Below are positions 1 through 64,000 of a stretch of 64,000 nucleotides of DNA, piece by piece. Under the pieces are notes generated by a model. That model was not told the DNA's origin. It did not search any database and was given only the letters and a program-made list of their open reading frames with translations. Position numbers and translations under genes: made by a program. This DNA comes from Nonomuraea angiospora (GTDB lineage Bacteria; Actinomycetota; Actinomycetes; Streptosporangiales; Streptosporangiaceae). The stretch spans positions 5,332,001 through 5,396,000 of the forward strand of contig NZ_JADBEK010000001.1 of assembly GCF_014873145.1 (NCBI RefSeq), given 5' to 3'. Position 1 is the first letter of the stretch. The number at the start of each line of letters is the position of its first letter.

Positions 1-882
1 GTCCCCGACGTGCCGGTCATCGTCGGAACAACACTGCGCGAACTGCGCTCCGCCGAGCTGTGGTGGCGCGACGGGCACTCGCTCACCCCCGCCGAACTGC
101 ACTTCGGCCAGGTGATGCGCGACGCGTTCGGCACCACGGAGACGCACACCGTGGCCAGCGCGTGCGCCGCCGCTCTGTACGCCCTGGGCATGGCCACCGA
201 CCTGATCGCGCTCGGCCTCGCCGACACCGTCGTGGTCGCGGGCACCGACGCCATCACCGAGAGCTCCTTCGGGGGACTCGACCGCGTGCAGAACCCGCCG
301 CCGCAGGCCATACAGCCGTTCGCGAGGCACCGTCACGGCATGGTCATGGGGGAGGGCGCCGCCGCGGTCGTCGTACGAGCCTCTGGCGCCCATCCCCGCC
401 CCGCACACGCCCGTGTCCGCGGGGTCGCGATGAACTGTGACGCGGCGCATGCGACCGTACCCGACGTCGCGGGCGTCGCCGGCGCCGTCCGCGACGCCCA
501 CCGCCGTGCCGGAGTCGACGCCGCCGACATCGACCTGGTCGTGGTGCACGGCAGCGGCACACGCCACAACGACGCGGTGGAGGCCGGCGTACTGCGCGAC
601 GTCTTCGGGGGCGTCCGGCCCGGCCCGCTGGTCACCTCGGTGAAGTCCGGCCTGGGCCACACCTGCGGGGGATCCGGTCTGATGAGCCTGATCATCGCCG
701 TACTGGCCATGCGGACCGGGGAACTGCCGCCGATACCCGGGCTGAGCGACCCCTCCCCCGAGGCTGGGGACCTGCGCCTCGTCGCCGGCCACCCGGCCCG
801 TGGCCGCTTCGACACAGCGCAGATCAACGCCATCGGCCTCGGCGGCATCAACGCCGTCGCCGTCATCGGCGGGGCCGCATGA
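1..882 (+). CDS. beta-ketoacyl synthase (KS), first active-type KS of a type II system; 5' end outside the window
   Basis: C-terminal three-quarters of a condensing enzyme; the frame is open to base 1, so the start lies upstream. The nucleophile elbow reads VASACAAAL with Cys at nt 163-165. VHGSGTRHND carries the first catalytic His, and SVKSGLGHTCGGSG carries the conserved Lys and second His, so all catalytic residues of a decarboxylating KS are present. It would condense malonyl-ACP units on the ACP encoded at 4187. The stop overlaps the next gene by 4 bp (ATGA), and that gene encodes a degenerate KS, the usual KS/chain-length-factor arrangement of type II PKSs. A FabF of primary metabolism is less likely given the neighbours. 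Confidence 0.9.
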   Translation, partial: VPDVPVIVGTTLRELRSAELWWRDGHSLTPAELHFGQVMRDAFGTTETHTVASACAAALYALGMATDLIALGLADTVVVAGTDAITESSFGGLDRVQNPPPQAIQPFARHRHGMVMGEGAAAVVVRASGAHPRPAHARVRGVAMNCDAAHATVPDVAGVAGAVRDAHRRAGVDAADIDLVVVHGSGTRHNDAVEAGVLRDVFGGVRPGPLVTSVKSGLGHTCGGSGLMSLIIAVLAMRTGELPPIPGLSDPSPEAGDLRLVAGHPARGRFDTAQINAIGLGGINAVAVIGGAA

Positions 883-1949
883 CACGCGCCGTGATCACCG
901 GCTGCGCGCTCGCCGTCACCGGCGTCGCCGACGAATACGACCTCCTCGGCCTCGGCACCGCCGCCGCACCCGAGGACGACGCCGCCCGCGCCGAAATCGG
1001 GCTGCGGCACAAGGACCGCGCGTCCCGGCTCGCCCTCCGTGCCACACGACGGGCGTTGCGCGGCGTCACGCTGCCCGCGTCGGGCACCGCCGTCATCGTC
1101 AGCAGCAACCTCGGGAACCTCGACACCGTCTGCGAGTTCGTCGACATCATCGGCAAGGAGACCGTCACCGGCCTCAGCCCCATGCGCGTGCCGCACATGT
1201 CCAGCAACGTCACCGCGAGCTGGATCGCCCTCGACCACGGCCTGCGCGGACCCAATATCACCCTGTGCAGCGGCACCACCAGCGGCCTGGACGCGATCTT
1301 CTGGGCCACCGCCCTGCTCGCCGCGGGCCGCGCCGAAGTCGCCGTCGTCGTCGGCGTCGAACCGGACACCGCGCCGGTCGCCAGGCTGCACGGCGGCACA
1401 GCACGACTGGACGGCGCCGTGTGCCTCATCCTCGAGACACCCGCGCGGGCCCGCGCCCGCGGCGCCCGGCCGCGCGCCGAAATCCACGCCTACGGCAGAG
1501 CCGCCGACCGCGCCGAGGCCGTTCACCGCGCGACCCGCACGTGGCGGGGCCCCATCGGACTGCGGCTCGCCGGGGGGCCGGGTATCGGTATCGCGGCCGA
1601 CGCGGTCGATCTCCCCGCGGGTCCGGGAAATACCGGCCACGCGGCCATCACCGTCGATCTCACCGCCCGGCTCGGCCGCTGCTCCGGCGCGCTCGGTGTC
1701 CTGCAGTGCGCCGCCGCCCTCCCCTGGCTCGACCGGCCCGGCCACGACGCCGTGCTCGCGGTCGCCGGCGACGACGGCACCGGCGACCAACCCGACGGGG
1801 AAGGCGATCCGAGCGCGGTGGCCGCCGTGCTGCTCACCCGGCCTGCCGAGAACGTGCCCACTCGGCCCGCTGACGGCCTGCTCGCCCGGCCCGCTGACGA
1901 CGTCACGTACGGGAACGGCTTCGGAGGTGATCGGCATGATGATGCCTGA
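879..1949 (+). CDS. degenerate ketosynthase (chain-length-factor-like partner)
   Basis: 356-aa thiolase-fold protein of the KS family that has lost catalysis. At the nucleophile position the motif is LCSGTTSGLDA, where active KSs have xCTSGLDA, so the aligned Cys is Thr. The HGTGT and GHTxGASG histidine motifs of the C-terminal half are not recognisable. The sequence is otherwise KS-like (ATALLAAGRAEVAVVVG, a domain-1 core strand and helix). Such partners form heterodimers with an active KS and set chain length; by position its partner is the KS that ends at 882, which it overlaps by 4 bp. The C-terminal about 40 residues contain a short near-repeat (TRPADGLLARPADD). Pairing is inferred from gene order. 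Confidence 0.8.
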   Translation: MTRAVITGCALAVTGVADEYDLLGLGTAAAPEDDAARAEIGLRHKDRASRLALRATRRALRGVTLPASGTAVIVSSNLGNLDTVCEFVDIIGKETVTGLSPMRVPHMSSNVTASWIALDHGLRGPNITLCSGTTSGLDAIFWATALLAAGRAEVAVVVGVEPDTAPVARLHGGTARLDGAVCLILETPARARARGARPRAEIHAYGRAADRAEAVHRATRTWRGPIGLRLAGGPGIGIAADAVDLPAGPGNTGHAAITVDLTARLGRCSGALGVLQCAAALPWLDRPGHDAVLAVAGDDGTGDQPDGEGDPSAVAAVLLTRPAENVPTRPADGLLARPADDVTYGNGFGGDRHDDA

Positions 1950-3135
1950 TCGGCGTCGTGCGGTGCTGACCGGGCTGGGTGCCGTCTCCTGCCTGGGCGC
2001 GGGCGCTGAGGCTCACTGGGCCGGTCTGCTTGCGGGTGGAGCGGCGCCCCGCGAGGTCGATCTGCCGTACATGCACATGCGGGCCAGGCGTATGTACCTG
2101 ACACCGCCTTCCGCGATCCCCGCCGGCCCCGGCACCCACGCCGGAATCCCGCTCGGACCGGCCCCGCGTATGGCGGTCGCGGCCGCACGTGAAGCACTCG
2201 CGGACGCCGGCATCGGCCGCGGCGACACCGTACGCATCCCCGTCGTGATGGGCGTCGAGATGGGCAACGCGAGCGTTCAGGAAGAGCAGCGCGGCGCGGG
2301 CGGCACCCCGCCGTGGACCCCCCTCGCGGTCACCGCCGCGGTCGTCGCCGAAGCGGTCGGCTCGCGGGCGGGCACCGCCGGCTTGGGCAACGCCTGCGCC
2401 GCGGGCGGCTACACGCTCGGCGTCGCGCTGGACGTCATCCGTGCCGGCGAGGCCGACGTGGTGCTCGTCGGCGGCGCGGAGGGCATCACCCGGGTCGGCA
2501 TGGCCGGGTTCGACCGGATCCGGGTGACCGATCCGTACGGCTGCCGGCCGTTCGCCCGCGACCGGGCGGGCACCGTGTTCGCCGACGGCGCCGCGTTCGC
2601 GGTCCTCGAATCCGCCGCCCACGCCGCATCGCGGGGAGCCCGGCCGTACGCGGAGCTCGGCGCCGCCGCCTGGAGCTGCGACGCCTACCACCACCCCACC
2701 GCCCCGGAGCCCGACGCCGTGCAACTGGTCCGGGCCATGCGGAACGCGCTCGCCGACGCCGGAGTCCGGCCGGAGCAGGTGGGCTGTGTGCTGCCGCACG
2801 CGACCGGCACCCCCGTCAACGACGCGGTGGAAAGCCGGGCACTACGGCGCGTTTTCGGCGATTCCTCCGGCCGTCCACCGGTGTTCGCGCTCAAGGCGCT
2901 CATCGGCCACACCTCGGGGGCCGCGGGCATGTTCGCGTGCCTGACCGCGGCGCTCATCGCCTCCCGGGCCACGATCCCGGCCAACGCGCCCCTGGACCAG
3001 GACCCGGAGTGCGACGTGTGGCTGCCGCAGGACGGGCCCGTACCGCTGAACCGGCCGGCCGTGCTCGTCAACTCGTGCGCGACCGGCGGAGTCAACGCCT
3101 CGTTCGTGCTCTCGCGTGTGGGAGACCCGGCATGA
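1936..3135 (+). CDS. beta-ketoacyl synthase, second active-type KS
   Basis: 399-aa FabF-like condensing enzyme. The start is chosen at the first of three consecutive ATGs because a perfect Shine-Dalgarno, GGAGGTGAT at 1923-1931, lies just upstream inside the preceding gene. The N-terminus (RRAVLTGLGAVSCLG) is the canonical KS beginning. Catalytic residues are present: Cys in GNACAAGGYTLG, His in PHATGTPVND, and Lys/His in ALKALIGHTSGAAG. The C-terminus NSCATGGVNASFVL is the usual KS glycine-rich end. It overlaps the next gene, a degenerate KS, by 4 bp, giving a second KS/partner pair in the same operon. Confidence 0.92.
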   Translation: MMMPDRRRAVLTGLGAVSCLGAGAEAHWAGLLAGGAAPREVDLPYMHMRARRMYLTPPSAIPAGPGTHAGIPLGPAPRMAVAAAREALADAGIGRGDTVRIPVVMGVEMGNASVQEEQRGAGGTPPWTPLAVTAAVVAEAVGSRAGTAGLGNACAAGGYTLGVALDVIRAGEADVVLVGGAEGITRVGMAGFDRIRVTDPYGCRPFARDRAGTVFADGAAFAVLESAAHAASRGARPYAELGAAAWSCDAYHHPTAPEPDAVQLVRAMRNALADAGVRPEQVGCVLPHATGTPVNDAVESRALRRVFGDSSGRPPVFALKALIGHTSGAAGMFACLTAALIASRATIPANAPLDQDPECDVWLPQDGPVPLNRPAVLVNSCATGGVNASFVLSRVGDPA

Positions 3136-4115
3136 ACGCCCCGGTCCGCGTACGCGTCCTCGGCCTCGGGATGATCGCCCCCGGCGCCCTCCGGCCGGCC
3201 CGCGCCCTCGAACCTCCCGTGGAACCGTTTCCCGACTGGTTCGACACCGAGGCGCTGCTCCCCGGCCGCGGCTACCGGAAACTGCCACCGGCCTGCCGGT
3301 ACTTGCTCGCTGCGGCCCGCTCGGCACTCGACGACACCGGTACGTGGTTCGCCGGCCTCTCACCACGGGACCGGGCGGCCGTGATCGGCGGCAACAACGC
3401 GGGAGCCGCGCTCCAGGACGACTTCGACCGTACCGTCATCGCCACGGGGGCGGCGGATCTGTCCCCGGCCCGCGTACCGTACATGGCGCTGAGCATGTTC
3501 GGCGGCCGGCTGGCCCCGGAACACGGGCTGCAGGCATTGGTCCTGACCACCAACTCCCCGGCGGTCGCCGGACTGGAGGCCGTGCAGACGGCGGCGCGCG
3601 CACTGGCCGCCGGGCGTGCCACGGCTGTGCTCGCGGGCGCCGTCGAAGACCGGCCCACGCCCGTCCAAGGCGGTGGGCCCGCGCACGACCTCGGCGCCGC
3701 CGTGCTCGTGTGCGTACAGGAAGGTGTTCCGGTCGCCGGAGAACGGGCGTACGGCCACTGCTCCGTGCGCGGCGCGTTCGTCGGCGCGGCGGGCGGGGTG
3801 CCCGAGACCTCCGACGTACTCGACCCGCTGTGGGAGGAACTCCTCGCCGACGGCCGGCCGGTCGCGCGCATCGACGCCGTGCTCGACGACTCGCCCGCGG
3901 GAGCGGCGGTCGCCGGGTGGCTGACCGCACGCGCGGGCCACCGCGCCGTCACCATCCTCACCCGGCCGCCGGGCAGCGGATCCCTCGCACCGCTGCGCCG
4001 CGTGGTCGGCCGGATGGCGGCCGGTACGGCCGAGCGAGCCCTGGTGCTCGCCGGGTCCGCGCACGGCCACGTCTCGATCGCCGACGTGCTCCCCGGCACG
4101 GCGGGCGTTCCGTGA
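3132..4115 (+). CDS. degenerate ketosynthase-like protein (second chain-length-factor-like partner)
   Basis: 327 aa, shorter than a typical KS (about 410). It keeps the fold signature around LTTNSPAVAGLEAVQ, but the position of the active Cys is Ala and the catalytic His/Lys motifs are missing from the shortened C-terminal half. The start ATG at 3132 is coupled to the stop of the active KS (ATGA). By analogy with aromatic and reducing type II PKSs it should dimerise with the KS at 1936-3135. It could instead be a structural or substrate-gating subunit. About 70 bp separate it from the ACP gene. Confidence 0.7.
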   Translation: MNAPVRVRVLGLGMIAPGALRPARALEPPVEPFPDWFDTEALLPGRGYRKLPPACRYLLAAARSALDDTGTWFAGLSPRDRAAVIGGNNAGAALQDDFDRTVIATGAADLSPARVPYMALSMFGGRLAPEHGLQALVLTTNSPAVAGLEAVQTAARALAAGRATAVLAGAVEDRPTPVQGGGPAHDLGAAVLVCVQEGVPVAGERAYGHCSVRGAFVGAAGGVPETSDVLDPLWEELLADGRPVARIDAVLDDSPAGAAVAGWLTARAGHRAVTILTRPPGSGSLAPLRRVVGRMAAGTAERALVLAGSAHGHVSIADVLPGTAGVP

Positions 4116-4186
4116 CGGTACGCCCGCCGGCCGAACCCTTACACCGCCACCGAACAGGCATCACCGACCCAGAAAGGCAGGACCCC

Positions 4187-4438
4187 ATGGCCACCCTGAT
4201 CCCCACCCGCGACGAGCTGCGCGACTTCTTCGCCGAAGAGCTCGAACTCCCGGCCGACGTCGTCGGCTACGAGAGCGACTTCGAGGCCGACCTCGGCGTC
4301 GACTCGCTTGCCACCATGGAGATCCTCGTGCAGTTGGAGAAGAAGTACGGCATCCGTCTGGAGGAGTCCGAGTTCGCCGGTCTCACCTCCGTGAACGCCG
4401 TCCACGCCTTCCTCGCCGACCGGCTCGAAGCGGCGTGA
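4187..4438 (+). CDS. acyl carrier protein
   Basis: 83-aa acidic carrier protein. The phosphopantetheine attachment Ser lies in LGVDSLATMEILVQLE (DSL motif), the helix-II signature of type II ACPs. The length and fold are those of a stand-alone ACP. It sits in the middle of the operon, after the four KS-family genes and before the ketoreductase, and is the obvious tether for the growing chain. A purine-rich AGAAAGGCAGG precedes the ATG. It is the only carrier protein in the window, so both KS pairs presumably share it unless another lies upstream of the left edge. Confidence 0.95.
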   Translation: MATLIPTRDELRDFFAEELELPADVVGYESDFEADLGVDSLATMEILVQLEKKYGIRLEESEFAGLTSVNAVHAFLADRLEAA

Positions 4439-5187
4439 GCATGACGGGCGCCCACCGCCCGGTCGCCATCGTGACCGGGGGATCACGTGGCATCGGCCGC
4501 GCTGTCGTGACCCGCCTGGCCGCCGAGGGGTTCGACGTCGCGTTCTGCTACCGCACCCGTAAGGACGCCGCGGAGGAGGTGGCGGCCGAGGCCGGGGCGA
4601 CGGGTGCCCGTGTGCTCGCGTACGAGGCCGACGTCGCGTCCGCCGACCAGGCCCGGGCGCTGGTCGCGGCCGCCGAAGAGCACCTCGGGCCGCTGTCGGT
4701 GCTCGTCACCTGCGCCGGCATCGTCCGGGACCGGCCGCTGGCACGCATGACCGACGCCGAATGGGACGATGTGATCCAGACCAACCTGTACGGCACGTAC
4801 CACGTCTGTCGTGCCGCCGCGCTCCCGCTCATGCGGCATGGCAGCGGCTCGATCGTCACGCTGTCCTCGGTCGCGGCCGCGCACGGCGGCCCGGCACAGA
4901 GCAACTACTCCGCGTCCAAGGCCGGCATCGTGGGCTTCACCACGTCCTTGGCGCGCGAACTCGCCCGGTCCGGGGTGCGTGCGAACGTCGTCGCGCCCGG
5001 GCTGATCACCACCGACATCACCAACGATCTGCCGCCCAAGGTGCAGGCGTCCATCATCGGGAAGATCCCGCTGCGCCGGCCCGGGACTCCCGGCGAGGTC
5101 GCCGATCTGGTCGCCTTCCTGGTCTCCGACCGCGCCCGCTACATCACCGGGCAGGTCATCGGCGTCGATGGAGGGCTGGTGCCGTGA
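4435..5187 (+). CDS. 3-oxoacyl-ACP reductase (FabG-like SDR ketoreductase)
   Basis: Classical short-chain dehydrogenase of about 250 aa. The NADP-binding glycine motif is GGSRGIGR near the N-terminus. The catalytic Ser lies in TLSSVAAAHGG, and Tyr and Lys in SNYSASKAG. The C-terminus (YITGQVIGVDGGLVP) is the FabG ending. It would reduce the beta-keto group on the ACP-bound chain. The GTG at 4435 overlaps the ACP stop (GTGA), matching the coupling style of the operon; the ATG at 4441 is the alternative start. No dehydratase or enoyl reductase gene is seen in the window, so the final reduction state of the chain cannot be read from these genes alone. Confidence 0.93.
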   Translation: MSMTGAHRPVAIVTGGSRGIGRAVVTRLAAEGFDVAFCYRTRKDAAEEVAAEAGATGARVLAYEADVASADQARALVAAAEEHLGPLSVLVTCAGIVRDRPLARMTDAEWDDVIQTNLYGTYHVCRAAALPLMRHGSGSIVTLSSVAAAHGGPAQSNYSASKAGIVGFTTSLARELARSGVRANVVAPGLITTDITNDLPPKVQASIIGKIPLRRPGTPGEVADLVAFLVSDRARYITGQVIGVDGGLVP

Positions 5188-6437
5188 CCGCATCCGCCAC
5201 CGGCCGTCCGGGCTCCGGCTCCAGCTCCGGTTCCGGCGCCGGCGCCGGCGCCGGCTATGACGTGATCGTCGTGGGTGCCCGCTGCGGCGGAGCGCCCGCG
5301 GCGATGTTGCTGGCCCGCGCGGGCTACCGCGTCCTCATCCTGGACCGCGCTCGCTTCCCCCGCGACACCCTGTCCACCCTGTACATCCACCAACCCGGCA
5401 CCGCCCTGCTCGACCGCTGGGGGCTGCTCGACCAGGTCGCCGCCACCGGCTGCCCGCCGATCACCTCGGCCATGCACCGTATGGGCCAAGTCGCCGTCGA
5501 AGGCGCTCCCACTCCGGTTCACGGCATCCACGCGGCCTACGCGCCACGGCGTTACCTCCTCGACACCCTCCTCGCCAAGGCCGCGACCGACGCCGGTGCG
5601 GAGTTCCGCGAGGGCTGCCGGGTCACCGACGTGGTCGTCGAGGACGGGCGGGCCGTCGGGGTGCGATGGCGTACCGCCTCCGGCAGCGGCACCGACCGCG
5701 CCGCGCTGGTCGTCGGCGCGGACGGTATGCGCTCGGTCGTGGCGGACGCCGTACGTGCCGGGACGGTCCGCGAACACCCGCCGCTGACCTGCGTCTACTA
5801 CGGCTACTGGGAAGGCGTGCCGGTCACCCGGTTCGAGGCCCACGCGGTACGCGGCCGCTGGGTCGGCTGCCTGCCCACCAACGACGGCCGTACCCTGCTC
5901 GCGGTGTACTTCCCCCAGGCCGAGTTCGAGGCCGTCCGTCGCGACCTGCCCGACGCCTACCTGGGCGGACTCGCGGCCGCGGCCCCGGAACTGTACGAAC
6001 GTGCCCTCGCCGGCACCCGGGTCGGCCCGCTCCGCGGCACCGGCACACAGCGGAACTTCTTCCGCCGCGCGGCCGGACCCGGATGGGCGCTGGTCGGCGA
6101 CGCGGGACACCACAAGGACTCCATCACCGCCGACGGCATCACCGCGGCGTTCCAGCAGGCGGCGCTCCTGGCCGCCCGCCTGGGCGCCGACCTGCCCGAC
6201 CCGGCGCGCCGGCAGGCCGCGTTGGAGCGCTATGCCCTCGACCGCGACCGCATGCTCGCCGCCCGCTACTCCGACACCCTCGCGCTCGCCCGGCTCCGCG
6301 CCGACCGTGTGGAGGCCCGGATCGCCGGGCTCGCGCACGACCCGGCGTGGGTGCAGGCGTTCTTCGACCGCGCGGCGGGCACCGGCCCCGACCTCGTGCC
6401 CGTGCCCGGTAACCGGTCTGAGGAGGTGCCGGCGTGA
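5184..6437 (+). CDS. FAD-dependent oxidoreductase (geranylgeranyl-reductase/halogenase-like superfamily)
   Basis: 417 aa. After a low-complexity Ser/Gly/Ala linker of about 25 residues comes the dinucleotide-binding motif VVGARCGGAPAAMLLARAG with an acidic-Arg end (LILDRARFPRD). About residue 310 the second FAD motif reads GDAGHHKDSITADGIT. This places it in the large monooxygenase-type flavoprotein superfamily that includes geranylgeranyl reductases and FAD-dependent halogenases. I do not see the WxWxIP motif of tryptophan halogenases. The GTG start overlaps the ketoreductase stop (GTGA). In context it probably oxidises, desaturates or epoxidises the ACP-bound chain or the released product; the exact reaction is not inferable. 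Confidence 0.8.
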   Translation: MTASATGRPGSGSSSGSGAGAGAGYDVIVVGARCGGAPAAMLLARAGYRVLILDRARFPRDTLSTLYIHQPGTALLDRWGLLDQVAATGCPPITSAMHRMGQVAVEGAPTPVHGIHAAYAPRRYLLDTLLAKAATDAGAEFREGCRVTDVVVEDGRAVGVRWRTASGSGTDRAALVVGADGMRSVVADAVRAGTVREHPPLTCVYYGYWEGVPVTRFEAHAVRGRWVGCLPTNDGRTLLAVYFPQAEFEAVRRDLPDAYLGGLAAAAPELYERALAGTRVGPLRGTGTQRNFFRRAAGPGWALVGDAGHHKDSITADGITAAFQQAALLAARLGADLPDPARRQAALERYALDRDRMLAARYSDTLALARLRADRVEARIAGLAHDPAWVQAFFDRAAGTGPDLVPVPGNRSEEVPA

Positions 6438-7336
6438 TCACCGAACAGTACGGAATCGCCTTTCCCGGACAGGGCATCAAGGCGCAGACGCTGCTCTCCG
6501 CCCTGCGGGCCCACGTCCGGCACCCGCTGGTCGCCCGGCTGCTGACGACGTTCGGCGCGGCGGATCCCGAGGCGCTGGACCTCGGTGACACCTCGGTCGT
6601 CCAGCCCGCCACCTTCGCCGCCGGCCTCGCGGCGGCCGACACGGCCTTCGGGCCGGACCACTGCCCGCCGGTGGCGCTCGGCCACAGCCTGGGCGAGCTG
6701 ACCGCCGCGGCGTACGCCGGATTCCTCCGTATCGACGAGGGCTTCGAACTGGCCGTGGACCGCGGCCGGTTGTGCCACGACCAGAGCCTGCGCAGGCCCG
6801 GGGCGATGGTCGCGATCGTCGGCGCCGACGCGGGCGAACTCGAATGGCTGCGCCGGAGCGTGGTCGCCGAGCACGGCGAGATCCTCGACGTCGCCGGGCT
6901 CAACAGCGCCCGGCAGACCGTACTGTCGGGCGCTCCCGAGGCGGTGGCCGCGGCCGTACGCATCGCCGGGGAACAGTGCCTGCGCGCCGAAGTGCTGCCG
7001 ATACCCGGCGGTTTCCACAGCCCGCTGATGATGGACGCCGTCCCGGCGTGGCGGCGCCGTCTGGAGTCCGCGGACTTCCGCCCGAGTACGACCCGATTCG
7101 TCTCCGCGATCGACGTACGACCGCACACCGACCCGGTCCAGGTCCGCGAACAACTCGCGCGCGGCCTGGTGCTCCCGGTGCGCTGGCACGAGGCCGTGCG
7201 TACGGTACGAGACCTCGGCGTGCCCGGCCTCGTCGACGCCGGACCGGGTACGACCCTGCTCAAGCTCGGACGCCGCGCCCGCATCCTCGAGTTCACCGGC
7301 CTCGGCGCGCTGCCCGAACCGGTTCCACCCGGGTGA
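6434..7336 (+). CDS. acyltransferase (FabD-like malonyl-CoA:ACP transacylase family)
   Basis: 300-aa acyltransferase. It has the start signature IAFPGQG, the nucleophile elbow GHSLGE with the catalytic Ser, and the catalytic His in GGFHSPLM; the C-terminal VDAGPGTTL is also typical. A perfect AGGAGGT lies at 6421-6427 before the GTG start, which overlaps the oxidoreductase stop. A dedicated AT inside a type II PKS operon suggests an extender or starter unit that the housekeeping FabD does not handle, or simply a local malonyl supply. The residues that set malonyl versus other specificity cannot be judged reliably by eye. Confidence 0.9.
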   Translation: MITEQYGIAFPGQGIKAQTLLSALRAHVRHPLVARLLTTFGAADPEALDLGDTSVVQPATFAAGLAAADTAFGPDHCPPVALGHSLGELTAAAYAGFLRIDEGFELAVDRGRLCHDQSLRRPGAMVAIVGADAGELEWLRRSVVAEHGEILDVAGLNSARQTVLSGAPEAVAAAVRIAGEQCLRAEVLPIPGGFHSPLMMDAVPAWRRRLESADFRPSTTRFVSAIDVRPHTDPVQVREQLARGLVLPVRWHEAVRTVRDLGVPGLVDAGPGTTLLKLGRRARILEFTGLGALPEPVPPG

Positions 7337-7418
7337 GGGCGGCCCGCTGAGCACCGCCGTTCGACCACGTGACCCACAAGCGGACCAGCCCCGCCCGCCG
7401 CGCGACCGGAAGGCGCCC

Positions 7419-8633
7419 ATGCACCACCCCGATCCCACCACGGACGCCGTGCTCGACCCCGGCATCGTCCCCGACGGCACCGCATCCGCCGCCGGACCGG
7501 CCCGCCACGTGCTGCTCACCGGCGCCACCGGCTTCCTCGGCGCGTTCCTGCTCCGCGAACTCCTCGACCGCGCCGACGCCGACGTGTGGTGCCTGGTGCG
7601 CGCCGACAGCGACCACCACGCGGCGTCCCGCCTGCGCGAGGCCATGCGGCGCTATCTGATCTGGGACGACCGGTCGGCCGGGCGCGTCATCCCGGTCGCC
7701 GGAGACCTGACCGCGCCCGACCTCGGCCTGACGCCCGCCCGCTGGGCGGAACTCGCCGAGCGGATTGACGCCGTGCAGCACGCCGGCGCCCAGGTCGGCC
7801 ATGCCGCACCGTACGCCGCGCTGCGGGCGGCCAACGTGTACGGCACCCAGGAGATCATCCGGCTGGCCTGCGAGCGCCGCGGCAAGCCGCTCAGCTTCAT
7901 CTCCACCGCCGCCGTACCGGGTGATCCGGCGGACCGTACCGCGGCACCTCCTCCGCCCGGGCGCCCGGGCGGAGGCTATGTCACCGGCAAATGGGTCGCC
8001 GAGCGCCTGGTCCGGCAGGCCGGCGACCGCGGGCTGCCGGTACGGATCCACCGCCCCGGCCGCATCAGCGGCCACTCCGTCACCGGAGCCTGCCAACTCG
8101 ACGACGGAATATGGCACTTCGTACGAGCCATCGCCCTGCTCGGCCTGGCCCCCGTCGTCGCGGCGCCCGACGGCGGCGGCCCCGCGGTGTCGTTCTCGCC
8201 GGTCGACTACGTCGCCCGCGCCATCGTCCACATGTCCGCGCAGGACACTGGACCCGCCCCGCTGCGCTACCTGGTCAACCATTCCCGCATGCCGCTGAGC
8301 GACCTGATCGGCCACGTGGCCAAGCGGTACGCCGTCTCCTACGTCTCGCGCGACACATGGCTCGAACGCCTGTGGCAGGCACGGCACCGGTACGACGGCG
8401 CGCTGCTCAAGGCCGGCGTCCTGGTGAAGTACTACCGGGCGCTGCTCACGGGAACCGGCCGCCCGCCGACCGCCGACGACCGGGACACCGTACGGGACCT
8501 GGCCGGAACCGGCATCACCTGCCCACCCCTGGACGGCGCCCTCATCGGGGTGTATCTCGACTACTTCCAATCAGCGGGTTTCCTCCCGGTACCGCCGACA
8601 CACCTGAACCGGGAATCGCCAGCCCGAGGCTGA
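7419..8633 (+). CDS. thioester-reductase-like NAD(P)-dependent enzyme (extended SDR, NAD_binding_4 type)
   Basis: 404 aa. After about 27 residues comes the Rossmann motif VLLTGATGFLGAFLL. The middle carries STAAVPGD and GGGYVTGKWVAERLV, supplying the Ser and the Tyr-x-x-x-Lys of extended SDRs. The closest family is the thioester reductase domain of NRPS/carboxylic acid reductases and fatty acyl-CoA reductases, here free-standing. It would release the finished acyl-ACP reductively as an aldehyde or alcohol, and it is the only release enzyme in the operon: no thioesterase, cyclase or aromatase is present. It is separated from the AT gene by about 80 bp and ends the operon. Confidence 0.8.
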   Translation: MHHPDPTTDAVLDPGIVPDGTASAAGPARHVLLTGATGFLGAFLLRELLDRADADVWCLVRADSDHHAASRLREAMRRYLIWDDRSAGRVIPVAGDLTAPDLGLTPARWAELAERIDAVQHAGAQVGHAAPYAALRAANVYGTQEIIRLACERRGKPLSFISTAAVPGDPADRTAAPPPPGRPGGGYVTGKWVAERLVRQAGDRGLPVRIHRPGRISGHSVTGACQLDDGIWHFVRAIALLGLAPVVAAPDGGGPAVSFSPVDYVARAIVHMSAQDTGPAPLRYLVNHSRMPLSDLIGHVAKRYAVSYVSRDTWLERLWQARHRYDGALLKAGVLVKYYRALLTGTGRPPTADDRDTVRDLAGTGITCPPLDGALIGVYLDYFQSAGFLPVPPTHLNRESPARG

Positions 8634-8680
8634 GCGCAGGATTTGGCGGCAGTGGCCTGCAGCGGCAGCCACTCGGTTGA

Positions 8681-8860
8681 TCAGTGGGTACGGCGGAGGT
8701 GTGCCAGGATCTCGGTGACCTTGGCGACAGCTTCGGCGCCGGGTTTGACGTAGCGCGTGGCCGCGCGCGGGTTCTTGTGCCGGGTCCTGCCCATGATGAG
8801 CCGCAGCGGGATCTCGGGCTCGCCGAGGTGGGTGGCGGCGCTGTGGCGCCTCGAAGCGAT
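8681..8860 (-). pseudogene. C-terminal relic of a tyrosine recombinase
   Basis: The minus-strand reading ends RRHSAATHLGEPEIPLRL followed by MGRTRHKNPRAATRYVKPG and a helical tail. This is the box-II His-containing C-terminus typical of actinomycete phage-type integrases, including the Tyr nucleophile segment (ATRYVKPG). Only about 55 residues remain; the catalytic Arg and the N-terminal domains are gone, and upstream the frame runs into unrelated DNA. It is a fossil of an element that once abutted the biosynthetic operon. Confidence 0.7.
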
Positions 8861-8884
8861 GAGCGGCGGGTGACGACTGGGCTC

Positions 8885-9215
8885 TTCAGTCGGTGGCGTT
8901 GGGAGACATCGCCGAGCAGTTGCAGTCGCTGGCCGCCCTGGCTCGTGATCCGGATCCCGACCCGGCGCGCGTGCACCTCCTGCTTGCGGCGCGCGATCGA
9001 CTTCTCCGATGGCGACGTGGCGGGGTTCATCGCCTACAAGGAACGGCTGATCGACTACATCAACCGCTTCATCGCCGACCTCGCCAACTCCGGTGCGCGG
9101 ATCGCCACGCTCCTGGGCGAACTGGAGAAAGGCGACCATGATCGGCTGCTGCGGCTGGCCGCGCGACGGGAGGCCGCCGACGCGGCCGGTGCCGGTCGTG
9201 AGGCGTTCCAGTGGC
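8885..9215 (+). pseudogene. relic of JetA / DUF2397 (TIGR02677), a Wadjet-type defence subunit
   Basis: Two pieces of the same family lie in different frames. The first reads ALGDIAEQLQSLAALARD then DPDPARVHLLL (about 8890-8985). After a deletion and frame change the second reads FSDGDVAGFIAYKERLIDY then INRFIADLANSGARIATLL and ends DRLLRLAARREAADAA (about 8990-9190). Both match my recollection of DUF2397/TIGR02677, whose genes sit with TIGR02678-02680 in Wadjet (JetABCD) operons that act against plasmids. No JetB, JetC or JetD is present nearby. The identification is from memory of the family and would need a profile search. Confidence 0.6.
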
Positions 9216-9554
9216 TGCGCCACCGCCAGTGCCAGCGCGACGCCCACCGTCACACTCACCAGACAGGCGACGCAACCACGCGCCTGCACCGCCCCCTGAG
9301 AGCGGCGCGACAGGTTCGCCGTGAACCACCGCGTATACCGGCGCAGAAGCACCTCGCCCACCAGAGCCACCGCTACGGCCGCGACTGTCACCACGACGCT
9401 CCATCGTCGGGGAGCGGCAGTTGAGGCACGGCGGCTCCATCGCTCGCTGGGGGCTACCTCTTACATCGCGTCCGGGACCCAGCCTGTTTTCGGGCCCTGC
9501 TTCGGGCCCTGCGAGGTTTGGTCTCACCACATGAGAACGCTTCGGTCCTGCACG
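9216..9554. other. non-coding stretch between the JetA relic and the ClpP island
   Basis: No gene is supported here. A short direct repeat (TTCGGGCCCTGC twice, about 9489-9513) is the only structure noted. The plus-strand reading after the JetA relic is arginine-rich out-of-frame translation. Confidence 0.4.
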
Positions 9555-9585
9555 CTGCTCAGAGCAGATCTGCCGCAGGCGGATC
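9555..9585. promoter_or_regulatory. two adjacent palindromes upstream of the clpP pair (candidate operators)
   Basis: CTGCTCAGAGCAG (9555-9567) is a perfect inverted repeat around a single centre base. It runs directly into GATCTGCCGCAGGCGGATC (9567-9585), a near-perfect dyad. Both lie 40-70 bp upstream of the clpP start at 9625, where an operator or activator site would be expected. The second dyad resembles, imperfectly, the CGC-N5-GCG type sites of ClgR regulators. The assignment to the neighbouring XRE regulator is inferred. Confidence 0.45.
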
Positions 9586-9624
9586 GTGTCGACGCCGATC
9601 CGAATCGCCTCACATGATGGACGC

Positions 9625-10251
9625 ATGAGCCAAGAATCGAAACTTCCTCTGTTCAACCAGCGGATGAGACGCGAGCTTTACGAGCAGCGTGTTCTCGTTC
9701 TCGACGGCCCTCTCGACGACGACAACGGGACACTGCTGGCCACGCAACTGATGGCACTCGCCACCCAGGACGCGTCGGCCGATATCGCATTGTGGATTCA
9801 CTCCCCGGGCGGCTCGGTCCCCTCGATGCTGGCGATTCGCGACATCATTCGCCTCATTCCCTGTGACGTATCGACCCTCGTGCTGGGCATCGCTTACAGC
9901 GCCGGGCAGTTCCTGCTTTCGTCGGGGGCCCGAGGCAAGCGCCGCGCCCTGCCGCACGCACGCGTCCTGATGCACCAGGGCTCGGCGGGAATCGGTGGCA
10001 CCGCGGTCGACATCGAACTGCAGGCCGGCGACCTCCGGCATACTCGCGACACGGTGCTCGGTCTTATCGCCGAGGACACGGGCCAGCCCGTCGAGCGCAT
10101 ATTCGAGGATTCTCTGCACGATCGTTGGTACACAGCGCAAGAGGCGCTCGACTACGGTTTCATAGATGCGATCGTGCAGACCTTCGACGAAGTCGCGCCT
10201 CACAATCGCCCGCGGCCCGGATTCGGCATCACCGAAGGAGTCGGCAAGTGA
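9625..10251 (+). CDS. clpP: ATP-dependent Clp protease proteolytic subunit (active type)
   Basis: 208 aa, normal ClpP length. The nucleophile Ser is in GIAYSAGQFLLSSGARGKR (canonical AASMG region, here AYSAG). The catalytic His is in ARVLMHQGSAG and the Asp lies near HDRWYTAQEALDYGFID. The N-terminal SPGGSVPSMLAI loop is standard. It forms a tetradecameric protease chamber served by Clp ATPases in the cytoplasm. The start at 9625 is chosen because the family N-terminus begins there; no strong Shine-Dalgarno is visible. It is coupled (GTGA) to a second clpP. Streptomycetes carry an accessory clpP3-clpP4 operon controlled by PopR, and this pair with its neighbouring regulator matches that arrangement. 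Confidence 0.95.
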   Translation: MSQESKLPLFNQRMRRELYEQRVLVLDGPLDDDNGTLLATQLMALATQDASADIALWIHSPGGSVPSMLAIRDIIRLIPCDVSTLVLGIAYSAGQFLLSSGARGKRRALPHARVLMHQGSAGIGGTAVDIELQAGDLRHTRDTVLGLIAEDTGQPVERIFEDSLHDRWYTAQEALDYGFIDAIVQTFDEVAPHNRPRPGFGITEGVGK

Positions 10252-10838
10252 CCACATATACGATACCGAACGTCATCGCGCAGAATCCTCGCGGCGAGCG
10301 GATCATGGATGTCTACTCGCACCTGCTCACCGAGCGAATCGTTTATCTGGGCACCGCGATCGACGCGGGCGTCGCCAACGCGCTCATCGCGCAGCTGATT
10401 TTTCTGGAGTCGGACAACCCCGATGCCGAAATACAGTTCTATATCAACTGCGAAGGTGGTGACCCGAGTGCGATGCTCGCGATATACGACACCATGCGCC
10501 ATATCCGCCCGCGGGTTTCGACAACCTGCGTCGGACAAGCCGTCGCGGTCGGTGCCGTCCTTCTCGCCGCGGGTGCCGAGGGAAAACGTGCCGCACTCCC
10601 CCACGCACGCGTGATCCTGCACCAACCAGCCGCTCAGGGGCGCGGAACGATCCCCGACCTCATCTTGCAGGCCGACGAGGTTGTACGAGTCCGGGCAGAC
10701 ATCGAGCGCATCCTGTCACGGCACACCGGCCAGACGATCGAGACCCTACGCGCCGACACCGATCACGATCGCGTGTTCACCGCGACCGCGGCCTTGGAGT
10801 ACGGGCTCCTCGATCAGATCATCGAGGAGCACTCATAG
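10248..10838 (+). CDS. clpP: ClpP paralogue lacking the catalytic serine
   Basis: 196 aa, GTG start overlapping the previous stop by 4 bp. The ClpP fold is well conserved (YINCEGGDPSAMLAIYD, HARVILHQP with the His, ATAALEYGLLDQII), but the nucleophile motif reads GQAVAVGAVLLAAG where active ClpPs have GQAASMGA: the Ser codon is GCG (Ala). On family knowledge this subunit cannot cleave by the usual mechanism. It is likely a structural ring partner of the upstream ClpP, as with inactive ClpP/ClpR subunits in plastids and cyanobacteria, altering chamber composition or chaperone docking. A sequencing error is unlikely because neighbouring residues (Val-Ala-Val) also differ from consensus. Confidence 0.9.
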   Translation: MTTYTIPNVIAQNPRGERIMDVYSHLLTERIVYLGTAIDAGVANALIAQLIFLESDNPDAEIQFYINCEGGDPSAMLAIYDTMRHIRPRVSTTCVGQAVAVGAVLLAAGAEGKRAALPHARVILHQPAAQGRGTIPDLILQADEVVRVRADIERILSRHTGQTIETLRADTDHDRVFTATAALEYGLLDQIIEEHS

Positions 10839-10858
10839 GCCCGAGAACAACCCCGGCA

Positions 10859-10873
10859 GGCCGCTAAGCGGCC
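10859..10873. terminator. short palindrome between convergent clpP and regulator genes
   Basis: GGCCGCTAAGCGGCC is a perfect 7-bp stem around one base, overlapping the stop codon of the minus-strand regulator and lying 20 bp after the clpP stop. It lacks a T-run, so a bidirectional terminator role is only a possibility; it may partly reflect the Ala-Ala codons. Confidence 0.3.
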
Positions 10874-11250
10874 AGAGCATAAGCCGCCGAGCAGACAGCA
10901 CCCCTCGACCCGCTGGGCTGAGCAGACCGCAAACTCTCTGCGACAGCAAGAGTCAGATCGATCAGGGTCACATCCAGCGCGCCGGCGACCGCGGCGATCA
11001 TTTCACTCGACGGCTCTTTGACGCCTCGTTCCATCTCGGAGAGATATTGCGGCGAGACTCCGGCGCGAGCCGCCGTCTCACTCAACTTCTCGCCCCGCTG
11101 TTGACGAAGGCCCCTCAGACACTCACCGAGCACCTGCCGCCACAGCGGCTCGCGCGCCGGAGAGGGCTTGAGGGCGGTCCGATCGATCGCTGGACGTAGC
11201 GGCGAGATGGAAGATGGCTGCGGGATGGAGGAGGCCATACTCCACACCAT
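10864..11250 (-). CDS. XRE-family transcriptional regulator of the ClgR/PopR type, ending in YALAA
   Basis: 128 aa. The helix-turn-helix covers about residues 40-95 (WRQVLGECLRGLRQQRG; LSETAARAGVSPQYLSEMER; EPSSEMIAAVAGALDV), the pattern of ClgR/PopR regulators that activate clp genes. The last residues are SAAYALAA; YALAA is exactly the end of the actinobacterial tmRNA (ssrA) tag, a ClpXP/ClpAP degron. PopR of S. lividans is known to be degraded by ClpP through C-terminal alanines, so a feedback loop is likely: the regulator accumulates when Clp capacity is low and switches on the adjacent clpP pair. It is convergent with the clpP operon. The ATG at 11235 is an alternative start. Confidence 0.88.
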   Translation of the reverse strand: MVWSMASSIPQPSSISPLRPAIDRTALKPSPAREPLWRQVLGECLRGLRQQRGEKLSETAARAGVSPQYLSEMERGVKEPSSEMIAAVAGALDVTLIDLTLAVAESLRSAQPSGSRGAVCSAAYALAA

Positions 11251-11431
11251 AGGTAGACAGCGCGGTCGAGTTCCGTCGGCTTCGCGCAGAGCGGAACCAG
11301 TCCCTGCCTCCTCCGTTCGGCCTCAGGCGCACCTGCGCGCTCACCACGGGGTCACCGCGGCGGCGAGCGCTCGGGTGACGTTGGTGACCAGCCACACGAG
11401 CAGGGCGCGCACCGTACTCGGCGCAGCGAGA

Positions 11432-12577
11432 TCAGGCGGGCCGGGTTGCCGCCGATGTGAGCTTGGGCCGGTCGTCTGGGTGGTTCGCGTCGGTCGCCGC
11501 GCGGTCGAGCGCGTTCTTGTAGCTCTGGCAGTAGGACCGGACCTTGTCCCGGAGCTCCTCGGTCCAGTCGAGCGACTCCACGAGCCAACGGGCTTGATGC
11601 GCGCCGAGTAGTGCGTGGATCTCTTTGCGTTGTTTTGACAGTGCTGTCGGCAACGGGTCTTCGACGGGCTCCGTGTCCTCGGCCTGTAGCACCACACCCA
11701 TGCGTCCGTTGGCGCGAAACGCGGTGGCTGTGCTGCCGTCCTTGAACAACAGTTCACCGTACGCTGGGACCTGAGCCGGCCACCGAGGCGTAGCGCTCTC
11801 GTCCTGAGCGAGCTCACCCTCCCTTCCCTGCAGCAACACCGGCTGGCCTGCTGTGTCCAGCCCGGTCACGCGCACCACGAACAGTGAGCCATGTTCGAGG
11901 TCGGACTCGTTGAGCTTGATCTCGACGGTGGCAGTACGCCGGGAACCGGCAGCGGTCACCTTGGCCTTCGGCCCGGTGTCGTCGCCGTCGCTCAGGTCCT
12001 CCGGTGGGAGCACCTCGACCAGCCACCGGTAGATCGCGTCGCTCTTGGCCGGGACGGTCTTCCACGTCACTCGCACCACGGCAGGGGACTCTTCGCCTGC
12101 CTCGGTATAGGGCAGGTCGCCAGGGTTGTCTTGCTTGAGCCGCGAGCTTTTCACCACCGCGTCCTTCTCCCGGAGGAACGGGTCGACCCGAACCTGATCC
12201 ACCGCAACGGTTTCCGGTTCGGTCAGCGGCCATTGACTGAAGTCGAGGCCGGGCACGGCGGCCAGCTCTGCGGTCCACTCAGCGGGATTGGACAGATCTC
12301 GGTACGAGCCGGACAGGAACGTGGCAAGGTCAACGCGTACCGGACCATCCTTCAGCCGGACATTGTTGAGCCGGTCGGACACCGAGGACACCGCTCTGGC
12401 CTTCGGCCGGTTCCTGCCGAGCACGCTGGCGACCTTGTCCACTCCGACCCGAATATCGTTGTCTGGCAGTTCGTCAACCATCGTGGCACTCGCTGTACGC
12501 AGCAGCTCGACCACATCCTGGCGCTCGAAGCCGCTGTCCAGCGAACTGGCCGCAACGCCGGCGCCCACAGGGACCAT
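11432..12577 (-). CDS. fragment of a large unidentified protein (possibly a defence-associated ATPase such as DptH)
   Basis: 381 aa on the minus strand with good coding character: acidic, hydrophilic, codon use like its neighbours. A central part is fibronectin-like beta-rich (VVRVTWKTVPAKSDAIYRW; VEIKLNESDLEHGSLFVVRV), and the C-terminal part is helical (WLVESLDWTEELRDKVRSY). There is no ATPase motif and no signal peptide, and neither end looks natural. I read it as an internal piece of a much longer protein. It vaguely recalls the middle of large ATP-binding restriction/defence proteins (DptH or MADS type), but I cannot confirm this. The position next to the JetA relic fits a degraded defence island. 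Confidence 0.45.
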   Translation of the reverse strand: MVPVGAGVAASSLDSGFERQDVVELLRTASATMVDELPDNDIRVGVDKVASVLGRNRPKARAVSSVSDRLNNVRLKDGPVRVDLATFLSGSYRDLSNPAEWTAELAAVPGLDFSQWPLTEPETVAVDQVRVDPFLREKDAVVKSSRLKQDNPGDLPYTEAGEESPAVVRVTWKTVPAKSDAIYRWLVEVLPPEDLSDGDDTGPKAKVTAAGSRRTATVEIKLNESDLEHGSLFVVRVTGLDTAGQPVLLQGREGELAQDESATPRWPAQVPAYGELLFKDGSTATAFRANGRMGVVLQAEDTEPVEDPLPTALSKQRKEIHALLGAHQARWLVESLDWTEELRDKVRSYCQSYKNALDRAATDANHPDDRPKLTSAATRPA

Positions 12578-13083
12578 CAGTACCAGTTGACGCTCCTTGC
12601 GGTTGCGTAGTTCGATGTTTCGTGCCGCCCCAGCACCTTTTGCGTGTCAGGCGGCGCCAGGTCCTGACGGCGTGTGACGGGGCGAGCGAGCACGCACCGA
12701 GCACGGCGGGCACCCTAATTGGTCTCATCACCCCTACCGCGTTCATCGACATGGTCGGCGCGTCCCTTGCCCGCCGGACGTGCTACGAACATCACTCTCT
12801 CACTACCAACCGGACAACAGCGTTCGCATTCTCGACATCAGCATGCGGCACCAAGAGCTGCCTGATCACAACCCCACCACAAGAGCGACGGATGAACGGT
12901 GACCCGGTGCAGTGAAACAGGACCGGAACCCCACCGACAGCGCGGCCTGGCAGCTGCTGCGCCAGGCGGTCACCGATCACAGTGAGCTACAGAACGAGTG
13001 GCGACAGTCACCGAATCGGCCCCAGCCCGCGAGATCTTCTGCTAATCGTCTGGTATTGGCCGGTGAGCGGTGGAGAGACAACG
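12578..13083. other. intergenic region with an attachment-site-like repeat and no firm gene
   Basis: A short plus-strand reading from a GTG at 12912 (KQDRNPTDSAAWQLLRQA) may be a remnant but runs out of frame with everything nearby. The copy of the 34-bp repeat at 12674-12707 is the notable element. A GGAGA precedes the hydrogenase-related operon at about 13072. Confidence 0.4.
12674..12707. repeat. 34-bp repeat, copy 1 (second copy at 56838-56871)
   Basis: It starts GTGACGGGGCG and ends CACGCACCGAGCACGGC. It differs from the copy at 56838-56871 at only two adjacent positions, in the same orientation. The second copy lies next to a tRNA-Arg 3' fragment and a dead integrase, so the repeat is probably attachment-site flank DNA of related integrative elements. 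Confidence 0.6.
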
Positions 13084-13566
13084 ATGAGGTTGTGGCGGAA
13101 GATCGCGAAAACGGGCCGGGTGGCCGAACCCGCGCCACGGCGCGACGGCGGTGAGCCGTCGGCGAAGGCGGCGGAGCTGGCCGGATCGGTGCAGATCAGG
13201 CATGTGGACGCGGGTTCGTGCAACGGGTGTGAGGTGGAGATCGCCTCGGCGTTCGGCCCGGTCTACGACGCCGAGCGATACGGCGCACGGCTGGTGGCTT
13301 CGCCGCGGCACGCGGACGCCCTCCTCGTGACCGGGCCGGTGACCCGCAACATGGAGGTGGCGCTGCGCCGCACCCATGACGCGGTTGCTGAGCCGCGGCT
13401 GGTGATCGCGCTGGGTGACTGCGCACGCGACTGCGGAGCGTTCGCCGGGGCCTATGGGGTGGCCGGGGCGGTGAGCGACGTGGTGCCGGTGGATGTGGAG
13501 GTGCCGGGGTGCCCGCCGGAGCCTGAGGCGATCGTGGCGGCGTTGCGGGGGCTGACCGGGCGATGA
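13084..13566 (+). CDS. hyfI: NuoB/HycG-like [4Fe-4S] small subunit of a hydrogenase-4/complex-I related complex
   Basis: 160 aa. The cluster ligands are visible: GSCNGCEVEI, then ALGDCARDCGAF, then VPGCPPEPEAI, the NuoB/HycG pattern for the proximal (N2-type) cluster. The start ATG at 13084 has GGAGAGAC upstream; longer readings from 12912 or 12982 lack family similarity. It overlaps the next gene by 4 bp and opens a six-gene run encoding a membrane-bound complex. In M. tuberculosis the same order is found in Rv0082-Rv0087. The subunit would pass electrons to or from the large subunit at 18642. Confidence 0.88.
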   Translation: MRLWRKIAKTGRVAEPAPRRDGGEPSAKAAELAGSVQIRHVDAGSCNGCEVEIASAFGPVYDAERYGARLVASPRHADALLVTGPVTRNMEVALRRTHDAVAEPRLVIALGDCARDCGAFAGAYGVAGAVSDVVPVDVEVPGCPPEPEAIVAALRGLTGR

Positions 13567-15584
13567 ACGTGGTCGGCACACTGTTCACGGTGGCGCTGTC
13601 CTGCTGCGCGGTGGCCGCTCTGGCCGCCTTGGTGGCGCCGCCGCGGGCGCGGCTGCATCTGGCGGGCTGGTGCACGGCGGCCGCGGGGGCCGCAGGAGCG
13701 GCGGCGGGTGTGGCGGCCGTTGTGGTTGCCGGCGCCGGTCAGCTCTGGTCGGCCTGGCTGCCGGAGCTGCTGCCGCTGGCCGGGGTGCGGCTGGCCCTCG
13801 ACCCGCTGGGCGGGGTGTTCGTCGCGATCACCGGGGTGGTGACGGTGTGCGCGGCGATCTACGGGATCGGCTACTGCGCTCACGGCCTGGACGGGCGAGT
13901 GTTCCAGGCCGTGCTGCCGCTGTTCGTGGCGGCCATGCTGGTGGTGCCGGCCGCGGCCAGCGTGAGCACGTTCCTGCTGGCCTGGGAGCTGATGGCCACC
14001 TCATCGCTGGTGCTGCTGCTGGCCGAGCACCGGCGGCGGGCGGCGGTGGGGCGGGCCGGGTTGTGGTACGCGGTCATGACCCACCTCGGCCTGGTGACGA
14101 TCCTGGCCGGGTTGGTCACGTTCGCCGCCGGGGCCGGTGGGGAGAGCTTCGAGCAGTTGCGCGCCGCCACGCTGCCACCGGCCGCCAAGACGGTGGCGTT
14201 CCTGGCGACGTTCGCCGGGTTCGCCTCCAAGGCCGGCATCGTTCCGCTGCATGTGTGGCTGCCGCGCGCGTACCCGGAAGCGCCGAGTCACGTGTCGGCG
14301 CTGATGAGCGCGGCGATGGTGAACATGGGTGCCTACGGCGTCGTCCGGGTCGGGCTGGATCTGCTGCACGTCGGCCCGGCCTGGTGGTGGCTGCTGGTGC
14401 TGGCGGCGGGCGCGGCGTCGGCGCTGTTCGGAATCTTGCAGGCGATCGTGACCTCGGATCTGAAGCGGCTGCTGGCCTACTCCTCGACGGAGAACCTGGG
14501 CCTGGTGCTGGTCGGGGTGGGCGCGGCGGGATTCTTCGCCGCGTCACACCTGTCCGTGGTGGCGGCATTGGCGCTGGCCGCGGCGCTGCTGCATGTGGTC
14601 AACCATGCCGCGTTCAAGACGGTGTTGTTCCTGTCGGCGGGCTCGGTGCTGCACGCCACGGGCACCCGCGACCTGGACGCGCTGGGCGGGCTGCGCACTC
14701 GGATGCCGTACACCACTGTCGTGTTCGCCGTCGGGGCGTTGTGTGCCTCGGCGCTGCCGCCCGGCAACGCTTTCGTCAGCGAGTGGCTGCTGTTGCAGAG
14801 CCTGATCCACGCCGTACCCGGTGCCGGGGTGGTGGGTGTGGTGACGATGCCGCTGGCCGTAGGGGTGATCGCGCTGTCGGCAGGGCTGGCGGTGGCCACC
14901 TTCGTCAAGGCGTTCGGCGTGGGCTTTCTGGCCCGGCCCCGCAGCGCGCAGGCCGAGCGGGCGAGCGAGAGCCCACTGGCCATGCTCGGTGCGACGGCGC
15001 TCGCCGCATCGGGCTGCGCGGCCCTGGCGCTGACGCCCACGCTGGTCGTACCCGCGCTCGGCGGGGCTGTCGGCGTGGTGTTCCCGGGACGGGAGGTGGT
15101 GAGCGGGGAGCTGGCGCTGAGGCTGGCGGGCGTCTCGGGGGTGATCTCGCCGCTGCTGATCGCCCTCGCCCTCATGGCAGCTGTCGTCGCGGTACTGGGT
15201 CTGGTACGGGTGATGGCGGCGCGGCGGGCCCGGCGAGCCGCCCGGCTGTGGGACTGCGGCGCCGGGCCGATGTCGGCCCGGATGGAGTACACCGCGACGT
15301 CGTTCGCCGAGCCGTTGCAGCGGGTCTTCGACAACGTGCTGGCCCCCGAAAGCGATGTGGCCGTCACCCCGGTGAAGGAGTCGGCCTACTTGGTGGAACG
15401 CGTGCGCTTTCAGGCGCGGGTGCCGGACCGGATCGAGCACCGGCTCTACGATCCGCTGATCGCCGCCGTGACTGTGCTCGGGCTCGGTGCCCGCAAGCTC
15501 GCGACCGGCAGCGTGCACCGCTATCTCGGCTACGGGTTCTGGGCGCTGACCGGAGCGCTGATCGTCCTGGTGGTGCTGTGGTGA
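13563..15584 (+). CDS. hyfB: HyfB/NuoL-like proton-translocating antiporter subunit
   Basis: 673-aa polytopic protein (about 14 or more hydrophobic segments) of the Mrp/NuoL/HyfB family. Signature stretches include LAWELMATSSLVLL (conserved Glu in TM5), GIVPLHVWLPRAYPEAPSH, AMVNMGAYGVVRV, and the broken-helix region LLAYSSTENLG with a Lys in SDLKRLL. A C-terminal cytosolic/TM tail follows. It would couple redox chemistry to H+ or Na+ movement across the membrane. ATG overlaps the small-subunit stop (ATGA). Confidence 0.92.
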   Translation: MNVVGTLFTVALSCCAVAALAALVAPPRARLHLAGWCTAAAGAAGAAAGVAAVVVAGAGQLWSAWLPELLPLAGVRLALDPLGGVFVAITGVVTVCAAIYGIGYCAHGLDGRVFQAVLPLFVAAMLVVPAAASVSTFLLAWELMATSSLVLLLAEHRRRAAVGRAGLWYAVMTHLGLVTILAGLVTFAAGAGGESFEQLRAATLPPAAKTVAFLATFAGFASKAGIVPLHVWLPRAYPEAPSHVSALMSAAMVNMGAYGVVRVGLDLLHVGPAWWWLLVLAAGAASALFGILQAIVTSDLKRLLAYSSTENLGLVLVGVGAAGFFAASHLSVVAALALAAALLHVVNHAAFKTVLFLSAGSVLHATGTRDLDALGGLRTRMPYTTVVFAVGALCASALPPGNAFVSEWLLLQSLIHAVPGAGVVGVVTMPLAVGVIALSAGLAVATFVKAFGVGFLARPRSAQAERASESPLAMLGATALAASGCAALALTPTLVVPALGGAVGVVFPGREVVSGELALRLAGVSGVISPLLIALALMAAVVAVLGLVRVMAARRARRAARLWDCGAGPMSARMEYTATSFAEPLQRVFDNVLAPESDVAVTPVKESAYLVERVRFQARVPDRIEHRLYDPLIAAVTVLGLGARKLATGSVHRYLGYGFWALTGALIVLVVLW

Positions 15585-16525
15585 TGAGCGTGGTCGGGGC
15601 GACGTTGCAGGTGGTCTTCGTCGGGGTCGGCGCCCCGCTGCTGGTGGGGGTGATGCGGCAGGCCCGCGCCCGGCTTGAGGGACGCGCTGGGGCCGGCATC
15701 CGGCAGCCCTGGCGAGATCTGCGCAAGCTGATGCGCAAACAGGCGATCACGCCGCACGGCACCGGCTGGGTGTTCCGCGCCGCGCCACTGCTGTTGGCCG
15801 GCACCACGCTGGTGGTCGCCGCGGTGGTGCCGCTGGTGACCACGGACTCGCCGCTGGACGGTGTCGCCGACCTGTTCGCGGTGACCGCGCTGCTCGCCTT
15901 GGGGTCGGTGGCGCTGGCACTCGGCGCGCTGGACACCGGCACGGCGTTCGGCGGGATGGGCGCCAGCCGGGAGATGACCGTGCTGGCGCTGGTGGAGCCG
16001 ACGATACTGGTGTCGACCTTCGCGCTGTCGATCAAGGCCGGCTCCACCAGTCTGGGCGCGATCGTCACCGCGACAGCGGACAACCCGCTGTCGGTGATCT
16101 CTCCGGTGAGCGTACTGGCCGCGATCGCCCTGGCGATCGTCACGATCGCCGAGACCGGGCGGATCCCGCTGGACAACCCGTCCACGCATCTGGAACTGAC
16201 GATGATCCATGAGGCGATGGTGCTGGAGTACGCCGGTCCGGACCTGGCGCTGGTCGAGTGGGCCTCAGCCATGCGGTTGTCGGTGCTGCTGGGTCTGCTG
16301 GCCGGCCTGTTCTTCCCGCTGGGGATCGCAGGCGCGGACGCGGGGCCGCTCGCGCTGGCGGTGGCGTCGATCGCGCTCGTGCTGAAGGTGGGGGTGCTGG
16401 GAGTGGTCTTGGCGGTCGGTGAGGTGTTCATGGCCAAGTTGCGATTGTTCCGCGTTCCTGAGCTGCTGGCCGGTTCGTTCCTGTTGGCGCTGCTGGCCGT
16501 GGCCGCTTCCTTCTTCCTGGCGTGA
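15584..16525 (+). CDS. hyfC: HyfC/HycD (NuoH-like) membrane anchor subunit
   Basis: 313 aa with about 8 membrane spans. The conserved NuoH/HycD loop IAETGRIPLDNPSTHLELTM and the downstream IHEAMVLEYAGPDLAL are present, as is GIRQPWRDLRKLMRKQ near the N-terminus. This subunit links the hydrophilic module to the antiporter subunits. The ATG at 15584 overlaps the stop of hyfB by one base (TGATG); GTG at 15581 is the alternative start. Confidence 0.92.
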   Translation: MSVVGATLQVVFVGVGAPLLVGVMRQARARLEGRAGAGIRQPWRDLRKLMRKQAITPHGTGWVFRAAPLLLAGTTLVVAAVVPLVTTDSPLDGVADLFAVTALLALGSVALALGALDTGTAFGGMGASREMTVLALVEPTILVSTFALSIKAGSTSLGAIVTATADNPLSVISPVSVLAAIALAIVTIAETGRIPLDNPSTHLELTMIHEAMVLEYAGPDLALVEWASAMRLSVLLGLLAGLFFPLGIAGADAGPLALAVASIALVLKVGVLGVVLAVGEVFMAKLRLFRVPELLAGSFLLALLAVAASFFLA

Positions 16526-16528
16526 CAT

Positions 16529-17188
16529 ATGACTGACGCGATGTACATCCAGCTTCTGGATCTGGCCTGCGGGGCGTTCCTGCTGACGGGCGTGCTGGTG
16601 CTGTGGCGGCGCGAGTTGTCGGCGATCGTGTGGTTGTTCGCCCTGCAAGGGGTGGCTCTGACCGCGCTGGTCGTGATCCTGGGCGTCCGGCAGGACAGTC
16701 CCGAACTGATCATGATCGGTGTCGGTGTGGGCGCGTTGCGGGCCGGGCTGCTGCCGTACCTGATGCGCCGCGCGCTGGTGGCCGGCGGTGCGGGCCGCGA
16801 GACGCAGCCGCTGGTCAACGTGGCGACCTCGCTGCTGGTGGCGGCGGCGCTGGCGATGCTGGCCTACGCGCTGTCCCAGCCGCTGGTACGGCTGTCGCCC
16901 ACCCCGGCCACACAGACCGTGCCGATCGCGCTGACCGTGCTGCTGATCGGGTTCTTCGTCCTGGTGACCCGGCGGCGGGCGCTGTCGCAGCTGGTCGGGT
17001 TCCTGCTGATGGACAACGCCATCACCGCCACCGCCTTCCTGACCACCAGCGGCGTTCCGCTCGTGGTCGAACTCGGGATCTCCCTGGACGTCCTGCTGGC
17101 CGTCCTGGTGCTGCAGGTGCTGACCACCTGGATGTGCGCCGCGTTCGGCGGCACCGACCTCGACGAGCTACGGGAGTTGCACGACTGA
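16529..17188 (+). CDS. hyfE: HyfE-like membrane subunit
   Basis: 219 aa with about 6-7 hydrophobic segments, equivalent in place and size to HyfE/HycP (Rv0085). It includes LIGFFVLVTRRRALSQLVGF and LLMDNAITATAFLTT, the NuoK-like core with an Asn/Asp pair in the membrane. It lies 3 bp after hyfC and overlaps the next gene by one base. Confidence 0.85.
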   Translation: MTDAMYIQLLDLACGAFLLTGVLVLWRRELSAIVWLFALQGVALTALVVILGVRQDSPELIMIGVGVGALRAGLLPYLMRRALVAGGAGRETQPLVNVATSLLVAAALAMLAYALSQPLVRLSPTPATQTVPIALTVLLIGFFVLVTRRRALSQLVGFLLMDNAITATAFLTTSGVPLVVELGISLDVLLAVLVLQVLTTWMCAAFGGTDLDELRELHD

Positions 17189-18645
17189 TGGACAGCCTGC
17201 TGGTGATCGCTCCAGTCGCGGTGCCGGTGGCCGCCGCGTGCCTGTACGCCGTGCTCGGTTGGAACCGGATCACCGCCTGGCTGGGCACGCTGTCCGCGGC
17301 CGGGCTGCTGGCCTGCGCCATCGCCTTGAGCACGGCAGGCAGGCACGACGCTCTGGGCGGGCTGCTGGTCAGTGACGCGCTCAGCGCCTTCATGCTGCTC
17401 GTGATCGGCGCGGTCGCGCTGCTGGCGATGGCCGCCAGCCCCGCCTACCTGGTGACCGAGCTCGCCGCCGGGCACACCGGCCCGCGCGCGATGCGCCGCT
17501 ACGGGGTGCTGACCCAGGCTTTCATCGCCACGATGGCGCTGGCCGTCCTGGCCTCCAGCCTGGGCCTGCTGCTGGTCGCCATCGAGGCCACCACCATCCT
17601 GACCGCCCTCCTGGTCGGACACCGGCGCACCCGCCAGGCCACCGAGGCCGCGTGGAAATACGTGGTCATCTGCTCGGTCGGCATCGCGCTCGCGCTGCTC
17701 GGCATCGTCATCGCCTACTACGCCGGCACCCACGCCGGCGTGGCCTCCCTCGACTGGGCGGTGCTGGCCGAGCACGCCGGCCGGCTGGATCCCGGGGTGA
17801 TGCGTGTCGCGGTCATGCTGCTCGTGCTCGGGTTCGGTGCCAAAGCCGGGCTGGCGCCGATGCACGCCTGGCTGCCCGACGCGCACAGCCAGGCCCCGGC
17901 CCCGGTGTCGGCGCTGATGTCAGGGGCACTGCTGTCGGTGGCGTTCTACGCCATCCTGCGCGTCAAGGTCATCGCCGACGCGGCGCTCGGCGCCGGCTTC
18001 ACCCGGGCACTGCTCCTCATCGTGGCACTGGCCTCCCTGACGGTGGCCGCGCTGCTGCTGATCGGCCAGCGAGACTACAAGCGGCTCCTGGCCTATTCCA
18101 GCATCGAGCACATGGGCCTGCTCGCTCTCGGCGCGGCCATCGGCAACAGCCTCGCCCTGGTCGCGGTCCTGCTGCACATTCTCGGGCACGGGCTCGGCAA
18201 GTCGGTGTTGTTCCTGTCCGCCGGGCAGCTACACCAGGCACTCGGCAGCAGCCGGATCCACGCCACCGGCGGTCTTTTGGCCAGGGCGCCCCTGCTCGCC
18301 GGAGTGTTCGCGCTCGGGTTGCTGGCCTTGCTCGGCCTGCCTCCGTTCAGCCTGTTCGCCAGCGAACTGGGCATCGCGCGGGCTGGCTTCGACGCCGGGC
18401 TGGGCTGGGCTGTAACGGCAGCGCTGGTACTGATGCTCCTCATCGTCGCCGCCATCGGGCGCCACACCCGGCGGATGCTGCTGGGCGGAGAGCCAGGCGA
18501 GGCCGGCAGCCTGAGCGTGCTGCCGCGCACCGTGGCCGCCCCTCTGGTCGCGGGCCTGGCCGCCTGCGCCGTCCTGGGCATCACCCTCGGGCCGCTGCAA
18601 CCCTTGCTGCAGGCCGCCGCCGCCATCGCCGGAGCAACGCCATGA
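17188..18645 (+). CDS. hyfF: HyfF/NuoN-like proton-translocating antiporter subunit
   Basis: 485-aa second antiporter-type subunit. Key stretches are GAKAGLAPMHAWLPDAHSQA, PVSALMSGALLSVAFYAI and QRDYKRLLAYSSIEHMG, with the ion-pathway Lys and His typical of HyfF/HycQ (Rv0086). About 14 hydrophobic helices are apparent. ATG follows the hyfE stop with a one-base overlap, and its own stop overlaps the large-subunit start by 4 bp. Confidence 0.92.
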   Translation: MDSLLVIAPVAVPVAAACLYAVLGWNRITAWLGTLSAAGLLACAIALSTAGRHDALGGLLVSDALSAFMLLVIGAVALLAMAASPAYLVTELAAGHTGPRAMRRYGVLTQAFIATMALAVLASSLGLLLVAIEATTILTALLVGHRRTRQATEAAWKYVVICSVGIALALLGIVIAYYAGTHAGVASLDWAVLAEHAGRLDPGVMRVAVMLLVLGFGAKAGLAPMHAWLPDAHSQAPAPVSALMSGALLSVAFYAILRVKVIADAALGAGFTRALLLIVALASLTVAALLLIGQRDYKRLLAYSSIEHMGLLALGAAIGNSLALVAVLLHILGHGLGKSVLFLSAGQLHQALGSSRIHATGGLLARAPLLAGVFALGLLALLGLPPFSLFASELGIARAGFDAGLGWAVTAALVLMLLIVAAIGRHTRRMLLGGEPGEAGSLSVLPRTVAAPLVAGLAACAVLGITLGPLQPLLQAAAAIAGATP

Positions 18646-20108
18646 GCATCCGCACTGTCGCCGACATCAGCCCCGGCGAGCTACTCGAGCACGCCACCCG
18701 GCTGCTCACCGCCGGCCACCGGCTGGCGCTGGTCTCCGCGCGCCAGGAGACGGCCGGGTTCGCTCTGGTGTACCTGTTCGTCGCCGGCAGCCAGGATCGC
18801 CGTACCGAGCTGCGCCTCCGTCTTCAGGGCGATCAGCCGGAGGTGCCCAGCCTCGCCCAGCAGTCCTTCCCCGCAGGCCGGTTCGAGCGGGAGATCCACG
18901 ACCTGTACGGGATCACCCCACTCGGCCACCCACTCCTCAGGCGGCTCGTGCGCCACCACCACTGGCCACGCGGCTGGTACCCGATGCGCGCCGACGCCGG
19001 GCCGCCGCCCTCCTTCGGCGACCCCGAGGGCCCCTACCCGTTCGTCACCGTGGAGGGCCAGGGCGTCTATGAGATCCCCGTCGGGCCTGTCCACGCCGGA
19101 CTCATCGAACCGGGGCATTTCCGCTTCTCCGTGGTCGGCGAGACCATCATCAAGCTCAAGGCCCGGCTCTGGTTCGTGCACAAGGGCATCGAGAAGCTCT
19201 TCGAAGGCCGCCGGCCCGCCGACGGGCTGGAGTTGGCCGAACGCGTCAGCGGCGACACCTGCGTCGGTCACGCCCTGGCCTACTGCCTGGCCGTGGAGGA
19301 AGCCACCCAGACCCCCGTGACCGCGCGGGCGCAGCGGGACCGGGCCGTGCTGCTGGAGCTGGAACGCCTCTACAACCACGTCACCGACCTGGGCGCGCTC
19401 TGCAACGACGTGGCCTTCGCCATCCTGCACGCACACGCGGGGCGCATCCGTGAACAGCTCCTGCGCCTCAACGCCGAGGTCACTGGGCACCGGCTGCTGC
19501 GTGGCGGCGTCCGCCTCGGCGGCGCCGATCTGAAGACCCTGCCCGATCCCGGGCGGCTGCACGCCATCGGCGCCGACATGGCCGAGATCATCGAACTCGC
19601 CCTGCGGCACACTGTCGTCGCCGACCGCTTCGCAGGCACCGCCGTCCTGTCCTGTGACGCCGCCCGCGACCTCGGCACGCTCGGCTACGTGGCCCGCGCC
19701 AGCGGCCTCGATCTCGATGCCCGCCGCGACCATCCGTTCACCGGCCTCGGCGATTTCACCCCCGCCCGCCGCACCACCGGGGACGTGCTGGCCCGCTTCC
19801 AGATCCGGGCCGAGGAGATCGCCGCGTCCATCGCGCTGATCACGCACCTGGTCGACGGGCCCATCGCGGCGGACGCGTCCGCGGGCGAGGGATCTTCCTC
19901 AGGCGTGGGCCTCGTCGAGGGATGGCGCGGCACGATCGCCCATCGCATCGAGCTCGCCCCTGACGACACCCTCGCCCGCGTGAAGATCGTCGATCCGTCC
20001 TTCTTCAACTGGCCCGCTCTTCCAGTGGCGCTCAACAGCGCGATCGTCCCCGACTTTCCCCTGGTGAACAAGAGCTTCAACCTGTCCTACGCCGGCAACG
20101 ACCTCTGA
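18642..20108 (+). CDS. hyfG: HyfG/HycE-like large subunit without nickel ligands (Ehr-type)
   Basis: 488 aa, a fusion of an N-terminal NuoC-like domain (FEREIHDLYGITPLGHPLL) and a NuoD/hydrogenase-large-subunit-like domain, as in HycE. In true [NiFe] enzymes the L1 motif is RxCGxC and the C-terminal L2 motif DPCxxC. Here L1 reads ERVSGDTCVGHALAY (Cys to Ser and Thr) and L2 reads VDPSFFNWPAL, so all four Ni-ligand cysteines are absent. The complex therefore cannot be an ordinary hydrogenase; energy-converting-hydrogenase-related (Ehr) complexes show the same loss. Its substrate (quinone, flavin or other) is unknown. It ends the operon; no maturation genes follow. Confidence 0.9.
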   Translation: MSIRTVADISPGELLEHATRLLTAGHRLALVSARQETAGFALVYLFVAGSQDRRTELRLRLQGDQPEVPSLAQQSFPAGRFEREIHDLYGITPLGHPLLRRLVRHHHWPRGWYPMRADAGPPPSFGDPEGPYPFVTVEGQGVYEIPVGPVHAGLIEPGHFRFSVVGETIIKLKARLWFVHKGIEKLFEGRRPADGLELAERVSGDTCVGHALAYCLAVEEATQTPVTARAQRDRAVLLELERLYNHVTDLGALCNDVAFAILHAHAGRIREQLLRLNAEVTGHRLLRGGVRLGGADLKTLPDPGRLHAIGADMAEIIELALRHTVVADRFAGTAVLSCDAARDLGTLGYVARASGLDLDARRDHPFTGLGDFTPARRTTGDVLARFQIRAEEIAASIALITHLVDGPIAADASAGEGSSSGVGLVEGWRGTIAHRIELAPDDTLARVKIVDPSFFNWPALPVALNSAIVPDFPLVNKSFNLSYAGNDL

Positions 20109-20183
20109 CAGCACGCCGCGACCTGACCGACCTCAACGACAACGTGGGCAAACCACGCGGACGACGCCCGGAATGACGTCGTT

Positions 20184-20603
20184 TCAGGACGCCGCGGCGG
20201 TTCTGATGTGATCGGCCAGTGGCGACAGCGACGACAACGGCAGTTCCCGATGTGTCCATGCCTGCGTGAGATCCTCGGGGGTGTAGCGGGGAAGCAGGTG
20301 AAGGTGGAAGTGGAACACGGTCTGCCAGGCCATAGGGCCGGTGGCGTGCCAGATGTTCATTCCGCCCGGTTCCAGCGCACGCCGCAGGAGGGCTGCGGTG
20401 TGCACAGCACCCCGCATCAGCAGGCCCGCGCGGTCCGGGTCGATGTCGGTCAGGTCGCGACAGTGCTCGCGGGGGACGACCAGGGTGTGACCTCGAGTCG
20501 CCTGCGAGATGTCAAGGAAGGCGACCACGTGCTCGTCGGAGTAGACGATCTCCGCGGGGATCTCCCCAGCAACGATGCCGCAGAATGTACAGGTTTCGGC
20601 CAT
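20184..20603 (-). CDS. HIT-family hydrolase
   Basis: 139 aa. The histidine triad is FHFHLHLL (HxHxHxx, middle His nucleophilic). The N-terminus CTFCGIVAGEIPAEIVYSD is the classic HIT start with a CxxC. Family members hydrolyse nucleoside phosphoramidates or dinucleotide polyphosphates. The ATG at 20603 has GGAGGAAGGG upstream; longer upstream extensions are arginine/proline-rich and not family-like. It faces the hyf operon convergently. Confidence 0.93.
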   Translation of the reverse strand: MAETCTFCGIVAGEIPAEIVYSDEHVVAFLDISQATRGHTLVVPREHCRDLTDIDPDRAGLLMRGAVHTAALLRRALEPGGMNIWHATGPMAWQTVFHFHLHLLPRYTPEDLTQAWTHRELPLSSLSPLADHIRTAAAS

Positions 20604-20754
20604 GGCCGCCCTTCCTCCACTTGATCGAAGCAAGCGTAGCGACGCTGGATCAGGCGCATGAGACAGCGGCCCGGGCGAACGCGGCGATGACCATGCGGCA
20701 TGCTGACCTCGCACGACTCCCCCATGCATGACACGACACGAGAGGCACAGCACG

Positions 20755-21465
20755 ATGGTGAACCGCGACGGCCAGGCCGCTGCACTCGACGACCCGGTGG
20801 GTGAATCACTGCGCGGTCACCACGCACACCTCGCCCGCCGGCTTGGACGGGCTACCACCTACCTGCCGGAAGTGGCGACCTTCTCCGCGGTAACCGCCGA
20901 CCCGGGCCCGCAGGAGTGGGCCGACCTCGCCCAGCTGCTGGGGCGAGGCGAGTTCGCCGACATGTTCAGCTGCGCCGCCACACCGCCGTCGGACTGGCAA
21001 CCGGTCTTCGTCCTCGAAGGCCGCCAGATGATCTGGCCCGGCGGCAGCCGGCTCGATCGCTCACATGGCGAGAGCGTCACCGGTGTGGTCGAGCTGGGCG
21101 CGGACAGCGTGCCCGAGATGCTCGACCTCGTCGCGCGGGCCCAGCCGGGACCGTTCTGGCCGCGCACCCACGAGCTCGGCGCCTATCTCGGCATCCACGA
21201 CAACGGCACGCTGGTGGCGATGGCCGGCGAACGACTCCGACCACCGGGATGGACCGAGATCAGCGCCGTCTGCACCGCTCCCGAGGCACGCGGGCGAGGC
21301 CATGCCGCCCGCCTGATCACTGCGCTCGTCGCGCGTATCTCCGCTCGCGACGAACGTCCCTTCCTGCACGTGGTCGAGGCCAACACCGACGCGATCGCCC
21401 TCTACGAGCGGCTCGGCTTCGAAACCCGCAAGCACGTGACCTTCCGGGGATTCCGCACACCGTGA
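20755..21465 (+). CDS. GNAT-family N-acetyltransferase
   Basis: 236 aa. The acetyl-CoA motif A is VCTAPEARGRGHAARLITAL (R/QxxGxG/A), followed by VEANTDAIALYERLGFE, the standard GNAT C-terminal signature. The N-terminal half is a poorly conserved substrate-side region. The ATG at 20755 has GAGAGG about 10 nt upstream; an in-frame ATG at 20728 lacks one. Substrate unknown. Confidence 0.9.
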   Translation: MVNRDGQAAALDDPVGESLRGHHAHLARRLGRATTYLPEVATFSAVTADPGPQEWADLAQLLGRGEFADMFSCAATPPSDWQPVFVLEGRQMIWPGGSRLDRSHGESVTGVVELGADSVPEMLDLVARAQPGPFWPRTHELGAYLGIHDNGTLVAMAGERLRPPGWTEISAVCTAPEARGRGHAARLITALVARISARDERPFLHVVEANTDAIALYERLGFETRKHVTFRGFRTP

Positions 21466-21474
21466 CCGCCTGCG

Positions 21475-21550
21475 CCGAGCCTGGCCTTCCAGCGACTTCT
21501 CGCGGATGTACGCGCGCTCGGACTCGGCCATCCCGGCGAAACGCCGCCCA
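21475..21550 (-). pseudogene. relic of a serine recombinase catalytic-domain end
   Basis: The minus-strand reading FAGMAESERAYIREKSLEGQ is the E-helix/post-catalytic segment of resolvase/invertase enzymes (usual form MAELERAYIREKTLEGQ). Only about 25 residues are recognisable, with no flanking domains. Confidence 0.5.
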
Positions 21551-21674
21551 TGTCCGGCAGGGCTGTCACCACCGAGGAGCCCGTCGCTACCGCGGACGAC
21601 GTGAGCACGAACATCGGCCGCACTCGTGACCAAGCCGATTTCCGCGTCCCCGGCTCTCTGATCGAGGAGGCCGG

Positions 21675-21805
21675 CTAAGCGGGGTACTGCCGCCAAGTCG
21701 GCCCGGCCCGGCGAGGCGCCGGATCGACACCGGCGGTTTGCGGGATCTCCCACACCGTGGAGGCCGCGATCTCATAGCCCAGGCCGGGCCAGCTCGCCCT
21801 GGAGC
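21675..21805 (-). pseudogene. relic of an rve-type (integrase core) transposase
   Basis: The minus-strand reading YEIAASTVWEIPQTAGVDPA followed by PRRAGPTWRQYPA corresponds to the HTH/linker segment before the DDE core of actinomycete integrase-core transposases. The same segment occurs at about 36215-36300 in a longer relic (ATVWAILKRAGFDPAPRRG). It is truncated at both sides. Confidence 0.55.
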
Positions 21806-21932
21806 TGGCCGGCGGGTGCCGGGCCGTCACAGGCGCCGTCTGTCGGTGGAGGTCCACTTGTGTCCGGGTACGACCTCGCTCGGGAGATGACGTCATACGC
21901 GGACACGTGTAGTGGAGACAGGAAGATTCCGG

Positions 21933-22850
21933 ATGAAGGCGATTGTGGTGACGGACCAGGCCGCAGGAACGGCCGGGATGACACTGGCGGAACGGCCCGA
22001 GCCGCAGGCGGCGCTGAACGACGTCGTCGTTCAGGTTCATGCGTCGGGATTCGTCCCGACTGAGATGGCGTGGCCCTCGACCTGGACCGATCGCCTCGGC
22101 CGTGACCGAACACCGTCGATCCCTGGACACGAGCTGGCCGGAGTGGTCACCGCCCTCGGCTATGGCACGACGGGGCTGTCGGTGGGACAGCGGGTGTTCG
22201 GCCTCACGGACTGGACCCGCGACGGCACCCTGGCGGAGTATGTGGCCGTCGAGGCACGCAACCTCGCACCGCTGCCCGGCGACGTCGACTTCACGGTGGG
22301 CGCGAGCCTGCCGATCTCGGGACTGACCGCGTGGCAGGGACTGTTCGAGCACGGCCGTCTTCAGGCAGGGCAGAGCGTCCTCGTGCACGGCGCGGCCGGC
22401 GCAGTCGGGTCGACGGTGACGCAACTCGCACGAGAGGCCGGCGCCTACGTCATCGGCACCGGACGCGCCGCCGACCGTCAAAAAGCGCTCGACTTCGGCG
22501 GGCAGGAGTTCGTCGATCTTGAGAACGACGCGCTGGAAGACGTCGGCGACGTCGATCTGGTTTTCGATGTCATCGGCGGCGACATCGGGCGGCGGTCCGC
22601 AGGCCTGATTCGGGCCGGAGGCACACTGGTGTCCGTCGTCGGGCCGCCCGAGGCGCGGCCCGCCGACGGCCTGGCGATCGACTTCGTTGTCGAGCCCGAT
22701 CGCGCCCAACTGAGTGAGATCGTCCAGCGGGTCCGGGACGGACGACTGCGGACGAACATCGGCAACGTCGCGACCCTCGACGATGCCGTCGCCGCCCTCA
22801 ACCCGACCGAGCGACGCAAGGGGAAGACGGTCATCCGCGTTCGTCCGTGA
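21933..22850 (+). CDS. NADPH:quinone reductase-like zinc-independent alcohol dehydrogenase
   Basis: 305-aa medium-chain dehydrogenase/reductase without the zinc-ligand cysteines. The GroES-like N-domain begins MKAIVVTDQAAG. The NADPH-binding motif is SVLVHGAAGAVGSTVTQLAR in the Rossmann half, and a C-terminal GRLRTNIGNVATLDDAVAAL is typical of the QOR/Zta1-like branch. It likely reduces quinones or alkenals. The start at 21933 has AGGAAG upstream; the preceding frame adds 7 residues without support. Confidence 0.9.
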   Translation: MKAIVVTDQAAGTAGMTLAERPEPQAALNDVVVQVHASGFVPTEMAWPSTWTDRLGRDRTPSIPGHELAGVVTALGYGTTGLSVGQRVFGLTDWTRDGTLAEYVAVEARNLAPLPGDVDFTVGASLPISGLTAWQGLFEHGRLQAGQSVLVHGAAGAVGSTVTQLAREAGAYVIGTGRAADRQKALDFGGQEFVDLENDALEDVGDVDLVFDVIGGDIGRRSAGLIRAGGTLVSVVGPPEARPADGLAIDFVVEPDRAQLSEIVQRVRDGRLRTNIGNVATLDDAVAALNPTERRKGKTVIRVRP

Positions 22851-22879
22851 GGACTCCAGGACACGATCATCGGGCGGCA

Positions 22880-23143
22880 GGTCGGCGCAACTTGGAGGCC
22901 ACCGCCGCCCCGGCCCGCCTCGAGAACGCGACCGACCTGCCGCCGGCCTACATCGAAATCGGGCAGATCGACGCCTTCCGCGACGAAGCCAGCGCCTACG
23001 CCATCACGCTCAGCCGCGCCGGCGTCCCGGTCGAGTTCCACCTCCACCCCGGAGTCCCGCACGGATTCGACTCCATCGCCTTCAACGCGGATGTTTCCCG
23101 GCGCGCGATGGCCGATCGTGTCCGCGTCCTGAAGCCGATCTGA
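22880..23143 (+). pseudogene. C-terminal fragment of an alpha/beta-hydrolase (HSL-type esterase)
   Basis: The reading ATDLPPAYIEIGQIDAFRDE then RAGVPVEFHLHPGVPHGFDS is the C-terminal third of hormone-sensitive-lipase-family esterases. It carries the catalytic Asp (DAFRDE) and His (PHGF), but the oxyanion HGGG and the GDSAG nucleophile are absent. It begins abruptly after the quinone reductase and ends naturally at 23143. Confidence 0.75.
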
Positions 23144-23161
23144 ACCCTTCGGATCGCCGCG

Positions 23162-23742
23162 GTGGTGCCCACCGAGGCGGCTCGTACGCGCGGCCAGCTG
23201 CAGGGCAGCGTCGCGCAGTCGGCCACTGAGGCTGAGCAGACCCGGCGCGCCTACGAACGGCTGCACCGGGCGGCCGATGCTGTGCTGGACGCCGATGAAG
23301 TGCTGTGGTGCGCGCCTACCTGCGGTTGTGGGACCTACTGCAGCGGATGGACGGCGCTTTCGAGGACGCCCTGGCCACCGAGCGCGATCGGCGCGACCCC
23401 ACTGACGGCCACGACGGCCAGGACGGCGATGAGGGGTGGGCGAGCGACGATGCCGCCTACCGCGGCGACCCCTACCTGGGCGAGCTGCGCCAGGAGGAGC
23501 GGAATCGCGTCGACTTCGAACGGCAGATCGACCACGAGGTGGAACAGCGCGTCCAAGACGACGTCCGCTACCCCGGCCGGGGCGAGGTACTGGACCGGCA
23601 CGCCTGGACCCGCCGTATCGACCACCTCGCCGAACGCCGACGTCACCGGCTACCTCGCCCGCCTGATCCCCGAGCCCCGCACGACCCGCTCGACGGCGTG
23701 GACACCAGCCACATCCGGCCGACCATCATCGTTGACGTGTAG
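23162..23742 (+). pseudogene. hypothetical protein interrupted by a frameshift
   Basis: One frame encodes AARTRGQLQGSVAQSATEAE then QTRRAYERLHRAADAVLDAD up to about 23303. The sense continues in the next frame as VRAYLRLWDLLQRMDGAFED and an acidic tail to 23742 (DGHDGQDGDEG; DFERQIDHEVEQRVQDDVRY; HIRPTIIVDV). Read across the shift this is a soluble alpha-helical acidic protein of about 190 aa. I do not recognise the family. Confidence 0.4.
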
Positions 23743-23834
23743 AACTCCGCTAGCGCCGGCCCTCGGGGTGCGGACGAACGGGATCTGGCTCACCTCGTCG
23801 CTGAGAGTTTTACGGGCTGCGCTGACCTGCCCGC

Positions 23835-24434
23835 TCAGCGGACTCGGTCGTAGACCATGGCGAGTTCGCCCAGCTCGCCGGTCTCCTGGCGGGTGAGCGT
23901 CCATTTCGTAGCCGGCAGACCGTCGTCGAACAGTCGTTGCCCGCCTCCGGCGATCTCGGGGAAGATCATGAGGTAGAGCCGATCGAGCAGGTCCGCCGAC
24001 AGGAGCGGCTTGATGATGCTGGCGCTGCTGTTGACGAGGATGTCGCCTTCACCGCTGGACTTGAGCTCGGTGACGACATCCGCGGCGGGGGCGTTCACCA
24101 CGCGGGCGCGTTCCCACGGCACGTCGGTCAGGGTGGTCGACAAGACCACCTTTTCCGTGTCGACCAGCCACTTGGCGTATCCGCGGTCGCGCGGATCGGC
24201 GTTGTCGTCTTCGGCGACCGACGGCCAGTAACCCAGGAATCCCTCGGCGTTGATCCGGCCGAGCAGCGCCGTCGTCGCGTGCTCCCACATGCGGGTCATG
24301 TGGTTGCGGGCGACGTCGCTGGTTACGTACGGGGCGAACGCGGCGAAATCGCCGGGCCCGCCGGGACCGTTGTAGCGCCCGTCGAGGGTGAGGCTCAGGT
24401 TCGCGGTCACCCTGCGGCCGGTCGTGTTCGTCAT
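23835..24434 (-). CDS. dihydrofolate-reductase-like (RibD C-terminal domain) protein
   Basis: 199 aa. The pattern is that of the small DHFR/RibD_C family: VTANLSLTLDGRYNGPGGPG at the start, YAKWLVDTEKVVLSTTL in the middle, then DILVNSSASIIKPLLSADLL and IFPEIAGGGQRLFDDG. These proteins bind NADPH and act on unknown substrates. It is translationally coupled to the upstream ArsR-type regulator (4-bp overlap at 24431-24434), so the two should be co-expressed and autoregulated. Confidence 0.88.
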   Translation of the reverse strand: MTNTTGRRVTANLSLTLDGRYNGPGGPGDFAAFAPYVTSDVARNHMTRMWEHATTALLGRINAEGFLGYWPSVAEDDNADPRDRGYAKWLVDTEKVVLSTTLTDVPWERARVVNAPAADVVTELKSSGEGDILVNSSASIIKPLLSADLLDRLYLMIFPEIAGGGQRLFDDGLPATKWTLTRQETGELGELAMVYDRVR

Positions 24435-25354
24435 TTCGTGCTCCTGGTGTCGGTCTTGTGCGTGTCGGTCTTGTGCGTGTCGGTCTTGTACGTGTCGGTC
24501 TTGTACGTGTCGGTCTTGTACGTGTCGGTCTTGTACGTGGTGAGGGTCGCCGCGAGCTTGTCGAGGGTCTGGCCGTAGCCGATCTCGATGCCCGCGATGA
24601 AGTCCGCGGAGTCGACGGTGCTGTCGGTGATCCGGACCTGAACGTCGAGGTCGGTGCCGGTGTCGGTGGGCCGCAGGTCGAAGGCGACGTGGGCGGTGAA
24701 GGCGATGTCGCCGCTGGGAAGCATCGGGGAGGAGCGGTAGGCGAGGCGCTCGCCGGGGCGTACGTCGTCGACGACTCCCTGCGCGCGCCCGGCGACCAGG
24801 TCGGAGCCGTCGGCGTCCTCGGCGTCGCGGTATTCCAGGACGATCCGTCCGCCCGGTCGCGCCTCGAAGACGAGCTCGGAGACCCGCAGGTCGTCGGGCG
24901 TCCACCAGCGGGCGAGCAGGGGCGTTTCGGTGAGGTGGCGCCAGATCAGCTCGGGGCGCTGCGTCAGCGACCGCAGGAACCTGAACGAGCGGCCGTCGGC
25001 CCACCCCGGCTCCTGCGCGGCGAGTCGCTCTGCCTGGAGGCTGAGCCCGTACCGGTCGTAGGTCTCGCGCGGGCCGTCGGCCTGCTCTGCGGTGTCGGCG
25101 AGCCGGCTGAGCGCCGCTGCCAGGTGGCGCAGCGGAGCGGAGCGGAGCGCGTAGACGCGGCGCTGGCCGGTGCGCTGGGAGGCGACGACGCCGGCGCGCT
25201 CGAGAGTCTGCAGGTGCTTGGTCGTCTGCGGCTGGCGCGCCTCGGCGAGCTGGGCGAGGACGCCGACCGAGCGGGGCCGCTCGGCCAGCAGGGTCACGAG
25301 CCGCCATCGGGCCGGGTCGGCCAGTGCGATGAGAAGTGCGTCCGCTGTCTCCAT
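24431..25354 (-). CDS. ArsR-type HTH regulator fused to an SRPBCC (AHSA1-like) domain, with a repeat tail
   Basis: 307 aa. Residues about 1-90 are a winged helix of the ArsR type (ALADPARWRLVTLLAERPRS; RQPQTTKHLQTLERAGVV). Residues about 120-275 are an SRPBCC/AHSA1 domain (RSLTQRPELIWRHLTETPLL, GRIVLEYRDAED). Such fusions are known regulators of small reductase operons. The C-terminus ends in six tandem copies of a 5-residue unit, (H/Y)KTDT, encoded by a 15-bp direct repeat; this is unusual for the family. A promoter-like TTGACA and a CGAATATTCG palindrome precede the gene, suggesting autorepression. Confidence 0.88.
   Translation of the reverse strand: METADALLIALADPARWRLVTLLAERPRSVGVLAQLAEARQPQTTKHLQTLERAGVVASQRTGQRRVYALRSAPLRHLAAALSRLADTAEQADGPRETYDRYGLSLQAERLAAQEPGWADGRSFRFLRSLTQRPELIWRHLTETPLLARWWTPDDLRVSELVFEARPGGRIVLEYRDAEDADGSDLVAGRAQGVVDDVRPGERLAYRSSPMLPSGDIAFTAHVAFDLRPTDTGTDLDVQVRITDSTVDSADFIAGIEIGYGQTLDKLAATLTTYKTDTYKTDTYKTDTYKTDTHKTDTHKTDTRSTK
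24448..24537. repeat. six tandem copies of a 15-bp unit inside a coding region
   Basis: The unit TGTCGGTCTTGTACG is repeated six times without gaps (the two copies nearest 24448 have TGCG instead of TACG). On the minus strand it encodes KTDTY/KTDTH in frame at the end of the ArsR-SRPBCC protein. Copy number can change without breaking the frame. Confidence 0.95.
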
Positions 25355-25391
25355 GAGCAGAAGTATTCTCCATAACGAATATTCGTGTCAA
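25355..25391 (-). promoter_or_regulatory. promoter and palindromic operator of the ArsR-SRPBCC operon
   Basis: On the minus strand TTGACA (25386-25391) is followed directly by the perfect 10-bp palindrome CGAATATTCG (25376-25385), with a weak -10 (GAATAC) at 17-nt spacing. A palindrome between -35 and -10 is the usual ArsR operator position. It ends at the start codon region of the regulator. Confidence 0.6.
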
Positions 25392-25482
25392 GGAATAACT
25401 TGGGATTGAGGCGACCTGGAATCGACCAGGCAGGGCGCAACCCGCGACCTTCCGCCCTCCATGACGGCGCAGAATCCAAGTC

Positions 25483-25740
25483 CTGTCTGGTCAGCGCTCC
25501 TGCGCGGCACCGCCGGATACGTCGCCGAGCTGGGCTGCTATCGACTCACCGCCGTGGGCTTCCAACCGACCACATGCTGAGCGAACGGCGATGGCCGACG
25601 CCGGCGGACGCGGCCGCCGGAGCCGCCCACACCCACGCGAGGCACGACACCACGGAGATGTCGACGATGATCGCCGTCATCTAGGCGACCGTGTGACGCA
25701 GGGCTTCTTTCTCCTGCTCCGCCAGATCCAGCCGCGCCAC
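25483..25740 (+). pseudogene. internally deleted duplicate of the gene at 34910-35236
   Basis: 25483-25508 matches 34816-34841 (CTGTCTGGTCAGC and following), upstream of the intact gene. From 25509 to about 25740 it matches about 35061-35291, the 3' half of that gene and its downstream flank. The protein end RWPTPADAAAGAAHTHARHD then EMSTMIAVI is shared. The intervening about 220 bp, including the start codon, is missing and the frame is broken, so this copy is dead. Confidence 0.75.
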
Positions 25741-25981
25741 CCGTGCCGTCCTGGGGGAACACCCGCCGCGGCGCCGGCGACTCCCCTGCTCATCTGCGAC
25801 CTGCACGCGGCTCTGCGGCGGCGCGATGTCCAGGCGGTCGGCGCCGACAAGTGAGGCAACCCGCGGGCCCGCCTGATCGAGGAACGGCTGTGGGTGCGGG
25901 AGCGGGAGGCAGGAGAATGTGTCACCCGTGATCACTAGCATGGGCTTTCGCTCGCGATCACCGGACGCCGAGGAGCGTGTC

Positions 25982-26998
25982 ATGGCCTTCGACAGGATCG
26001 GCTACTGGACGTGGACCGACATGGAGGAGGTCGGGCGGTGGCTGTCGACCGGCATCGATCCCAGTGCGCAGGCGGCGGTGGCTTGGGGCGTGCCGCTGAT
26101 CGCGGCGTCCGGGCGCGGTTCCAAGGAGGTCGTGGCCGCGCTGGCTGCTCAGGCCAGTGACGTGAACGTACGCGGGGAAGACGGCCGCACCCCGCTGTGG
26201 GAGGCGGTGTGGGCGGACAACGGCGGCGCGATCGAGGCGCTCCTGGCAGCCGGGGCCGACCCGTGGATTGAGGTGATGTGCGGGTGGTCGGCCGGACGGC
26301 TGGCGCTGGCCGGGCCGCGGGCGCCGTTGTTCGCCGGTCTTCCTGGAGCCGTTCCGCTGGAGGATGAGCATCGAGCCGCCGTCCAGCGGGCCCGTGAGCG
26401 CAAGGCACTTCTCAGCGCTGCGGCCGACCTGGGCGGGGAGTGGGCGGTGGGGATGGGCCTGACGCTGGTCACGGGAATCACCGCCGATGAGGCGATACGG
26501 CGACTGGGGGCCGACCCCGCGCGGTTCCCTCCGCACCCTCCTCGCCCGGCGCCGTGGCAGCCCGAGGACGAGGAGTACCCCGAGGACCTTTACGACGCCG
26601 GGTTGCGATACGTCGCCGTCACCGAGATCACGGGCGGATGCGCCCTGGTGCAGCCGGAAGGCTTCGCCGTCACTCTGAACGAGACGGTGAATCCCCTGTC
26701 GGCGGGCACCCGGTGCCTGACGGTCTACTTCAACGCCAAGAGCGGCACGCAGAGCGGCTACGTCGTCGACGGCGAATGGGGCGAGCGCGATCCGGTCGAC
26801 AGCGACGCGCACCCTGCCGAGGGCCCAGCGCGGACGCTGGACCGTTTCCTCTACTCCTGGGCCCAGAGTAGGGAAGACCCGATCTCAGCCGAGATCGGAC
26901 ACGCGTTCACGCTGCTGGGCCTGGATCCCGGCGACGGCACGTGCGTGAAGGGACCGTGGTCCAGGTGGGTCGAGATTCCCGGGTGGAGCCGATTCTGA
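25982..26998 (+). CDS. ankyrin-repeat-like hypothetical protein
   Basis: 338 aa. The N-terminal about 110 residues contain ankyrin-type repeats: VPLIAASGRGSKEVVAALAA, then DVNVRGEDGRTPLWEAVWAD and EALLAAGADPW. The C-terminal half is a separate globular region (YDAGLRYVAVTEITGGCALV; FLYSWAQSREDP) that I do not recognise. It is soluble with no signal. The ATG at 25982 has GAGGAG upstream; the frame reaches back to 25919 without an RBS. Possibly a protein-protein interaction or immunity-type protein, but nothing nearby supports a specific role. Confidence 0.8.
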   Translation: MAFDRIGYWTWTDMEEVGRWLSTGIDPSAQAAVAWGVPLIAASGRGSKEVVAALAAQASDVNVRGEDGRTPLWEAVWADNGGAIEALLAAGADPWIEVMCGWSAGRLALAGPRAPLFAGLPGAVPLEDEHRAAVQRARERKALLSAAADLGGEWAVGMGLTLVTGITADEAIRRLGADPARFPPHPPRPAPWQPEDEEYPEDLYDAGLRYVAVTEITGGCALVQPEGFAVTLNETVNPLSAGTRCLTVYFNAKSGTQSGYVVDGEWGERDPVDSDAHPAEGPARTLDRFLYSWAQSREDPISAEIGHAFTLLGLDPGDGTCVKGPWSRWVEIPGWSRF

Positions 26999-27064
26999 CC
27001 CGTCGCCGCACGGCCTCCACGCGGCGATCCCGCGCAGCTCGCCGCACGGCGATATCCCCTCTTC

Positions 27065-27697
27065 ATGGCCTACGCTGACACAATGGCCGATATGACCGGA
27101 TGGGACCCGAAAGCGGACCTCCATCGTTACCTCAAGACCGCCCGCGAGTCCCTCCTGTGGAAACTCGACGGCCTGTCCGAGTACGACATCCGCCGCCCCC
27201 ATACCCCGACCGGCACCAACCTCCTTGGCCTGGTCAAACACCTGGCCAGCGTCGAGTTCGGCTACTTCGGCGACACTTTCGGCCGCTCGTCCGGCGAGCC
27301 GATGCCCTGGTTCGAGGATGACGCCGAGCCGAACGCCGACATGTGGGCGACCCCGGACGAGTCCCGCGAGCAGATGATCGCCCTCTACCACCGCGCCTGG
27401 GCCCACGCGGACGCCACGATCGAGGAGCTGTCCCTGGACGCGACCGGCCACGTCGCCTGGTGGCCGGCCGACAGCAACACGGTCTCCCTGCACCGCATCC
27501 TCGTCCACGTGATCGCCGAAACCAACCGCCACGCCGGGCACGCCGACATCGTCCGCGAGCTGATCGACGGCGCCGCCGGCCGCCACAGCCACGACCGCCT
27601 GCCGAACGCCGCTGATGACTCATGGTGGACGGACTACCGCGAACGCCTCGAACAAGCCGCCCGGAAAGCCGCCGAGAACCAGCCGCAAGGCGCATGA
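27065..27697 (+). CDS. DinB-family (DUF664-like) protein
   Basis: 210 aa. Four-helix-bundle DinB signatures: DLHRYLKTARESLLWKLDGL, GLVKHLASVEFGYFGDTFG with the first metal-ligand His, and VHVIAETNRHAGHADIVREL with the C-terminal His pair. These enzymes bind a divalent metal and act as thiol-dependent transferases or of unknown function. ATG at 27083 (ADMTGWDP) is an alternative start. Confidence 0.88.
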   Translation: MAYADTMADMTGWDPKADLHRYLKTARESLLWKLDGLSEYDIRRPHTPTGTNLLGLVKHLASVEFGYFGDTFGRSSGEPMPWFEDDAEPNADMWATPDESREQMIALYHRAWAHADATIEELSLDATGHVAWWPADSNTVSLHRILVHVIAETNRHAGHADIVRELIDGAAGRHSHDRLPNAADDSWWTDYRERLEQAARKAAENQPQGA

Positions 27698-28280
27698 CAG
27701 CGGCCGAGCGCAAAGACCAGCTCTCACACTGCCGCGCGACACGGTAAGCGAGCAGGACACAACGAACGGCCGCGATCCTCGCGGTGAGGTCTTCGGCGAG
27801 CACTCAAGCTTTGGCCGCCTGGCAAGCGAGCCACCGCTCCCGGGTGATCGCGTACTCGACTTCACCAAGATCGCTGCCAGGGATCGGCTCCTGCGAGTGC
27901 CGTTGACGCGACTGTCACCGCCGTGTCGCCGCCGGCTACGGGAAGGCCGGCTACCGATCACGGGACGGCGGGCCCAGAGCCCATCGATGCAGGTCAGAAC
28001 CATTTCCGTTGAATTTTCCGGGATTGCTACTGGGACCCCAAATCGGCGCGAGTGACTGCTGCCAGGAGCAAACCGGGGTACAGCTTTTCGCACACGGTGA
28101 GCGACAGCAGCGCGCGGCGGCGGTGCATACCGGCGTCGGTGACAAGCCCGCCGTCGCTGTCAGCGACCGCCAATACCCCTCTTGGTTCAGCCTCCCCGCT
28201 ACGAGGGGAAGCCCACATGCGCTGCCAGAAGCTCTGGGCGGTGGGGTGCTGGGGGCTGGTGGTCGCGAGACCAGAGATCG
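27698..28280. other. gene-poor stretch with possible small coding remnants
   Basis: No complete gene is supported. On the minus strand about 28029-28170 reads GMHRRRALLSLTVCEKLYPG then LLLAAVTRADLGSQ and a stop, which looks protein-like but has no start and no recognisable family. The rest shows no coding bias. Confidence 0.35.
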
Positions 28281-28694
28281 CTAGTCGAACTGGTAGCACC
28301 AGCTGGTCAGGTACGCAAACCGCAGGTCGATAACGGTGTCCAGTCCTTCCATCTCCGAGACGTTCAGGTGGGCGAGCCGGCGGAAGGATTCGGCGTCCTT
28401 CTTCAGCTTCGACCCGTCCCTGGTCAGGTACTCGAGGAACGTGTCCATCTCCGGCGTGACCTCCTTGCCGGCTCTCCAGCCGACCCAGGTCTGCCGGAAG
28501 AGATCGCACAGGACGCTCATGTAGTCGTCTGGCGTGGCCACCGGTTTGGCCGCCTGGAAGGGCGAGGGGGTGAACGAAGGGGGCGGCGCGAGGGGCGGGG
28601 CCGTCTCGTCGTCCGCCCAGCCGGCGATGAGCCTGGTGAGGAGGAGGATCACGAAGAGGCCCGTCACCGCGAACCTGCCCCGCAGTACGTTCAT
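28281..28694 (-). CDS. small membrane-anchored hypothetical protein
   Basis: 137 aa. An N-terminal transmembrane or signal segment (GRFAVTGLFVILLLTRLIAG) is followed by a Pro-rich linker and a helical extracytoplasmic domain (YMSVLCDLFRQTWVGWRAGK; GLDTVIDLRFAYLTSWCYQF) with two Cys that could pair. It is coupled by a 4-bp overlap to the polytopic protein upstream, so both likely function together. Family not recognised. Confidence 0.65.
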   Translation of the reverse strand: MNVLRGRFAVTGLFVILLLTRLIAGWADDETAPPLAPPPSFTPSPFQAAKPVATPDDYMSVLCDLFRQTWVGWRAGKEVTPEMDTFLEYLTRDGSKLKKDAESFRRLAHLNVSEMEGLDTVIDLRFAYLTSWCYQFD

Positions 28695-30019
28695 CCGTCC
28701 GCCTCCATGAGCCTGGCGATGGTCGGCCTCAAAGACTCGCCCGCGGCGCTCGCCTCCGTGACGAGGTTGGACACCAGGTCGGGCGGGGAGTCGCGCCACC
28801 CGTCGCAGGATCTGCCGATCGCGTCGAACTTCGCCAGCGCCCGCTGCCAGTCGGCCTGGGCCCGTTGATCGGGGATGGGGATGAACCGCTGGGCGCGGTC
28901 CGCACGGGCGGCGAGCGACTTGCACGCCTTGTACGCGGCGTTCGTCACGGCCGTGTTCTGCCGGTAGATTCCGGCGATCTCTCCCGCCGGGGTCTTGTCA
29001 TCGATGAAGGGAATCTCCAAAGTGTCGATGCCGATGTCCAGCGCCGCCATCACCTCCGCGTTGAGGTCCCGGATGAGGTCAAGGCCGCCTGCCTGGCCCC
29101 AGGCGTACACCCGGGCTTGCGTTCTGCCCGTGGTCTCGTACGACCCCGACCCCGCCGCCGGCTCTTCGAAATCGATGGCGGAACACCCGTAGCCCACCGA
29201 CGCGATGGCGACGACCGCCGCCGTCAGGCCGACCAGCGGGAGCCAGACGCGCGAGGTTCGCGGGGCGGGCGGCGTTCCAGGTTTTCGATGAAAAGCCGTG
29301 GTCAGGACGGTGCCAGCGCATATGACCGGAATCCCGAAGGCCAGTACGTGGCCGCCGATGATGGACAGGATGTCGGTGACGAGGGCATGGCCTTCCGGGA
29401 TCATGACCGCGCATCCCTTGGTCACCACCCGCAGGAAACCGGTGCAGCCGTCGGCGATCATGAGGGCGTACAGCGCGGCGAACCCGAAGAGCATGGACAC
29501 CCCGCCGGCGACCACGGCTACCGGCGCCGAGGGACGGGGAAACCACAGCGCCACCCCGGCCGCGACCAGTAGCGCCGAAAGGATGACGGCGGCCTCCATC
29601 CAGCCGAGATAGGCGTGGTAGGTGAAGCCGTTCAAATGCTCGATCGGATACGTGGCCCGCACGTATCGGGTCACGGCGACGCCGAGAAGCGCGGTGAAAA
29701 CGCTCCCGAGGGCGAGCGCGCGGAGCCGTACGGGACCGGCCGCCGAGCGCCACACGGCCACGGCCGCAAGGATCCACAACAGGCCCGCGGCGACCAGCGG
29801 GAACGGCCGCAATTGCAGCAGCGTGGACAGCGGATACCAATAAAGCATCCCGCTCGGCGCCGGAAGCCATTGATCGCCGACCAAGACCTCCATGTAGTCG
29901 GTCAGTGGCGAACCGCTGGTCAGCGCATTTCCTCTGACCTCCAGGTAATAGACGAGTAGCGTCCCGAAGGCGCAGATGGAGACGGCGAGGCCGAGCCGGC
30001 GTACCGCCTGCGGCCACAC
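28691..30019 (-). CDS. polytopic membrane protein with a C-terminal extracytoplasmic domain; N-terminus uncertain
   Basis: About 442 aa from a GTG at 30019 (WPQAVRRLGLAVSICAFGTLL, a charged start followed by a membrane span). Seven or eight hydrophobic segments follow (LVAAGLLWILAAVAVW, AAVILSALLVAAGVALWF, GGHVLAFGIPVICAGTVL), then a helical domain of about 150 residues (AEVMAALDIGIDTLEIPFID; KSLAARADRAQRFIPIP). Just upstream the sequence belongs to a recombinase relic, so the gene may have lost its true 5' end at a junction near 30025. Family not recognised. Confidence 0.55.
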   Translation of the reverse strand: MWPQAVRRLGLAVSICAFGTLLVYYLEVRGNALTSGSPLTDYMEVLVGDQWLPAPSGMLYWYPLSTLLQLRPFPLVAAGLLWILAAVAVWRSAAGPVRLRALALGSVFTALLGVAVTRYVRATYPIEHLNGFTYHAYLGWMEAAVILSALLVAAGVALWFPRPSAPVAVVAGGVSMLFGFAALYALMIADGCTGFLRVVTKGCAVMIPEGHALVTDILSIIGGHVLAFGIPVICAGTVLTTAFHRKPGTPPAPRTSRVWLPLVGLTAAVVAIASVGYGCSAIDFEEPAAGSGSYETTGRTQARVYAWGQAGGLDLIRDLNAEVMAALDIGIDTLEIPFIDDKTPAGEIAGIYRQNTAVTNAAYKACKSLAARADRAQRFIPIPDQRAQADWQRALAKFDAIGRSCDGWRDSPPDLVSNLVTEASAAGESLRPTIARLMEADG

Positions 30020-30029
30020 CCGTCCCGGA

Positions 30030-30400
30030 CGGCCTCGATGGAGACGCCGGCGTTGATGAGTTCGGTGGCGTGGGCGTGGCGTAGCTGGTGGATGTCGATC
30101 TCGGCCCCGGCCTGCGCGCAGTAGATCTGCCGGCGGTGGTGGGCGGCGTCGTAGGACAGCGGTCCGCCGCGGCCGTTGATGGACGCACGGAACAATGGGC
30201 CGGCGGTGCAGCCGGCGCGGGCCAGGTAGAGCTTGCGCAGGGCGACGTGGCCGCGGTCGTCCAACAGGACGGTCCGCACGCTGCCGCCCTTGCCGCAGCT
30301 GCGGACGTGTTCGTCGTCCAGGCGCAGATCGAGATCCTCGACGACCTGACGCCCACCGGCGGCGGCCCATGACCACGCGAGAGTTTCCCGCCTGCCCGCC
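30030..30400 (-). pseudogene. relic of a tyrosine recombinase (XerC/D-type) catalytic domain
   Basis: The minus-strand frame reads VRTVLLDDRGHVALRKLYLA, then DIHQLRHAHATELINAGVSI and stops matching after EAVR at about 30030. HQLRHAHATE is the box-II HxLRH motif. The first Arg box, the Tyr nucleophile and the N-terminal half are missing, and the 3' end is cut where the membrane-protein gene begins. Confidence 0.65.
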
Positions 30401-30714
30401 CACCGGTGGGCTGATGCGGTGACGCGGCGCACGCGTGGGAGCCGATCGGGCTCCTTGTCCGTGCCCTGGGGTCCACGAGGCGTGGCCGGGGAGACGCAGA
30501 TCACATTTCCTGATGTCCCCTCACGCCGTAGCGCTTCGTCGCTTGGGTGACAGCCTCTCCCGTTACCTGACGCGCCGGCTCGTCATCGTGGGTGCGCCAG
30601 GGGCCGGTCAGCTGACTGATTCGCAGGTGATGCGGTGTAGCCACCTTTGGTGGCGCGCAAAGCCGAGAGAGGCACGCGTCATTCATGGGCCGAGCGAAAG
30701 GACGGAAAGCGCGG
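30401..30714. other. intergenic stretch without a supported gene
   Basis: The recombinase-relic frame continues open on the minus strand to about 30500 but without family similarity. No other gene is visible before the secreted protein at 30715. Confidence 0.35.
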
Positions 30715-31077
30715 ATGAAAACTGCGATATGTGTACTGGGAACTGCGGCGACGCTGGCCTTCGGCCTCACCGGGACGGCTACCGCGGCCGTGAACGCGCC
30801 AAAGACGGCCCAGACCAAGACGTGGAAGTGCCAGAAACCCGAAGGCAAGAAGATCAAGGTCACCTGGGAGCGCGCGAAAGGCCGTGACTGGACCTGGCTT
30901 TCCTACGTGAGCAACTGCTCCGAATCCAAGGCCATCCGGCTGTTCGTCAAGAACGCCGCAGGCAAAACCTATCAGCGATGCGTGGTCGCCAAACCGAAGT
31001 CCTCCGGGCGGAAAGCACTCAAATATAGCTATTCCGGGATCTCCAAGGTCACGGTGACGAACACGTGTTCCGGCTGA
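30715..31077 (+). CDS. small secreted hypothetical protein
   Basis: 120 aa with a clear Sec signal peptide (MKTAICVLGTAATLAFGLTG ending TATAA) and a basic beta-rich mature part holding four Cys (WKCQKPEGK, VSNCSESKA, YQRCVVAKP, VTNTCSG), suggesting two disulphides. The start at 30715 is chosen because the signal peptide begins there. It resembles in design, not obviously in sequence, the secreted protein at 31272. Function unknown. Confidence 0.8.
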   Translation: MKTAICVLGTAATLAFGLTGTATAAVNAPKTAQTKTWKCQKPEGKKIKVTWERAKGRDWTWLSYVSNCSESKAIRLFVKNAAGKTYQRCVVAKPKSSGRKALKYSYSGISKVTVTNTCSG

Positions 31078-31271
31078 GGACAAAACCAAATGCTGGCGGC
31101 GAGCGGTGAAGCCGAGCGCGCGGCGCATGGCCAGGTACTCCTCGGCTCTGGCCCGCAGCGCGCTCACCGGCCGGCCCCGGGCCACAGGCGCGTCAGCGGG
31201 CAGCGAACACGGCAGAGGAGATCACCGTGGAAGCGCGACTCAACACCTCCGAGAAAGGGACAAGGAAGATC

Positions 31272-31748
31272 ATGACAAGAAGGAGAACGGCGGCCGTCGC
31301 CGTCGCCCTCGCCTGCCTGACGGCGACCGTCATGGAGGCGCCGGTGTCCGCCGAGTCCGAAGCGGGCAGATCCTGGTCGTTCAAGTGCCTGGACCGCGTC
31401 AAGGCCTCGGACGACAAGGGCGGCTGGAACCTCACCGCGATCGCGACGCACAAGACGAATCGCGCACGACGCTTCCAGGTGTCCTTCCGTGCCAAGGGCG
31501 AGAAGCTGCTCGTCCATGACTACCGGGGCGGGAACTACACGCCCTCCATGCAGGTGATCGTCTACGACTTCGACGCCGGCAAGATGACCAGAATGAGGTT
31601 CGCCACAAGCCTGAACCAGAGCGGCTCGTACGGGATCGCCAAGCACATGGGGCTCAAAAAGATCAAGGAAGGACACAGGATCCGCATAGAGCTCTACAAC
31701 CCCGGCGGCATGGGCACCTCGGGCCTGTGCGTGGGCGGCGTCGCCTGA
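31272..31748 (+). CDS. secreted hypothetical protein
   Basis: 158 aa. Signal peptide TRRRTAAVAVALACLTATVM with cleavage near PVSAES; mature domain beta-rich and basic (RSWSFKCLDRVKASDDKGGW; RFQVSFRAKGEKLLVHDYRG; GTSGLCVGGVA) with two Cys at its ends. GGAAG lies 6 nt before the ATG at 31272, which decides against the ATG at 31227. Like the gene at 30715, it starts its mature part W(S)FKC/WKC, so the two may be distant paralogues. Function unknown. Confidence 0.78.
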   Translation: MTRRRTAAVAVALACLTATVMEAPVSAESEAGRSWSFKCLDRVKASDDKGGWNLTAIATHKTNRARRFQVSFRAKGEKLLVHDYRGGNYTPSMQVIVYDFDAGKMTRMRFATSLNQSGSYGIAKHMGLKKIKEGHRIRIELYNPGGMGTSGLCVGGVA

Positions 31749-31930
31749 CTCCTGCAGGATCGACACGGGCCGGCCCTGCTGGTCGTTGCCATACGGAATC
31801 GGGTCGAACAGGCTGACTTGGCCCGACTTCAGCAGCGGCCAGACGGGCTGCTTGGCCTTGCGCATCTCCTGATCCCCCACCCACAGCACCAGGCGGCTGG
31901 TTGATGGCAGAGATGCTGAGCGCGCTGCCG
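31745..31930 (-). pseudogene. relic of a TraB/FtsK-like conjugative transfer ATPase
   Basis: The minus-strand frame reads SRLVLWVGDQEMRKAKQPVW then PLLKSGQVSLFDPIPYGNDQ and RGRPVSILQE-like end. This is the segment just before the Walker A region in actinomycete plasmid/AICE transfer proteins of the TraSA/TraB type. The ATPase core itself is absent. Confidence 0.6.
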
Positions 31931-31952
31931 CGTGGCCAGTAGGTCTGCGTCC

Positions 31953-32160
31953 ATGACTCCCGTAACGACCTCCTCCCAGCGGCTCACCCTGCGGGAGTTC
32001 ACGCCAGCCGACGTGGACGCGCTCCTGGCCATCTACGGCGACCCGAAGGTGGCCGAGCACATGAGCTTCGAGCCACGCACTCGCGATCAGGTCGAGAAAA
32101 CCATCGCGGGGGTGATAGCGGCGGCTGACGCCGACCTCCGGATGGGCTACAACCTCGCTG
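31953..32160 (+). pseudogene. N-terminal fragment of a RimJ/RimL-type GNAT acetyltransferase
   Basis: Reading from ATG 31953: TSSQRLTLREFTPADVDALL then AIYGDPKVAEHMSFEPRTRD, the standard beginning of ribosomal-protein-type GNATs. After about 70 residues (DLRMGYNLAAV) the similarity stops and the frame enters foreign DNA; the acetyl-CoA motif is missing. Confidence 0.7.
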
Positions 32161-32164
32161 CGGT

Positions 32165-32665
32165 CCTGCCGGCTGGCGTTGGGCAGTGCGGCGATCTCTG
32201 CGCCGATTCGGGGGAAGTCCGCGACCAGTTCCTCCACGGAGAAGCTGTCGGTCAGCGGCCGGCCGGTGATGGTGTCCTGGAAGAGGTCTCCTCCTGGTAG
32301 ATCCGGCCGAACTCGGTGATTTCCTCCTCGGCCAGTACCGTGCCCATCGCCCCTACCAGGAGCTGTTCCAGTTCGGTCAGCTCCAGCCCCTGCTCGCGAC
32401 GCGCCGCCGCGTGCAAGGCCGCACCGATCAGGGTGTTGGCCGCAGGGCTTTGCCGCAGCCTGCGCGCCGCGCGCGTTTCGGCGCGAGCATCGGACAGCTG
32501 CTCGCGCAAGCGGGCGACCCGTTCGGCAGAGGCCAGGACGGTGGTCCCATGGGCCTCCCCGTAAGTTCGCCGGTTCAGACGGCTGGGAGGCCCATGGGAC
32601 GCCTCCCCCACGCCATCCCTCGACGAGTGAGCCCGTGCACCTCCCCCAGCGAGCCCGACCATGTG
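32165..32665 (-). pseudogene. disrupted hypothetical gene, probably from an integrative element
   Basis: One minus frame gives AERVARLREQLSDARAETRA and LELTELEQLLVGAMGTVLAE then EEITEFGRIYQE. In the adjacent frame the sense continues DLFQDTITGRPLTDSFSVEE then LVADFPRIGAEIAALPNA. Read across a frameshift at about 32295 this is a helical protein of about 130 aa. I do not know the family; the neighbours are transfer and transposition relics. Confidence 0.45.
32544..32600. repeat. perfect 16-bp inverted repeat with 25-nt loop
   Basis: GTCCCATGGGCCTCCC (32544-32559) and GGGAGGCCCATGGGAC (32585-32600) are exact reverse complements and would form a strong hairpin. There is no T-run. It lies at the 5' side of the disrupted minus-strand gene and near Tn3-type relics, so it may be an element end, a recombination site or an attenuator. 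Confidence 0.7.
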
Positions 32666-32737
32666 TGCACGTCAGGGCCCCCACCTGGCTATACACCGAA
32701 GATCGGCTCTGGTCCCCTTCGGCTGTGACAGCACCCG

Positions 32738-32890
32738 TCAGCCGTCGGCGGGGCAGAAGGATCCCGCAAGGAAGAACCGCTCCCACTCCGCCTGCGTCGG
32801 CTCGCCATCGAACCGCCCGTTGAATGCCCTAGGGCTCGGCGTGGGGCGGTCGACGCTGTACCGGGCGCTGGAGAACGACGACCCCGGACC
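32738..32890. pseudogene. juxtaposed relics of a Tn3-type element (transposase start, resolvase end)
   Basis: On the minus strand 32818-32738 reads GRFDGEPTQAEWERFF, like the start of DUF4158/Tn3-family transposases, then a stop. On the plus strand about 32827-32880 reads LGVGRSTLYRALENDD, the C-terminal HTH of serine resolvases. The two are head to head with no room for complete genes. Identification rests on short matches. Confidence 0.4.
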
Positions 32891-33086
32891 GTCCCGGCGT
32901 CTGACTCCCGAGGCGGGTGGCACAGGAATGCCTGGTATTCGCGAGGCAGCAGCGACACAGCCCGTCTCACCCGCCCGTACAGCCGTTGACCAGTCGAGAC
33001 AAGGATGTCACTCCGGCGCGGCAGCGCAACGCCACTCACAATCGGCAACTTTCTGTTGTCATTTGACGACAAGGAGTGCCCTCGCG

Positions 33087-33375
33087 ATGCGTTACACCAT
33101 CGCCGTGTCCACCGGCCTCGCCGCCGCCGTGCTCGCCCTGGCCGCCCTGCCCGCCCACGCAGGCCGCCAATGCCCGGGACGAAGAAGTCTTCCAGTGCAG
33201 GTACCTGCACGAGGAACTCCCCGACGCGCACGGCGAAGCCTGCGCGAACCCGCTGCCGCGTGCGGTCCGCAACATCACCCTCATCGACGTGTTCACCGGT
33301 GCCACGTACAAGTGCGAGGCCGGCTTCGCCGTTAGATCTTTCTGGATCGAGGGCAAGGAATGCAGCCGCGCCTGA
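33087..33375 (+). pseudogene. small secreted cysteine-containing protein with a frameshift after the signal peptide
   Basis: From ATG 33087, with AAGGAG upstream, one frame encodes a signal peptide (RYTIAVSTGLAAAVLALAAL ending PAHA). The mature sequence continues in another frame: AANARDEEVFQCRYLHEELP, then ACANPLPRAVRNITLIDVFT and YKCEAGFAVRSFWIEGKECS. The shift is at about 33165. Four Cys and the DVFTGATYKC pattern look like a genuine secreted protein. Either a sequencing indel or a recent pseudogene. Confidence 0.6.
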
Positions 33376-33614
33376 GCTGACGCCGCTCCACAACACGGCC
33401 CTCCACCTGTGTCCGCACATGTCACTGGCACCGCCCAGAGCTGGGGGAAAGGCACTGTCGGGGCGTGAGCGGTCCGAACAGGAGCACTGGGCGACCGGTC
33501 CCGGCCCTTCCGCGCTCCTGGTGGCCCCGTCCGGCCAGGAGAACCAGGACGACGACCAGGTTCCCCGGACCCGCGTTGTGCCGTGGGAGACGGTCACCAG
33601 TCCCGGGGGGAGAG

Positions 33615-33770
33615 CGGGCCTGGACGGTCGGGCGGCTTCGTGCGGCGCTGGTCGACCTGCCCGGTGACGCGCTGGTCATCGTCCACGTCGCCAGCGAGAG
33701 CGACCCCGAGGCCGTAGACGATCAGATCATCACGAGCGCCAGGTACGGCAACGTGAGCTGGGGCGCTGCT
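33615..33770 (+). pseudogene. fragment of a DUF6225-like protein
   Basis: Plus-strand reading WTVGRLRAALVDLPGDALVI then VHVASESDPEAVDDQIITSA and RYGNVSWG matches the short DUF6225 pattern (WTVGQLRxALxxLPxDxPxxVxVA). The usual start is missing and the reading is fused to unrelated residues after 33770. Confidence 0.5.
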
Positions 33771-33885
33771 GTTGTCGCCGTAGTTGTCGCCAGCCGGGGC
33801 GGTAATGAGCACGCCCGCCTCCTGGGCGTGGGCGATGGCGCGTTTCAGCATCGGGTCGGCGTCGTCGGAGGGTATTGAAGGCGCT
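33755..33885 (-). pseudogene. fragment of an S8 (subtilisin/mycosin-like) peptidase
   Basis: Minus-strand reading DADPMLKRAIAHAQEAGVLI then TAPAGDNYGDNS corresponds to the AIxxAxxxGVLVVAAAGN segment carrying the oxyanion-hole Asn of S8 peptidases. Asp, His and Ser regions are absent. It abuts the DUF6225 fragment tail to tail. Confidence 0.45.
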
Positions 33886-34107
33886 GCTGGTCCGTCGCGA
33901 GCCATTGCCATGACATGTCTCACCAGGTATCTGGGTACATCGTGCTTGCGGTCAACCCTCTGCAGGCGGCGCTCGCGATGGCGGGGCCACGTGCGGCCGT
34001 TGAAACCCGGCCTGCGCGGTGCACGGTTCGTTCCTGCACATTGTGCGCCCGTCAGCGCGCCGGGGAACGACCTGACCAGAGCACCGCGAATCACATGGAA
34101 GCGCGCT

Positions 34108-34671
34108 ATGAGGACATCACGTGGGGACCGGCGAGTGGAGGCGTTGGGAGCAACGCTCCGACTCCTCCTGACGGCCTGTCTGGTGTCGCTGCTCCCGGCC
34201 TGTAACCCCGGCCAACGCCCACACCCTCTGCCGCAATCCACCCGCAATCGGGAGGGCCTGGTCGACGGGCAGGTCGGTGCCATGCGGCTTTTGCACGTCC
34301 ACATCCTGGCCCCGCCCATGGCTCAGCAGAAGTCCGGCGACGACCTGGGCCTGTACCTGACCCTGGTCAACGACAGCGACACACCCCAGAAACTCGACGG
34401 CGTGAGCACTGTGCACGCCGAAAGGGTCGTCTATCGCGCAAGCTCGTCCGCTCCCCAGCAAGCCGTCAACGTAACGATCCCTGCCCGCGCCACCCTCTCC
34501 CTCCAACAAGGACAGGGCCGCCCACACCTGGAAGTCATCGACATCCACCGGCCGCTCGGAGCCACCCCGATCGACGTCACCTTCCGCTTCACCACCGGCA
34601 CGACCACCCTGCGCATTCCGGTACTGCCGCTGGAACGAGGAGCCGGTTCGCCCACTCCCACCCACAGTTGA
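34108..34671 (+). CDS. putative lipoprotein, PCu(A)C/DUF461-like fold
   Basis: 187 aa. The N-terminus has a basic stretch and a lipoprotein signal with lipobox LLPAC (Cys about residue 32), so it should be tethered outside the membrane. The core GDDLGLYLTLVNDSDTPQKL then DGVSTVHAERVVYRA recalls the copper-chaperone fold of DUF461 proteins. The Met/His copper ligands (HMxxMxHxM) are not conserved: only HVHILAPPM is seen. It may have lost metal binding. No operon partner is visible. The start at 34108 is the first ATG giving a proper signal peptide. Confidence 0.65.
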   Translation: MRTSRGDRRVEALGATLRLLLTACLVSLLPACNPGQRPHPLPQSTRNREGLVDGQVGAMRLLHVHILAPPMAQQKSGDDLGLYLTLVNDSDTPQKLDGVSTVHAERVVYRASSSAPQQAVNVTIPARATLSLQQGQGRPHLEVIDIHRPLGATPIDVTFRFTTGTTTLRIPVLPLERGAGSPTPTHS

Positions 34672-34909
34672 GCCCTCCTTGCGGAGCTACAAAGGACAAA
34701 CGCCCCGTTACCGGCCGCATCGGGACCGGCCAGCGGCCGACCGGACACCGAGCTGGAGCACGCGAACCAAGGCTGCTTCTTAGATCAGGCACGGAGCCAG
34801 ATCTACGTCTACGTTCTGTCTGGTCAGCACTCCTGCACGGCCCATACTCGGGCACTTCTGTCTGAGCTGTCTCGTTAACCTGGTGAGGCAAAGATCAAAA
34901 GGAGCTCGG

Positions 34910-35236
34910 GTGTCGGAGAGCGTGCATATTTGGTGGGACGCGGAAGGCGTGGCGCGAGGCGTCAGGGTCACGGACTGGCTCTGGCCCGCCTACAACTACA
35001 CGATCCGCTACGACCGGCGCGGCGCCCAAGTGCACCTCGAGGGCAAGGTGCTGATCGGGACCGCCGGATACGTCGCCGAGCTGGGCTGCTATCGATTCAC
35101 CGCCGTGGGTTTCCAGCCCGACCACATGCTGAGCGAAGGGCGATGGCCGACGCTGGCGGACGCGGCCGCCGGAGCCGCCCACGCACACGCGAGGCACGAC
35201 ACCATAGAGATGTCGACGATGATCGCCGTCATGTAG
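34910..35236 (+). CDS. small hypothetical protein (intact copy of a duplicated locus)
   Basis: 108 aa from GTG 34910, which has an excellent AAAAGGAG 5 nt upstream. It reads SESVHIWWDAEGVARGVRVT, then YNYTIRYDRRGAQVHLEGKV and CYRFTAVGFQPDHMLSEGRW with an acidic/His end. The composition suggests a soluble beta-sheet protein. A deleted copy sits at 25483-25740. Family unknown. Confidence 0.65.
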   Translation: MSESVHIWWDAEGVARGVRVTDWLWPAYNYTIRYDRRGAQVHLEGKVLIGTAGYVAELGCYRFTAVGFQPDHMLSEGRWPTLADAAAGAAHAHARHDTIEMSTMIAVM

Positions 35237-35397
35237 ACGGCCGTGTGACGCAGGGCTTCTTCTCTGCTCCGCAGATCCAGCCGCGCTCGCACCCTCCGCG
35301 CCGAGCTGGAGCAGTTGCGTAGCCGGGTGAGCGATAAGAAAGAACTGAAATAACTACTATCTGTCAAACAGCAGAGTACAACCTGTAACATTAACGT

Positions 35398-35706
35398 ATG
35401 GTTCGAGGGCGTCACCGCCGACCGTCTCGTGGAGGCGTTCTACTCACCGCCGAACAGCTCGCCGTCCTGGCCCTCGTCGGCACCGTTGCGGCCGCCTGCT
35501 CAACGATCATCGACATAGCCGGAGCCGTCAAAGGCGACGCACCCACCGTTATCGCCGGGCCCACCGTCACCGTGACGGCGCCCTTCCCTGAACCGGCTTC
35601 CAACGACTGCGGGAAGCGCGTCATTGCCATCCGCGTCGCCCAGGACAGCACGATAGAGCTTCCCTTGGCCTGCATAACCCCGCTCGGGACGTTCAAGATC
35701 AGTTAA
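35398..35706 (+). CDS. small membrane/secreted hypothetical protein
   Basis: 102 aa. Basic N-terminus and hydrophobic helix (EQLAVLALVGTVAAACSTII) followed by a Thr/Pro-rich segment and a short domain with two Cys (NDCGKRVIAIRVAQDSTIEL; ACITPLGTFKIS). The VAAAC could serve as a lipobox-like site. No family recognised. Confidence 0.5.
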   Translation: MVRGRHRRPSRGGVLLTAEQLAVLALVGTVAAACSTIIDIAGAVKGDAPTVIAGPTVTVTAPFPEPASNDCGKRVIAIRVAQDSTIELPLACITPLGTFKIS

Positions 35707-35889
35707 CGCGCGGTGGCGGGCCGTGAGGTTCGAGGATGGTCCAGCGAGGCGGACCGAGCGTCGCGTACACCTCGTCAGGGAAGTCCGGTTCGTCCACTTC
35801 GACCTCTGCCGGGAAGTTCGCTTCGACGATCGGCTCGACTCCGAGCACCTCGTACACGAACGCGGCCGAGCCCGGGGGCGAGGAGGAAG
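35706..35889 (-). pseudogene. C-terminal remnant of an unidentified acidic protein
   Basis: The minus-strand frame after a TAA at about 35893 reads FVYEVLGVEPIVEANFPAEV then EVDEPDFPDEVYATLGPPRW and ends at 35706. It is clearly protein-like (acidic, little Arg) but lacks a start; it is cut by the transposase relic. Confidence 0.35.
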
Positions 35890-35919
35890 TCCGCAGGAAT
35901 TAGCGTCAGCGCACCACGC

Positions 35920-36770
35920 CGGAGCTCATGCGGCGGTGCCTCGCTTCCGTCGGCGCAGAGGATCGCGGCCGGCGACATGGGCGACCACGGCGTCGACGCT
36001 TGGCCGGACGTATCCTCCAGGGAGCGTACGGAGGCGTGCCGGGAGCGGGCCAACCGGGTTGGGGTGTTGGTGCCGGTGAAGGCCACCGCATTCCGACCGT
36101 GTGGGTGCCGACCCCCAGTACGTGCACCCGCCGGGTGGCGTGCTCGACCACGGCGAAGCAGTACAGCCGCGCGAGCATGACCGTCTCCACGGTAAAGAGT
36201 CACAGGCAAGAATCCCGGACGCCTGAGCCTTGAGGAACTGAGCCCAGGTCGGACCCCGCGCCGGGGAGCTGGATCGAAGCCGGCCCTCTTCAAGATCGCC
36301 CACACGGTGGCCGGGGACACCTTGCGGCCCAGCACTGCGATCTGCCCAGCAATGCGCCGATATCCCCAGTCCGGATTTTCGGCGGCCAGGCGCAGCACCA
36401 GAGTTCGGATGGCAGGTCGGATCGGTGGCCGTCCCGGCCCGTGCTTTGGGTAGGTCCAACGTCGCTTCACCAGGTGGGCGTGCCAGCGCAGGAGCGTCCG
36501 CGGGGTGACGAACAGGTGACTTCGGCGGCGTCGGGACAGGAGTCGCGCGAGCGCGGAAATGATGGCCCGGTCCGCCCACGACGGCCGGGGCACGGCGACC
36601 TGGCGCCGGAGAACAGCCAACTGATGCCGCAACACCAGGATCTCTGCGTCCTTGGACGCCTGTGATCGTGCAAGCAGCGCGATCCAGCCAAATGCTCGTA
36701 AGACGATCAAATACAGCAGCCGCAGAGCCATCCTGCGATCCTGCCGGAGCCGAGCCATCGAACACAGCAA
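35920..36770 (-). mobile_element. inactivated rve-type (integrase core) transposase
   Basis: From about 36770 the minus strand encodes LLYLIVLRAFGWIALLARSQ, KDAEILVLRHQLAVLRRQVA, RTLLRWHAHLVKRRWTYPKH and ENPDWGYRRIAGQIAVLGRK, the N-terminal HTH part of common actinomycete integrase-core transposases. After DPAPRRG (about 36250) the sense moves to a second frame (GPTWAQFLKAQASGILACD) and then a third (LYCFAVVEHATRRVHVLGVG). The catalytic DDE core is therefore broken by at least two frameshifts and the C-terminus is lost. No inverted repeats were identified. Confidence 0.8.
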
Positions 36771-36946
36771 AACACCAGATCAAAGCCTGTGACGCATTAT
36801 TCGGCACCCACAGGTAGCGGCACCGGCGAGCCGGACCGTTCCGGGCTTATGGATGACGATTTTCTTCATTGCGTAGTCGCCCTTTCTCCTCGAAATGAGT
36901 GAATCGGCGATTGCCTTCACGGGAATCCGTCAGATCTTCATATCTG

Positions 36947-37965
36947 TCAAGATCCTGATATTTCCTGGCAACGGGTGATGCCTTCGGCCGCACGTGCCCC
37001 CTCATGCTTGCTGCCAGCCGCCTCGGCCAGTTCGCGTGCCGCATGAAAGGCGGCGAGCGCCGCCCCCGGCGCGTTCCTGCCGTCGAGCAGCACCGTGCCG
37101 AGCCGGTTGAGCGCCTCGATCTGCCCCAGCCGGTCCCCTGTCGTCTCGAACAACTCGAGCGCCTGCTCCAGCAGCTTGATACGCCCTCGGGATCACCACC
37201 GAGATGCGCCACGAAGCCCAGCTCGCGCAGCGCGTCGGCCTCGCCCACCGGGTAGGGCATCTCCAGCGCCTCCTGGGGGCTTGATCGCGCGGCCACGAGG
37301 TCGCCGGTGCGGTATTGGACGACGGTCAGGCACGTGAGCGCGTTCACCACGCCCATCCTGCTCCCCAGCTCACGGTAGACGGACAGCGCCTCGGTCAGCG
37401 TCCCGTAGGCGCCGTCGAGGTCTCCGGTGAGCTGCTGCACGACACCCAGGTTCTTGAGGGCATTGGCGGTGCCGAGCCGGTCGCCGAGCTCGGTGAAGAG
37501 CACGAGCGCGGCGCTGAGATGTTCATGTGCGGGGGGAAAGTCACCGCTCAAGTAGTGGGCGAAACCCAGGTTCTTGGTTGCCCGGGCCATCCCGGGCCGG
37601 TCCCGCTCACGCTCGAAGAGCGCACGGGCGGCAGCGAAGGACTCCAGCGCCGCCGTGCAGTCTCCGGTGAGATGACGGACCGTGCCCAGGCTGTCGAGCG
37701 CCCGTGCCTCACCGAGACGATCGCCCAGTGAACGGTACAGCACTATCGCGCTGCTCAAATGAGCCGCCGCCGCGGAAGAGGCGCCCATGGCGTATTGCAC
37801 CTGCGACAACTCCACCAGCACGTCGGCTTCGCCACGAGGATCACGCGCCTCTTTATACAAGGTGAGAGCCGTTGTCAATGCCATTTCCGCGAAACGGAAT
37901 TCTCCCGCTTTCCTGCGCTCGATTCCGCGGTCCACATATGTACGAGTCGGCAATACCATGGACAT
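36947..37965 (-). pseudogene. tetratricopeptide-repeat protein with a single frameshift
   Basis: About 340 aa of tandem 40-residue TPR units of the AfsR/SARP C-terminal type. Each carries the pattern LGDRLGEARALDSLG / LTGDxxAAxxxxxxAL/ LFxExGDRxG (for example DRLGTANALKNLGVVQQLTG). At about 37180 the frame breaks: one frame ends in Cys/Ser/Arg-rich nonsense, while the next frame carries on ETTGDRLGQIEALNRLGTVL and HAARELAEAAGSKHEGARAA to 36947. One deleted base explains it. Intact it would be a protein-interaction or regulatory TPR protein. It is divergent from the MFS-TPR-PHP operon at 38026. Confidence 0.75.
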
Positions 37966-38025
37966 TCTATGCCCTTCCGGAGATAATTTCTAAATTAAAT
38001 GATCTAGATAGGAGAAGGTCGGCTG
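37966..38025. promoter_or_regulatory. AT-rich divergent promoter region
   Basis: The 60 bp between the divergent TPR and MFS genes is the most AT-rich stretch of its neighbourhood (GATAATTTCTAAATTAAATG) and ends with AGGAGAAGG before the MFS start. Probable back-to-back promoters; exact boxes are not assigned. Confidence 0.5.
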
Positions 38026-39285
38026 ATGTCCCGAGCCAGTTCCCTCTGGCGCAATCGCGACTTCATGCTGCTCTGGGCAGGCCAGTCGGTCAGCATGACG
38101 GGCACCGAGCTGACGGCGGTGGCGTTGCCGTTCGCCGCCATGACCGTGCTGGGCGCCTCACCCTTGCAGATCAGCCTGCTGACGGCTTGCGGCTTCCTGC
38201 CCCATCTCGTGGCCTCGTTGCCCGTAGGCGCCCTGGTCGACCGGCATCGCCGCCGCCCCTTGATGATCTGGTGCAACGTATGCCAGGCCGTCGTGCTCGG
38301 CTCGGTTCCGCTGGCCGCCCTGCTGGACGGGCTCGGCATCGCGCAGCTGTACGCGGTGGCCGTGGTCGCGGCCCTCCTCTCGGCCGTGTTCGACACCGCG
38401 TACCAGAGCTACCTGCCCACGTTGCTGCGCGGCGAGCAGCTCGTCGAGGGGCATGGCAAGCTGAGCGTGTCGATGTCGTTCGCCACCGTCGCCGGGCAGA
38501 GCGGCGCCGGCGCGTTGATCACAGCAATCGGCGCGGCGCGGGCCGTCACTGTGGACGCGGTCTCCTACCTGGTCAGCGCGACGACATTAGCGCTGGTCAG
38601 AGCTGATGAGCCGGTGCCCGCTCCCCGACCGGCCGGGGCCAGGCTCCGCACCGAGATCCTCGAGGGTCTGCGCTACGTCCTCGGCGACCCACTGATGCGG
38701 CCGGTCGTCCTCGCCAACGCGCTGGTCTCCGCGGCGATCGGGGGCGTGTGGTCGCTGTGGATCGTCTACGTCTACAACGAGCTGCACTGGACGGCCGTGC
38801 AAACGGGGATCTGCATGGCCGTCAGCGCGGCCGGCGGCATCGTCGGCGGGCTGCTCACCCGACGTCTCACCCAGCGATGGGGATTGCCGAGGCTCATGCT
38901 CTTCGGCGTCGTCGGGTATGCGCTCGATCTCGTGCCCACGCTGCTGGCCGGTCCGGGCATGGCCGGGTACGTGCTGGTCACGGTCGGGCACTGCCTGGCC
39001 ATCGCCGTCCAGATGACCTACATCGCCGCCAACCGGAGCTTCCGCCAGCTGATCTGCCCGCCCGAACTGATGGGCCGGATGAACGCGACCTCCCGCTGGC
39101 TCGCCCTGGGCTCCAAGCCCCTCTTCGCTGTCCTGTTCGGCCTGCTCGCCACCTGGATCGGTCTGTGGGCGACACTGGCGCTCGGCGCGCTGACGTTCGC
39201 CCTCCCGACCGCGGTCATGCTCGCCTCACCCCTCCGCACGCTGCGCGGGGTGCCGTCCCGCACTCTCCAGGAGGAACCGTGTTAG
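38026..39285 (+). CDS. MFS transporter (EntS/multidrug-efflux-like)
   Basis: 419 aa with 12 predicted membrane helices. Starts NRDFMLLWAGQSVSMTGTEL, typical of the EntS/MFS_3 exporters, with the loop-2 motif PVGALVDRHRRRPLM (G-x-L-x-D-R-x-x-R/K). It would export a small molecule with proton antiport. AGGAGAAGG precedes the ATG. The last codons overlap the GTG start of the next gene by 7 bp, making an operon with the TPR and PHP proteins. Confidence 0.9.
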   Translation: MSRASSLWRNRDFMLLWAGQSVSMTGTELTAVALPFAAMTVLGASPLQISLLTACGFLPHLVASLPVGALVDRHRRRPLMIWCNVCQAVVLGSVPLAALLDGLGIAQLYAVAVVAALLSAVFDTAYQSYLPTLLRGEQLVEGHGKLSVSMSFATVAGQSGAGALITAIGAARAVTVDAVSYLVSATTLALVRADEPVPAPRPAGARLRTEILEGLRYVLGDPLMRPVVLANALVSAAIGGVWSLWIVYVYNELHWTAVQTGICMAVSAAGGIVGGLLTRRLTQRWGLPRLMLFGVVGYALDLVPTLLAGPGMAGYVLVTVGHCLAIAVQMTYIAANRSFRQLICPPELMGRMNATSRWLALGSKPLFAVLFGLLATWIGLWATLALGALTFALPTAVMLASPLRTLRGVPSRTLQEEPC

Positions 39286-41024
39286 AACTCACCGTCGACG
39301 CGCACAGGCGCCACGGCCCGTTCACGATCGCCGCCGCGCTCGCGCACGCGACCGTGCCCACGGTGGCCGCTCCGGAGCTCCACGACCTGGAGCTGCGGGC
39401 GGTCGCGCCGGACCTGGACATCCCCGTACGGCGGACGTCGGTCGCCGACCAGCTGGCCAGATCCGAACGCATCCTGATACCCGGCCCTCGCCACACGCTG
39501 CGCCTGACCAACGGGCTGGCGGAGTACCTCCGCCCGCTCCTGCCCATCAGGCTCACGGTCGCCAACCTGGCCCGGGCAGCCCCCACCGATCACGAGTTCC
39601 TGGAGGTCGTCCGGCGGCGCCTCTCGCTGGACGTCATCGACTCCGGCGACGCTCCGGAGCCCGACCTGACCCCGGAGGAGCATGCCTTGCGGGCGTCGGA
39701 CCTCGAAGCGTCAGGGCTGATCCGGCCGCGCTTCGGCGAGCTCGCCTACCACCGGGAGCGGGGCGGCGATCCCGAGCCGGCGGCCAAGGCACTATGGGAC
39801 GCGATGGGCCGCTGCCTCATGGCCGGCTTCCACCACGCCGCGGCCGACCTCGGCGAGCGCGCCCTCGCGCTGGCCGGCCCCGATGACTGGTGGCGGATCG
39901 CGTACGGCGTGGCACTGGCCTGCTCCTCCATCGACCGTGAAGACGATGCGCGCAAGCTGCTCGACGAGGCGCGGCGGCGCGGTGTCGGCCCGAAGGAACG
40001 CGCCACGTCCGCCTACCTGACGGCGATGCTCCTGGTCCGCCATCACAATCCGGCGCGGCGTGACCCGGAGGAGGCGATGGCATGGATCAACGAGGCGATC
40101 ATCATCACCTCGCTGCTGCCCGACCGGCGCGAACGTGCCTTCCACCTCAGCTTCGACCTCAACGGCGCGGCGCTGGTGCAGGTGCGGCGGAGGCGGCACG
40201 ACGCCGCCCGTGACCTGGTGGAGCAGGCCATCGACCTGGCCGAGCGCGATCTGGCCGAGGGCGAGCACCCGATCCACCGGCTGGTGTTGCGGGCCAACCG
40301 CGCGACGCTGCTGGCCATGGCGGGCGAGCCGGAGCAGGCGCTGCCCGACCTCGACGCCGCCATCGCCGCCGACCCGGGATACCCCGACTACTACATCGAT
40401 CGTGGGAACGCCCTGCACCAGCTCGGACGGCGCGACGAGGCGGTCGCCGACTACGAGAGCGCCATGGAGGTCGGCTTGCCGCTGCCCGAACCGTACTACA
40501 ACCGGGCCGAGATCCGGTTCGCGCGCGGCGACCTCCAGGGAGCGCTGGCCGACCTGTCCTACGTGCTGGAGCTCGACCCCCAGTTCGTGGCGGCTTACGT
40601 GAACCGGTCCGGGATCTGGGCCGCTCTCGGCGAGCACGCCAAGGCCAAGGCGGACGCGCTCCGCGGTCTGGAGCTGGAGCCGCGCAACGCGTACCTGCTG
40701 GCGGCCCTGGGGCAGGCGGAGGCCACGCTGGGGCGTCATGAGGCGGCGCGGACGGCGTTCCGCACGTCGCTGGATCTGGATCCGGAGGCGGCGACCACGT
40801 GGGCCAGCCGAGCGGTCCTGGCGTACGAGCTGGGCGACCTGGACGGAGCGGTCGCGGATCTGACGCGCGCCATCCAACTGGAGGAGAGCCCCGCCTTACT
40901 GTTCAACCGGGCCGTGGCCCTGCGGGACCTGGGCGAGCAGGAGAGCGCGCGGTCGGATCTGGAGCGCGCGGCGCGTCTGGATCCCGGGGACGAGGGCATC
41001 CGCGCTCTGCTTTCCGCGATCTGA
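39279..41024 (+). CDS. large TPR protein with an uncharacterised N-terminal domain
   Basis: 581 aa from GTG 39279, directly after GGAGGAA. Residues about 1-170 form a domain I do not recognise (ELTVDAHRRHGPFTIAAALA; RTSVADQLARSERILIPG). From about 180 on there are roughly ten TPR units (YYIDRGNALHQLGRRDEAVA; PYYNRAEIRFARGDLQGALA; TWASRAVLAYELGDLDGAVA). It is coupled to the MFS gene upstream and the PHP hydrolase downstream. A scaffold or regulator for the transporter/hydrolase module is plausible; no catalytic motif is visible. Confidence 0.8.
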   Translation: MLELTVDAHRRHGPFTIAAALAHATVPTVAAPELHDLELRAVAPDLDIPVRRTSVADQLARSERILIPGPRHTLRLTNGLAEYLRPLLPIRLTVANLARAAPTDHEFLEVVRRRLSLDVIDSGDAPEPDLTPEEHALRASDLEASGLIRPRFGELAYHRERGGDPEPAAKALWDAMGRCLMAGFHHAAADLGERALALAGPDDWWRIAYGVALACSSIDREDDARKLLDEARRRGVGPKERATSAYLTAMLLVRHHNPARRDPEEAMAWINEAIIITSLLPDRRERAFHLSFDLNGAALVQVRRRRHDAARDLVEQAIDLAERDLAEGEHPIHRLVLRANRATLLAMAGEPEQALPDLDAAIAADPGYPDYYIDRGNALHQLGRRDEAVADYESAMEVGLPLPEPYYNRAEIRFARGDLQGALADLSYVLELDPQFVAAYVNRSGIWAALGEHAKAKADALRGLELEPRNAYLLAALGQAEATLGRHEAARTAFRTSLDLDPEAATTWASRAVLAYELGDLDGAVADLTRAIQLEESPALLFNRAVALRDLGEQESARSDLERAARLDPGDEGIRALLSAI

Positions 41025-41035
41025 TGGAGGGATCC

Positions 41036-43003
41036 GTGCACGATTACCGCCGCCTGCTCGACCTCCATGGGGTGACGTGGGGCGAGAAGCTGATCCCCTA
41101 CGTCGGGGAGGTGCACACGAGCGCCTACCTCATGAACGGTTACGACTACTGGAACGCCTGCTTCCGCCGGCTCGGCGGGACGCGCCGCGACATGGACGCG
41201 CGAATGGGCGAGCTCGACCTGGACGTCGTGGTACGGGACGCGCTGGGTGGCGATGTCCTGGACAACCTGGCGGCTCTGCGCCTCACTCCCGAAGGGCACC
41301 GGTTGGAGGCCCGGACGCTGGCCGTACTCGATGACGCGCCGCTCTCGACCACGCTGCTGCTGGACTCCAGCATGCCGGAGGAGGTCACCGTGACGGTCGA
41401 CGGCGTCGCGCACGTCGTTCCACCGGGAGGCGCCAAACTGGTGGCGATCACCAGCGCCGGCACGGTGATCGCCGGAGAGCCGATTGACCTCGGCGCGCTC
41501 ACCAGGCGGGCACGCGCAGCCCGGGTGCGGCTGCGTGCCGGGTTCCCGTGCAGGTGGGCCGTCACCAGTGGGGACGGGCAGGGATGGTATCCACGCGGCG
41601 CCGTCCGCGCGCTGGATGCCCAGCTGCGACCGTACTTCCACGGCGACGACCTGGAGGTCGACGTTCCCGCGGAGCGCCTCACGGTGTCCGTGACGCGCGG
41701 CATGGAGTACGGCTCGGCCACGGTGGACGTGGAGCCCGCGCCGGGAGAGGAGCTGACCGTCGAGCTGACGCCCGAACGTCTCTACGACGCGGCCGCCCAC
41801 GGCTGGTACGGGGGCGACCTGCACGTCCACCTCAACTGGATGGGCGACGAACCGGCGACCCCCGAGCGGGCCGCCGCCGCGCAGATCGGCGAGGACCTGC
41901 ACGTGCTGAACCTGGTCGCGGGCAACGTGGCAGGCAATCGGGTCTACGACCGGGAGCTGCTGGAGGAGTGGGTCGGGCGGGACCTGCCGTGGTCGGACGA
42001 GAGCCACGTCGCCAGGTTCGGCGTGGAATACCGCAATGACCTGCTCGGACACTTCAGCGCCTTCGGCCTCACCGGCATGCCCACGCGCTTCCACAGCGGC
42101 TTCGGTGACAGCCCGGACACGCATCCCAACAGCGCTCCACTGGCGGAACTGCGCGGCCTTGGCGCGGTCACCGGCTACGGCCACCCGTTCCACACCAATC
42201 TGAGCGACACCGACCCGCCGGACAGGGCCGTCGCCGCCGGGCGCAACTGCTCGGCCAGGGAGATCGTGGTGGACGCGGCGCTCGGCCTGATCGACAGCCT
42301 GGACGTCCTCAACCACTCCTCCATCCAGGCGACCGCCGTGGTCTATCGCCGGCTCATCGGGGCCGGCAACCGGCTCGCGGTGACCGCCGGCACCGACGCG
42401 GTCCTGTCCATATCGCGGCGCGGCACCGCGTCGAGCCCGCCCGGCTGGGAGCGGGTATACGCCTGGGTCGATGGGCCGCTGACCGCCGTTTCCTTCGCCG
42501 AAGCCGTACGGCGGGGCCGCACGTTCGCCACCACGGGCCCCTGGCTCGAGCTCGACGTCGGCGGCCACCGGCCGGGCGACACGATGCGGCCGGCCGAGGG
42601 CGACACCGTCACGATCACCGCGCGGACCGTCGGCCCCGAGGTGGAGTGGCTCCAGCTCAGGACCGCCGACGGCGTAATCGCGGAGGGCGGGCCCGGCCTG
42701 CTCACCGCCGAGCTCACCGTGCACGAACCGACCTACGTGGTCGCCGTGGCGGGAGGCGGGCCGCATCCCCGGTCAATGCACCCTGGGGGTGCCTATGCGC
42801 ACACCAGCCCGGTCTACATCGGGGATCACGTGGCCAGGCGGGCCGACGTCGAGTGGTGCCTGCGCTGGCTGGACCTCCTGGAGCCGCTGCTGGACGCGGA
42901 CGGCACGTTCGCCTCGGCCGCGCAGCGCGCCGCCCACCGGGATCTGCACGATCAGGCTCGCCAGGTGTACCGCGCCAGGCTGCGCGCCGTGAGCGGATCC
43001 TGA
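41036..43003 (+). CDS. CehA/McbA-like PHP-domain metallohydrolase
   Basis: 655 aa. An N-terminal beta-rich part of about 240 residues is followed by the PHP metal-binding motif HGWYGGDLHVHLNWMGDE (DxHxH). Further metal-ligand motifs are VTGYGHPFHTN, DVLNHSS and LAVTAGTDAV, the arrangement of CehA/McbA proteins, PHP-superfamily hydrolases first known from carbaryl degradation. A C-terminal helical tail follows. GGAGG at 41027-41031 supports the GTG at 41036; ATG 41024, coupled to the previous stop, is the alternative. The product is cytoplasmic and the substrate unknown. Its 3' end overlaps the convergent PLD gene by 52 bp. Confidence 0.8.
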   Translation: MHDYRRLLDLHGVTWGEKLIPYVGEVHTSAYLMNGYDYWNACFRRLGGTRRDMDARMGELDLDVVVRDALGGDVLDNLAALRLTPEGHRLEARTLAVLDDAPLSTTLLLDSSMPEEVTVTVDGVAHVVPPGGAKLVAITSAGTVIAGEPIDLGALTRRARAARVRLRAGFPCRWAVTSGDGQGWYPRGAVRALDAQLRPYFHGDDLEVDVPAERLTVSVTRGMEYGSATVDVEPAPGEELTVELTPERLYDAAAHGWYGGDLHVHLNWMGDEPATPERAAAAQIGEDLHVLNLVAGNVAGNRVYDRELLEEWVGRDLPWSDESHVARFGVEYRNDLLGHFSAFGLTGMPTRFHSGFGDSPDTHPNSAPLAELRGLGAVTGYGHPFHTNLSDTDPPDRAVAAGRNCSAREIVVDAALGLIDSLDVLNHSSIQATAVVYRRLIGAGNRLAVTAGTDAVLSISRRGTASSPPGWERVYAWVDGPLTAVSFAEAVRRGRTFATTGPWLELDVGGHRPGDTMRPAEGDTVTITARTVGPEVEWLQLRTADGVIAEGGPGLLTAELTVHEPTYVVAVAGGGPHPRSMHPGGAYAHTSPVYIGDHVARRADVEWCLRWLDLLEPLLDADGTFASAAQRAAHRDLHDQARQVYRARLRAVSGS

Positions 43004-44196
43004 ATTTTCGCCGCGCCGACTTCCCACAGCCGGGCGAAGTTGGCGCCGTACGCCTCGAGGATGCCGTGCTCGGAGAGTTCGACCATCGCCTCGTCGTTGC
43101 GTAGCAGCGAGGTGGCGTTGAAGTTGTGACTGCCGGTCATCACCCAGCCCTGCCCGGAGCCGCGGCCGGTTGGGTCGGTGACCACGATGTACTTGGAGTG
43201 GATGCGGCCGGCCGGAGTCGAGCCGTCGAGCACCCGCCGCTGCACGCCGGCGGCGTCCAGCGCAGCGGTGACCGCGTCGTCGGCCAGACCGTGCACGACG
43301 CGTACCTGGCATCCCGCGGCCACCAGCGCCGCGAGCTCGTCGACGATCGCGAGGCGGGTGGCGTCCCACTCGGACTGGCCGATCTCGACCCGGGTGCGGC
43401 CCTCCGTCTTGCAGCCGACCTGGCTGAGTCGCCGAGCGATCGGGTCTCGGTCGGCGACCGGATAGAACTGGGCGGTGACCTGGCCGCCCCGCATGCCGGT
43501 GGTGACGGTGGTGTCGTAGTCGGGGTTCTGCACCTCGGCGGCCAGGTCGTCGAAGTACTTTCCGTATCCCTCGAAGAGCTTACGGTTGCCGGGCAGCACG
43601 ACCAGGTTGTTCCAGTAGCTGGTGGAGTTGACGTCGGTGATGTTGTTCGAGGCCTGTACGACGACGTCGTGCTGACCGCCGGTCTCCGAGTAGAGCGAGA
43701 ACTTGTTGTGCATGCCCTTGGTGCCCTGGCAGGAGGTGGTGTTCCCTTCCGGGCTGATGTGGCTGCAAACATGCACCCATGAGGGGGCCGACTTGTCGGT
43801 GCCGAGGGTGCGGATCAGCTCCTCGGCGGCGGGGTTGTCGATCTGATAGCCGTCCATGACCATGCGTATCCGGACGCCACGGTGGTACGCGTCAAGCAGC
43901 ACCGCCGCGTAATCGGCACCGGCATCGCCTGAGACGACGAACTCGGCGATCTCGATCGACGAGCCGGCCGGGGCCTGCTTGATCAGCGAGCAGATCCGTT
44001 CCACGACCGCGGTCGGGGCGCCGGCGACAGGGTCGTTGAAGGCGGCGCCGGTCTCGACCGGTACCTCGGTGGCGTTACGGCAGGCGCTGCGGGCGGGCTC
44101 CGTGAGGGCGGCCTGAGCGGTGGGGGCCCCATACAAGGTGGCCAAGGCGGCAAGACCGACAAGTACGACAGGGCGGAGGGAACGGATTCGAGGCAA
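42952..44196 (-). CDS. secreted phospholipase-D-like protein
   Basis: 414 aa with a signal peptide (RSLRPVVLVGLAALATLYGA ending PTAQAA). Two HKD-type motifs are present: MHNKFSLYSE...ASNN and IHSKYIVVTD...GSHNFN, the second with the complete HxKxxxxD. PLD-fold enzymes form a two-motif active site and cleave phosphodiesters; here probably extracellular lipid, nucleic acid or teichoic-acid-type substrates. TTG at 44196 is chosen because AGGAGA lies just upstream and the signal peptide begins there; no ATG fits. The last about 17 residues are read antisense to the PHP gene end, which may mean the natural C-terminus was lost at a junction. Confidence 0.82.
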   Translation of the reverse strand: MPRIRSLRPVVLVGLAALATLYGAPTAQAALTEPARSACRNATEVPVETGAAFNDPVAGAPTAVVERICSLIKQAPAGSSIEIAEFVVSGDAGADYAAVLLDAYHRGVRIRMVMDGYQIDNPAAEELIRTLGTDKSAPSWVHVCSHISPEGNTTSCQGTKGMHNKFSLYSETGGQHDVVVQASNNITDVNSTSYWNNLVVLPGNRKLFEGYGKYFDDLAAEVQNPDYDTTVTTGMRGGQVTAQFYPVADRDPIARRLSQVGCKTEGRTRVEIGQSEWDATRLAIVDELAALVAAGCQVRVVHGLADDAVTAALDAAGVQRRVLDGSTPAGRIHSKYIVVTDPTGRGSGQGWVMTGSHNFNATSLLRNDEAMVELSEHGILEAYGANFARLWEVGAAKIQDPLTARSLARYTWRA

Positions 44197-44245
44197 TGGA
44201 GTGTCTCCTGCAAAAAAAGGGGGGTTGGATGAACGGCTCCAGCAG

Positions 44246-45757
44246 CTATCCGACGGACACTTGCGAGAAGTCCGGCCGCCCGTTGACCGGCATCTCCAAT
44301 CCCTTGACGTTGTCACGGACGGCGTAGTTGTTCTTCAGATCCACCGGGAAGATGCCGACCGCGTCATCCCAGATGATCTTGTCCGCCTGCGCGTACAGCG
44401 TCTTGCGCTCGTTCTGGTCCAGCGACCCGCGCGCCTTGGCCAGGATCGAGTCCAGATCCTTGTTGCAGTAGCCCATCCGCTTCGCCGCACAGGTGTACAG
44501 CCGGTTCAGGGTGAAGTCGGCGTCGCCGGTGCCAGTGGTGTTGGTCTGCAGGTTCATGTCCCAGTTCAGCGCGCCGAAGTCCTTGAGCCAGGTCGCCCGC
44601 TCTTTCTCCTGCGGCTGCACCTTGATGCCGACCTTTTCCCAGGACGAGATGAACGCCTGCGCCATTGCCTTGATGTTCGGCCCACCTGCCAGCGGCCACT
44701 GGATCGTGGTGTCGATGCCGTTGGGATATCCGGCCTCGGTGAGCAGTTGCTTTGCCAGAGCCGGGTCGTAGGAGTACGGTTCCAGCTGGGTTGACCCGAA
44801 GACCGCTTGGGTGACCGGCGACTGGGCCACCGTGCCGAGGTCTCCGAACAGGTCGCCGACAACGCTCTTGATGTCGATCGCATGCAACATGGCCTGGCGT
44901 ACCTTGACATTGTCGAACGGCTTGTTGTTCTGGTTGAACCAGATGAAGTAGTAGTTGAAGCTCGGGCCGACCCCGTACTTGATTCCGTCCACGCCGGATA
45001 CCTCGGCCACCTGGTCCGGCGGGATCGACGCGAGCACATCCACCTCGTCGTTGTTCAGGGCGGTGATCCGGGCCGAGACCTCCGGCATGTTGAGGACCTC
45101 GAGCTTCGCCACCTTGGCCTTGGTGCCCCAGTATTTGTCGTTGCGGCTGAGCACCACTTTGTCGTCGGGGCTGAACAAGTCGAACTTGAACGGTCCGGTG
45201 CCGATCGGCTTCTGCCAGTACGCATCGCTGGTGACCTTGTCGCCCTGGCCGATGAACACCAGAGACAGGGTGCTGGGCAGGGTGCCCAGCGGCGCCGAGG
45301 TGTGGAACGTCACCGTGTGATCGTCGGTGGCGTCAATGCCGGTGACGGAGGCGAGCAACGGGTCCAGCGCCCCCTTGAGGCTCTTCAGCCGCTCCACGGA
45401 CCCCTTGACGTCCTTTGCGGTGAAGGCGCTCCCATCGCTGAAGGTCACCCCGTCGCGGAGGTGGAACACCCACGTCTTCTCGTCAGGGCTCTCCCATGAC
45501 GTGGCCAGCTTCGGGGCCGCCTGGCCGTCCTTCATGACAGTGAGCGTCTCAAGCCCCTGCTGGACGGTGGTCTGGACCGCCTCTTCCGCAGGGTACTGCT
45601 GGACATCAAGCGATACGGGGAACAGTTGTGGCGCGTAGCGCAGCACTTGGCCCTCGGTATCGGAGCTAGCGGAGCCGCCGGAGCCGCCGCAGGCCGCGAG
45701 GCCCATCACAAGGGCGACTGCGGCGAGGCCGCCTATGGCCCGGGATCGTGCGATCAT
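44246..45757 (-). CDS. ABC transporter solute-binding protein (family 5, Dpp/Opp type)
   Basis: 503 aa. Lipoprotein signal with lipobox LAACGGSGG. Family-5 signatures: LATSWESPDEKTWVFHLRDG, SDGSAFTAKDVKGSVERL, PIGTGPFKFDLFSPDDKVVL and KVRQAMLHAIDIKSVVGD. It captures the ligand outside the membrane for the permeases at 49242-51097. In this operon it is encoded near the end, 4 bp overlapping the EEP-family gene. The ligand need not be a peptide: family-5 proteins also bind oligosaccharides, nickel or other compounds, and the phosphatase/phosphodiesterase neighbours suggest a phosphorylated or phosphodiester-containing compound. Confidence 0.93.
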   Translation of the reverse strand: MIARSRAIGGLAAVALVMGLAACGGSGGSASSDTEGQVLRYAPQLFPVSLDVQQYPAEEAVQTTVQQGLETLTVMKDGQAAPKLATSWESPDEKTWVFHLRDGVTFSDGSAFTAKDVKGSVERLKSLKGALDPLLASVTGIDATDDHTVTFHTSAPLGTLPSTLSLVFIGQGDKVTSDAYWQKPIGTGPFKFDLFSPDDKVVLSRNDKYWGTKAKVAKLEVLNMPEVSARITALNNDEVDVLASIPPDQVAEVSGVDGIKYGVGPSFNYYFIWFNQNNKPFDNVKVRQAMLHAIDIKSVVGDLFGDLGTVAQSPVTQAVFGSTQLEPYSYDPALAKQLLTEAGYPNGIDTTIQWPLAGGPNIKAMAQAFISSWEKVGIKVQPQEKERATWLKDFGALNWDMNLQTNTTGTGDADFTLNRLYTCAAKRMGYCNKDLDSILAKARGSLDQNERKTLYAQADKIIWDDAVGIFPVDLKNNYAVRDNVKGLEMPVNGRPDFSQVSVG

Positions 45758-46578
45758 TGCCTCTCTCCTTGATTGGTTTGAGCTGATACCGCAGCCGATG
45801 GCAGGGTGAAGGTCGCCGCGACGGGCTTGTGGTCCGACGGAGCGTTCCCTGCCGAGAAGAACTCGACGACCTCGCTGGCCCGGGTGGCGATCGGGCCTCG
45901 GGAGAAGATCCAGTCGATGGCCTTGGACGGGGACCCCAGCGGGGAGAGGCGCGTTCCGCGGTCGACGACGAACGGCAGCGGTTCCACGGGGTGGGTGACC
46001 GGCGACGTGCGTCCCAACGCGGTGAACGAATCGAGAAAGCCGCCGTTGCCGAGCACCCACAACGGCTGCCCGATATCGTTGATGTCCACCGTGAACAGGC
46101 AGGCCGCGTCGCCGGCGATTTCATCCAGCGCCGTGACCACCCGCTCCGCCTGTCCGGTTCGCAGGTTGCGGCCATCCGCCCGCTCCTGTGCGTGGCCCGG
46201 CCACGTCAGGTGTGCGGTGGAGAACACCAGCGGCCGTGCGTCGTCGACTCTGGGCTTCAGCCGCACCCAGAACAACCTGGCGTTGGCATCGAGGATGCCG
46301 ACGTCTCGTGTCCCGTACTCCACGAGATCGAACAGTTCCCGCCGCCACCACAGATTGCTCTGCGCTCCCCATCCGGGGAAGTCGTCGTGCACCCGTTCGT
46401 GTCCGGGCAGCGCCTCGTCCACCACCGCGCGCGAGCGAGGACGAAGTTCCTGGGTCGCCAGGAGATCGGGGGGCCGGGTGGAGAACAGGTCATGGATCGC
46501 CGGCTCTCGCTGCTCCAGATGCCAGTCACCCCACAGGTTGTAGGTCATCACGACGAAGGTGAACGATCCGGTCAGCAT
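45754..46578 (-). CDS. endonuclease/exonuclease/phosphatase (EEP) family protein
   Basis: 274 aa. Motifs in order: VVMTYNLWGDWHLEQREPAI (Asn near the start), LLATQELRPRSRAV (metal-binding Glu), FTVDINDIGQPL (the usual GDFN position, here DIND), KAIDWIFSR, and APSDHKPVAATF with the catalytic Asp-His. The family includes DNases, inositol-phosphate phosphatases and sphingomyelinases. There is no signal peptide, so it acts on imported material. It overlaps the solute-binding protein gene by 4 bp. Confidence 0.88.
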   Translation of the reverse strand: MLTGSFTFVVMTYNLWGDWHLEQREPAIHDLFSTRPPDLLATQELRPRSRAVVDEALPGHERVHDDFPGWGAQSNLWWRRELFDLVEYGTRDVGILDANARLFWVRLKPRVDDARPLVFSTAHLTWPGHAQERADGRNLRTGQAERVVTALDEIAGDAACLFTVDINDIGQPLWVLGNGGFLDSFTALGRTSPVTHPVEPLPFVVDRGTRLSPLGSPSKAIDWIFSRGPIATRASEVVEFFSAGNAPSDHKPVAATFTLPSAAVSAQTNQGERQ

Positions 46579-46593
46579 GCTGGTCCTCTCGGT

Positions 46594-47244
46594 TCAGTCG
46601 GTGCGCGCGGCGTCAGCGGCCCGTACGGTCGGCGAGTTGTACTCGACCACCGAGTTGTTCTGCTGTCGGCCGGCGTAGCCGATGACCGTCAACGAGGCGT
46701 TCACCGGCGGGGCGAAGTTGAGGTGACCGGGCGACGGCAGGCGCAGTGCGGCGGCGGCGGCCACCCGAATCGGGCCACCGTGGGTGAACACGACGACGGT
46801 CGCGCCGCCGGCCGCCATGTTCCCGGCATCGACAAGCGCCGCCCACACCCGCTGGCGCATCTCGGCGAACGTCTCGCCCCCGCCGCGCCGCACATCGACC
46901 CCGCGACCGACCGCCGCGAGATCATCCGGGTACTCCTCGGCGATCTCGGTGAAGGTCCGGCCGACCCAGGTGCCGATGTCCGCCTCGCGCAACCGGGCAT
47001 CCAGCTCGGCATCGAGGTCAAGGTGGCGCAGGTACGCACTCGCCGTATCCCTGGCCCGCGGCAGATCGCTGGAGACGACCAGATCGGGCGTTCCGAAGCG
47101 GGCCAGGAGTTCGGCCGCGGCCACCTCGGCCTGCTCGAGACCGGCCGCGGTGAGCCCTGAGTCGGCCTGCCCCTGGTAGCGCTCCTCGACGTTCCACACC
47201 GACTCGCCGTGGCGGACGAGGACCAGGCGGACCCGCCCGCTCAT
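46594..47244 (-). CDS. histidine phosphatase (phosphoglycerate-mutase-like)
   Basis: 216 aa. RHG motif in VRLVLVRHGESVWNVEERYQ, second Arg in SSDLPRARDTASAYL, catalytic Glu in READIGTWVGRTF and second His in VVFTHGGPIRVAAA, all catalytic residues of histidine phosphatases. ATG overlaps the stop of the ATP-binding protein gene by 4 bp. Within a transporter operon a phosphatase acting on the imported compound is more likely than glycolytic mutase activity. Confidence 0.9.
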   Translation of the reverse strand: MSGRVRLVLVRHGESVWNVEERYQGQADSGLTAAGLEQAEVAAAELLARFGTPDLVVSSDLPRARDTASAYLRHLDLDAELDARLREADIGTWVGRTFTEIAEEYPDDLAAVGRGVDVRRGGGETFAEMRQRVWAALVDAGNMAAGGATVVVFTHGGPIRVAAAAALRLPSPGHLNFAPPVNASLTVIGYAGRQQNNSVVEYNSPTVRAADAARTD

Positions 47245-48254
47245 TTCGAACCCGCCGAAGAGACCGGCAACTCGGGGAAGTGACATGCGGAAGAGTGATC
47301 GCCCAGCCGATCGGCGAGCACGGGCTCCTCCGTGACACACCGATCCTGTGCCTTCCAGCACCGGGTACGGAACCGGCAGCCGGACGGCGGCGACACGGGC
47401 GACGGAATGTCGCCGGCGAGGATGATCTGCCGCCGTTGTGGCGAGGCCCAGGGGCGGGGCACCGGCACCGCGGACAACAACGCCTGCGTGTACGGGTGCA
47501 CCGGCGCGGCGAATATCTGCTCCGTCGTCCCCATCTCCACCACCTTCCCGAGGTACATCACCGCCACCTCGTCACTGATGTGCCGCACCACGGACAGGTC
47601 GTGGGCGATGAACAGGAAGCTGAGGCCCAGTTCCGCCTGCAGGTCGGCGAGCAGGTTCAGGACCTGCGCCTGCACCGAGACGTCCAGTGCCGACACCGCC
47701 TCGTCGCAGATCACCAGCCGCGGCCGGAGCGCCAGGGCCCGGGCGATACCGACGCGCTGGCGCTGCCCGCCGGAGAACTGGTGCGGGTACCGGTCGGCAT
47801 GATCCGGGTTCAGCCCGACCCTGGCCAGCAGGTCCTTCACCTCGGTGGCCCACCGGTCGCGGGGCACCACACCGGGGTTGATGAGCCAGGCCTCGCTGAT
47901 GATCTGTTCGACGGTGAGGCGGGGATTCAGCGACGCGTACGGATCCTGGAAGACCATCTGGATCTGCCGGCGCGCCTGCCGCAGGTCCGCCCCCGGCAGG
48001 GTCAGCAGGTCCTGGCCATCGAAGAGCACTTGACCGGACTCCGGCGGTTCCAGGCCGATGACGGTTCGCGCCAGCGTCGTCTTGCCCGAGCCCGACTCGC
48101 CGACCAGGCCCAACGTCCGGCCCGCGGGCAGGTCGAACGAGACACCCGAGACGGCCTGGACGGCGCCCGCCTTTCGCCGCAGCAAGGCGGAGCGGATCGG
48201 GAAGCTGGTGTGCAGGTCTCTTACCGACAGCAGCGGGTCAGCCGGGGACGACAT
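47241..48254 (-). CDS. Dpp/Opp-type ABC transporter ATP-binding protein (DppF-like)
   Basis: 337 aa. Walker A GESGSGKTTLARTVIGLEPP, Q-loop MVFQDPYASLNPRLTV, signature SGGQRQRVGIARALALRP, Walker B LVICDEAVSALD and the switch His FIAHDLSVVRHI. The C-terminal oligopeptide-transporter extension carries the Cys motif CRFRTRCWKAQDRC. The start ATG 48254 overlaps the preceding ATPase gene (stop 48238) by 17 bp. Confidence 0.93.
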   Translation of the reverse strand: MSSPADPLLSVRDLHTSFPIRSALLRRKAGAVQAVSGVSFDLPAGRTLGLVGESGSGKTTLARTVIGLEPPESGQVLFDGQDLLTLPGADLRQARRQIQMVFQDPYASLNPRLTVEQIISEAWLINPGVVPRDRWATEVKDLLARVGLNPDHADRYPHQFSGGQRQRVGIARALALRPRLVICDEAVSALDVSVQAQVLNLLADLQAELGLSFLFIAHDLSVVRHISDEVAVMYLGKVVEMGTTEQIFAAPVHPYTQALLSAVPVPRPWASPQRRQIILAGDIPSPVSPPSGCRFRTRCWKAQDRCVTEEPVLADRLGDHSSACHFPELPVSSAGSK

Positions 48255-49245
48255 CGGCGGCGACCTCCTTCGTGTGGTGACAGGCGGCGCGATGCGACTC
48301 GGGCCGGGCGGGCACCGGCATGAGCTCCGGCCGCTCGGTGCCACAGATGTCGGTGGCGAACTCGCAACGGGGCTGGAACGGGCAACTTGCGGTCAGCCGC
48401 ATGAGGTCCGGCGGCGAACCCTTGATGGGCACCAGCCGTTCGCGCGCGCCGTCCAGCGCCGGGATCGAGGCCATCAGGCCGCGGGTGTACGGATGCGCGG
48501 TCGTTTCGTAGACCTCGCGCAGCCCGCCGGTCTCCACCACCCGACCGGCATACATGAGCATGACCCGGTCGGCGACGCCGGCCACCACGCCGAGGTCGTG
48601 GCTGATGAGGATCATCGCCATGCGGTGTTCCGCCTTGAGTTCGGCGAGCAACGCCATGACCTGTGCCTGGACCGTGACGTCCAGGGCGGTGGTGGGTTCG
48701 TCGGCGATGAGTACACGGGGCTGAAGGGCGATCGCCATCGCGATCATCACCCGCTGCCGCATGCCGCCGGAGAACTGGTGGGGATAGTCGTCGACCCTAC
48801 GCGCGGCCGCCGGGATACCCACCCGGTCCATCAGCTCGATCGCCTTGTGTCGCGCCTCGGAACGGGAGGCGCCACGACGGCGCCGGAACAATTCGCCGAT
48901 TTGCGCGCCGACCCGGAACACCGGGTTGAGGGAGCTCAGCGGGTCCTGGAACACCATGGCCAGGTCGGTCCCGTTGAGTCGGCGGGTCTCGGACCGCGGG
49001 CGGGCCAGCAGATCCGTGCCGTCATAGACGATCCGGCCGCCGGCCACCTGTCCCGCCGGTCGCGGAACCAGCCCCATCAGGGCCTGGGCGGTGACGCTCT
49101 TGCCACTGCCGGTCTCGCCCAGTATGGCCAGGGTCTCCCCTTCGGCCAGATCGAAGCTCACCCGGTCGACGGCGGTGACGGCTCCCGCCCGAGTGCGGAA
49201 TCGTACCGTCAGGTCCTGCACCGACAGCAGTGGGTCGTCCATCAC
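48238..49245 (-). CDS. Dpp/Opp-type ABC transporter ATP-binding protein (DppD-like)
   Basis: 335 aa. Walker A LGETGSGKSVTAQALMGLVP, Q-loop MVFQDPLSSLNPVF, signature SGGMRQRVMIAMAIALQP, Walker B VLIADEPTTALDV and switch ISHDLGVVAGV. The C-terminal extension has CPFQPRCEFATDIC. It pairs with the ATPase encoded downstream to form the heterodimeric motor. It overlaps the permease gene upstream by 4 bp. Confidence 0.93.
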   Translation of the reverse strand: MMDDPLLSVQDLTVRFRTRAGAVTAVDRVSFDLAEGETLAILGETGSGKSVTAQALMGLVPRPAGQVAGGRIVYDGTDLLARPRSETRRLNGTDLAMVFQDPLSSLNPVFRVGAQIGELFRRRRGASRSEARHKAIELMDRVGIPAAARRVDDYPHQFSGGMRQRVMIAMAIALQPRVLIADEPTTALDVTVQAQVMALLAELKAEHRMAMILISHDLGVVAGVADRVMLMYAGRVVETGGLREVYETTAHPYTRGLMASIPALDGARERLVPIKGSPPDLMRLTASCPFQPRCEFATDICGTERPELMPVPARPESHRAACHHTKEVAADVVPG

Positions 49246-50177
49246 ATGCTCCTCAGCCGCGGATCGAACCGGTCGCGCAGCGCGTCACCCAGCACGCCGA
49301 AGCCGATCACCAGGATGGCCAGGCCGATGCCGGGGATCGTGGAGATCCACCAGGCGTTGGACAGGTAGTCCCGGCCGTTGGCGATGGTCATGCCCCAGCT
49401 CGGCGTGCTGGCCGGGGTGCCGAGGCCGAGGAAGCTCAAGGATGCCTCGGCCAGGATCACGTGCCCCAGCTCCACGGTCGCGACCACCAGGATCGGCGCG
49501 ATCATGGACGGCAGGATGCTGCGGGTCACCAGGTGCCAGGTCCGTGCGCCCAGGGTACGGGTGGCGTCGACGAAGTCCCGGCTCTTGAGCCCGAGCACCT
49601 GGCTGCGGGTGACCCGGGCGAACGTCACCCAGTTGGAGATGGAAAGGACGATGACGACGTTCACCACGCTGGGCCCGAGGATCGACGCGATGAAGATGGC
49701 CAGCAGGATCGACGGGAAGGTGAGCTGGACGTCCGCCAGCCGCATGAGCACCGTGTCCAGCCAGCCGCCGAAGTACCCGGCGGCGATGCCGGCGGCGACG
49801 CCGATGACACCGGCCAGCACCAGGGTCGCCAAACCGACGGTTATCGACACCCGCGCGCCCTGCATCATCTGGGCGAGCACGTCCTGACCGACCTGGTCGG
49901 TGCCGAAGATGGCGGTGTGCCCACCCGGCAACAAGGTGCCGGGCGGCTTCAGCCGGGAGCCGAGGTCGGTGGCGACCGGGTCGTACTTGAGCAGGATCGG
50001 CCCGATCACCGCGGCGACCACGTAAAGAGCGATCACCGACAACGAGGCGATGATGCGCAGCCGCCCGATCTTGACCCGTGTCCTGCCTGCCACTGGGGGG
50101 TCGCTGGGCGTCGGGTTGTCGGCCGCTTTGCTGTCGTTCTGTGGCAGCAGTTGCTCAGTTGGCCTGTCCATGGTCAC
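49242..50177 (-). CDS. Dpp/Opp-type ABC transporter permease (DppC-like)
   Basis: 311 aa with about six membrane helices. A cytoplasmic N-terminal tail of 40 residues precedes the first helix (RIIASLSVIALYVVAAVIGP). The region ILAEASLSFLGLGTPASTPS followed by WGMTIANGRDYL is the DppC/OppC signature, and RTLGARTWHLVTRSILPS is the EAA loop that docks the ATPases. It overlaps both neighbours by 4 bp. Confidence 0.92.
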   Translation of the reverse strand: MTMDRPTEQLLPQNDSKAADNPTPSDPPVAGRTRVKIGRLRIIASLSVIALYVVAAVIGPILLKYDPVATDLGSRLKPPGTLLPGGHTAIFGTDQVGQDVLAQMMQGARVSITVGLATLVLAGVIGVAAGIAAGYFGGWLDTVLMRLADVQLTFPSILLAIFIASILGPSVVNVVIVLSISNWVTFARVTRSQVLGLKSRDFVDATRTLGARTWHLVTRSILPSMIAPILVVATVELGHVILAEASLSFLGLGTPASTPSWGMTIANGRDYLSNAWWISTIPGIGLAILVIGFGVLGDALRDRFDPRLRSM

Positions 50178-51097
50178 CGTCCCAGCCGAATGCGCGGGTC
50201 GAGGTAGCCGTACAGGACGTCCACGACCAGGTTGATCAGGACGAAACCGCAGGCGATCAGCAGGATCGCGGCCTGCACCACGTTGTAGTCACGGGCCGAG
50301 ATGGAGTCGATGAGCAGCCGCCCGACGCCGGGCCAGGAGAAGACCGTCTCGACGATGACCGCGCCGCCGAGCAGCTTGCCGAACTCGAGACCGGCCACCG
50401 TCACGATCGGGATGAGCGCGTTGCGGATGGCGTGCAGGAAGATGACTAACCGCTCGGACAGGCCCTTGGCCCGCGCGGTCTGGATGTAGTTCTCATGGAC
50501 GACGTCGAGCAGGCCGCTACGGGTCAGCCGGATCAGGATCGCGATCAGTGGCAGGGCGAGGGTGACCCCCGGCAGGACCAGCCGGTCGAATCCACCGTGG
50601 CCCCCACTGGCCAGCCAGTGCAGTTGCCTGGCGAACACCAGGATGAACATGATCCCGATCCAGAACGACGGCATGGACTGCGAGAGCAGCGCGAACACCG
50701 AGACCACGCGGTCGGCCAGGCGGTTCACCCGCAGCGCGCCGACAACGCCGAGTGAGATCCCGAGCACCAGGCCGATGACCATCGCCACGACGGCGAGCTG
50801 AAGGGTGAGCGGGAATCTGCCCATCACCAGGCCCATGGCGTCACTGTGGTAGCGGTAGGAATCGCCGAAATCAAACCGGACCACATCGCCGAGATAAATC
50901 CCGTACTGCACCACCAACGGGCGGTTCAGGCCCATCTGCTCGCGCAGCCGCGCGATCTCATCCTGGGTGGCATCGGAGCCGAGAATGAGCTGGGCCGGAT
51001 CGCCGGGAACCAATCGCAGCACCAGGAACACAACGGTCACGGCGCCCCACAACACGAAGACGGCGAACAGCGTGCGCCGGAAGAGGTACGCGGTCAT
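50174..51097 (-). CDS. Dpp/Opp-type ABC transporter permease (DppB-like)
   Basis: 307 aa with about six helices. Starts TAYLFRRTLFAVFVLWGAVT with the LVPGDPAQLILG loop of DppB. The EAA-type loop is YIQTARAKGLSERLVIFLHA, and the C-terminus (YGYLDPRIRLGR) is the usual DppB end. It is the first gene of the minus-strand operon, about 190 nt downstream of the nearest palindromic operator. ATG 51097 is chosen by family N-terminus; the frame extends to 51148 without support. Confidence 0.92.
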   Translation of the reverse strand: MTAYLFRRTLFAVFVLWGAVTVVFLVLRLVPGDPAQLILGSDATQDEIARLREQMGLNRPLVVQYGIYLGDVVRFDFGDSYRYHSDAMGLVMGRFPLTLQLAVVAMVIGLVLGISLGVVGALRVNRLADRVVSVFALLSQSMPSFWIGIMFILVFARQLHWLASGGHGGFDRLVLPGVTLALPLIAILIRLTRSGLLDVVHENYIQTARAKGLSERLVIFLHAIRNALIPIVTVAGLEFGKLLGGAVIVETVFSWPGVGRLLIDSISARDYNVVQAAILLIACGFVLINLVVDVLYGYLDPRIRLGR

Positions 51098-51312
51098 GGC
51101 CGGTCCGATCGCTGTCGGTCGGCATCCCGTTTCAGCATCGACAGGCAACTCCAGGTTGAGCCATGACGCCGTAAGCGTCTGGCGGTGACGGCTTGGTGCT
51201 GGGGGCTTTGGTGTTGGAGATGGGCCGGCATCCGAGCCGGCCGGTCTGGGAGGTGATCCGCAGGCGAAGGCGAGCCGTCGGCCGCTGTCGGAGCGACGTG
51301 TTAACTGCCTGG

Positions 51313-51330
51313 AACATTAACGTTAATTCG
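51313..51330. promoter_or_regulatory. LacI-type operator, proximal to the ABC transporter operon
   Basis: AACATTAACGTTAATTCG: the central 12 bp ATTAACGTTAAT is perfectly symmetric with a CG centre, as in LacI/GalR sites, and the left flank equals that of the second site at 51504. It lies about 215 bp upstream of the first minus-strand gene. Confidence 0.7.
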
Positions 51331-51503
51331 ATTGCCCGGCTGATGCTAGGTCGGCGGGCCCTGATCGTCAAGGGTCTGGCCGACATCTCCTGCCGGGCGG
51401 GCGCGATTTCAGTGCGCCTGACCAGTGAAAACAGCACTCCGGAACGGCACGCCACGGCGCCCGGGACCGGCAGCGGTAGCTACCCTGGGGGTTGACGGTC
51501 GCT

Positions 51504-51523
51504 GAACATTAACGTTAATGTTC
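51504..51523. promoter_or_regulatory. perfect 20-bp LacI-type operator overlapping a promoter
   Basis: GAACATTAACGTTAATGTTC is a perfect palindrome with a central CG. A TTGACG (51492-51497) sits just upstream, so the palindrome occupies the -10 area of the plus-strand promoter (TTAATG at 17-nt spacing). A LacI-family gene lies at 52966-54033. The rest of the 51098-51613 interval shows no gene. Confidence 0.8.
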
Positions 51524-51613
51524 GATCGCGACCGTATGACATACTCCGGTCGATCAGTCGGTGTATACATTCGCCAATCGGCATTGCCTAAACCCTTTTC
51601 AGGAGCATTCGGC

Positions 51614-52576
51614 ATGACCACGATGGAGCGGCCCGACCTGGCCGCAGAACTTCGCGCCGCCATTTTGTCGGCAGACCCGAGGTTGTCGAAATTTTCGCCG
51701 CTTCGGCGTATTCTGACCTACGACGACTTCAACTCCGGCACCCACGGCTGGACCGAACTGCTGGGCAATTACAACGGCAATGGCGATCTCTCCACAGTTG
51801 ATGATCACATGCGTGACTTCCGCCCGCCGCAGCTCTCGAACTGCTCCTTCTTCGATATCGGTTCCCATGGCGCCATGACCGGGTCGTATGCGCTCAAGCT
51901 GGCCACCCGGGCCTACCAGGGGCACACCGCCACCGCCATCCGGCGGCTCACCATGAGCGGGCGCGGCCTGCTGCAGATCGAGGCCTACTTCACCTTCAAG
52001 GCCGAGGCGACCATCGACGGCAGCGCGGGTGACCAGTTCGGAGACGTCACCTGGGACGGCAACCTGCACCCGTCAGAGGCGCAGTTCGGCTGCTTCACCG
52101 TGGCGACCGACCTGTGCGGCGACGGCGGTCTGCGCTACCACACGGTGGCCCGCTACCTGAATACGACGCTGGACAACAAGCTGTCCCGGCAGTGGGTGTA
52201 CCCGATCGTGCCGGAACCGACGCCGCGTGAGCACCTCGAGGGCAAGGTCAAGCTGGCCTACGGGGCCGACTTCACCGCACCCGACCCGAAGGACTGGCAT
52301 CCGTTCGGCGAGCCCCAGGAACTCTGCTACAACGAGGTGCCCACGAAGGTCAACTGGCACTACCTGCGCTGGGTCATCGACACGGGCGCCAGGCGTAACG
52401 TCGAGCTACAGGTCAACGATCGGATCATGGACATGTCCGCGGTGCCGGTCCCGCCGTACAAGGAGCGCTACGACTCGCTGGAGAATCTGCTGAACTTCTA
52501 CTTCTCGGTGCGGACCCACTCGACGGTCCGTAACTTCCTGTTCCTCGATTCGGTTCTCATTTCCACGGAGTGGTGA
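51614..52576 (+). CDS. DUF6772-like hypothetical protein
   Basis: 320 aa. It begins TTMERPDLAAELRAAILSAD and contains a long beta-rich body: LTYDDFNSGTHGWTELLGNY, SGRGLLQIEAYFTFKAEATI, NWHYLRWVIDTGARRNVELQ, and STVRNFLFLDSVLISTEW. This matches what I remember of DUF6772, a jelly-roll-like family with no known activity. AGGAG precedes ATG 51614; earlier ATGs (from 51518) overlap the operator and lack an RBS. No signal peptide. It opens the plus-strand LacI-controlled operon, so it probably acts on or senses the same compound as the transporter. Confidence 0.75.
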   Translation: MTTMERPDLAAELRAAILSADPRLSKFSPLRRILTYDDFNSGTHGWTELLGNYNGNGDLSTVDDHMRDFRPPQLSNCSFFDIGSHGAMTGSYALKLATRAYQGHTATAIRRLTMSGRGLLQIEAYFTFKAEATIDGSAGDQFGDVTWDGNLHPSEAQFGCFTVATDLCGDGGLRYHTVARYLNTTLDNKLSRQWVYPIVPEPTPREHLEGKVKLAYGADFTAPDPKDWHPFGEPQELCYNEVPTKVNWHYLRWVIDTGARRNVELQVNDRIMDMSAVPVPPYKERYDSLENLLNFYFSVRTHSTVRNFLFLDSVLISTEW

Positions 52577-52580
52577 CGTT

Positions 52581-52916
52581 ATGCGGCAGGTGCAGACGGC
52601 GGTCCTCGAGCGGGACACGACGTTCGTTTCCGACTTCGCTACGGAACCGTACGAGGTGGCGTGGGCCGGCGAGGCGCGCTTCTTCGTGCACACCCTTGCG
52701 GCGTCCGGCGACGACGTCGCGGTACGGCTGGTCACCCAGATCTCGCCGGACGGCCTGACCTGGTGCGACCTCGACGGCCACGAACATGTCGTCACCGGCC
52801 CCGGCCTGGTGACCTGGCCGGTCGGCCAGTTCGGCCAATGGCTGCGGTTGCGTGGCACAGTGGCGGGCAACAGTCCGTCAGCGACACTGCGTATCTATCT
52901 CACCGTCAAGAGCTGA
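52581..52916 (+). CDS. small beta-rich hypothetical protein
   Basis: 111 aa. Sequence pattern EVAWAGEARFFVHTLAASGD, VRLVTQISPDGLTWCDLDG and LRLRGTVAGNSPSATLRIYL indicates a beta-sandwich similar to small carbohydrate-binding or phage-fibre accessory domains. It starts 4 bp after the DUF6772-like gene and precedes the LacI gene. Function unknown; its context implies a role with the imported compound. Confidence 0.7.
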   Translation: MRQVQTAVLERDTTFVSDFATEPYEVAWAGEARFFVHTLAASGDDVAVRLVTQISPDGLTWCDLDGHEHVVTGPGLVTWPVGQFGQWLRLRGTVAGNSPSATLRIYLTVKS

Positions 52917-52965
52917 GGAGCGGCCACAAGGTGTTACCGGGAGCGAGCGAGAGAGGGGCACTCGG

Positions 52966-54033
52966 ATGGCTGGGACTCGGCGTCACACCCTGCGGGACAT
53001 CGCCGCGACGTTGAACCTGTCGGTCAACACCGTCTCGCGTGCCCTCTCTGGAAAGGACGGCATCGGGGAGAAGACCAGGGCACTGGTCCGCGCCGAGGCG
53101 GAGCGGGTCGGCTACGTGCCGAACTCGGTGGCCAGGTCGCTTGTCCTGGGCTCCGCGATGACCTTCGGCCTGGTCATCACCAACCCGTCCAACCCGTTCT
53201 ACGCGCAGCTGATCTCCAGCATCGAGTTGCGCGCCCGGAATCACGGTTATTCGCTGTTGCTGATGGTGACCGGCGAATCGGAGGAGTACGAGACGCGCGC
53301 CGTGGAGTCGCTGCTGCGATCCTCGGTGAGTGGGTCGATAGCCGTCCCGGTTCAGGCGAGCGCCGATCCGTGGCGGCGGCTCGGCACGGTCGGTGTGCCC
53401 ACCGTGCTGCTCAACCGGGACCTGCCTGATCTGGGTTACCGCTTTGTCGGCACCGACAACGAGCTCGGCGGCTACCGCGCCACCGCGCACGCGATCTCCC
53501 GTGGCGCCCGCTCGATCGTGGTGCTGGAGGAGGACCTGCCGATCACCACCATCGCCGACCGGATTGCCGGCTTCCGCCGGGCCATGGCCGAGGCCGGCCT
53601 GTCCGTGCCGCGCGGCAGCATCATGCGGGTGCCCACCCGCCGACACGAGCAGGCCGCCCTGCCATGGCAGCCACAGCAGGCCTACCAGGTGGCGCGCCGG
53701 ATGTTGCGCCGGGCCAGGCTGCCGGACGCGGTCGTGGTCGGCAACGACTACTTCGCGCTCGGCCTGTACCGTGCCCTGGAGGAGTGCGGGCTCAAGGTGC
53801 CGGACGACATGATGGTGATCGGTTTCGGCGATTACCCCTTCTCCGCATTCCTGTCGCCACCGCTGACCACTGTCCGGCTGCCCGCCGAGGAAGTCGGCGA
53901 CATCGCGGTCGACCTGCTGCTCGAGGAGATAGCCGGCGGCCGGAGCGCCCGCCCGCTGAAGCAGTTGATCGCACCCACGCTGGTGGAGCGGGAGTCGACC
54001 AATCGCACCACCTTCGCCAGGACTCTGGTCTGA
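52966..54033 (+). CDS. LacI-family transcriptional regulator
   Basis: 355 aa. The N-terminal HTH reads TLRDIAATLNLSVNTVSRAL with the hinge YVPNSVARSL, followed by a periplasmic-binding-protein-like sensor domain (TFGLVITNPSNPFYAQLISS; DAVVVGNDYFALGLYRALEE; PPLTTVRLPAEEVGDIAVDL). A GAGAGGGG precedes the ATG. It should bind the two palindromes at 51313 and 51504 and release them on binding a ligand, probably a sugar-like compound. It is the last gene of the plus-strand run, so it is autoregulated. Confidence 0.93.
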   Translation: MAGTRRHTLRDIAATLNLSVNTVSRALSGKDGIGEKTRALVRAEAERVGYVPNSVARSLVLGSAMTFGLVITNPSNPFYAQLISSIELRARNHGYSLLLMVTGESEEYETRAVESLLRSSVSGSIAVPVQASADPWRRLGTVGVPTVLLNRDLPDLGYRFVGTDNELGGYRATAHAISRGARSIVVLEEDLPITTIADRIAGFRRAMAEAGLSVPRGSIMRVPTRRHEQAALPWQPQQAYQVARRMLRRARLPDAVVVGNDYFALGLYRALEECGLKVPDDMMVIGFGDYPFSAFLSPPLTTVRLPAEEVGDIAVDLLLEEIAGGRSARPLKQLIAPTLVERESTNRTTFARTLV

Positions 54034-54605
54034 ACCAAGCCTGCCCGGTCACTGGAAACGCTTCACCACATCCGGGTGCGCTGGATTCGTACATGAGGGG
54101 GCTGCGTTTCGCGCTCAATGATGATCGAGAAGGAGCGCTGGGTCCCGTTGATGTGGCCGAGAGCATCACTTCGTCATTGGTCCTCATCGGACGGGTCACT
54201 GGGGTGGGAATCAGCAGGAGACGGTTGAACGCCAGCCATACCCTCTATGTGATTCCGGAAGGTGACGCGGGGTGATCGAGGTCGGTCACCTGTTGACGTT
54301 CTCGATTCCGAGGATGGCGGCCAGTTCGCCGCCTTTCCACGCTTCCCTGTGGGCTCGAGAACTCGAATCGCTTCCAGCGCAGAGCCCTTCGTCCGTCGGG
54401 AGGAAGGGCTCAGCTGCGCGTCCGGGTGAATTCGGACCCTATCCGGAGGGACGGCGGCTCAGCGCCTACGATGACAAGCTGGAACAGGCCAAGATCGGAT
54501 TCAGTGTCGAATTCGAGTCACTCAGCGGGAAGTCCGTGCCGAATCCAGACAGGCAGCGAACAGGTCCGGACGATAGAAACCTGACGGTCGAACAGTGACG
54601 CCCCT
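54034..54605. other. gene-poor stretch after the LacI gene
   Basis: A 108-aa reading at 54272-54598 (GEFGPYPEGRRLSAYDDKLE in its second half) is partly protein-like but shows no family and no RBS; I treat it as unsupported. No structure or repeat stands out. Confidence 0.35.
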
Positions 54606-55547
54606 TCATGATCGACGCGGACACTGACGCGTGCGGCGTCCAGGCCAGAGACGGCAGCAGAAGCGCGGACGCCCCCTCATGGCCAGCGTCCAGGCGTGCC
54701 TGGGCCGCCTGTTGGAAGGCGGCCTCCAGTGCCGCAGGCTCCGGCGGGGCGTCATCATAAGTGGTCTCCTGGCACCGGCCGAGGGCGGCGGCAGCCCCTC
54801 GGGATCGCGCTCGCGCAACGCGGCGAACGCCGACGCGACCGTGGCCGCCGAGACAGCGCTTGCATGCGCGTTCGCAACCAGCGACAACATCGCCAGCCCC
54901 AGTCTGAAGTCGGCACGGTACATACGGCGCAGCCGGGAAATCGCCGGCTCGATCCGCCCCATCCGCTCGTAGACCTCCACGAGGAGCGGCCCGGCCAGCT
55001 CATGCCGGGGAACGAGTAGACAGGCGGTGGACAGGTCGGAGTGGGCGGCGTCCAGTTCATCGTCCGCGAGGCGCACCCTCGCCCGGCGGCAGTGCAGCTC
55101 CGCGAGATAGCCGTCGAAGTCGAACGATGCGAACCGGGCGCCGTCGACCAGCTTGAGCAAGACGGCGCGACGGGCCCACCGCACCATCACGATCGCCTCC
55201 TCCAGCACGGCGAGCGCCTCGGCAGCGGCTCCTCGCGCGAGCAGTTCGTGCGCGGTAGCCAGCGTCTCATCCGCATGGAGCACGATGCCTTCGGGCGGCA
55301 GACCGACACCGTCCAGCAGGTGGAACATCTCATCGAACGTACCCGGGCCCTGCCGACTCAGCTGCCGACTCTCCGTCGCTGGAGGCCGAGAAGGCGCTGC
55401 TCCCCCGGAGTCGAGGTGCCAGGTGATGGAAAGACGTCCACGCGATGATTCGCCGGGCAACCCGAGAACGTCGAGATCTATTGCGTCGGAAACAACGACT
55501 GATCCGGTTGCGGCCGGCCCGGCCTCACCCGGAAACCCGGACAGCAA
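54606..55547 (-). pseudogene. TPR-like hypothetical protein with a frameshifted C-terminus
   Basis: From about 55547 the minus strand encodes a helical-repeat protein (LHADETLATAHELLARGAAA; VRLADDELDAAHSDLSTACL; LLVEVYERMGRIEPAISRLR). Near 54775 the current frame turns Arg/Trp-rich, while the adjacent frame carries a convincing acidic end: CQETTYDDAPPEPAALEAAF then QQAAQARLDAGHEGASALLL. One indel separates them. Function unknown; similar in style to the TPR protein at 36947. Confidence 0.55.
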
Positions 55548-55639
55548 TCGAAAATGAGCTTCTCCCCATTCCCCGAATACCTGACCTGAGGTCCCCGATC
55601 GAGTGCGAGCCCTAGCTGGCGCGTCTGTCGTCGCACACC

Positions 55640-56713
55640 GTGAAGGGTGGAGGTGGGACAGATGGCAAAGACTCGTGTGGGGTCAGTAGGCGATGCGGCT
55701 GCGTGGATGCGGAAACAGGACGTCAGCGAGGCGTCACGTGTCCGCGTCTGCCGGTAGATGACGATCACGGCAGCTGGTATTTCGCGGTCCAGGTACGTGG
55801 CCTGGACGGGCAGCGGCAGCGCGTCCGCCAGGGTGGTTACGCCGACCCCGAGGAAGCGCAGGCGGCAGGCCGTGCCCTGGCCGCTGCCGACCACGACGGA
55901 GCAGGGGCCGGATGCACCATCGGGCAGTGGCTGGCACGCTGGCCGGCCACCAAGGACGCCCTGCGTCCGTCGACCCGGCAAGGCTACGCCACGCACATCC
56001 GTCTCCACCTCATCCCACAGCTGGGACGGATCCTGCTCCACCAACTCACCCCCCGCGACGTCAACGTACTGCTCGCGACGCTCGCGTCCCGTCCCTCACC
56101 GACCGGGCGCCAGCTGTCACCCACGACCGTGGTGCGGATCCACGCCACCCTGCGGACCGCGCTGAACGCCGCGGTCCGCGCCCGACTGATCCCCATCAAC
56201 CCGGCCAACGGAGCCGAACTCCCCATCCCCGCCGGCCGCATCCAGTCGTCTGGACCGCCGGGCGGACCGCCCGGCGGCAGCAAACGGGAGAACGTCCGGC
56301 CGTGGCGGTCTGGACCGAACAACAGCTCGCAGCGTTTCTGACCGGCGTCGTGCAGGACCGCCTGTACGCCGCCTGGTGGCCGGGCCGCTCTGCGCGGGCT
56401 GCGCCGCGGTGAGCTGGCCGGGCTACGCTGGACGGACGTCGACCTGCAGGCCGCGGAGCTGACGGTGACGCAGCAGCGAGTGCACGCCGACGGCCAGGTC
56501 GTGGTCGCGCCGCCGAAGAGCGTCGCCACGCTGGCGCTGGCCGCGCGCACCGATCTGAAGGTGGTGCAGGCGATGCTGGGGCATGCCAGCATCGTGCTGA
56601 CCGCCGACACCTATGTCTCGGTGCTGCCTGAGGTGGCCCACGAAGCCGCCCGGGAAACGGCCCGGCTGGTGCTGAAAGCCGCGTCCGCGCTGGGGCGGCC
56701 GCTGGGCGGCTGA
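55640..56713 (+). pseudogene. inactivated tyrosine recombinase (phage/AICE integrase)
   Basis: N-terminal part: RRCGCVDAETGRQRGVTCPR, HGSWYFAVQVRGLDGQRQRV, then the SAM-like domain CTIGQWLARWPATKDALRPS and a core-binding helix (LTPRDVNVLLATLASRPSPT). The sense then changes frame (VAVWTEQQLAAFLTGVVQDR; LRRGELAGLRWTDVDL with box-I Arg). VVVAPPKS is joined directly to VATLALAARTDLKVVQAMLG and TADTYVSVLPEVAHEAARE, so the segment with the HxLRH motif is deleted. At least two frameshifts plus a deletion: not functional. It sits about 75 bp from a tRNA-Arg attachment fragment. Confidence 0.85.
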
Positions 56714-56787
56714 CTCAGCTTTGCTTCACATTTGCCCCATGCCGCCGCAGCAGGCGGGCGCGGCTGGAGTCTCCGCAGGTAGAGAAG

Positions 56788-56829
56788 CGCGCCCTGCAGG
56801 ATTCGAACCTGCGACCGTCGGATTAGAAG
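56788..56829 (-). tRNA. 3' half of tRNA-Arg (anticodon TCT): attachment-site remnant
   Basis: On the minus strand the anticodon loop CTTCTAA is followed by stem, variable loop, T-arm GCAGG-TTCGAAT-CCTGC and acceptor strand AGGGCGC plus a G discriminator. The 5' half is absent and the 5' anticodon-stem strand does not pair. This is the classic att core left when an element integrates at a tRNA 3' end; the dead integrase is next to it. It is not a working tRNA gene. Confidence 0.85.
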
Positions 56830-56837
56830 GACGACAC

Positions 56838-56871
56838 GTGACGGGGCGTACGAGCACGCACCGAGCACGGC
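56838..56871. repeat. 34-bp repeat, copy 2 (copy 1 at 12674-12707)
   Basis: It lies 9 bp beyond the tRNA-Arg fragment. 32 of 34 positions equal the copy at 12674, same orientation. Probably att-flanking DNA. Confidence 0.6.
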
Positions 56872-56988
56872 TGACCGCCGGTGCTGGGATCTGACGGCAC
56901 GCTCCGGGGGTCGCAATCCTGACCGGACGCTTCAGCATCGGCCACCCGGCTCATCGCCCAGACCCTGCCTACGTTGACTCCGCGGCGG

Positions 56989-58158
56989 TCAGTTGCAGCC
57001 GCAGTCGCAGCCGTCGCAGCCGCAGCCGTCCTCGCCCGAGCAGCAGGAGCAGCAGTTGCCGCAGTTGCCGCAGCAGTCGTAGCCGGAGCAGTCGAAGCGC
57101 TCGCAGAAGGAGCCCTCGCGGTCCTCGTCCCAGGCGGGCCGGTACAGGCCGCACGTGCAGCAGGTCAGTGCGGCGCACGCCAGCGACAGCAGCCCGCCGG
57201 GATCCTGCTTCGGCGGCCGTCCTCCCGGCGGCGCGCCGGGATCGCCGGGCGCGTGTCCGGGCGGGTGGCCGGTGCCGTGGGTTCCGGCGGTGGCGAAGGC
57301 TCGGGAGACGGCGCTGCCGGTCTCCCGCACCAGCAGGGCGCGCGTCAGGCCAGGTCGGGGCAGGTCCAGCTCGTCCACGGCGGCGCGCAGCTCGGCGTGC
57401 GCGGCGTCGCAGTGGCGGCGCGCCTCGTCCAGGCCGGTGCCGGTGGCGGCCAGCGGGTTGTACGCCCCGGACTCCCGGTCGTCGGCCAGGTCCTCCACCG
57501 CGTCGATCAGGTGTGCCAGCTTCCCGAATCCGCGACCGGCCGCCTCCAGGGCCTCCCGGTTGTGCGGCTTCCCCGCGAGCACTGCGGTGTGCGCGAACGC
57601 GGCGGCGACGGCGTCCTCGGTGGGCCCCGTCAGCTCTCGTAACCTGGGCGCCGCGCTGCTCCCCGGGGGCGCCTGGGCGGGGGCGCGTTCCAGGAGGGTC
57701 TGGCGGTCGGCCGCCGCCGTCAGCGGGGTCGGGTCGAACCCCAGCGTGCCGGCCATGGCAGTGCCGGCCGAGGACCAGCGGCCCGCCAGGCGGGTGGCGC
57801 CGGCGGCCACCGGGCGGCGGGCGTACACGCCGTCCCCGTCCGCCACGTGGTCGCTCACCTTGCCGGCCGCCAGGAGCAGCGACACCGAGGCCGCCAGCCG
57901 TACCCCCTCGGACTCCACTACGTCGGCGCCCTTGAAGCCGCGTAGCGCACACGGGCCAGCCCTCCGGCGCGACGTGGACGTGGGCGACTGGGCCTCGGTG
58001 AGGACGGACACGAGCAGGCCGTCGTAGTTGGTCACCAGGCGCGACAGGTGTCCGTGCTCGTCGCGGAGCGCCAGGCAGAGCCCGCACAGGTGACCCATCC
58101 AGTCCGCGTAGAGCCCTTTGCACATGACGTGCCGACACGGGCGGACAATGCCGAACAT
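56989..58158 (-). CDS. DUF5685-family protein with a cysteine-rich tail
   Basis: 389 aa. The N-terminus FGIVRPCRHVMCKGLYADWM then GHLCGLCLALRDEHGHLSRL is the DUF5685 signature with paired Cys/His, likely a metal site. A helical body follows (GFGKLAHLIDAVEDLADDRE; HCDAAHAELRAAVDELDL), then a Pro/Gly linker. The last about 60 residues hold some 18 Cys (LTCCTCGLYR; CSGYDCCGNCGNCCSCCSG; CGCDGCDCGCN). Start at 58158 by family N-terminus. Such tails resemble metal-binding or iron-sulphur sites; the role is unknown. It is one of the few intact genes next to the att site. Confidence 0.85.
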   Translation of the reverse strand: MFGIVRPCRHVMCKGLYADWMGHLCGLCLALRDEHGHLSRLVTNYDGLLVSVLTEAQSPTSTSRRRAGPCALRGFKGADVVESEGVRLAASVSLLLAAGKVSDHVADGDGVYARRPVAAGATRLAGRWSSAGTAMAGTLGFDPTPLTAAADRQTLLERAPAQAPPGSSAAPRLRELTGPTEDAVAAAFAHTAVLAGKPHNREALEAAGRGFGKLAHLIDAVEDLADDRESGAYNPLAATGTGLDEARRHCDAAHAELRAAVDELDLPRPGLTRALLVRETGSAVSRAFATAGTHGTGHPPGHAPGDPGAPPGGRPPKQDPGGLLSLACAALTCCTCGLYRPAWDEDREGSFCERFDCSGYDCCGNCGNCCSCCSGEDGCGCDGCDCGCN

Positions 58159-58775
58159 ACGTCCCCTTATGTGCGCATTAGAGAGCCAACCGTAGCACCA
58201 GGCCGCCGGTAGATACCGCGGCGGCGAACGGATCCGCAGGAAGGAGAAGGTGCCCTCACCGCCTGGCCTGGCGCACTGCGCCTGCCGACCTGAAAGGCCA
58301 AAACCGTTTGGACAACGGGTACCCACATGGCCATCGTTTGCCGTGATCGGATCCGGCTCGGTACGCAGCCGCGCCGCTTGTCTGACCACCACCCGCGGGC
58401 AACTGCGGAAGCCGTTAGAAGCTCAGAACGGATGGCCAGCGGCAAGTCGTTACGTCTGGGCCCGCACCTGACCAGCTTGGGGTCATCCACCGGAGCAGAT
58501 ACACCCTCTGTTCGACGTGGTGCAGGCCCGGCGAGGGCGCTGAGCTCGTCGTCGCGGTCGGCGCGGTGTTTTCGGCGCGACCGCGTCGTCGCGATGCGGC
58601 CCGACGGCGCCGCGTCCTTCCGGTTCACCGACTTCGACCGCATCTTGGGGGAACTGGGCGAGTACGGATGCACGCCGAACGTCTACCTGTACTCCATGAC
58701 GACTCACTGACGATCCCCGCGCCGCCACGGCCGGCCCTGGCGGTGCGGGACCTACACGGCTGGTACAAATGGGGC
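58159..58775. other. stretch without a firm gene
   Basis: The only protein-like reading is plus-strand AMRPDGAASFRFTDFDRILG followed by ELGEYGCTPNVYLYSMTTH and a stop at about 58710, a possible C-terminal remnant with no recognisable start or family. Confidence 0.3.
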
Positions 58776-59072
58776 ATGAGCGAATCCGTCGGGTATCCCC
58801 CGCGGCCGAATGTGCCGGCGGCCCGGCGTGTCTACAGTCGGACGTACCGTGTGTGGGCCCGGGTGCTCCTGTGGACGCCGATCGCGCTCACGGTGGCCGG
58901 TGTCGTCCTCGGCCTGGGGCTGTTCGCGGCCGCTGATGCCGACCCGACGCACAATTCGTCCGCGCTCGGCTATCTCGGCCTCGTTGTGTGGGGCGCCCTC
59001 GCGGTCCTGTCACCGGTCCTGCTCGGATCGTTCATCGCCGGGCTGGTCATGCTGAACCGCACGCGCAGTTGA
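58776..59072 (+). CDS. small two-helix membrane protein
   Basis: 98 aa. Soluble Pro-rich start, then two transmembrane helices (WTPIALTVAGVVLGLGLFAA and LVVWGALAVLSPVLLGSFIA) and a short basic end. No family recognised. ATG 58776 begins the conserved-looking reading; upstream in-frame sequence is Arg-rich. Confidence 0.6.
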   Translation: MSESVGYPPRPNVPAARRVYSRTYRVWARVLLWTPIALTVAGVVLGLGLFAAADADPTHNSSALGYLGLVVWGALAVLSPVLLGSFIAGLVMLNRTRS

Positions 59073-59522
59073 GGTCGCGGCGGGACGCGGCCCGACCCAG
59101 AGTGCCGCTGCGCACGCAGCCAGGCGGAGATGCGGCGCCGGGGCGGAAGGCGAGTGGACCGGATCGATGCCTACACCAGCGTGCCGCGGCCACCTGACGG
59201 GGTTCGTCGAACCAGTCGCCTGGCAGGCGTGCTCCGGTACGCGCCTCGATGACGCCATGACGGCTGCCGCTTGCGCCGGCCACCGAGCGGCGGCCACTCC
59301 TTCCAACGCTGCCGCCGCATCCTGCAGTGCGGGAGGGTCGGCGCCGTGCAGCGCATGCGGATCCAGTTCCGGGATTATGGCAAGCCACCACCTGTTGGCC
59401 ACGTACTCCAGAAATCTCCCACCTGTGAGGTTCCACGACACGTGCCGCACCTGCGCGTCCTGGCTGAGCCATTCCATGACGGGCACCCGCGCGGCGTAAC
59501 CGAAACCGCCGGGGATTGGCAT
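59010..59522 (-). pseudogene. possible hypothetical protein fragment
   Basis: The minus-strand reading PIPGGFGYAARVPVMEWLSQ then DAQVRHVSWNLTGGRFLEYV and NRWWLAIIPELDPHAL has natural composition for about 80 residues, after which it becomes low-complexity. There is no clear start: the frame is open upstream of 59522 (NDYLDG). Family unknown. Confidence 0.3.
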
Positions 59523-59683
59523 GCCGTCCAGATAGTCGTTGCCCGTGCTATGGCGAGGACGTCGTGTTAGTTGTTAGCGCCTCGTCGAGCTGCGGGAGCC
59601 GGGATGAGGGGACGACGGCCGCCCCTTCATGATCAATCCAAACACCAGCCAGATCACCGACCACACCACGCGCGCCGCGAGTT

Positions 59684-60274
59684 AGCCAGCAGGGTCGCCC
59701 TTGTACGGGGTGACGATCGGACTTTCGGCTCCTTGATAGGCCTTGTCTGCCAGGGTGATGTTCCCCGCCTCCTGCAGCGCGCGCAGGATGCCCCAGATGC
59801 GGGCGGCGCTCGGGTCGTGCGCCTTGCCGGGCAACGCTCCGGAGGTCCACGGGATCGTCCCGTTCGGGGAGGCGATGACCTGGACGTTCATGCCGTGCAC
59901 GCGGTGCTTGCCGGAGAAGTACGGACGGTCGGCGGCGATCCGATCAGTGCGGATCAGCGTGCCGTCCAGCACCGGGTAGTGCACCATCCCGCTTCGCCTT
60001 GCGCAGCGCTGGCCGAGCTTGGGCGAGCGGGCAGACAGCAGCTCACGGTTTCCTCCACATACCGCCAGGCGGTCGCCGCCGATACTCCGAACCTGGCCCC
60101 GAGTTCGGCGAATGTCTCGCTCTTGCGCAGGTGGACCAGCACCAGCCGCGCCTGCTGGCCCGGGTTCAGCAGCCCCCAGACCGACCCGATCGCCTTACGG
60201 TGCCGACGGATCACCCCGGCGGCGTAGTTCAGCGTCCGAGGCGACAAATCGACGGCGGCACGATAGAAAAGCAT
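59684..60274 (-). mobile_element. truncated IS5-type transposase (DDE_Tnp_4-like)
   Basis: The minus strand encodes the HTH N-terminus (LFYRAAVDLSPRTLNYAAGV; ARLVLVHLRKSETFAELGAR; FGVSAATAWRYVEETV). After a frameshift near 60030 the first catalytic Asp region appears (HYPVLDGTLIRTDRIAADRP; YFSGKHRVHGMNVQVIASPN) and then DKAYQG. The reading stops at 59684 (YKGDPAG). The C-terminal third with the last catalytic Glu is missing; a fragment of that kind lies at 62745-62992. No clear inverted repeats were found. Confidence 0.8.
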
Positions 60275-60451
60275 CCGAGGCCCCTGGTTGTGACGGGTCT
60301 GGTTGTGGTGATCAATCCATCTACCAGGGGTTTCTTACATCGTCAGGCGAATACCAGGCTCGCGATCACGCTGTGACCAGCAACCCGCCGCCAGCGGGGT
60401 ACAAAAGCCCCACTGATGCAGATGGTCGAATTGTTGAAGCTTTCAACCGCC

Positions 60452-60841
60452 TCAATGAGTGGCGATAAGTTTCTGCAGCTGCAGGCCGCTCTGAGAAATA
60501 AGATGAGGATAATCTCGAATGAGCAGCTTTGCCACGAGATCGTCAACACTTTCCCTGAGGAGGCTGCTGTTCATGCTGAGAAGCTCTTCGCAGATGCCGA
60601 GGAAGGACCTGATCACGTCCTTGTCATCGTCCTCCTCCACGGCTGGCATAAACACTTCGGCAACGACCTCGAGCAGATATTCGAACATGCTGACGTAGGT
60701 TTCGCCGTCTTGCGCGGCCTCCGCTTCGAGCGCCTGAATGAATCGTCGCGCAGAGGGCATCTTCCAAAGGATCTCCCGAGTTCGCCGGATGAGTTCTTCC
60801 AGGCTCACAAACTCATCGAGATCAAAGCCGTTCATGGCCAT
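60452..60841 (-). CDS. acidic small protein, DUF7674-like, in a low-GC pocket
   Basis: 129 aa, strongly acidic and alpha-helical: FDLDEFVSLEELIRRTREIL, SMFEYLLEVVAEVFMPAVEE, DDDKDVIRSFLGICEELLSM, ESVDDLVAKLLIRDYPHLIS. The size and pattern recall DUF7674 proteins, which occur near polymorphic-toxin immunity loci; this is a tentative link. Base composition here is clearly lower in G+C than the surroundings, with less biased third positions, suggesting transfer. ATG 60835 is an alternative start. The flanks are an IS5 relic and a broken gene. Confidence 0.65.
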   Translation of the reverse strand: MAMNGFDLDEFVSLEELIRRTREILWKMPSARRFIQALEAEAAQDGETYVSMFEYLLEVVAEVFMPAVEEDDDKDVIRSFLGICEELLSMNSSLLRESVDDLVAKLLIRDYPHLISQSGLQLQKLIATH

Positions 60842-60994
60842 CCCCGAGGGAATATTCGCCGAACACCGAAGTGATAGGTCAAGAAGACCTCAGGCCGATG
60901 CGCAGGCTCGTTTGACTGGGAGAATAATTATACCATTTCCGGCTGGGACAGCCCGACTCTTCGCGGAAATATTTGACCGCCTCGGTCTTCATCT

Positions 60995-61260
60995 TTTGGC
61001 GATAGTGTTATTGAAATCCTTCAGTCGATCAGGGTTGACCTGGACAAAGCTTATGACCTTGGGGCGATATTGCGCGCGATTGAGTACTTGCCAAATCTCT
61101 GTGAGGTGGTTACGAAAATACCGCCGACGGCAACAATGACGCCGTTGGTATGCGCCAGCAGACTACCGTCTGCCACGGGCCGGACGTTTGCCGCCGCGGA
61201 CCGGGCGACACGTCGGCTGAGCTCGGGTTCCCGGGCGGTGGCGTGCCATCAGGCCCGAGT
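60995..61260 (-). pseudogene. broken gene remnant upstream of the acidic protein
   Basis: One minus frame reads SAAANVRPVADGSLLAHTNG then VIVAVGGIFVTTS. The sense continues in another frame as YFRNHLTEIWQVLNRAQYRP then KVISFVQVNPDRLKDFNNTI and a stop near 60995. The composition is low-GC like the neighbouring acidic gene. Family not recognised; possibly the C-terminus of an enzyme cut by rearrangement. Confidence 0.35.
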
Positions 61261-61404
61261 TGCTGCGTCGAATCGTGCGACTCCTTCGGACCCAGAAATG
61301 CGTCGGCGATATGGTCGTCCAGAGGCTGACCCTGTGAAATTGCCGGCCGTCCTCGCAGGACATCAGGTTATGGAGTCTTTCTTTCCTATAGTCAGCCCGT
61401 CCGT

Positions 61405-61968
61405 TCAGAGCAGATTCAGATGATCGAGCGCCAGATATCCGAGATCGACGTCCGTCATCGAACCCTCGCGCAGGGATTGGCGGAAACGTGCCAATGAGAC
61501 CAGGACCGGTTCGCAGAATTCGTCACCGACAGGTGCCGGGCTCCCGACCCGCCGGCAGTTCCTGGCCACTGCCACGTGTCGCCTCGTCGTCGCCGACGCC
61601 GAGAGCCATGTGCTGCTGATGATCTGGATCTCCCCGGCATATCCGGTCTCTTCCAGCAATTCCTTGCGAGCGGCCTCGGCCAGAGTGTCGCCCGGCTCCA
61701 CGTGACCACCGGGCATCTCGTCGAGAATCGCACTCGGTCCAGGACGGAACTGCCGCACCAGGACCACTTGCCCGTCATCGGTCAGCGCGAGAACAGCGAT
61801 GCTCTGCCCACCGTCGATCAGGTCCCAGCTACTGGTGCGCCCGTCCGGAAGCACATAACGTCGAGTCAGAATACGCAAGTATCCGGACGGTCCCCGTGAG
61901 GACGTTTCATCCAGAGGCTCCCAGTGACGAATGGTCGAGTCCGCAGCTTCGTCCCGAGGCAATGACAT
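61405..61968 (-). CDS. Nudix hydrolase
   Basis: 187 aa. The Nudix box is GHVEPGDTLAEAARKELLEE followed by TGY; the consensus GX5EX7REUXEEXGU is met except that the first E is Asp and RE is KE. Core strands SIAVLALTDDGQVVLVRQFR and the following LDEMPGGHVEPG are typical of ADP-ribose/nucleoside-diphosphate-sugar Nudix enzymes. The start at 61968 is supported by GGAG about 10 nt upstream; 61992 is an alternative. Confidence 0.88.
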   Translation of the reverse strand: MSLPRDEAADSTIRHWEPLDETSSRGPSGYLRILTRRYVLPDGRTSSWDLIDGGQSIAVLALTDDGQVVLVRQFRPGPSAILDEMPGGHVEPGDTLAEAARKELLEETGYAGEIQIISSTWLSASATTRRHVAVARNCRRVGSPAPVGDEFCEPVLVSLARFRQSLREGSMTDVDLGYLALDHLNLL

Positions 61969-62038
61969 CCACCTTCTCCAACTGTTTGGCATGAAGATGC
62001 CATCTTATATGGATCGGCTTCAGCGGGAAGGCGGTGAG

Positions 62039-62665
62039 TCAGTTTTCCTGTTCCGTTATTCGCAGCGCGAGGTACGGCCACCCTGGAAGCTCGATCCTAA
62101 CACTGCCCTCGAACACGCCACTGATCGGGGTGATCGTCATGTTCCACGTGTCAATCACCTCGACATGATGAGGTCGTGACGGCAGGTCCAGCGAGACCGT
62201 AGCGGGTTGACGGCGCCCCAAGTAGCGCAGCGTCTGCTTGTCGGTGACGGACTCCATGATGGTGCGCAGGAAACCGATGCGGGACGGGCTTTCTCAGTAG
62301 AGGGTGCCACCCCTGCTTAACCACGCCCGGTCGCCGTTATTGACGTATGACTCACCATGCCCGGGATAACCGCCTCGGGTGGCACACTCCCAGAATCGGC
62401 GCACCAGCTCCTGGCCGGGAATGTTGCCCCAACGCCTGCCCAGGTCGCCCTCGTAGGAGATCTCATCGAGCACCGCGGGCTTGCCGACCTTGTCCAGCCA
62501 TTCCGTGGTCAAGGCGGTGTCCCAATGCTGGATGCTCTGATGGCTTATCCACGGCTTGCTGAAATCGTAGATATTTCCCTTCTCCCACATTCGGTTTCCA
62601 TTGTGTATCGACAGCAACCGTTCGTACGGATCGATCTGCCGCACGAATCTGAGCAGATCATCCCA
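62039..62665 (-). pseudogene. glycoside hydrolase (DUF4038/DUF5605, apiosidase-like) pseudogene
   Basis: The minus-strand frame reads WDDLLRFVRQIDPYERLLSI, HQSIQHWDTALTTEWLDKVG, AVLDEISYEGDLGRRWGNIP and RRFWECATRGGYPGHGESYV, then a TGA at 62294-62296. It continues in the same frame as ESPSRIGFLRTIMESVTDKQ and VEVIDTWNMTITPISGVFEG, the DUF5605 C-terminal domain. The TGA sits where Gly (GGA) is expected before ESP, so a single G-to-T change made it. The N-terminal half is missing at the IS5 relic boundary. Confidence 0.75.
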
Positions 62666-62744
62666 GTTTCGGGTGCCGCGTCCGGGCGGCGGTCGTCCCC
62701 GTACTCGCCCCGATCGAGTCCGCGCCGACATCGGCGGCTCGCTC

Positions 62745-62992
62745 GGCTGCGCCGGCGTGGTATCAGATGCACCATCCCTGAAAAGAAGGATCAGGCGGCT
62801 CACCGCCGCGCACGTGGATCACGCGGCGGCCGACCTCCCGCCTTCGACAAGGTCGACTACCGCGAGCGCCACGCCGTCGAGTGCGCGATCAACCGGCTCA
62901 AGCGCAACCGCGCCGTGGCCACGCGGTACGACAAGCTGGCCGTCCGCTACGAAGCGACCGTGCATATCGCCTGCATCAACGAGTGGTTGTGA
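62745..62992 (+). pseudogene. C-terminal fragment of an IS5-type transposase
   Basis: The plus-strand frame reads ARLRRRGIRCTIPEKKDQAA, then GSRGGRPPAFDKVDYRERHA and VECAINRLKRNRAVATRYDK, ending at VHIACINEWL. This is the C-terminal end with the catalytic Glu (ERHAVEC) of a common actinomycete IS5-family transposase. The rest of the gene is absent. Confidence 0.8.
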
Positions 62993-63058
62993 CCAGGGCC
63001 ACGGCTGGGATCCTGCACAATCTGTCCAACGGTGGCCTGTACGTCTGGAAAGGGGCCG

Positions 63059-63403
63059 ATGGTGGGGCGCGAGTACATCCGACTGAAGGCGGAAAACGAG
63101 GGCGGCGAACTCATCGTGGAGCCGTCTGAGGACGCCCTCTACGAGATGATCACTGAGCTCACCCTGCCCGACAACACCTTCGTCATCGTCGAACCAGACG
63201 AAGACGACCCCACCTGGTTCGCCTCAGTCGCCCGCCTCGACGATGGCACCTACGAGGTTGAATACCGCGACCCCCTTCGTCGGTATCACCGCCTCGACAT
63301 CGCGACCGACCCAAGCCGCATCGCGTCCGACGTCACCACCTGGACCGCTCAGGCATCTCGAGCACACGCAGCCCTCAGCCGAGACTCCTCACCCGACTTC
63401 TGA
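63059..63403 (+). CDS. small acidic hypothetical protein
   Basis: 114 aa from ATG 63059, preceded by GGAAAGGGG. It reads VGREYIRLKAENEGGELIVE, ALYEMITELTLPDNTFVIVE, YEVEYRDPLRRYHRLDIATD, a soluble alpha/beta pattern of the kind seen in small immunity-like proteins. No family assigned. Its 3' end overlaps the convergent recombinase gene by about 15 bp. Confidence 0.65.
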   Translation: MVGREYIRLKAENEGGELIVEPSEDALYEMITELTLPDNTFVIVEPDEDDPTWFASVARLDDGTYEVEYRDPLRRYHRLDIATDPSRIASDVTTWTAQASRAHAALSRDSSPDF

Positions 63404-64000
63404 AACAGGCTCTAGTTCGGCCGCGAGTAGGAAGTCGGCGACCTTTCCCGGCATGTCGAGGGCGACCGCCAGCTCCGAGGCCGGGACGTCCTGGTGGACG
63501 GCGGTGTGTTCAGGCATGAGGTCGGCAACGGCCGTGCGGATGGCACCGCGGCTGACGTCGTGTTCGCGGGCAAGGCTGGCGATGAACTGGCCGTCCAGGT
63601 ACGCGGCGCGTACGGCGGCGGCCTTCGCTGCCGTGACGACTGGGCGTCGGCCGCCCTTGTTGCCCTTCGCCTCGGCGGCCCGCAGCCCGTCGTACGTCAG
63701 CTCGCGCTGGAGTTCGCCGGCTGCGGCGAGGGCTGCACCGTGAACTTCACGGTGGACAGCAGTTCTCCGGTGCGCGGGTGGCGGGCGGTGAGGTCCATCG
63801 CGGAGAACGCGCCGTCGTGGATGCGCAGGGCGAGGCGGCCGGTGTGGAGGACGTCGAGCACGTCGAGGATGTGCTGGGTGCCGCGCACGAGGCGGAACAT
63901 CTCGGAGATGTGCCCGGTGTCGCCCGGCCGTGCGTAGGCGAGCAGCTCGCCGAACTTCGTTCGTTGCAGCGGGTGGAGGCGGCTGGAGGTGCCGGCCTCT
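63389..64000 (-). pseudogene. serine recombinase (resolvase/invertase) with a frameshift; N-terminus beyond the right edge
   Basis: The minus strand entering at 64000 encodes the resolvase core (HPLQRTKFGELLAYARPGDT; MFRLVRGTQHILDVLDVLHT; DGAFSAMDLTARHPRTGELL). At about 63737 the frame shifts; in the next frame ALAAAGELQRELTYDGLRAA continues into the C-terminal HTH (IASLAREHDVSRGAIRTAVA) and a stop at 63389. One indel separates the halves. The catalytic Ser region lies outside the window. Confidence 0.75.

What the first reader, a model, noticed from the sequence alone, without database searches (positions are those of the whole stretch)
1..8633. Reducing type II PKS-like operon with two KS/degenerate-KS pairs and a reductive release enzyme
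The sequence shows two active-type ketosynthases, each followed and overlapped by a ketosynthase that lost its nucleophile (Cys to Thr, Cys to Ala), then one ACP, a ketoreductase, an FAD oxidoreductase, a dedicated acyltransferase and a free-standing thioester-reductase-like enzyme. No cyclase, aromatase or thioesterase is seen. Known families predict a non-aromatic, reduced chain released as aldehyde or alcohol. The two pairs could build two chain segments or act in relay. I do not know a characterised cluster with exactly this set.
Basis: partly seen in the sequence, partly recalled or inferred. Interest (0 to 1): 0.75.

Follow-up and report, generated by a model that had tools for sequence, protein, structure and literature searches.

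The report
Orphan reducing polyketide operon, aryl-primed
A soil bacterium carries a compact, uncharacterised set of 14 genes that probably extends an aromatic starter acid by a short reduced carbon chain and releases it as an aldehyde or alcohol; the combination of parts is unusual, but the kind of machinery is known.

Summary
In detail: 1-8633 encodes two active-type ketosynthases (KS1, KS3), each overlapped by a partner that lost its cysteine (Thr in KS2, Ala in KS4), then ACP, ketoreductase, FAD enzyme, acyltransferase and thioester reductase. The window cuts KS1 and hides five genes upstream: AraC regulator, PaaZ-like protein, alcohol dehydrogenase, a diazotase-like adenylating enzyme fused to a second ACP (LIG1), and a benzoate-CoA-ligase-like enzyme (LIG2). 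The same 14 genes occur in Nonomuraea jabiensis, Yinghuangia and Embleya (rearranged in the last two, flanks unrelated), so this is one cluster. [quoted passage not shown] LIG2 loads a probably aromatic acid, two dedicated KS-CLF pairs of separate lineages extend it, the ketoreductase and the MaoC half of the PaaZ-like protein (its aldehyde-dehydrogenase half lost Cys and Glu) reduce and dehydrate, and the reductase releases aldehyde or alcohol. The papers I could search describe no cluster with this set. New variant of a known kind. Starter, chain length, LIG1 chemistry and product are not shown.

The parts
1..882 (+). KS1, active-type ketosynthase; the gene starts at -254, before the window. 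Five further genes of the same operon lie upstream of the window (coordinate x = genome base 5332000+x; L002 position = x+10000): AraC regulator -8023..-7037; PaaZ-like dead-ALDH/MaoC protein -7028..-5049; zinc alcohol dehydrogenase -5039..-3990; LIG1, diazotase-branch adenylating enzyme with C-terminal ACP, -3774 (or -3921)..-1738; LIG2, benzoate-CoA-ligase-like, -1738..-251
   Evidence: KS1: Pfam, Cys-His-His. AraC: NCBIfam, best 70 bits, DNA-binding part. PaaZ-like: Aldedh 111 and MaoC 76 bits, PaaZ model 467 bits, cut-off 563, residues. ADH: 136 bits, below cut-off. LIG1: AvaA6 model 361 bits, cut-off 975, PP-binding, start by coding score. LIG2: benz_CoA_lig 315 bits, cut-off 375, PDB 4rlf 234 bits
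879..1949 (+). KS2, KS-like partner, nucleophile Cys replaced by Thr
   Evidence: Pfam ketoacyl-synt 46.5 bits
1942..3135 (+). KS3, active-type ketosynthase of a second lineage (start 1942 or 1963)
   Evidence: Pfam; Cys-His-His; trees
3132..4115 (+). KS4, KS-like partner, nucleophile Cys replaced by Ala
   Evidence: Pfam ketoacyl-synt 45.9 bits; model with CLF chains on top, tied with KSs
4187..4438 (+). stand-alone ACP
   Evidence: Pfam PP-binding 55 bits
4435..5187 (+). FabG-type ketoreductase (start 4435 or 4441)
   Evidence: 3oxo_ACP_reduc 285 bits, cut-off 298; SDR motifs in 7 of 7
5184..6437 (+). FAD-dependent oxidoreductase, role unknown
   Evidence: FAD_binding_3 73 bits; closest solved chain a halogenase, 72 bits
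6434..7336 (+). dedicated acyltransferase, proposed malonyl-CoA:ACP transferase
   Evidence: Acyl_transf_1 75 bits; MdcH and FabD models 141 and 124 bits, below cut-offs; GHSLGE in 5 of 5
7419..8633 (+). free-standing thioester reductase, proposed release enzyme
   Evidence: Thioester-redct 303 bits, cut-off 213; motifs in 4 of 4

Best explanation
[quoted passage not shown] Proposed order: LIG2 activates a carboxylic acid, most likely benzoate- or anthranilate-type, and loads it on an ACP, perhaps the one fused to LIG1; AT charges the stand-alone ACP with malonate; KS1-KS2 makes the first condensation; KR reduces and the MaoC half of the PaaZ-like protein dehydrates, giving an arylacrylyl-type chain; KS3-KS4 adds one or more further units with the same KR and dehydratase; the FAD enzyme oxidises or reduces the chain or ring; the thioester reductase releases an aldehyde, which it or the alcohol dehydrogenase may reduce further. 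LIG1 either adenylates a second acid or, like its diazotase relatives, activates nitrite to act on an aryl amine. Shown here: gene content, boundaries, active-site residues, conservation. Inferred: starter, order of the pairs, dehydratase role, release form, product. My odds for the parts (judgement): reducing type II PKS 0.9, reductive release 0.75, aromatic starter 0.65, each pair serving its own round 0.55, LIG1 as diazotase 0.3.
For: KS Cys-His-His and Cys-less partners; LIG2 nearest to benzoate- and anthranilate-CoA ligases and directly before KS1 in 16 of 17 relatives; shikimate-branch genes beside the same genes in L007, L013, L016 and L054; MaoC motif kept and ALDH Cys/Glu lost in 4 of 4 cluster proteins, with both kept in 2 of 2 PaaZ-type controls; thioester reductase over its cut-off with motifs kept in 4 of 4; one gene set in three genera.
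Against: No gene for an aromatic starter in the cluster; no DHQS and no PhzE-type protein in the genome. LIG2 falls below the benzoate-CoA-ligase cut-off. KS1 and KS3 do not join the ishigamide KS in the tree; that KS goes with 9s5h and FabF-type KSs. AvaA4/CmaA4 were not available for comparison. The FAD enzyme's role is open.
Confidence: 0.5

Rival explanations
1. Aliphatic-primed reducing PKS: LIG1 and LIG2 both activate fatty or short acids, the two pairs build a purely aliphatic chain, and the product is a fatty aldehyde or alcohol. Close to the first reader's view.
For: No aromatic-supply genes in the cluster or, for the two routes tested, the genome; LIG1 and LIG2 also match many acyl-CoA ligase models.
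Against: For LIG2 the benzoate-CoA-ligase model leads by 65 bits (315, next 249, also an aryl ligase); for LIG1 the diazotase model leads by 219 bits (361, next 142); shikimate-branch genes beside relatives.
Confidence: 0.25
2. Two separate chains: each KS-CLF pair makes its own acyl chain on its own ACP, and the chains are joined later, as with two-chain polyenes such as colabomycin (recalled).
For: KS1 and KS3 are of separate lineages; two ACPs.
Against: One KR, one AT and one reductase; no joining enzyme (amide synthase, condensation domain) among the families hit.
Confidence: 0.12
3. Ring-forming KS pair of the cispentacin/coronafacic type: one pair elongates once and cyclises to a small non-aromatic ring (KS with cyclization factor, PMC10698177).
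For: AmcF is the best NCBIfam model for KS1 (185 bits) and the third for KS3 (186 bits); KS2 has a weak AmcG hit (31 bits).
Against: All below the cut-offs (325 and 80); no AmcE-like decarboxylase or aminotransferase recognised in the cluster.
Confidence: 0.06

Closest known systems
ava / cma clusters (avenalumic acid; p-coumaric acid), PMC10777205 (parts 1-3 of 4 read)
   Same: Aryl-acid-ACP ligase, two ACPs, KS, CLF, FabG-type KR (ava), and a diazotase-branch ligase in one actinomycete cluster; no cyclase in the published gene table.
   Different: Here two KS-CLF pairs, PaaZ-like/MaoC protein, dedicated AT, FAD enzyme and thioester reductase; LIG1 fused to an ACP; no 3,4-AHBA synthase (DHQS family) in the genome, no nitrosuccinate lyase over the cut-off; release reductive rather than as acid (inferred).
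Ishigamide-type highly reducing type II PKS (Iga11-Iga12, 6kxd)
   Same: KS-CLF; Iga11 is the second-best solved match of KS1 and KS3.
   Different: KS1 and KS3 lie outside the Iga11 group in the tree; adenylating starter ligase and reductive release here.
Cispentacin / coronafacic acid enzymes (AmcF-AmcG), PMC10698177 (parts 1-2 of 8 read)
   Same: Short KS with a Cys-less partner, ACP, adenylating starter ligase.
   Different: KS and partner below AmcF/AmcG cut-offs; KR, AT, MaoC and reductase here.
CreM / AvaA6 / Tri17 nitrite-adenylating enzymes (PMC11705231, passages)
   Same: LIG1 matches the AvaA6 model (361 bits) and Tri17 chains 8tf7/9bq0 (268 bits) over the adenylating domain; core motifs kept.
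   Different: Below the AvaA6 cut-off (975); C-terminal ACP; best solved match is 9xb8 (473 bits), whose function I could not find.
PaaZ (phenylacetate pathway)
   Same: ALDH-MaoC fusion over the whole length (467 bits).
   Different: ALDH Cys and Glu lost; inside a PKS operon; below the cut-off of 563.

Membership tests
Highly reducing type II PKS | KS with catalytic Cys paired with a Cys-less CLF | tested here: met
   KS1 18 of 18 and KS3 8 of 8 with Cys; KS2 0 of 17 and KS4 0 of 7. Heterodimer formation itself not testable here.
Highly reducing type II PKS | discrete ACP and ketoreductase | tested here: met
   PP-binding 55 bits; FabG-type KR 285 bits
Highly reducing type II PKS | dedicated dehydratase | tested here: inconclusive
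   No FabA/FabZ family hit in the cluster; a MaoC domain with intact motif is fused to a dead ALDH; the published cma pathway is proposed to use the FAS dehydratase
Highly reducing type II PKS | KS groups with the ishigamide KS | tested here: not met
   KS1 and KS3 form two separate groups; Iga11 and 9s5h group with three FabF-type KSs, 99/96; one true reference only
ava/cma-type cluster | KS and CLF of the AvaA4/AvaA5 group | not tested
   Their sequences were not obtained
ava/cma-type cluster | 3,4-AHBA synthase genes | tested here: not met
   No DHQS-family (PF01959) match in the own genome
ava/cma-type cluster | nitrous acid (ANS) genes | tested here: inconclusive
   Own genome best 442 bits, cut-off 650; by the paper, about half of such clusters (72 of 134) lack them
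Nitrite-adenylating diazotase (LIG1) | over the AvaA6 family cut-off | tested here: not met
   361 bits, cut-off 975; the model is for one narrow function
Nitrite-adenylating diazotase (LIG1) | forms N-N bonds from nitrite and an amine | not testable with these tools
   Needs an enzyme assay
Cispentacin AmcF/AmcG | over the NCBIfam cut-offs | tested here: not met
   KS1 185 and KS3 186 of 325; KS2 31 of 80; no listed hit for KS4
PaaZ | active aldehyde dehydrogenase half | tested here: not met
   Cys and Glu positions lost in 4 of 4 cluster proteins; kept in 2 of 2 controls
Primary FAS locus | is the genome's FabF/ACP locus | tested here: not met
   ACP directly before a FabF-type KS at G000:C1:4712300-4714400
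Flavin-dependent halogenase (FAD enzyme) | WxWxIP motif (motif recalled) | tested here: not met
   No WxW in the sequence, although a halogenase is the closest solved chain

The most novel reading that the evidence does not exclude
LIG1 is a carrier-tethered diazotase: it adenylates nitrite and forms an N-N bond on an aryl amine while the aryl chain sits on the ACP fused to it. With two successive KS-CLF pairs, a pseudo-ALDH/MaoC dehydratase and reductive release, the cluster would make an N-N-containing or deaminated aryl-alkenyl aldehyde. For: LIG1 lies in the AvaA6/Tri17 branch with motifs kept; a stand-alone relative (55%) sits in L054 with LIG2-KS1-KS2 and genes that look like a 3-hydroxyanthranilate route; Embleya holds such genes in one run with CreE- and CreD-like genes at another locus. 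Against: in the Nonomuraea genome no nitrosuccinate lyase over the cut-off and no PhzE-type protein.
Probability: 0.18. Interest if true: 0.8.

Novelty: new variant of a known kind. Interest (0 to 1): 0.55.

Why it matters
It joins features that I do not know together: two KS-CLF pairs of separate lineages, a diazotase-branch enzyme fused to an ACP, a dehydratase candidate made from a dead aldehyde dehydrogenase, and reductive release. The two KS lineages lie apart from the ishigamide KS and FabF, and the KS1-KS3 combination seems to recur across actinomycetes, so one reconstituted example would help to read many orphan clusters. It would also make testable whether a second KS-CLF pair means a second round or a second chain.

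Tried and rejected
ClpP pair downstream as a self-resistance part: N. jabiensis also has it, about 10 kb beyond its cluster, but no ClpP-like protein was called in the flanks read in Yinghuangia and Embleya; rejected as a cluster member.

Recent transfer of the cluster between the two Nonomuraea genomes: cluster 97% and ClpP region 98% alike, in the same order; ordinary descent with an insertion or deletion between them explains it.

3,4-AHBA as starter: no DHQS in the own genome; 1 of 12 genomes tested has one. 3-hydroxyanthranilate from an own PhzE-type route: absent at E 1e-30. In N. altamirensis, PhzD/PhzE-like genes near the cluster are followed by genes that look to me like phzF and phzG (by eye), probably a phenazine cluster; not counted.

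Tandem duplication of one KS-CLF pair: not supported.

Surveys: in 396 genomes of the phylum, KS3-type hits at 1e-75 in 1 (the own genome) and KS1-type in 3 (own included); only 4 first-look candidates per genome were scored in the rows shown, so these are lower bounds. The AvaA6 model matched at 1e-70 in 5 of 396, own included, none over the cut-off (3 candidates scored per genome in the rows shown).

KS2 model: pLDDT 72.6; matches confirm a KS-type fold, with FabFs ranked first.

Paper searches: (10 of 10), which showed no paper on this gene set. Read: parts 1-2 of 8 of PMC10698177; parts 1-3 of 4 of PMC10777205; passages of PMC11705231, PMC13311259, PMC12664062, PMC10132072. The library holds open papers only; MIBiG and antiSMASH were not available. 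Papers behind 9xb8 and 9s5h were not found.
Full report
What was checked. The window is G000:C1:5332001-5396000 of an unnamed 13.09-Mb genome. Its KS1 is 99% identical to one of Nonomuraea jabiensis and the nearby ClpP region 98%, so it is a close Nonomuraea relative. I fetched 20 kb upstream and called genes. Upstream positions are written as negative window coordinates (x = genome base 5332000+x).

Anatomy. Fourteen genes on + from -8023 to 8633: AraC regulator, PaaZ-like protein, zinc alcohol dehydrogenase, LIG1, LIG2, KS1, KS2, KS3, KS4, ACP, KR, FAD enzyme, AT, thioester reductase (families). Many neighbours overlap by a few bases, so translation is probably coupled.

Boundaries. One 17,237-base alignment at 97% runs from -8323 to 8849 against N. 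jabiensis and stops at both ends of this gene set; the N. jabiensis stretch then held only 1,953 and 2,049 further bases. Yinghuangia seranimata and Embleya hyalina hold the same 14 genes, with AraC-PaaZ-ADH behind the reductase; for the 11 genes from LIG1 to the reductase the best segments are 77-94% and 56-75% identical to ours. Comparing flanks of the four genomes (2-31 kb per piece), no DNA match at 1e-10 and one protein match (an SDR pair, 37%) appeared. Nocardia altamirensis has a related set without the LIG1 adenylating domain and without the reductase in the stretches read (to base 31,000); its contig begins inside the PaaZ-like gene.

Companions of KS1. Of 17 relatives found among 67 matched stretches, 16 have a LIG2 homologue directly upstream (not L017) and 16 have KS2 downstream (L018 ends first). 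Seven carry KS3/KS4; six of these the FAD enzyme; four the AT; three the reductase; four the PaaZ-like protein; five a LIG1 adenylating domain, fused to an ACP in three and alone in two. Absence refers to the stretch held, mostly 10 kb per side. Of the 120 listed KS3 relatives and 120 listed KS1 relatives, 31 longest-contig lengths coincide; I read this as one contig carrying both, and a few could be chance.

Starter. LIG2 is nearest to benzoate- and anthranilate-CoA ligases, below the family cut-off. Beside the same genes in relatives lie DAHP synthase and a PhzE-type enzyme (L007, L016, L054), an isochorismatase and an SDR that looks EntA-like by eye (L054), and a chorismate-binding enzyme (L013). 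Such a set can give an anthranilate-type acid (pathway knowledge, recalled). The other loci listed show none in the parts that I annotated, and our cluster has none; its genome lacks a DHQS and a PhzE-type protein. The starter would then come from general metabolism. I put an aromatic starter at 0.65.

Dehydration. No FabA/FabZ family was hit in the cluster. The PaaZ-like protein has lost the ALDH Cys (GQKCTA to GQTRRA or GQTRAA) and the Glu position in 4 of 4 cluster proteins that cover it; two PaaZ-type controls keep Cys and Glu. The MaoC motif (TGD, then H) is kept in the 6 sequences that cover it, one of them a control. A dead dehydrogenase kept in three genera with a live-looking hydratase half suggests that the protein now serves as dehydratase of the PKS. 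This is inference.

LIG1. Its adenylating domain matches the AvaA6 diazotase model at 361 bits (next model 142; cut-off 975) and Tri17 (8tf7/9bq0, so named in PMC11705231) at 268 bits; the best solved match is 9xb8, 473 bits, function not found. The ACP fusion is in ours, L003, L004 and L005, and not in the seven other homologues aligned. Nitrosuccinate lyase over the cut-off occurs in 6 of 13 genomes, among them Yinghuangia and Embleya on other contigs than the cluster, but not in ours, whose best match (442 bits) sits among genes that look by eye like an aromatic-acid (protocatechuate) pathway. Diazotase activity is open.

Release. The thioester reductase exceeds its family cut-off and keeps its motifs in 4 of 4. 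With no thioesterase hit in the cluster, aldehyde or alcohol release is the simplest reading.

Verdict. [quoted passage not shown] as to membership, grouping with the one ishigamide KS was not met and the dehydratase is open. The papers that I could search do not describe this set, but the library holds open papers only and MIBiG was not available.

Noticed in passing
window 9586-11250: Second ClpP pair (ClpP-family hits for 9664-10251 and 10248-10838), with a small helix-turn-helix-like ORF on - behind it (by eye); N. jabiensis has the pair about 10 kb beyond its cluster.
   Followed up: partly
window 12982-20108: Run of large membrane-protein ORFs that looks like a group 4 hydrogenase/Hyf-type complex (by eye).
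   Followed up: no
L001, window coordinates -15693..-14923 and -10273..-9962: Transposase-like ORF and a transposase remnant-like ORF upstream of the cluster (by eye).
   Followed up: no
L010, L012, L014, L015, L019: Streptomyces loci with LIG2-KS1-KS2 and a shared set upstream (in L012: methyltransferase, uracil-DNA-glycosylase-superfamily protein, weak nucleoside deoxyribosyltransferase hit) and an ACP-thioesterase downstream; product unknown to me.
   Followed up: partly
L008, L011: LIG1/LIG2/KS1/KS2 loci that also carry a ThyX-type protein and an HsaA-like flavin monooxygenase (hits for L008; L011 by similarity).
   Followed up: no
L059 17002 to end and L057 to 7065 (Embleya): One run of DAHP synthase-, EntA-, PhzD-, PhzE-, CreE- and CreD-like genes: an apparent aryl-amine plus nitrite supply cassette away from the 14-gene cluster.
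   Followed up: partly
L053: KS1/KS2/KS3/KS4/ACP quartet in a different cluster with modular PKS- and NRPS-like genes.
   Followed up: no
L061 (Nocardia altamirensis): Phenazine-like gene run (PhzD, PhzE, and by eye PhzF, PhzG) a few kb from the related KS cluster.
   Followed up: partly
L017: Two FabA-like proteins near the KS1-KS4 genes, i.e. a relative with hot-dog dehydratase candidates of its own.
   Followed up: no
G000:C1:5779380-5854021: Very large modular PKS genes (open frames up to 9153 aa) about 0.45 Mb from the cluster.
   Followed up: no
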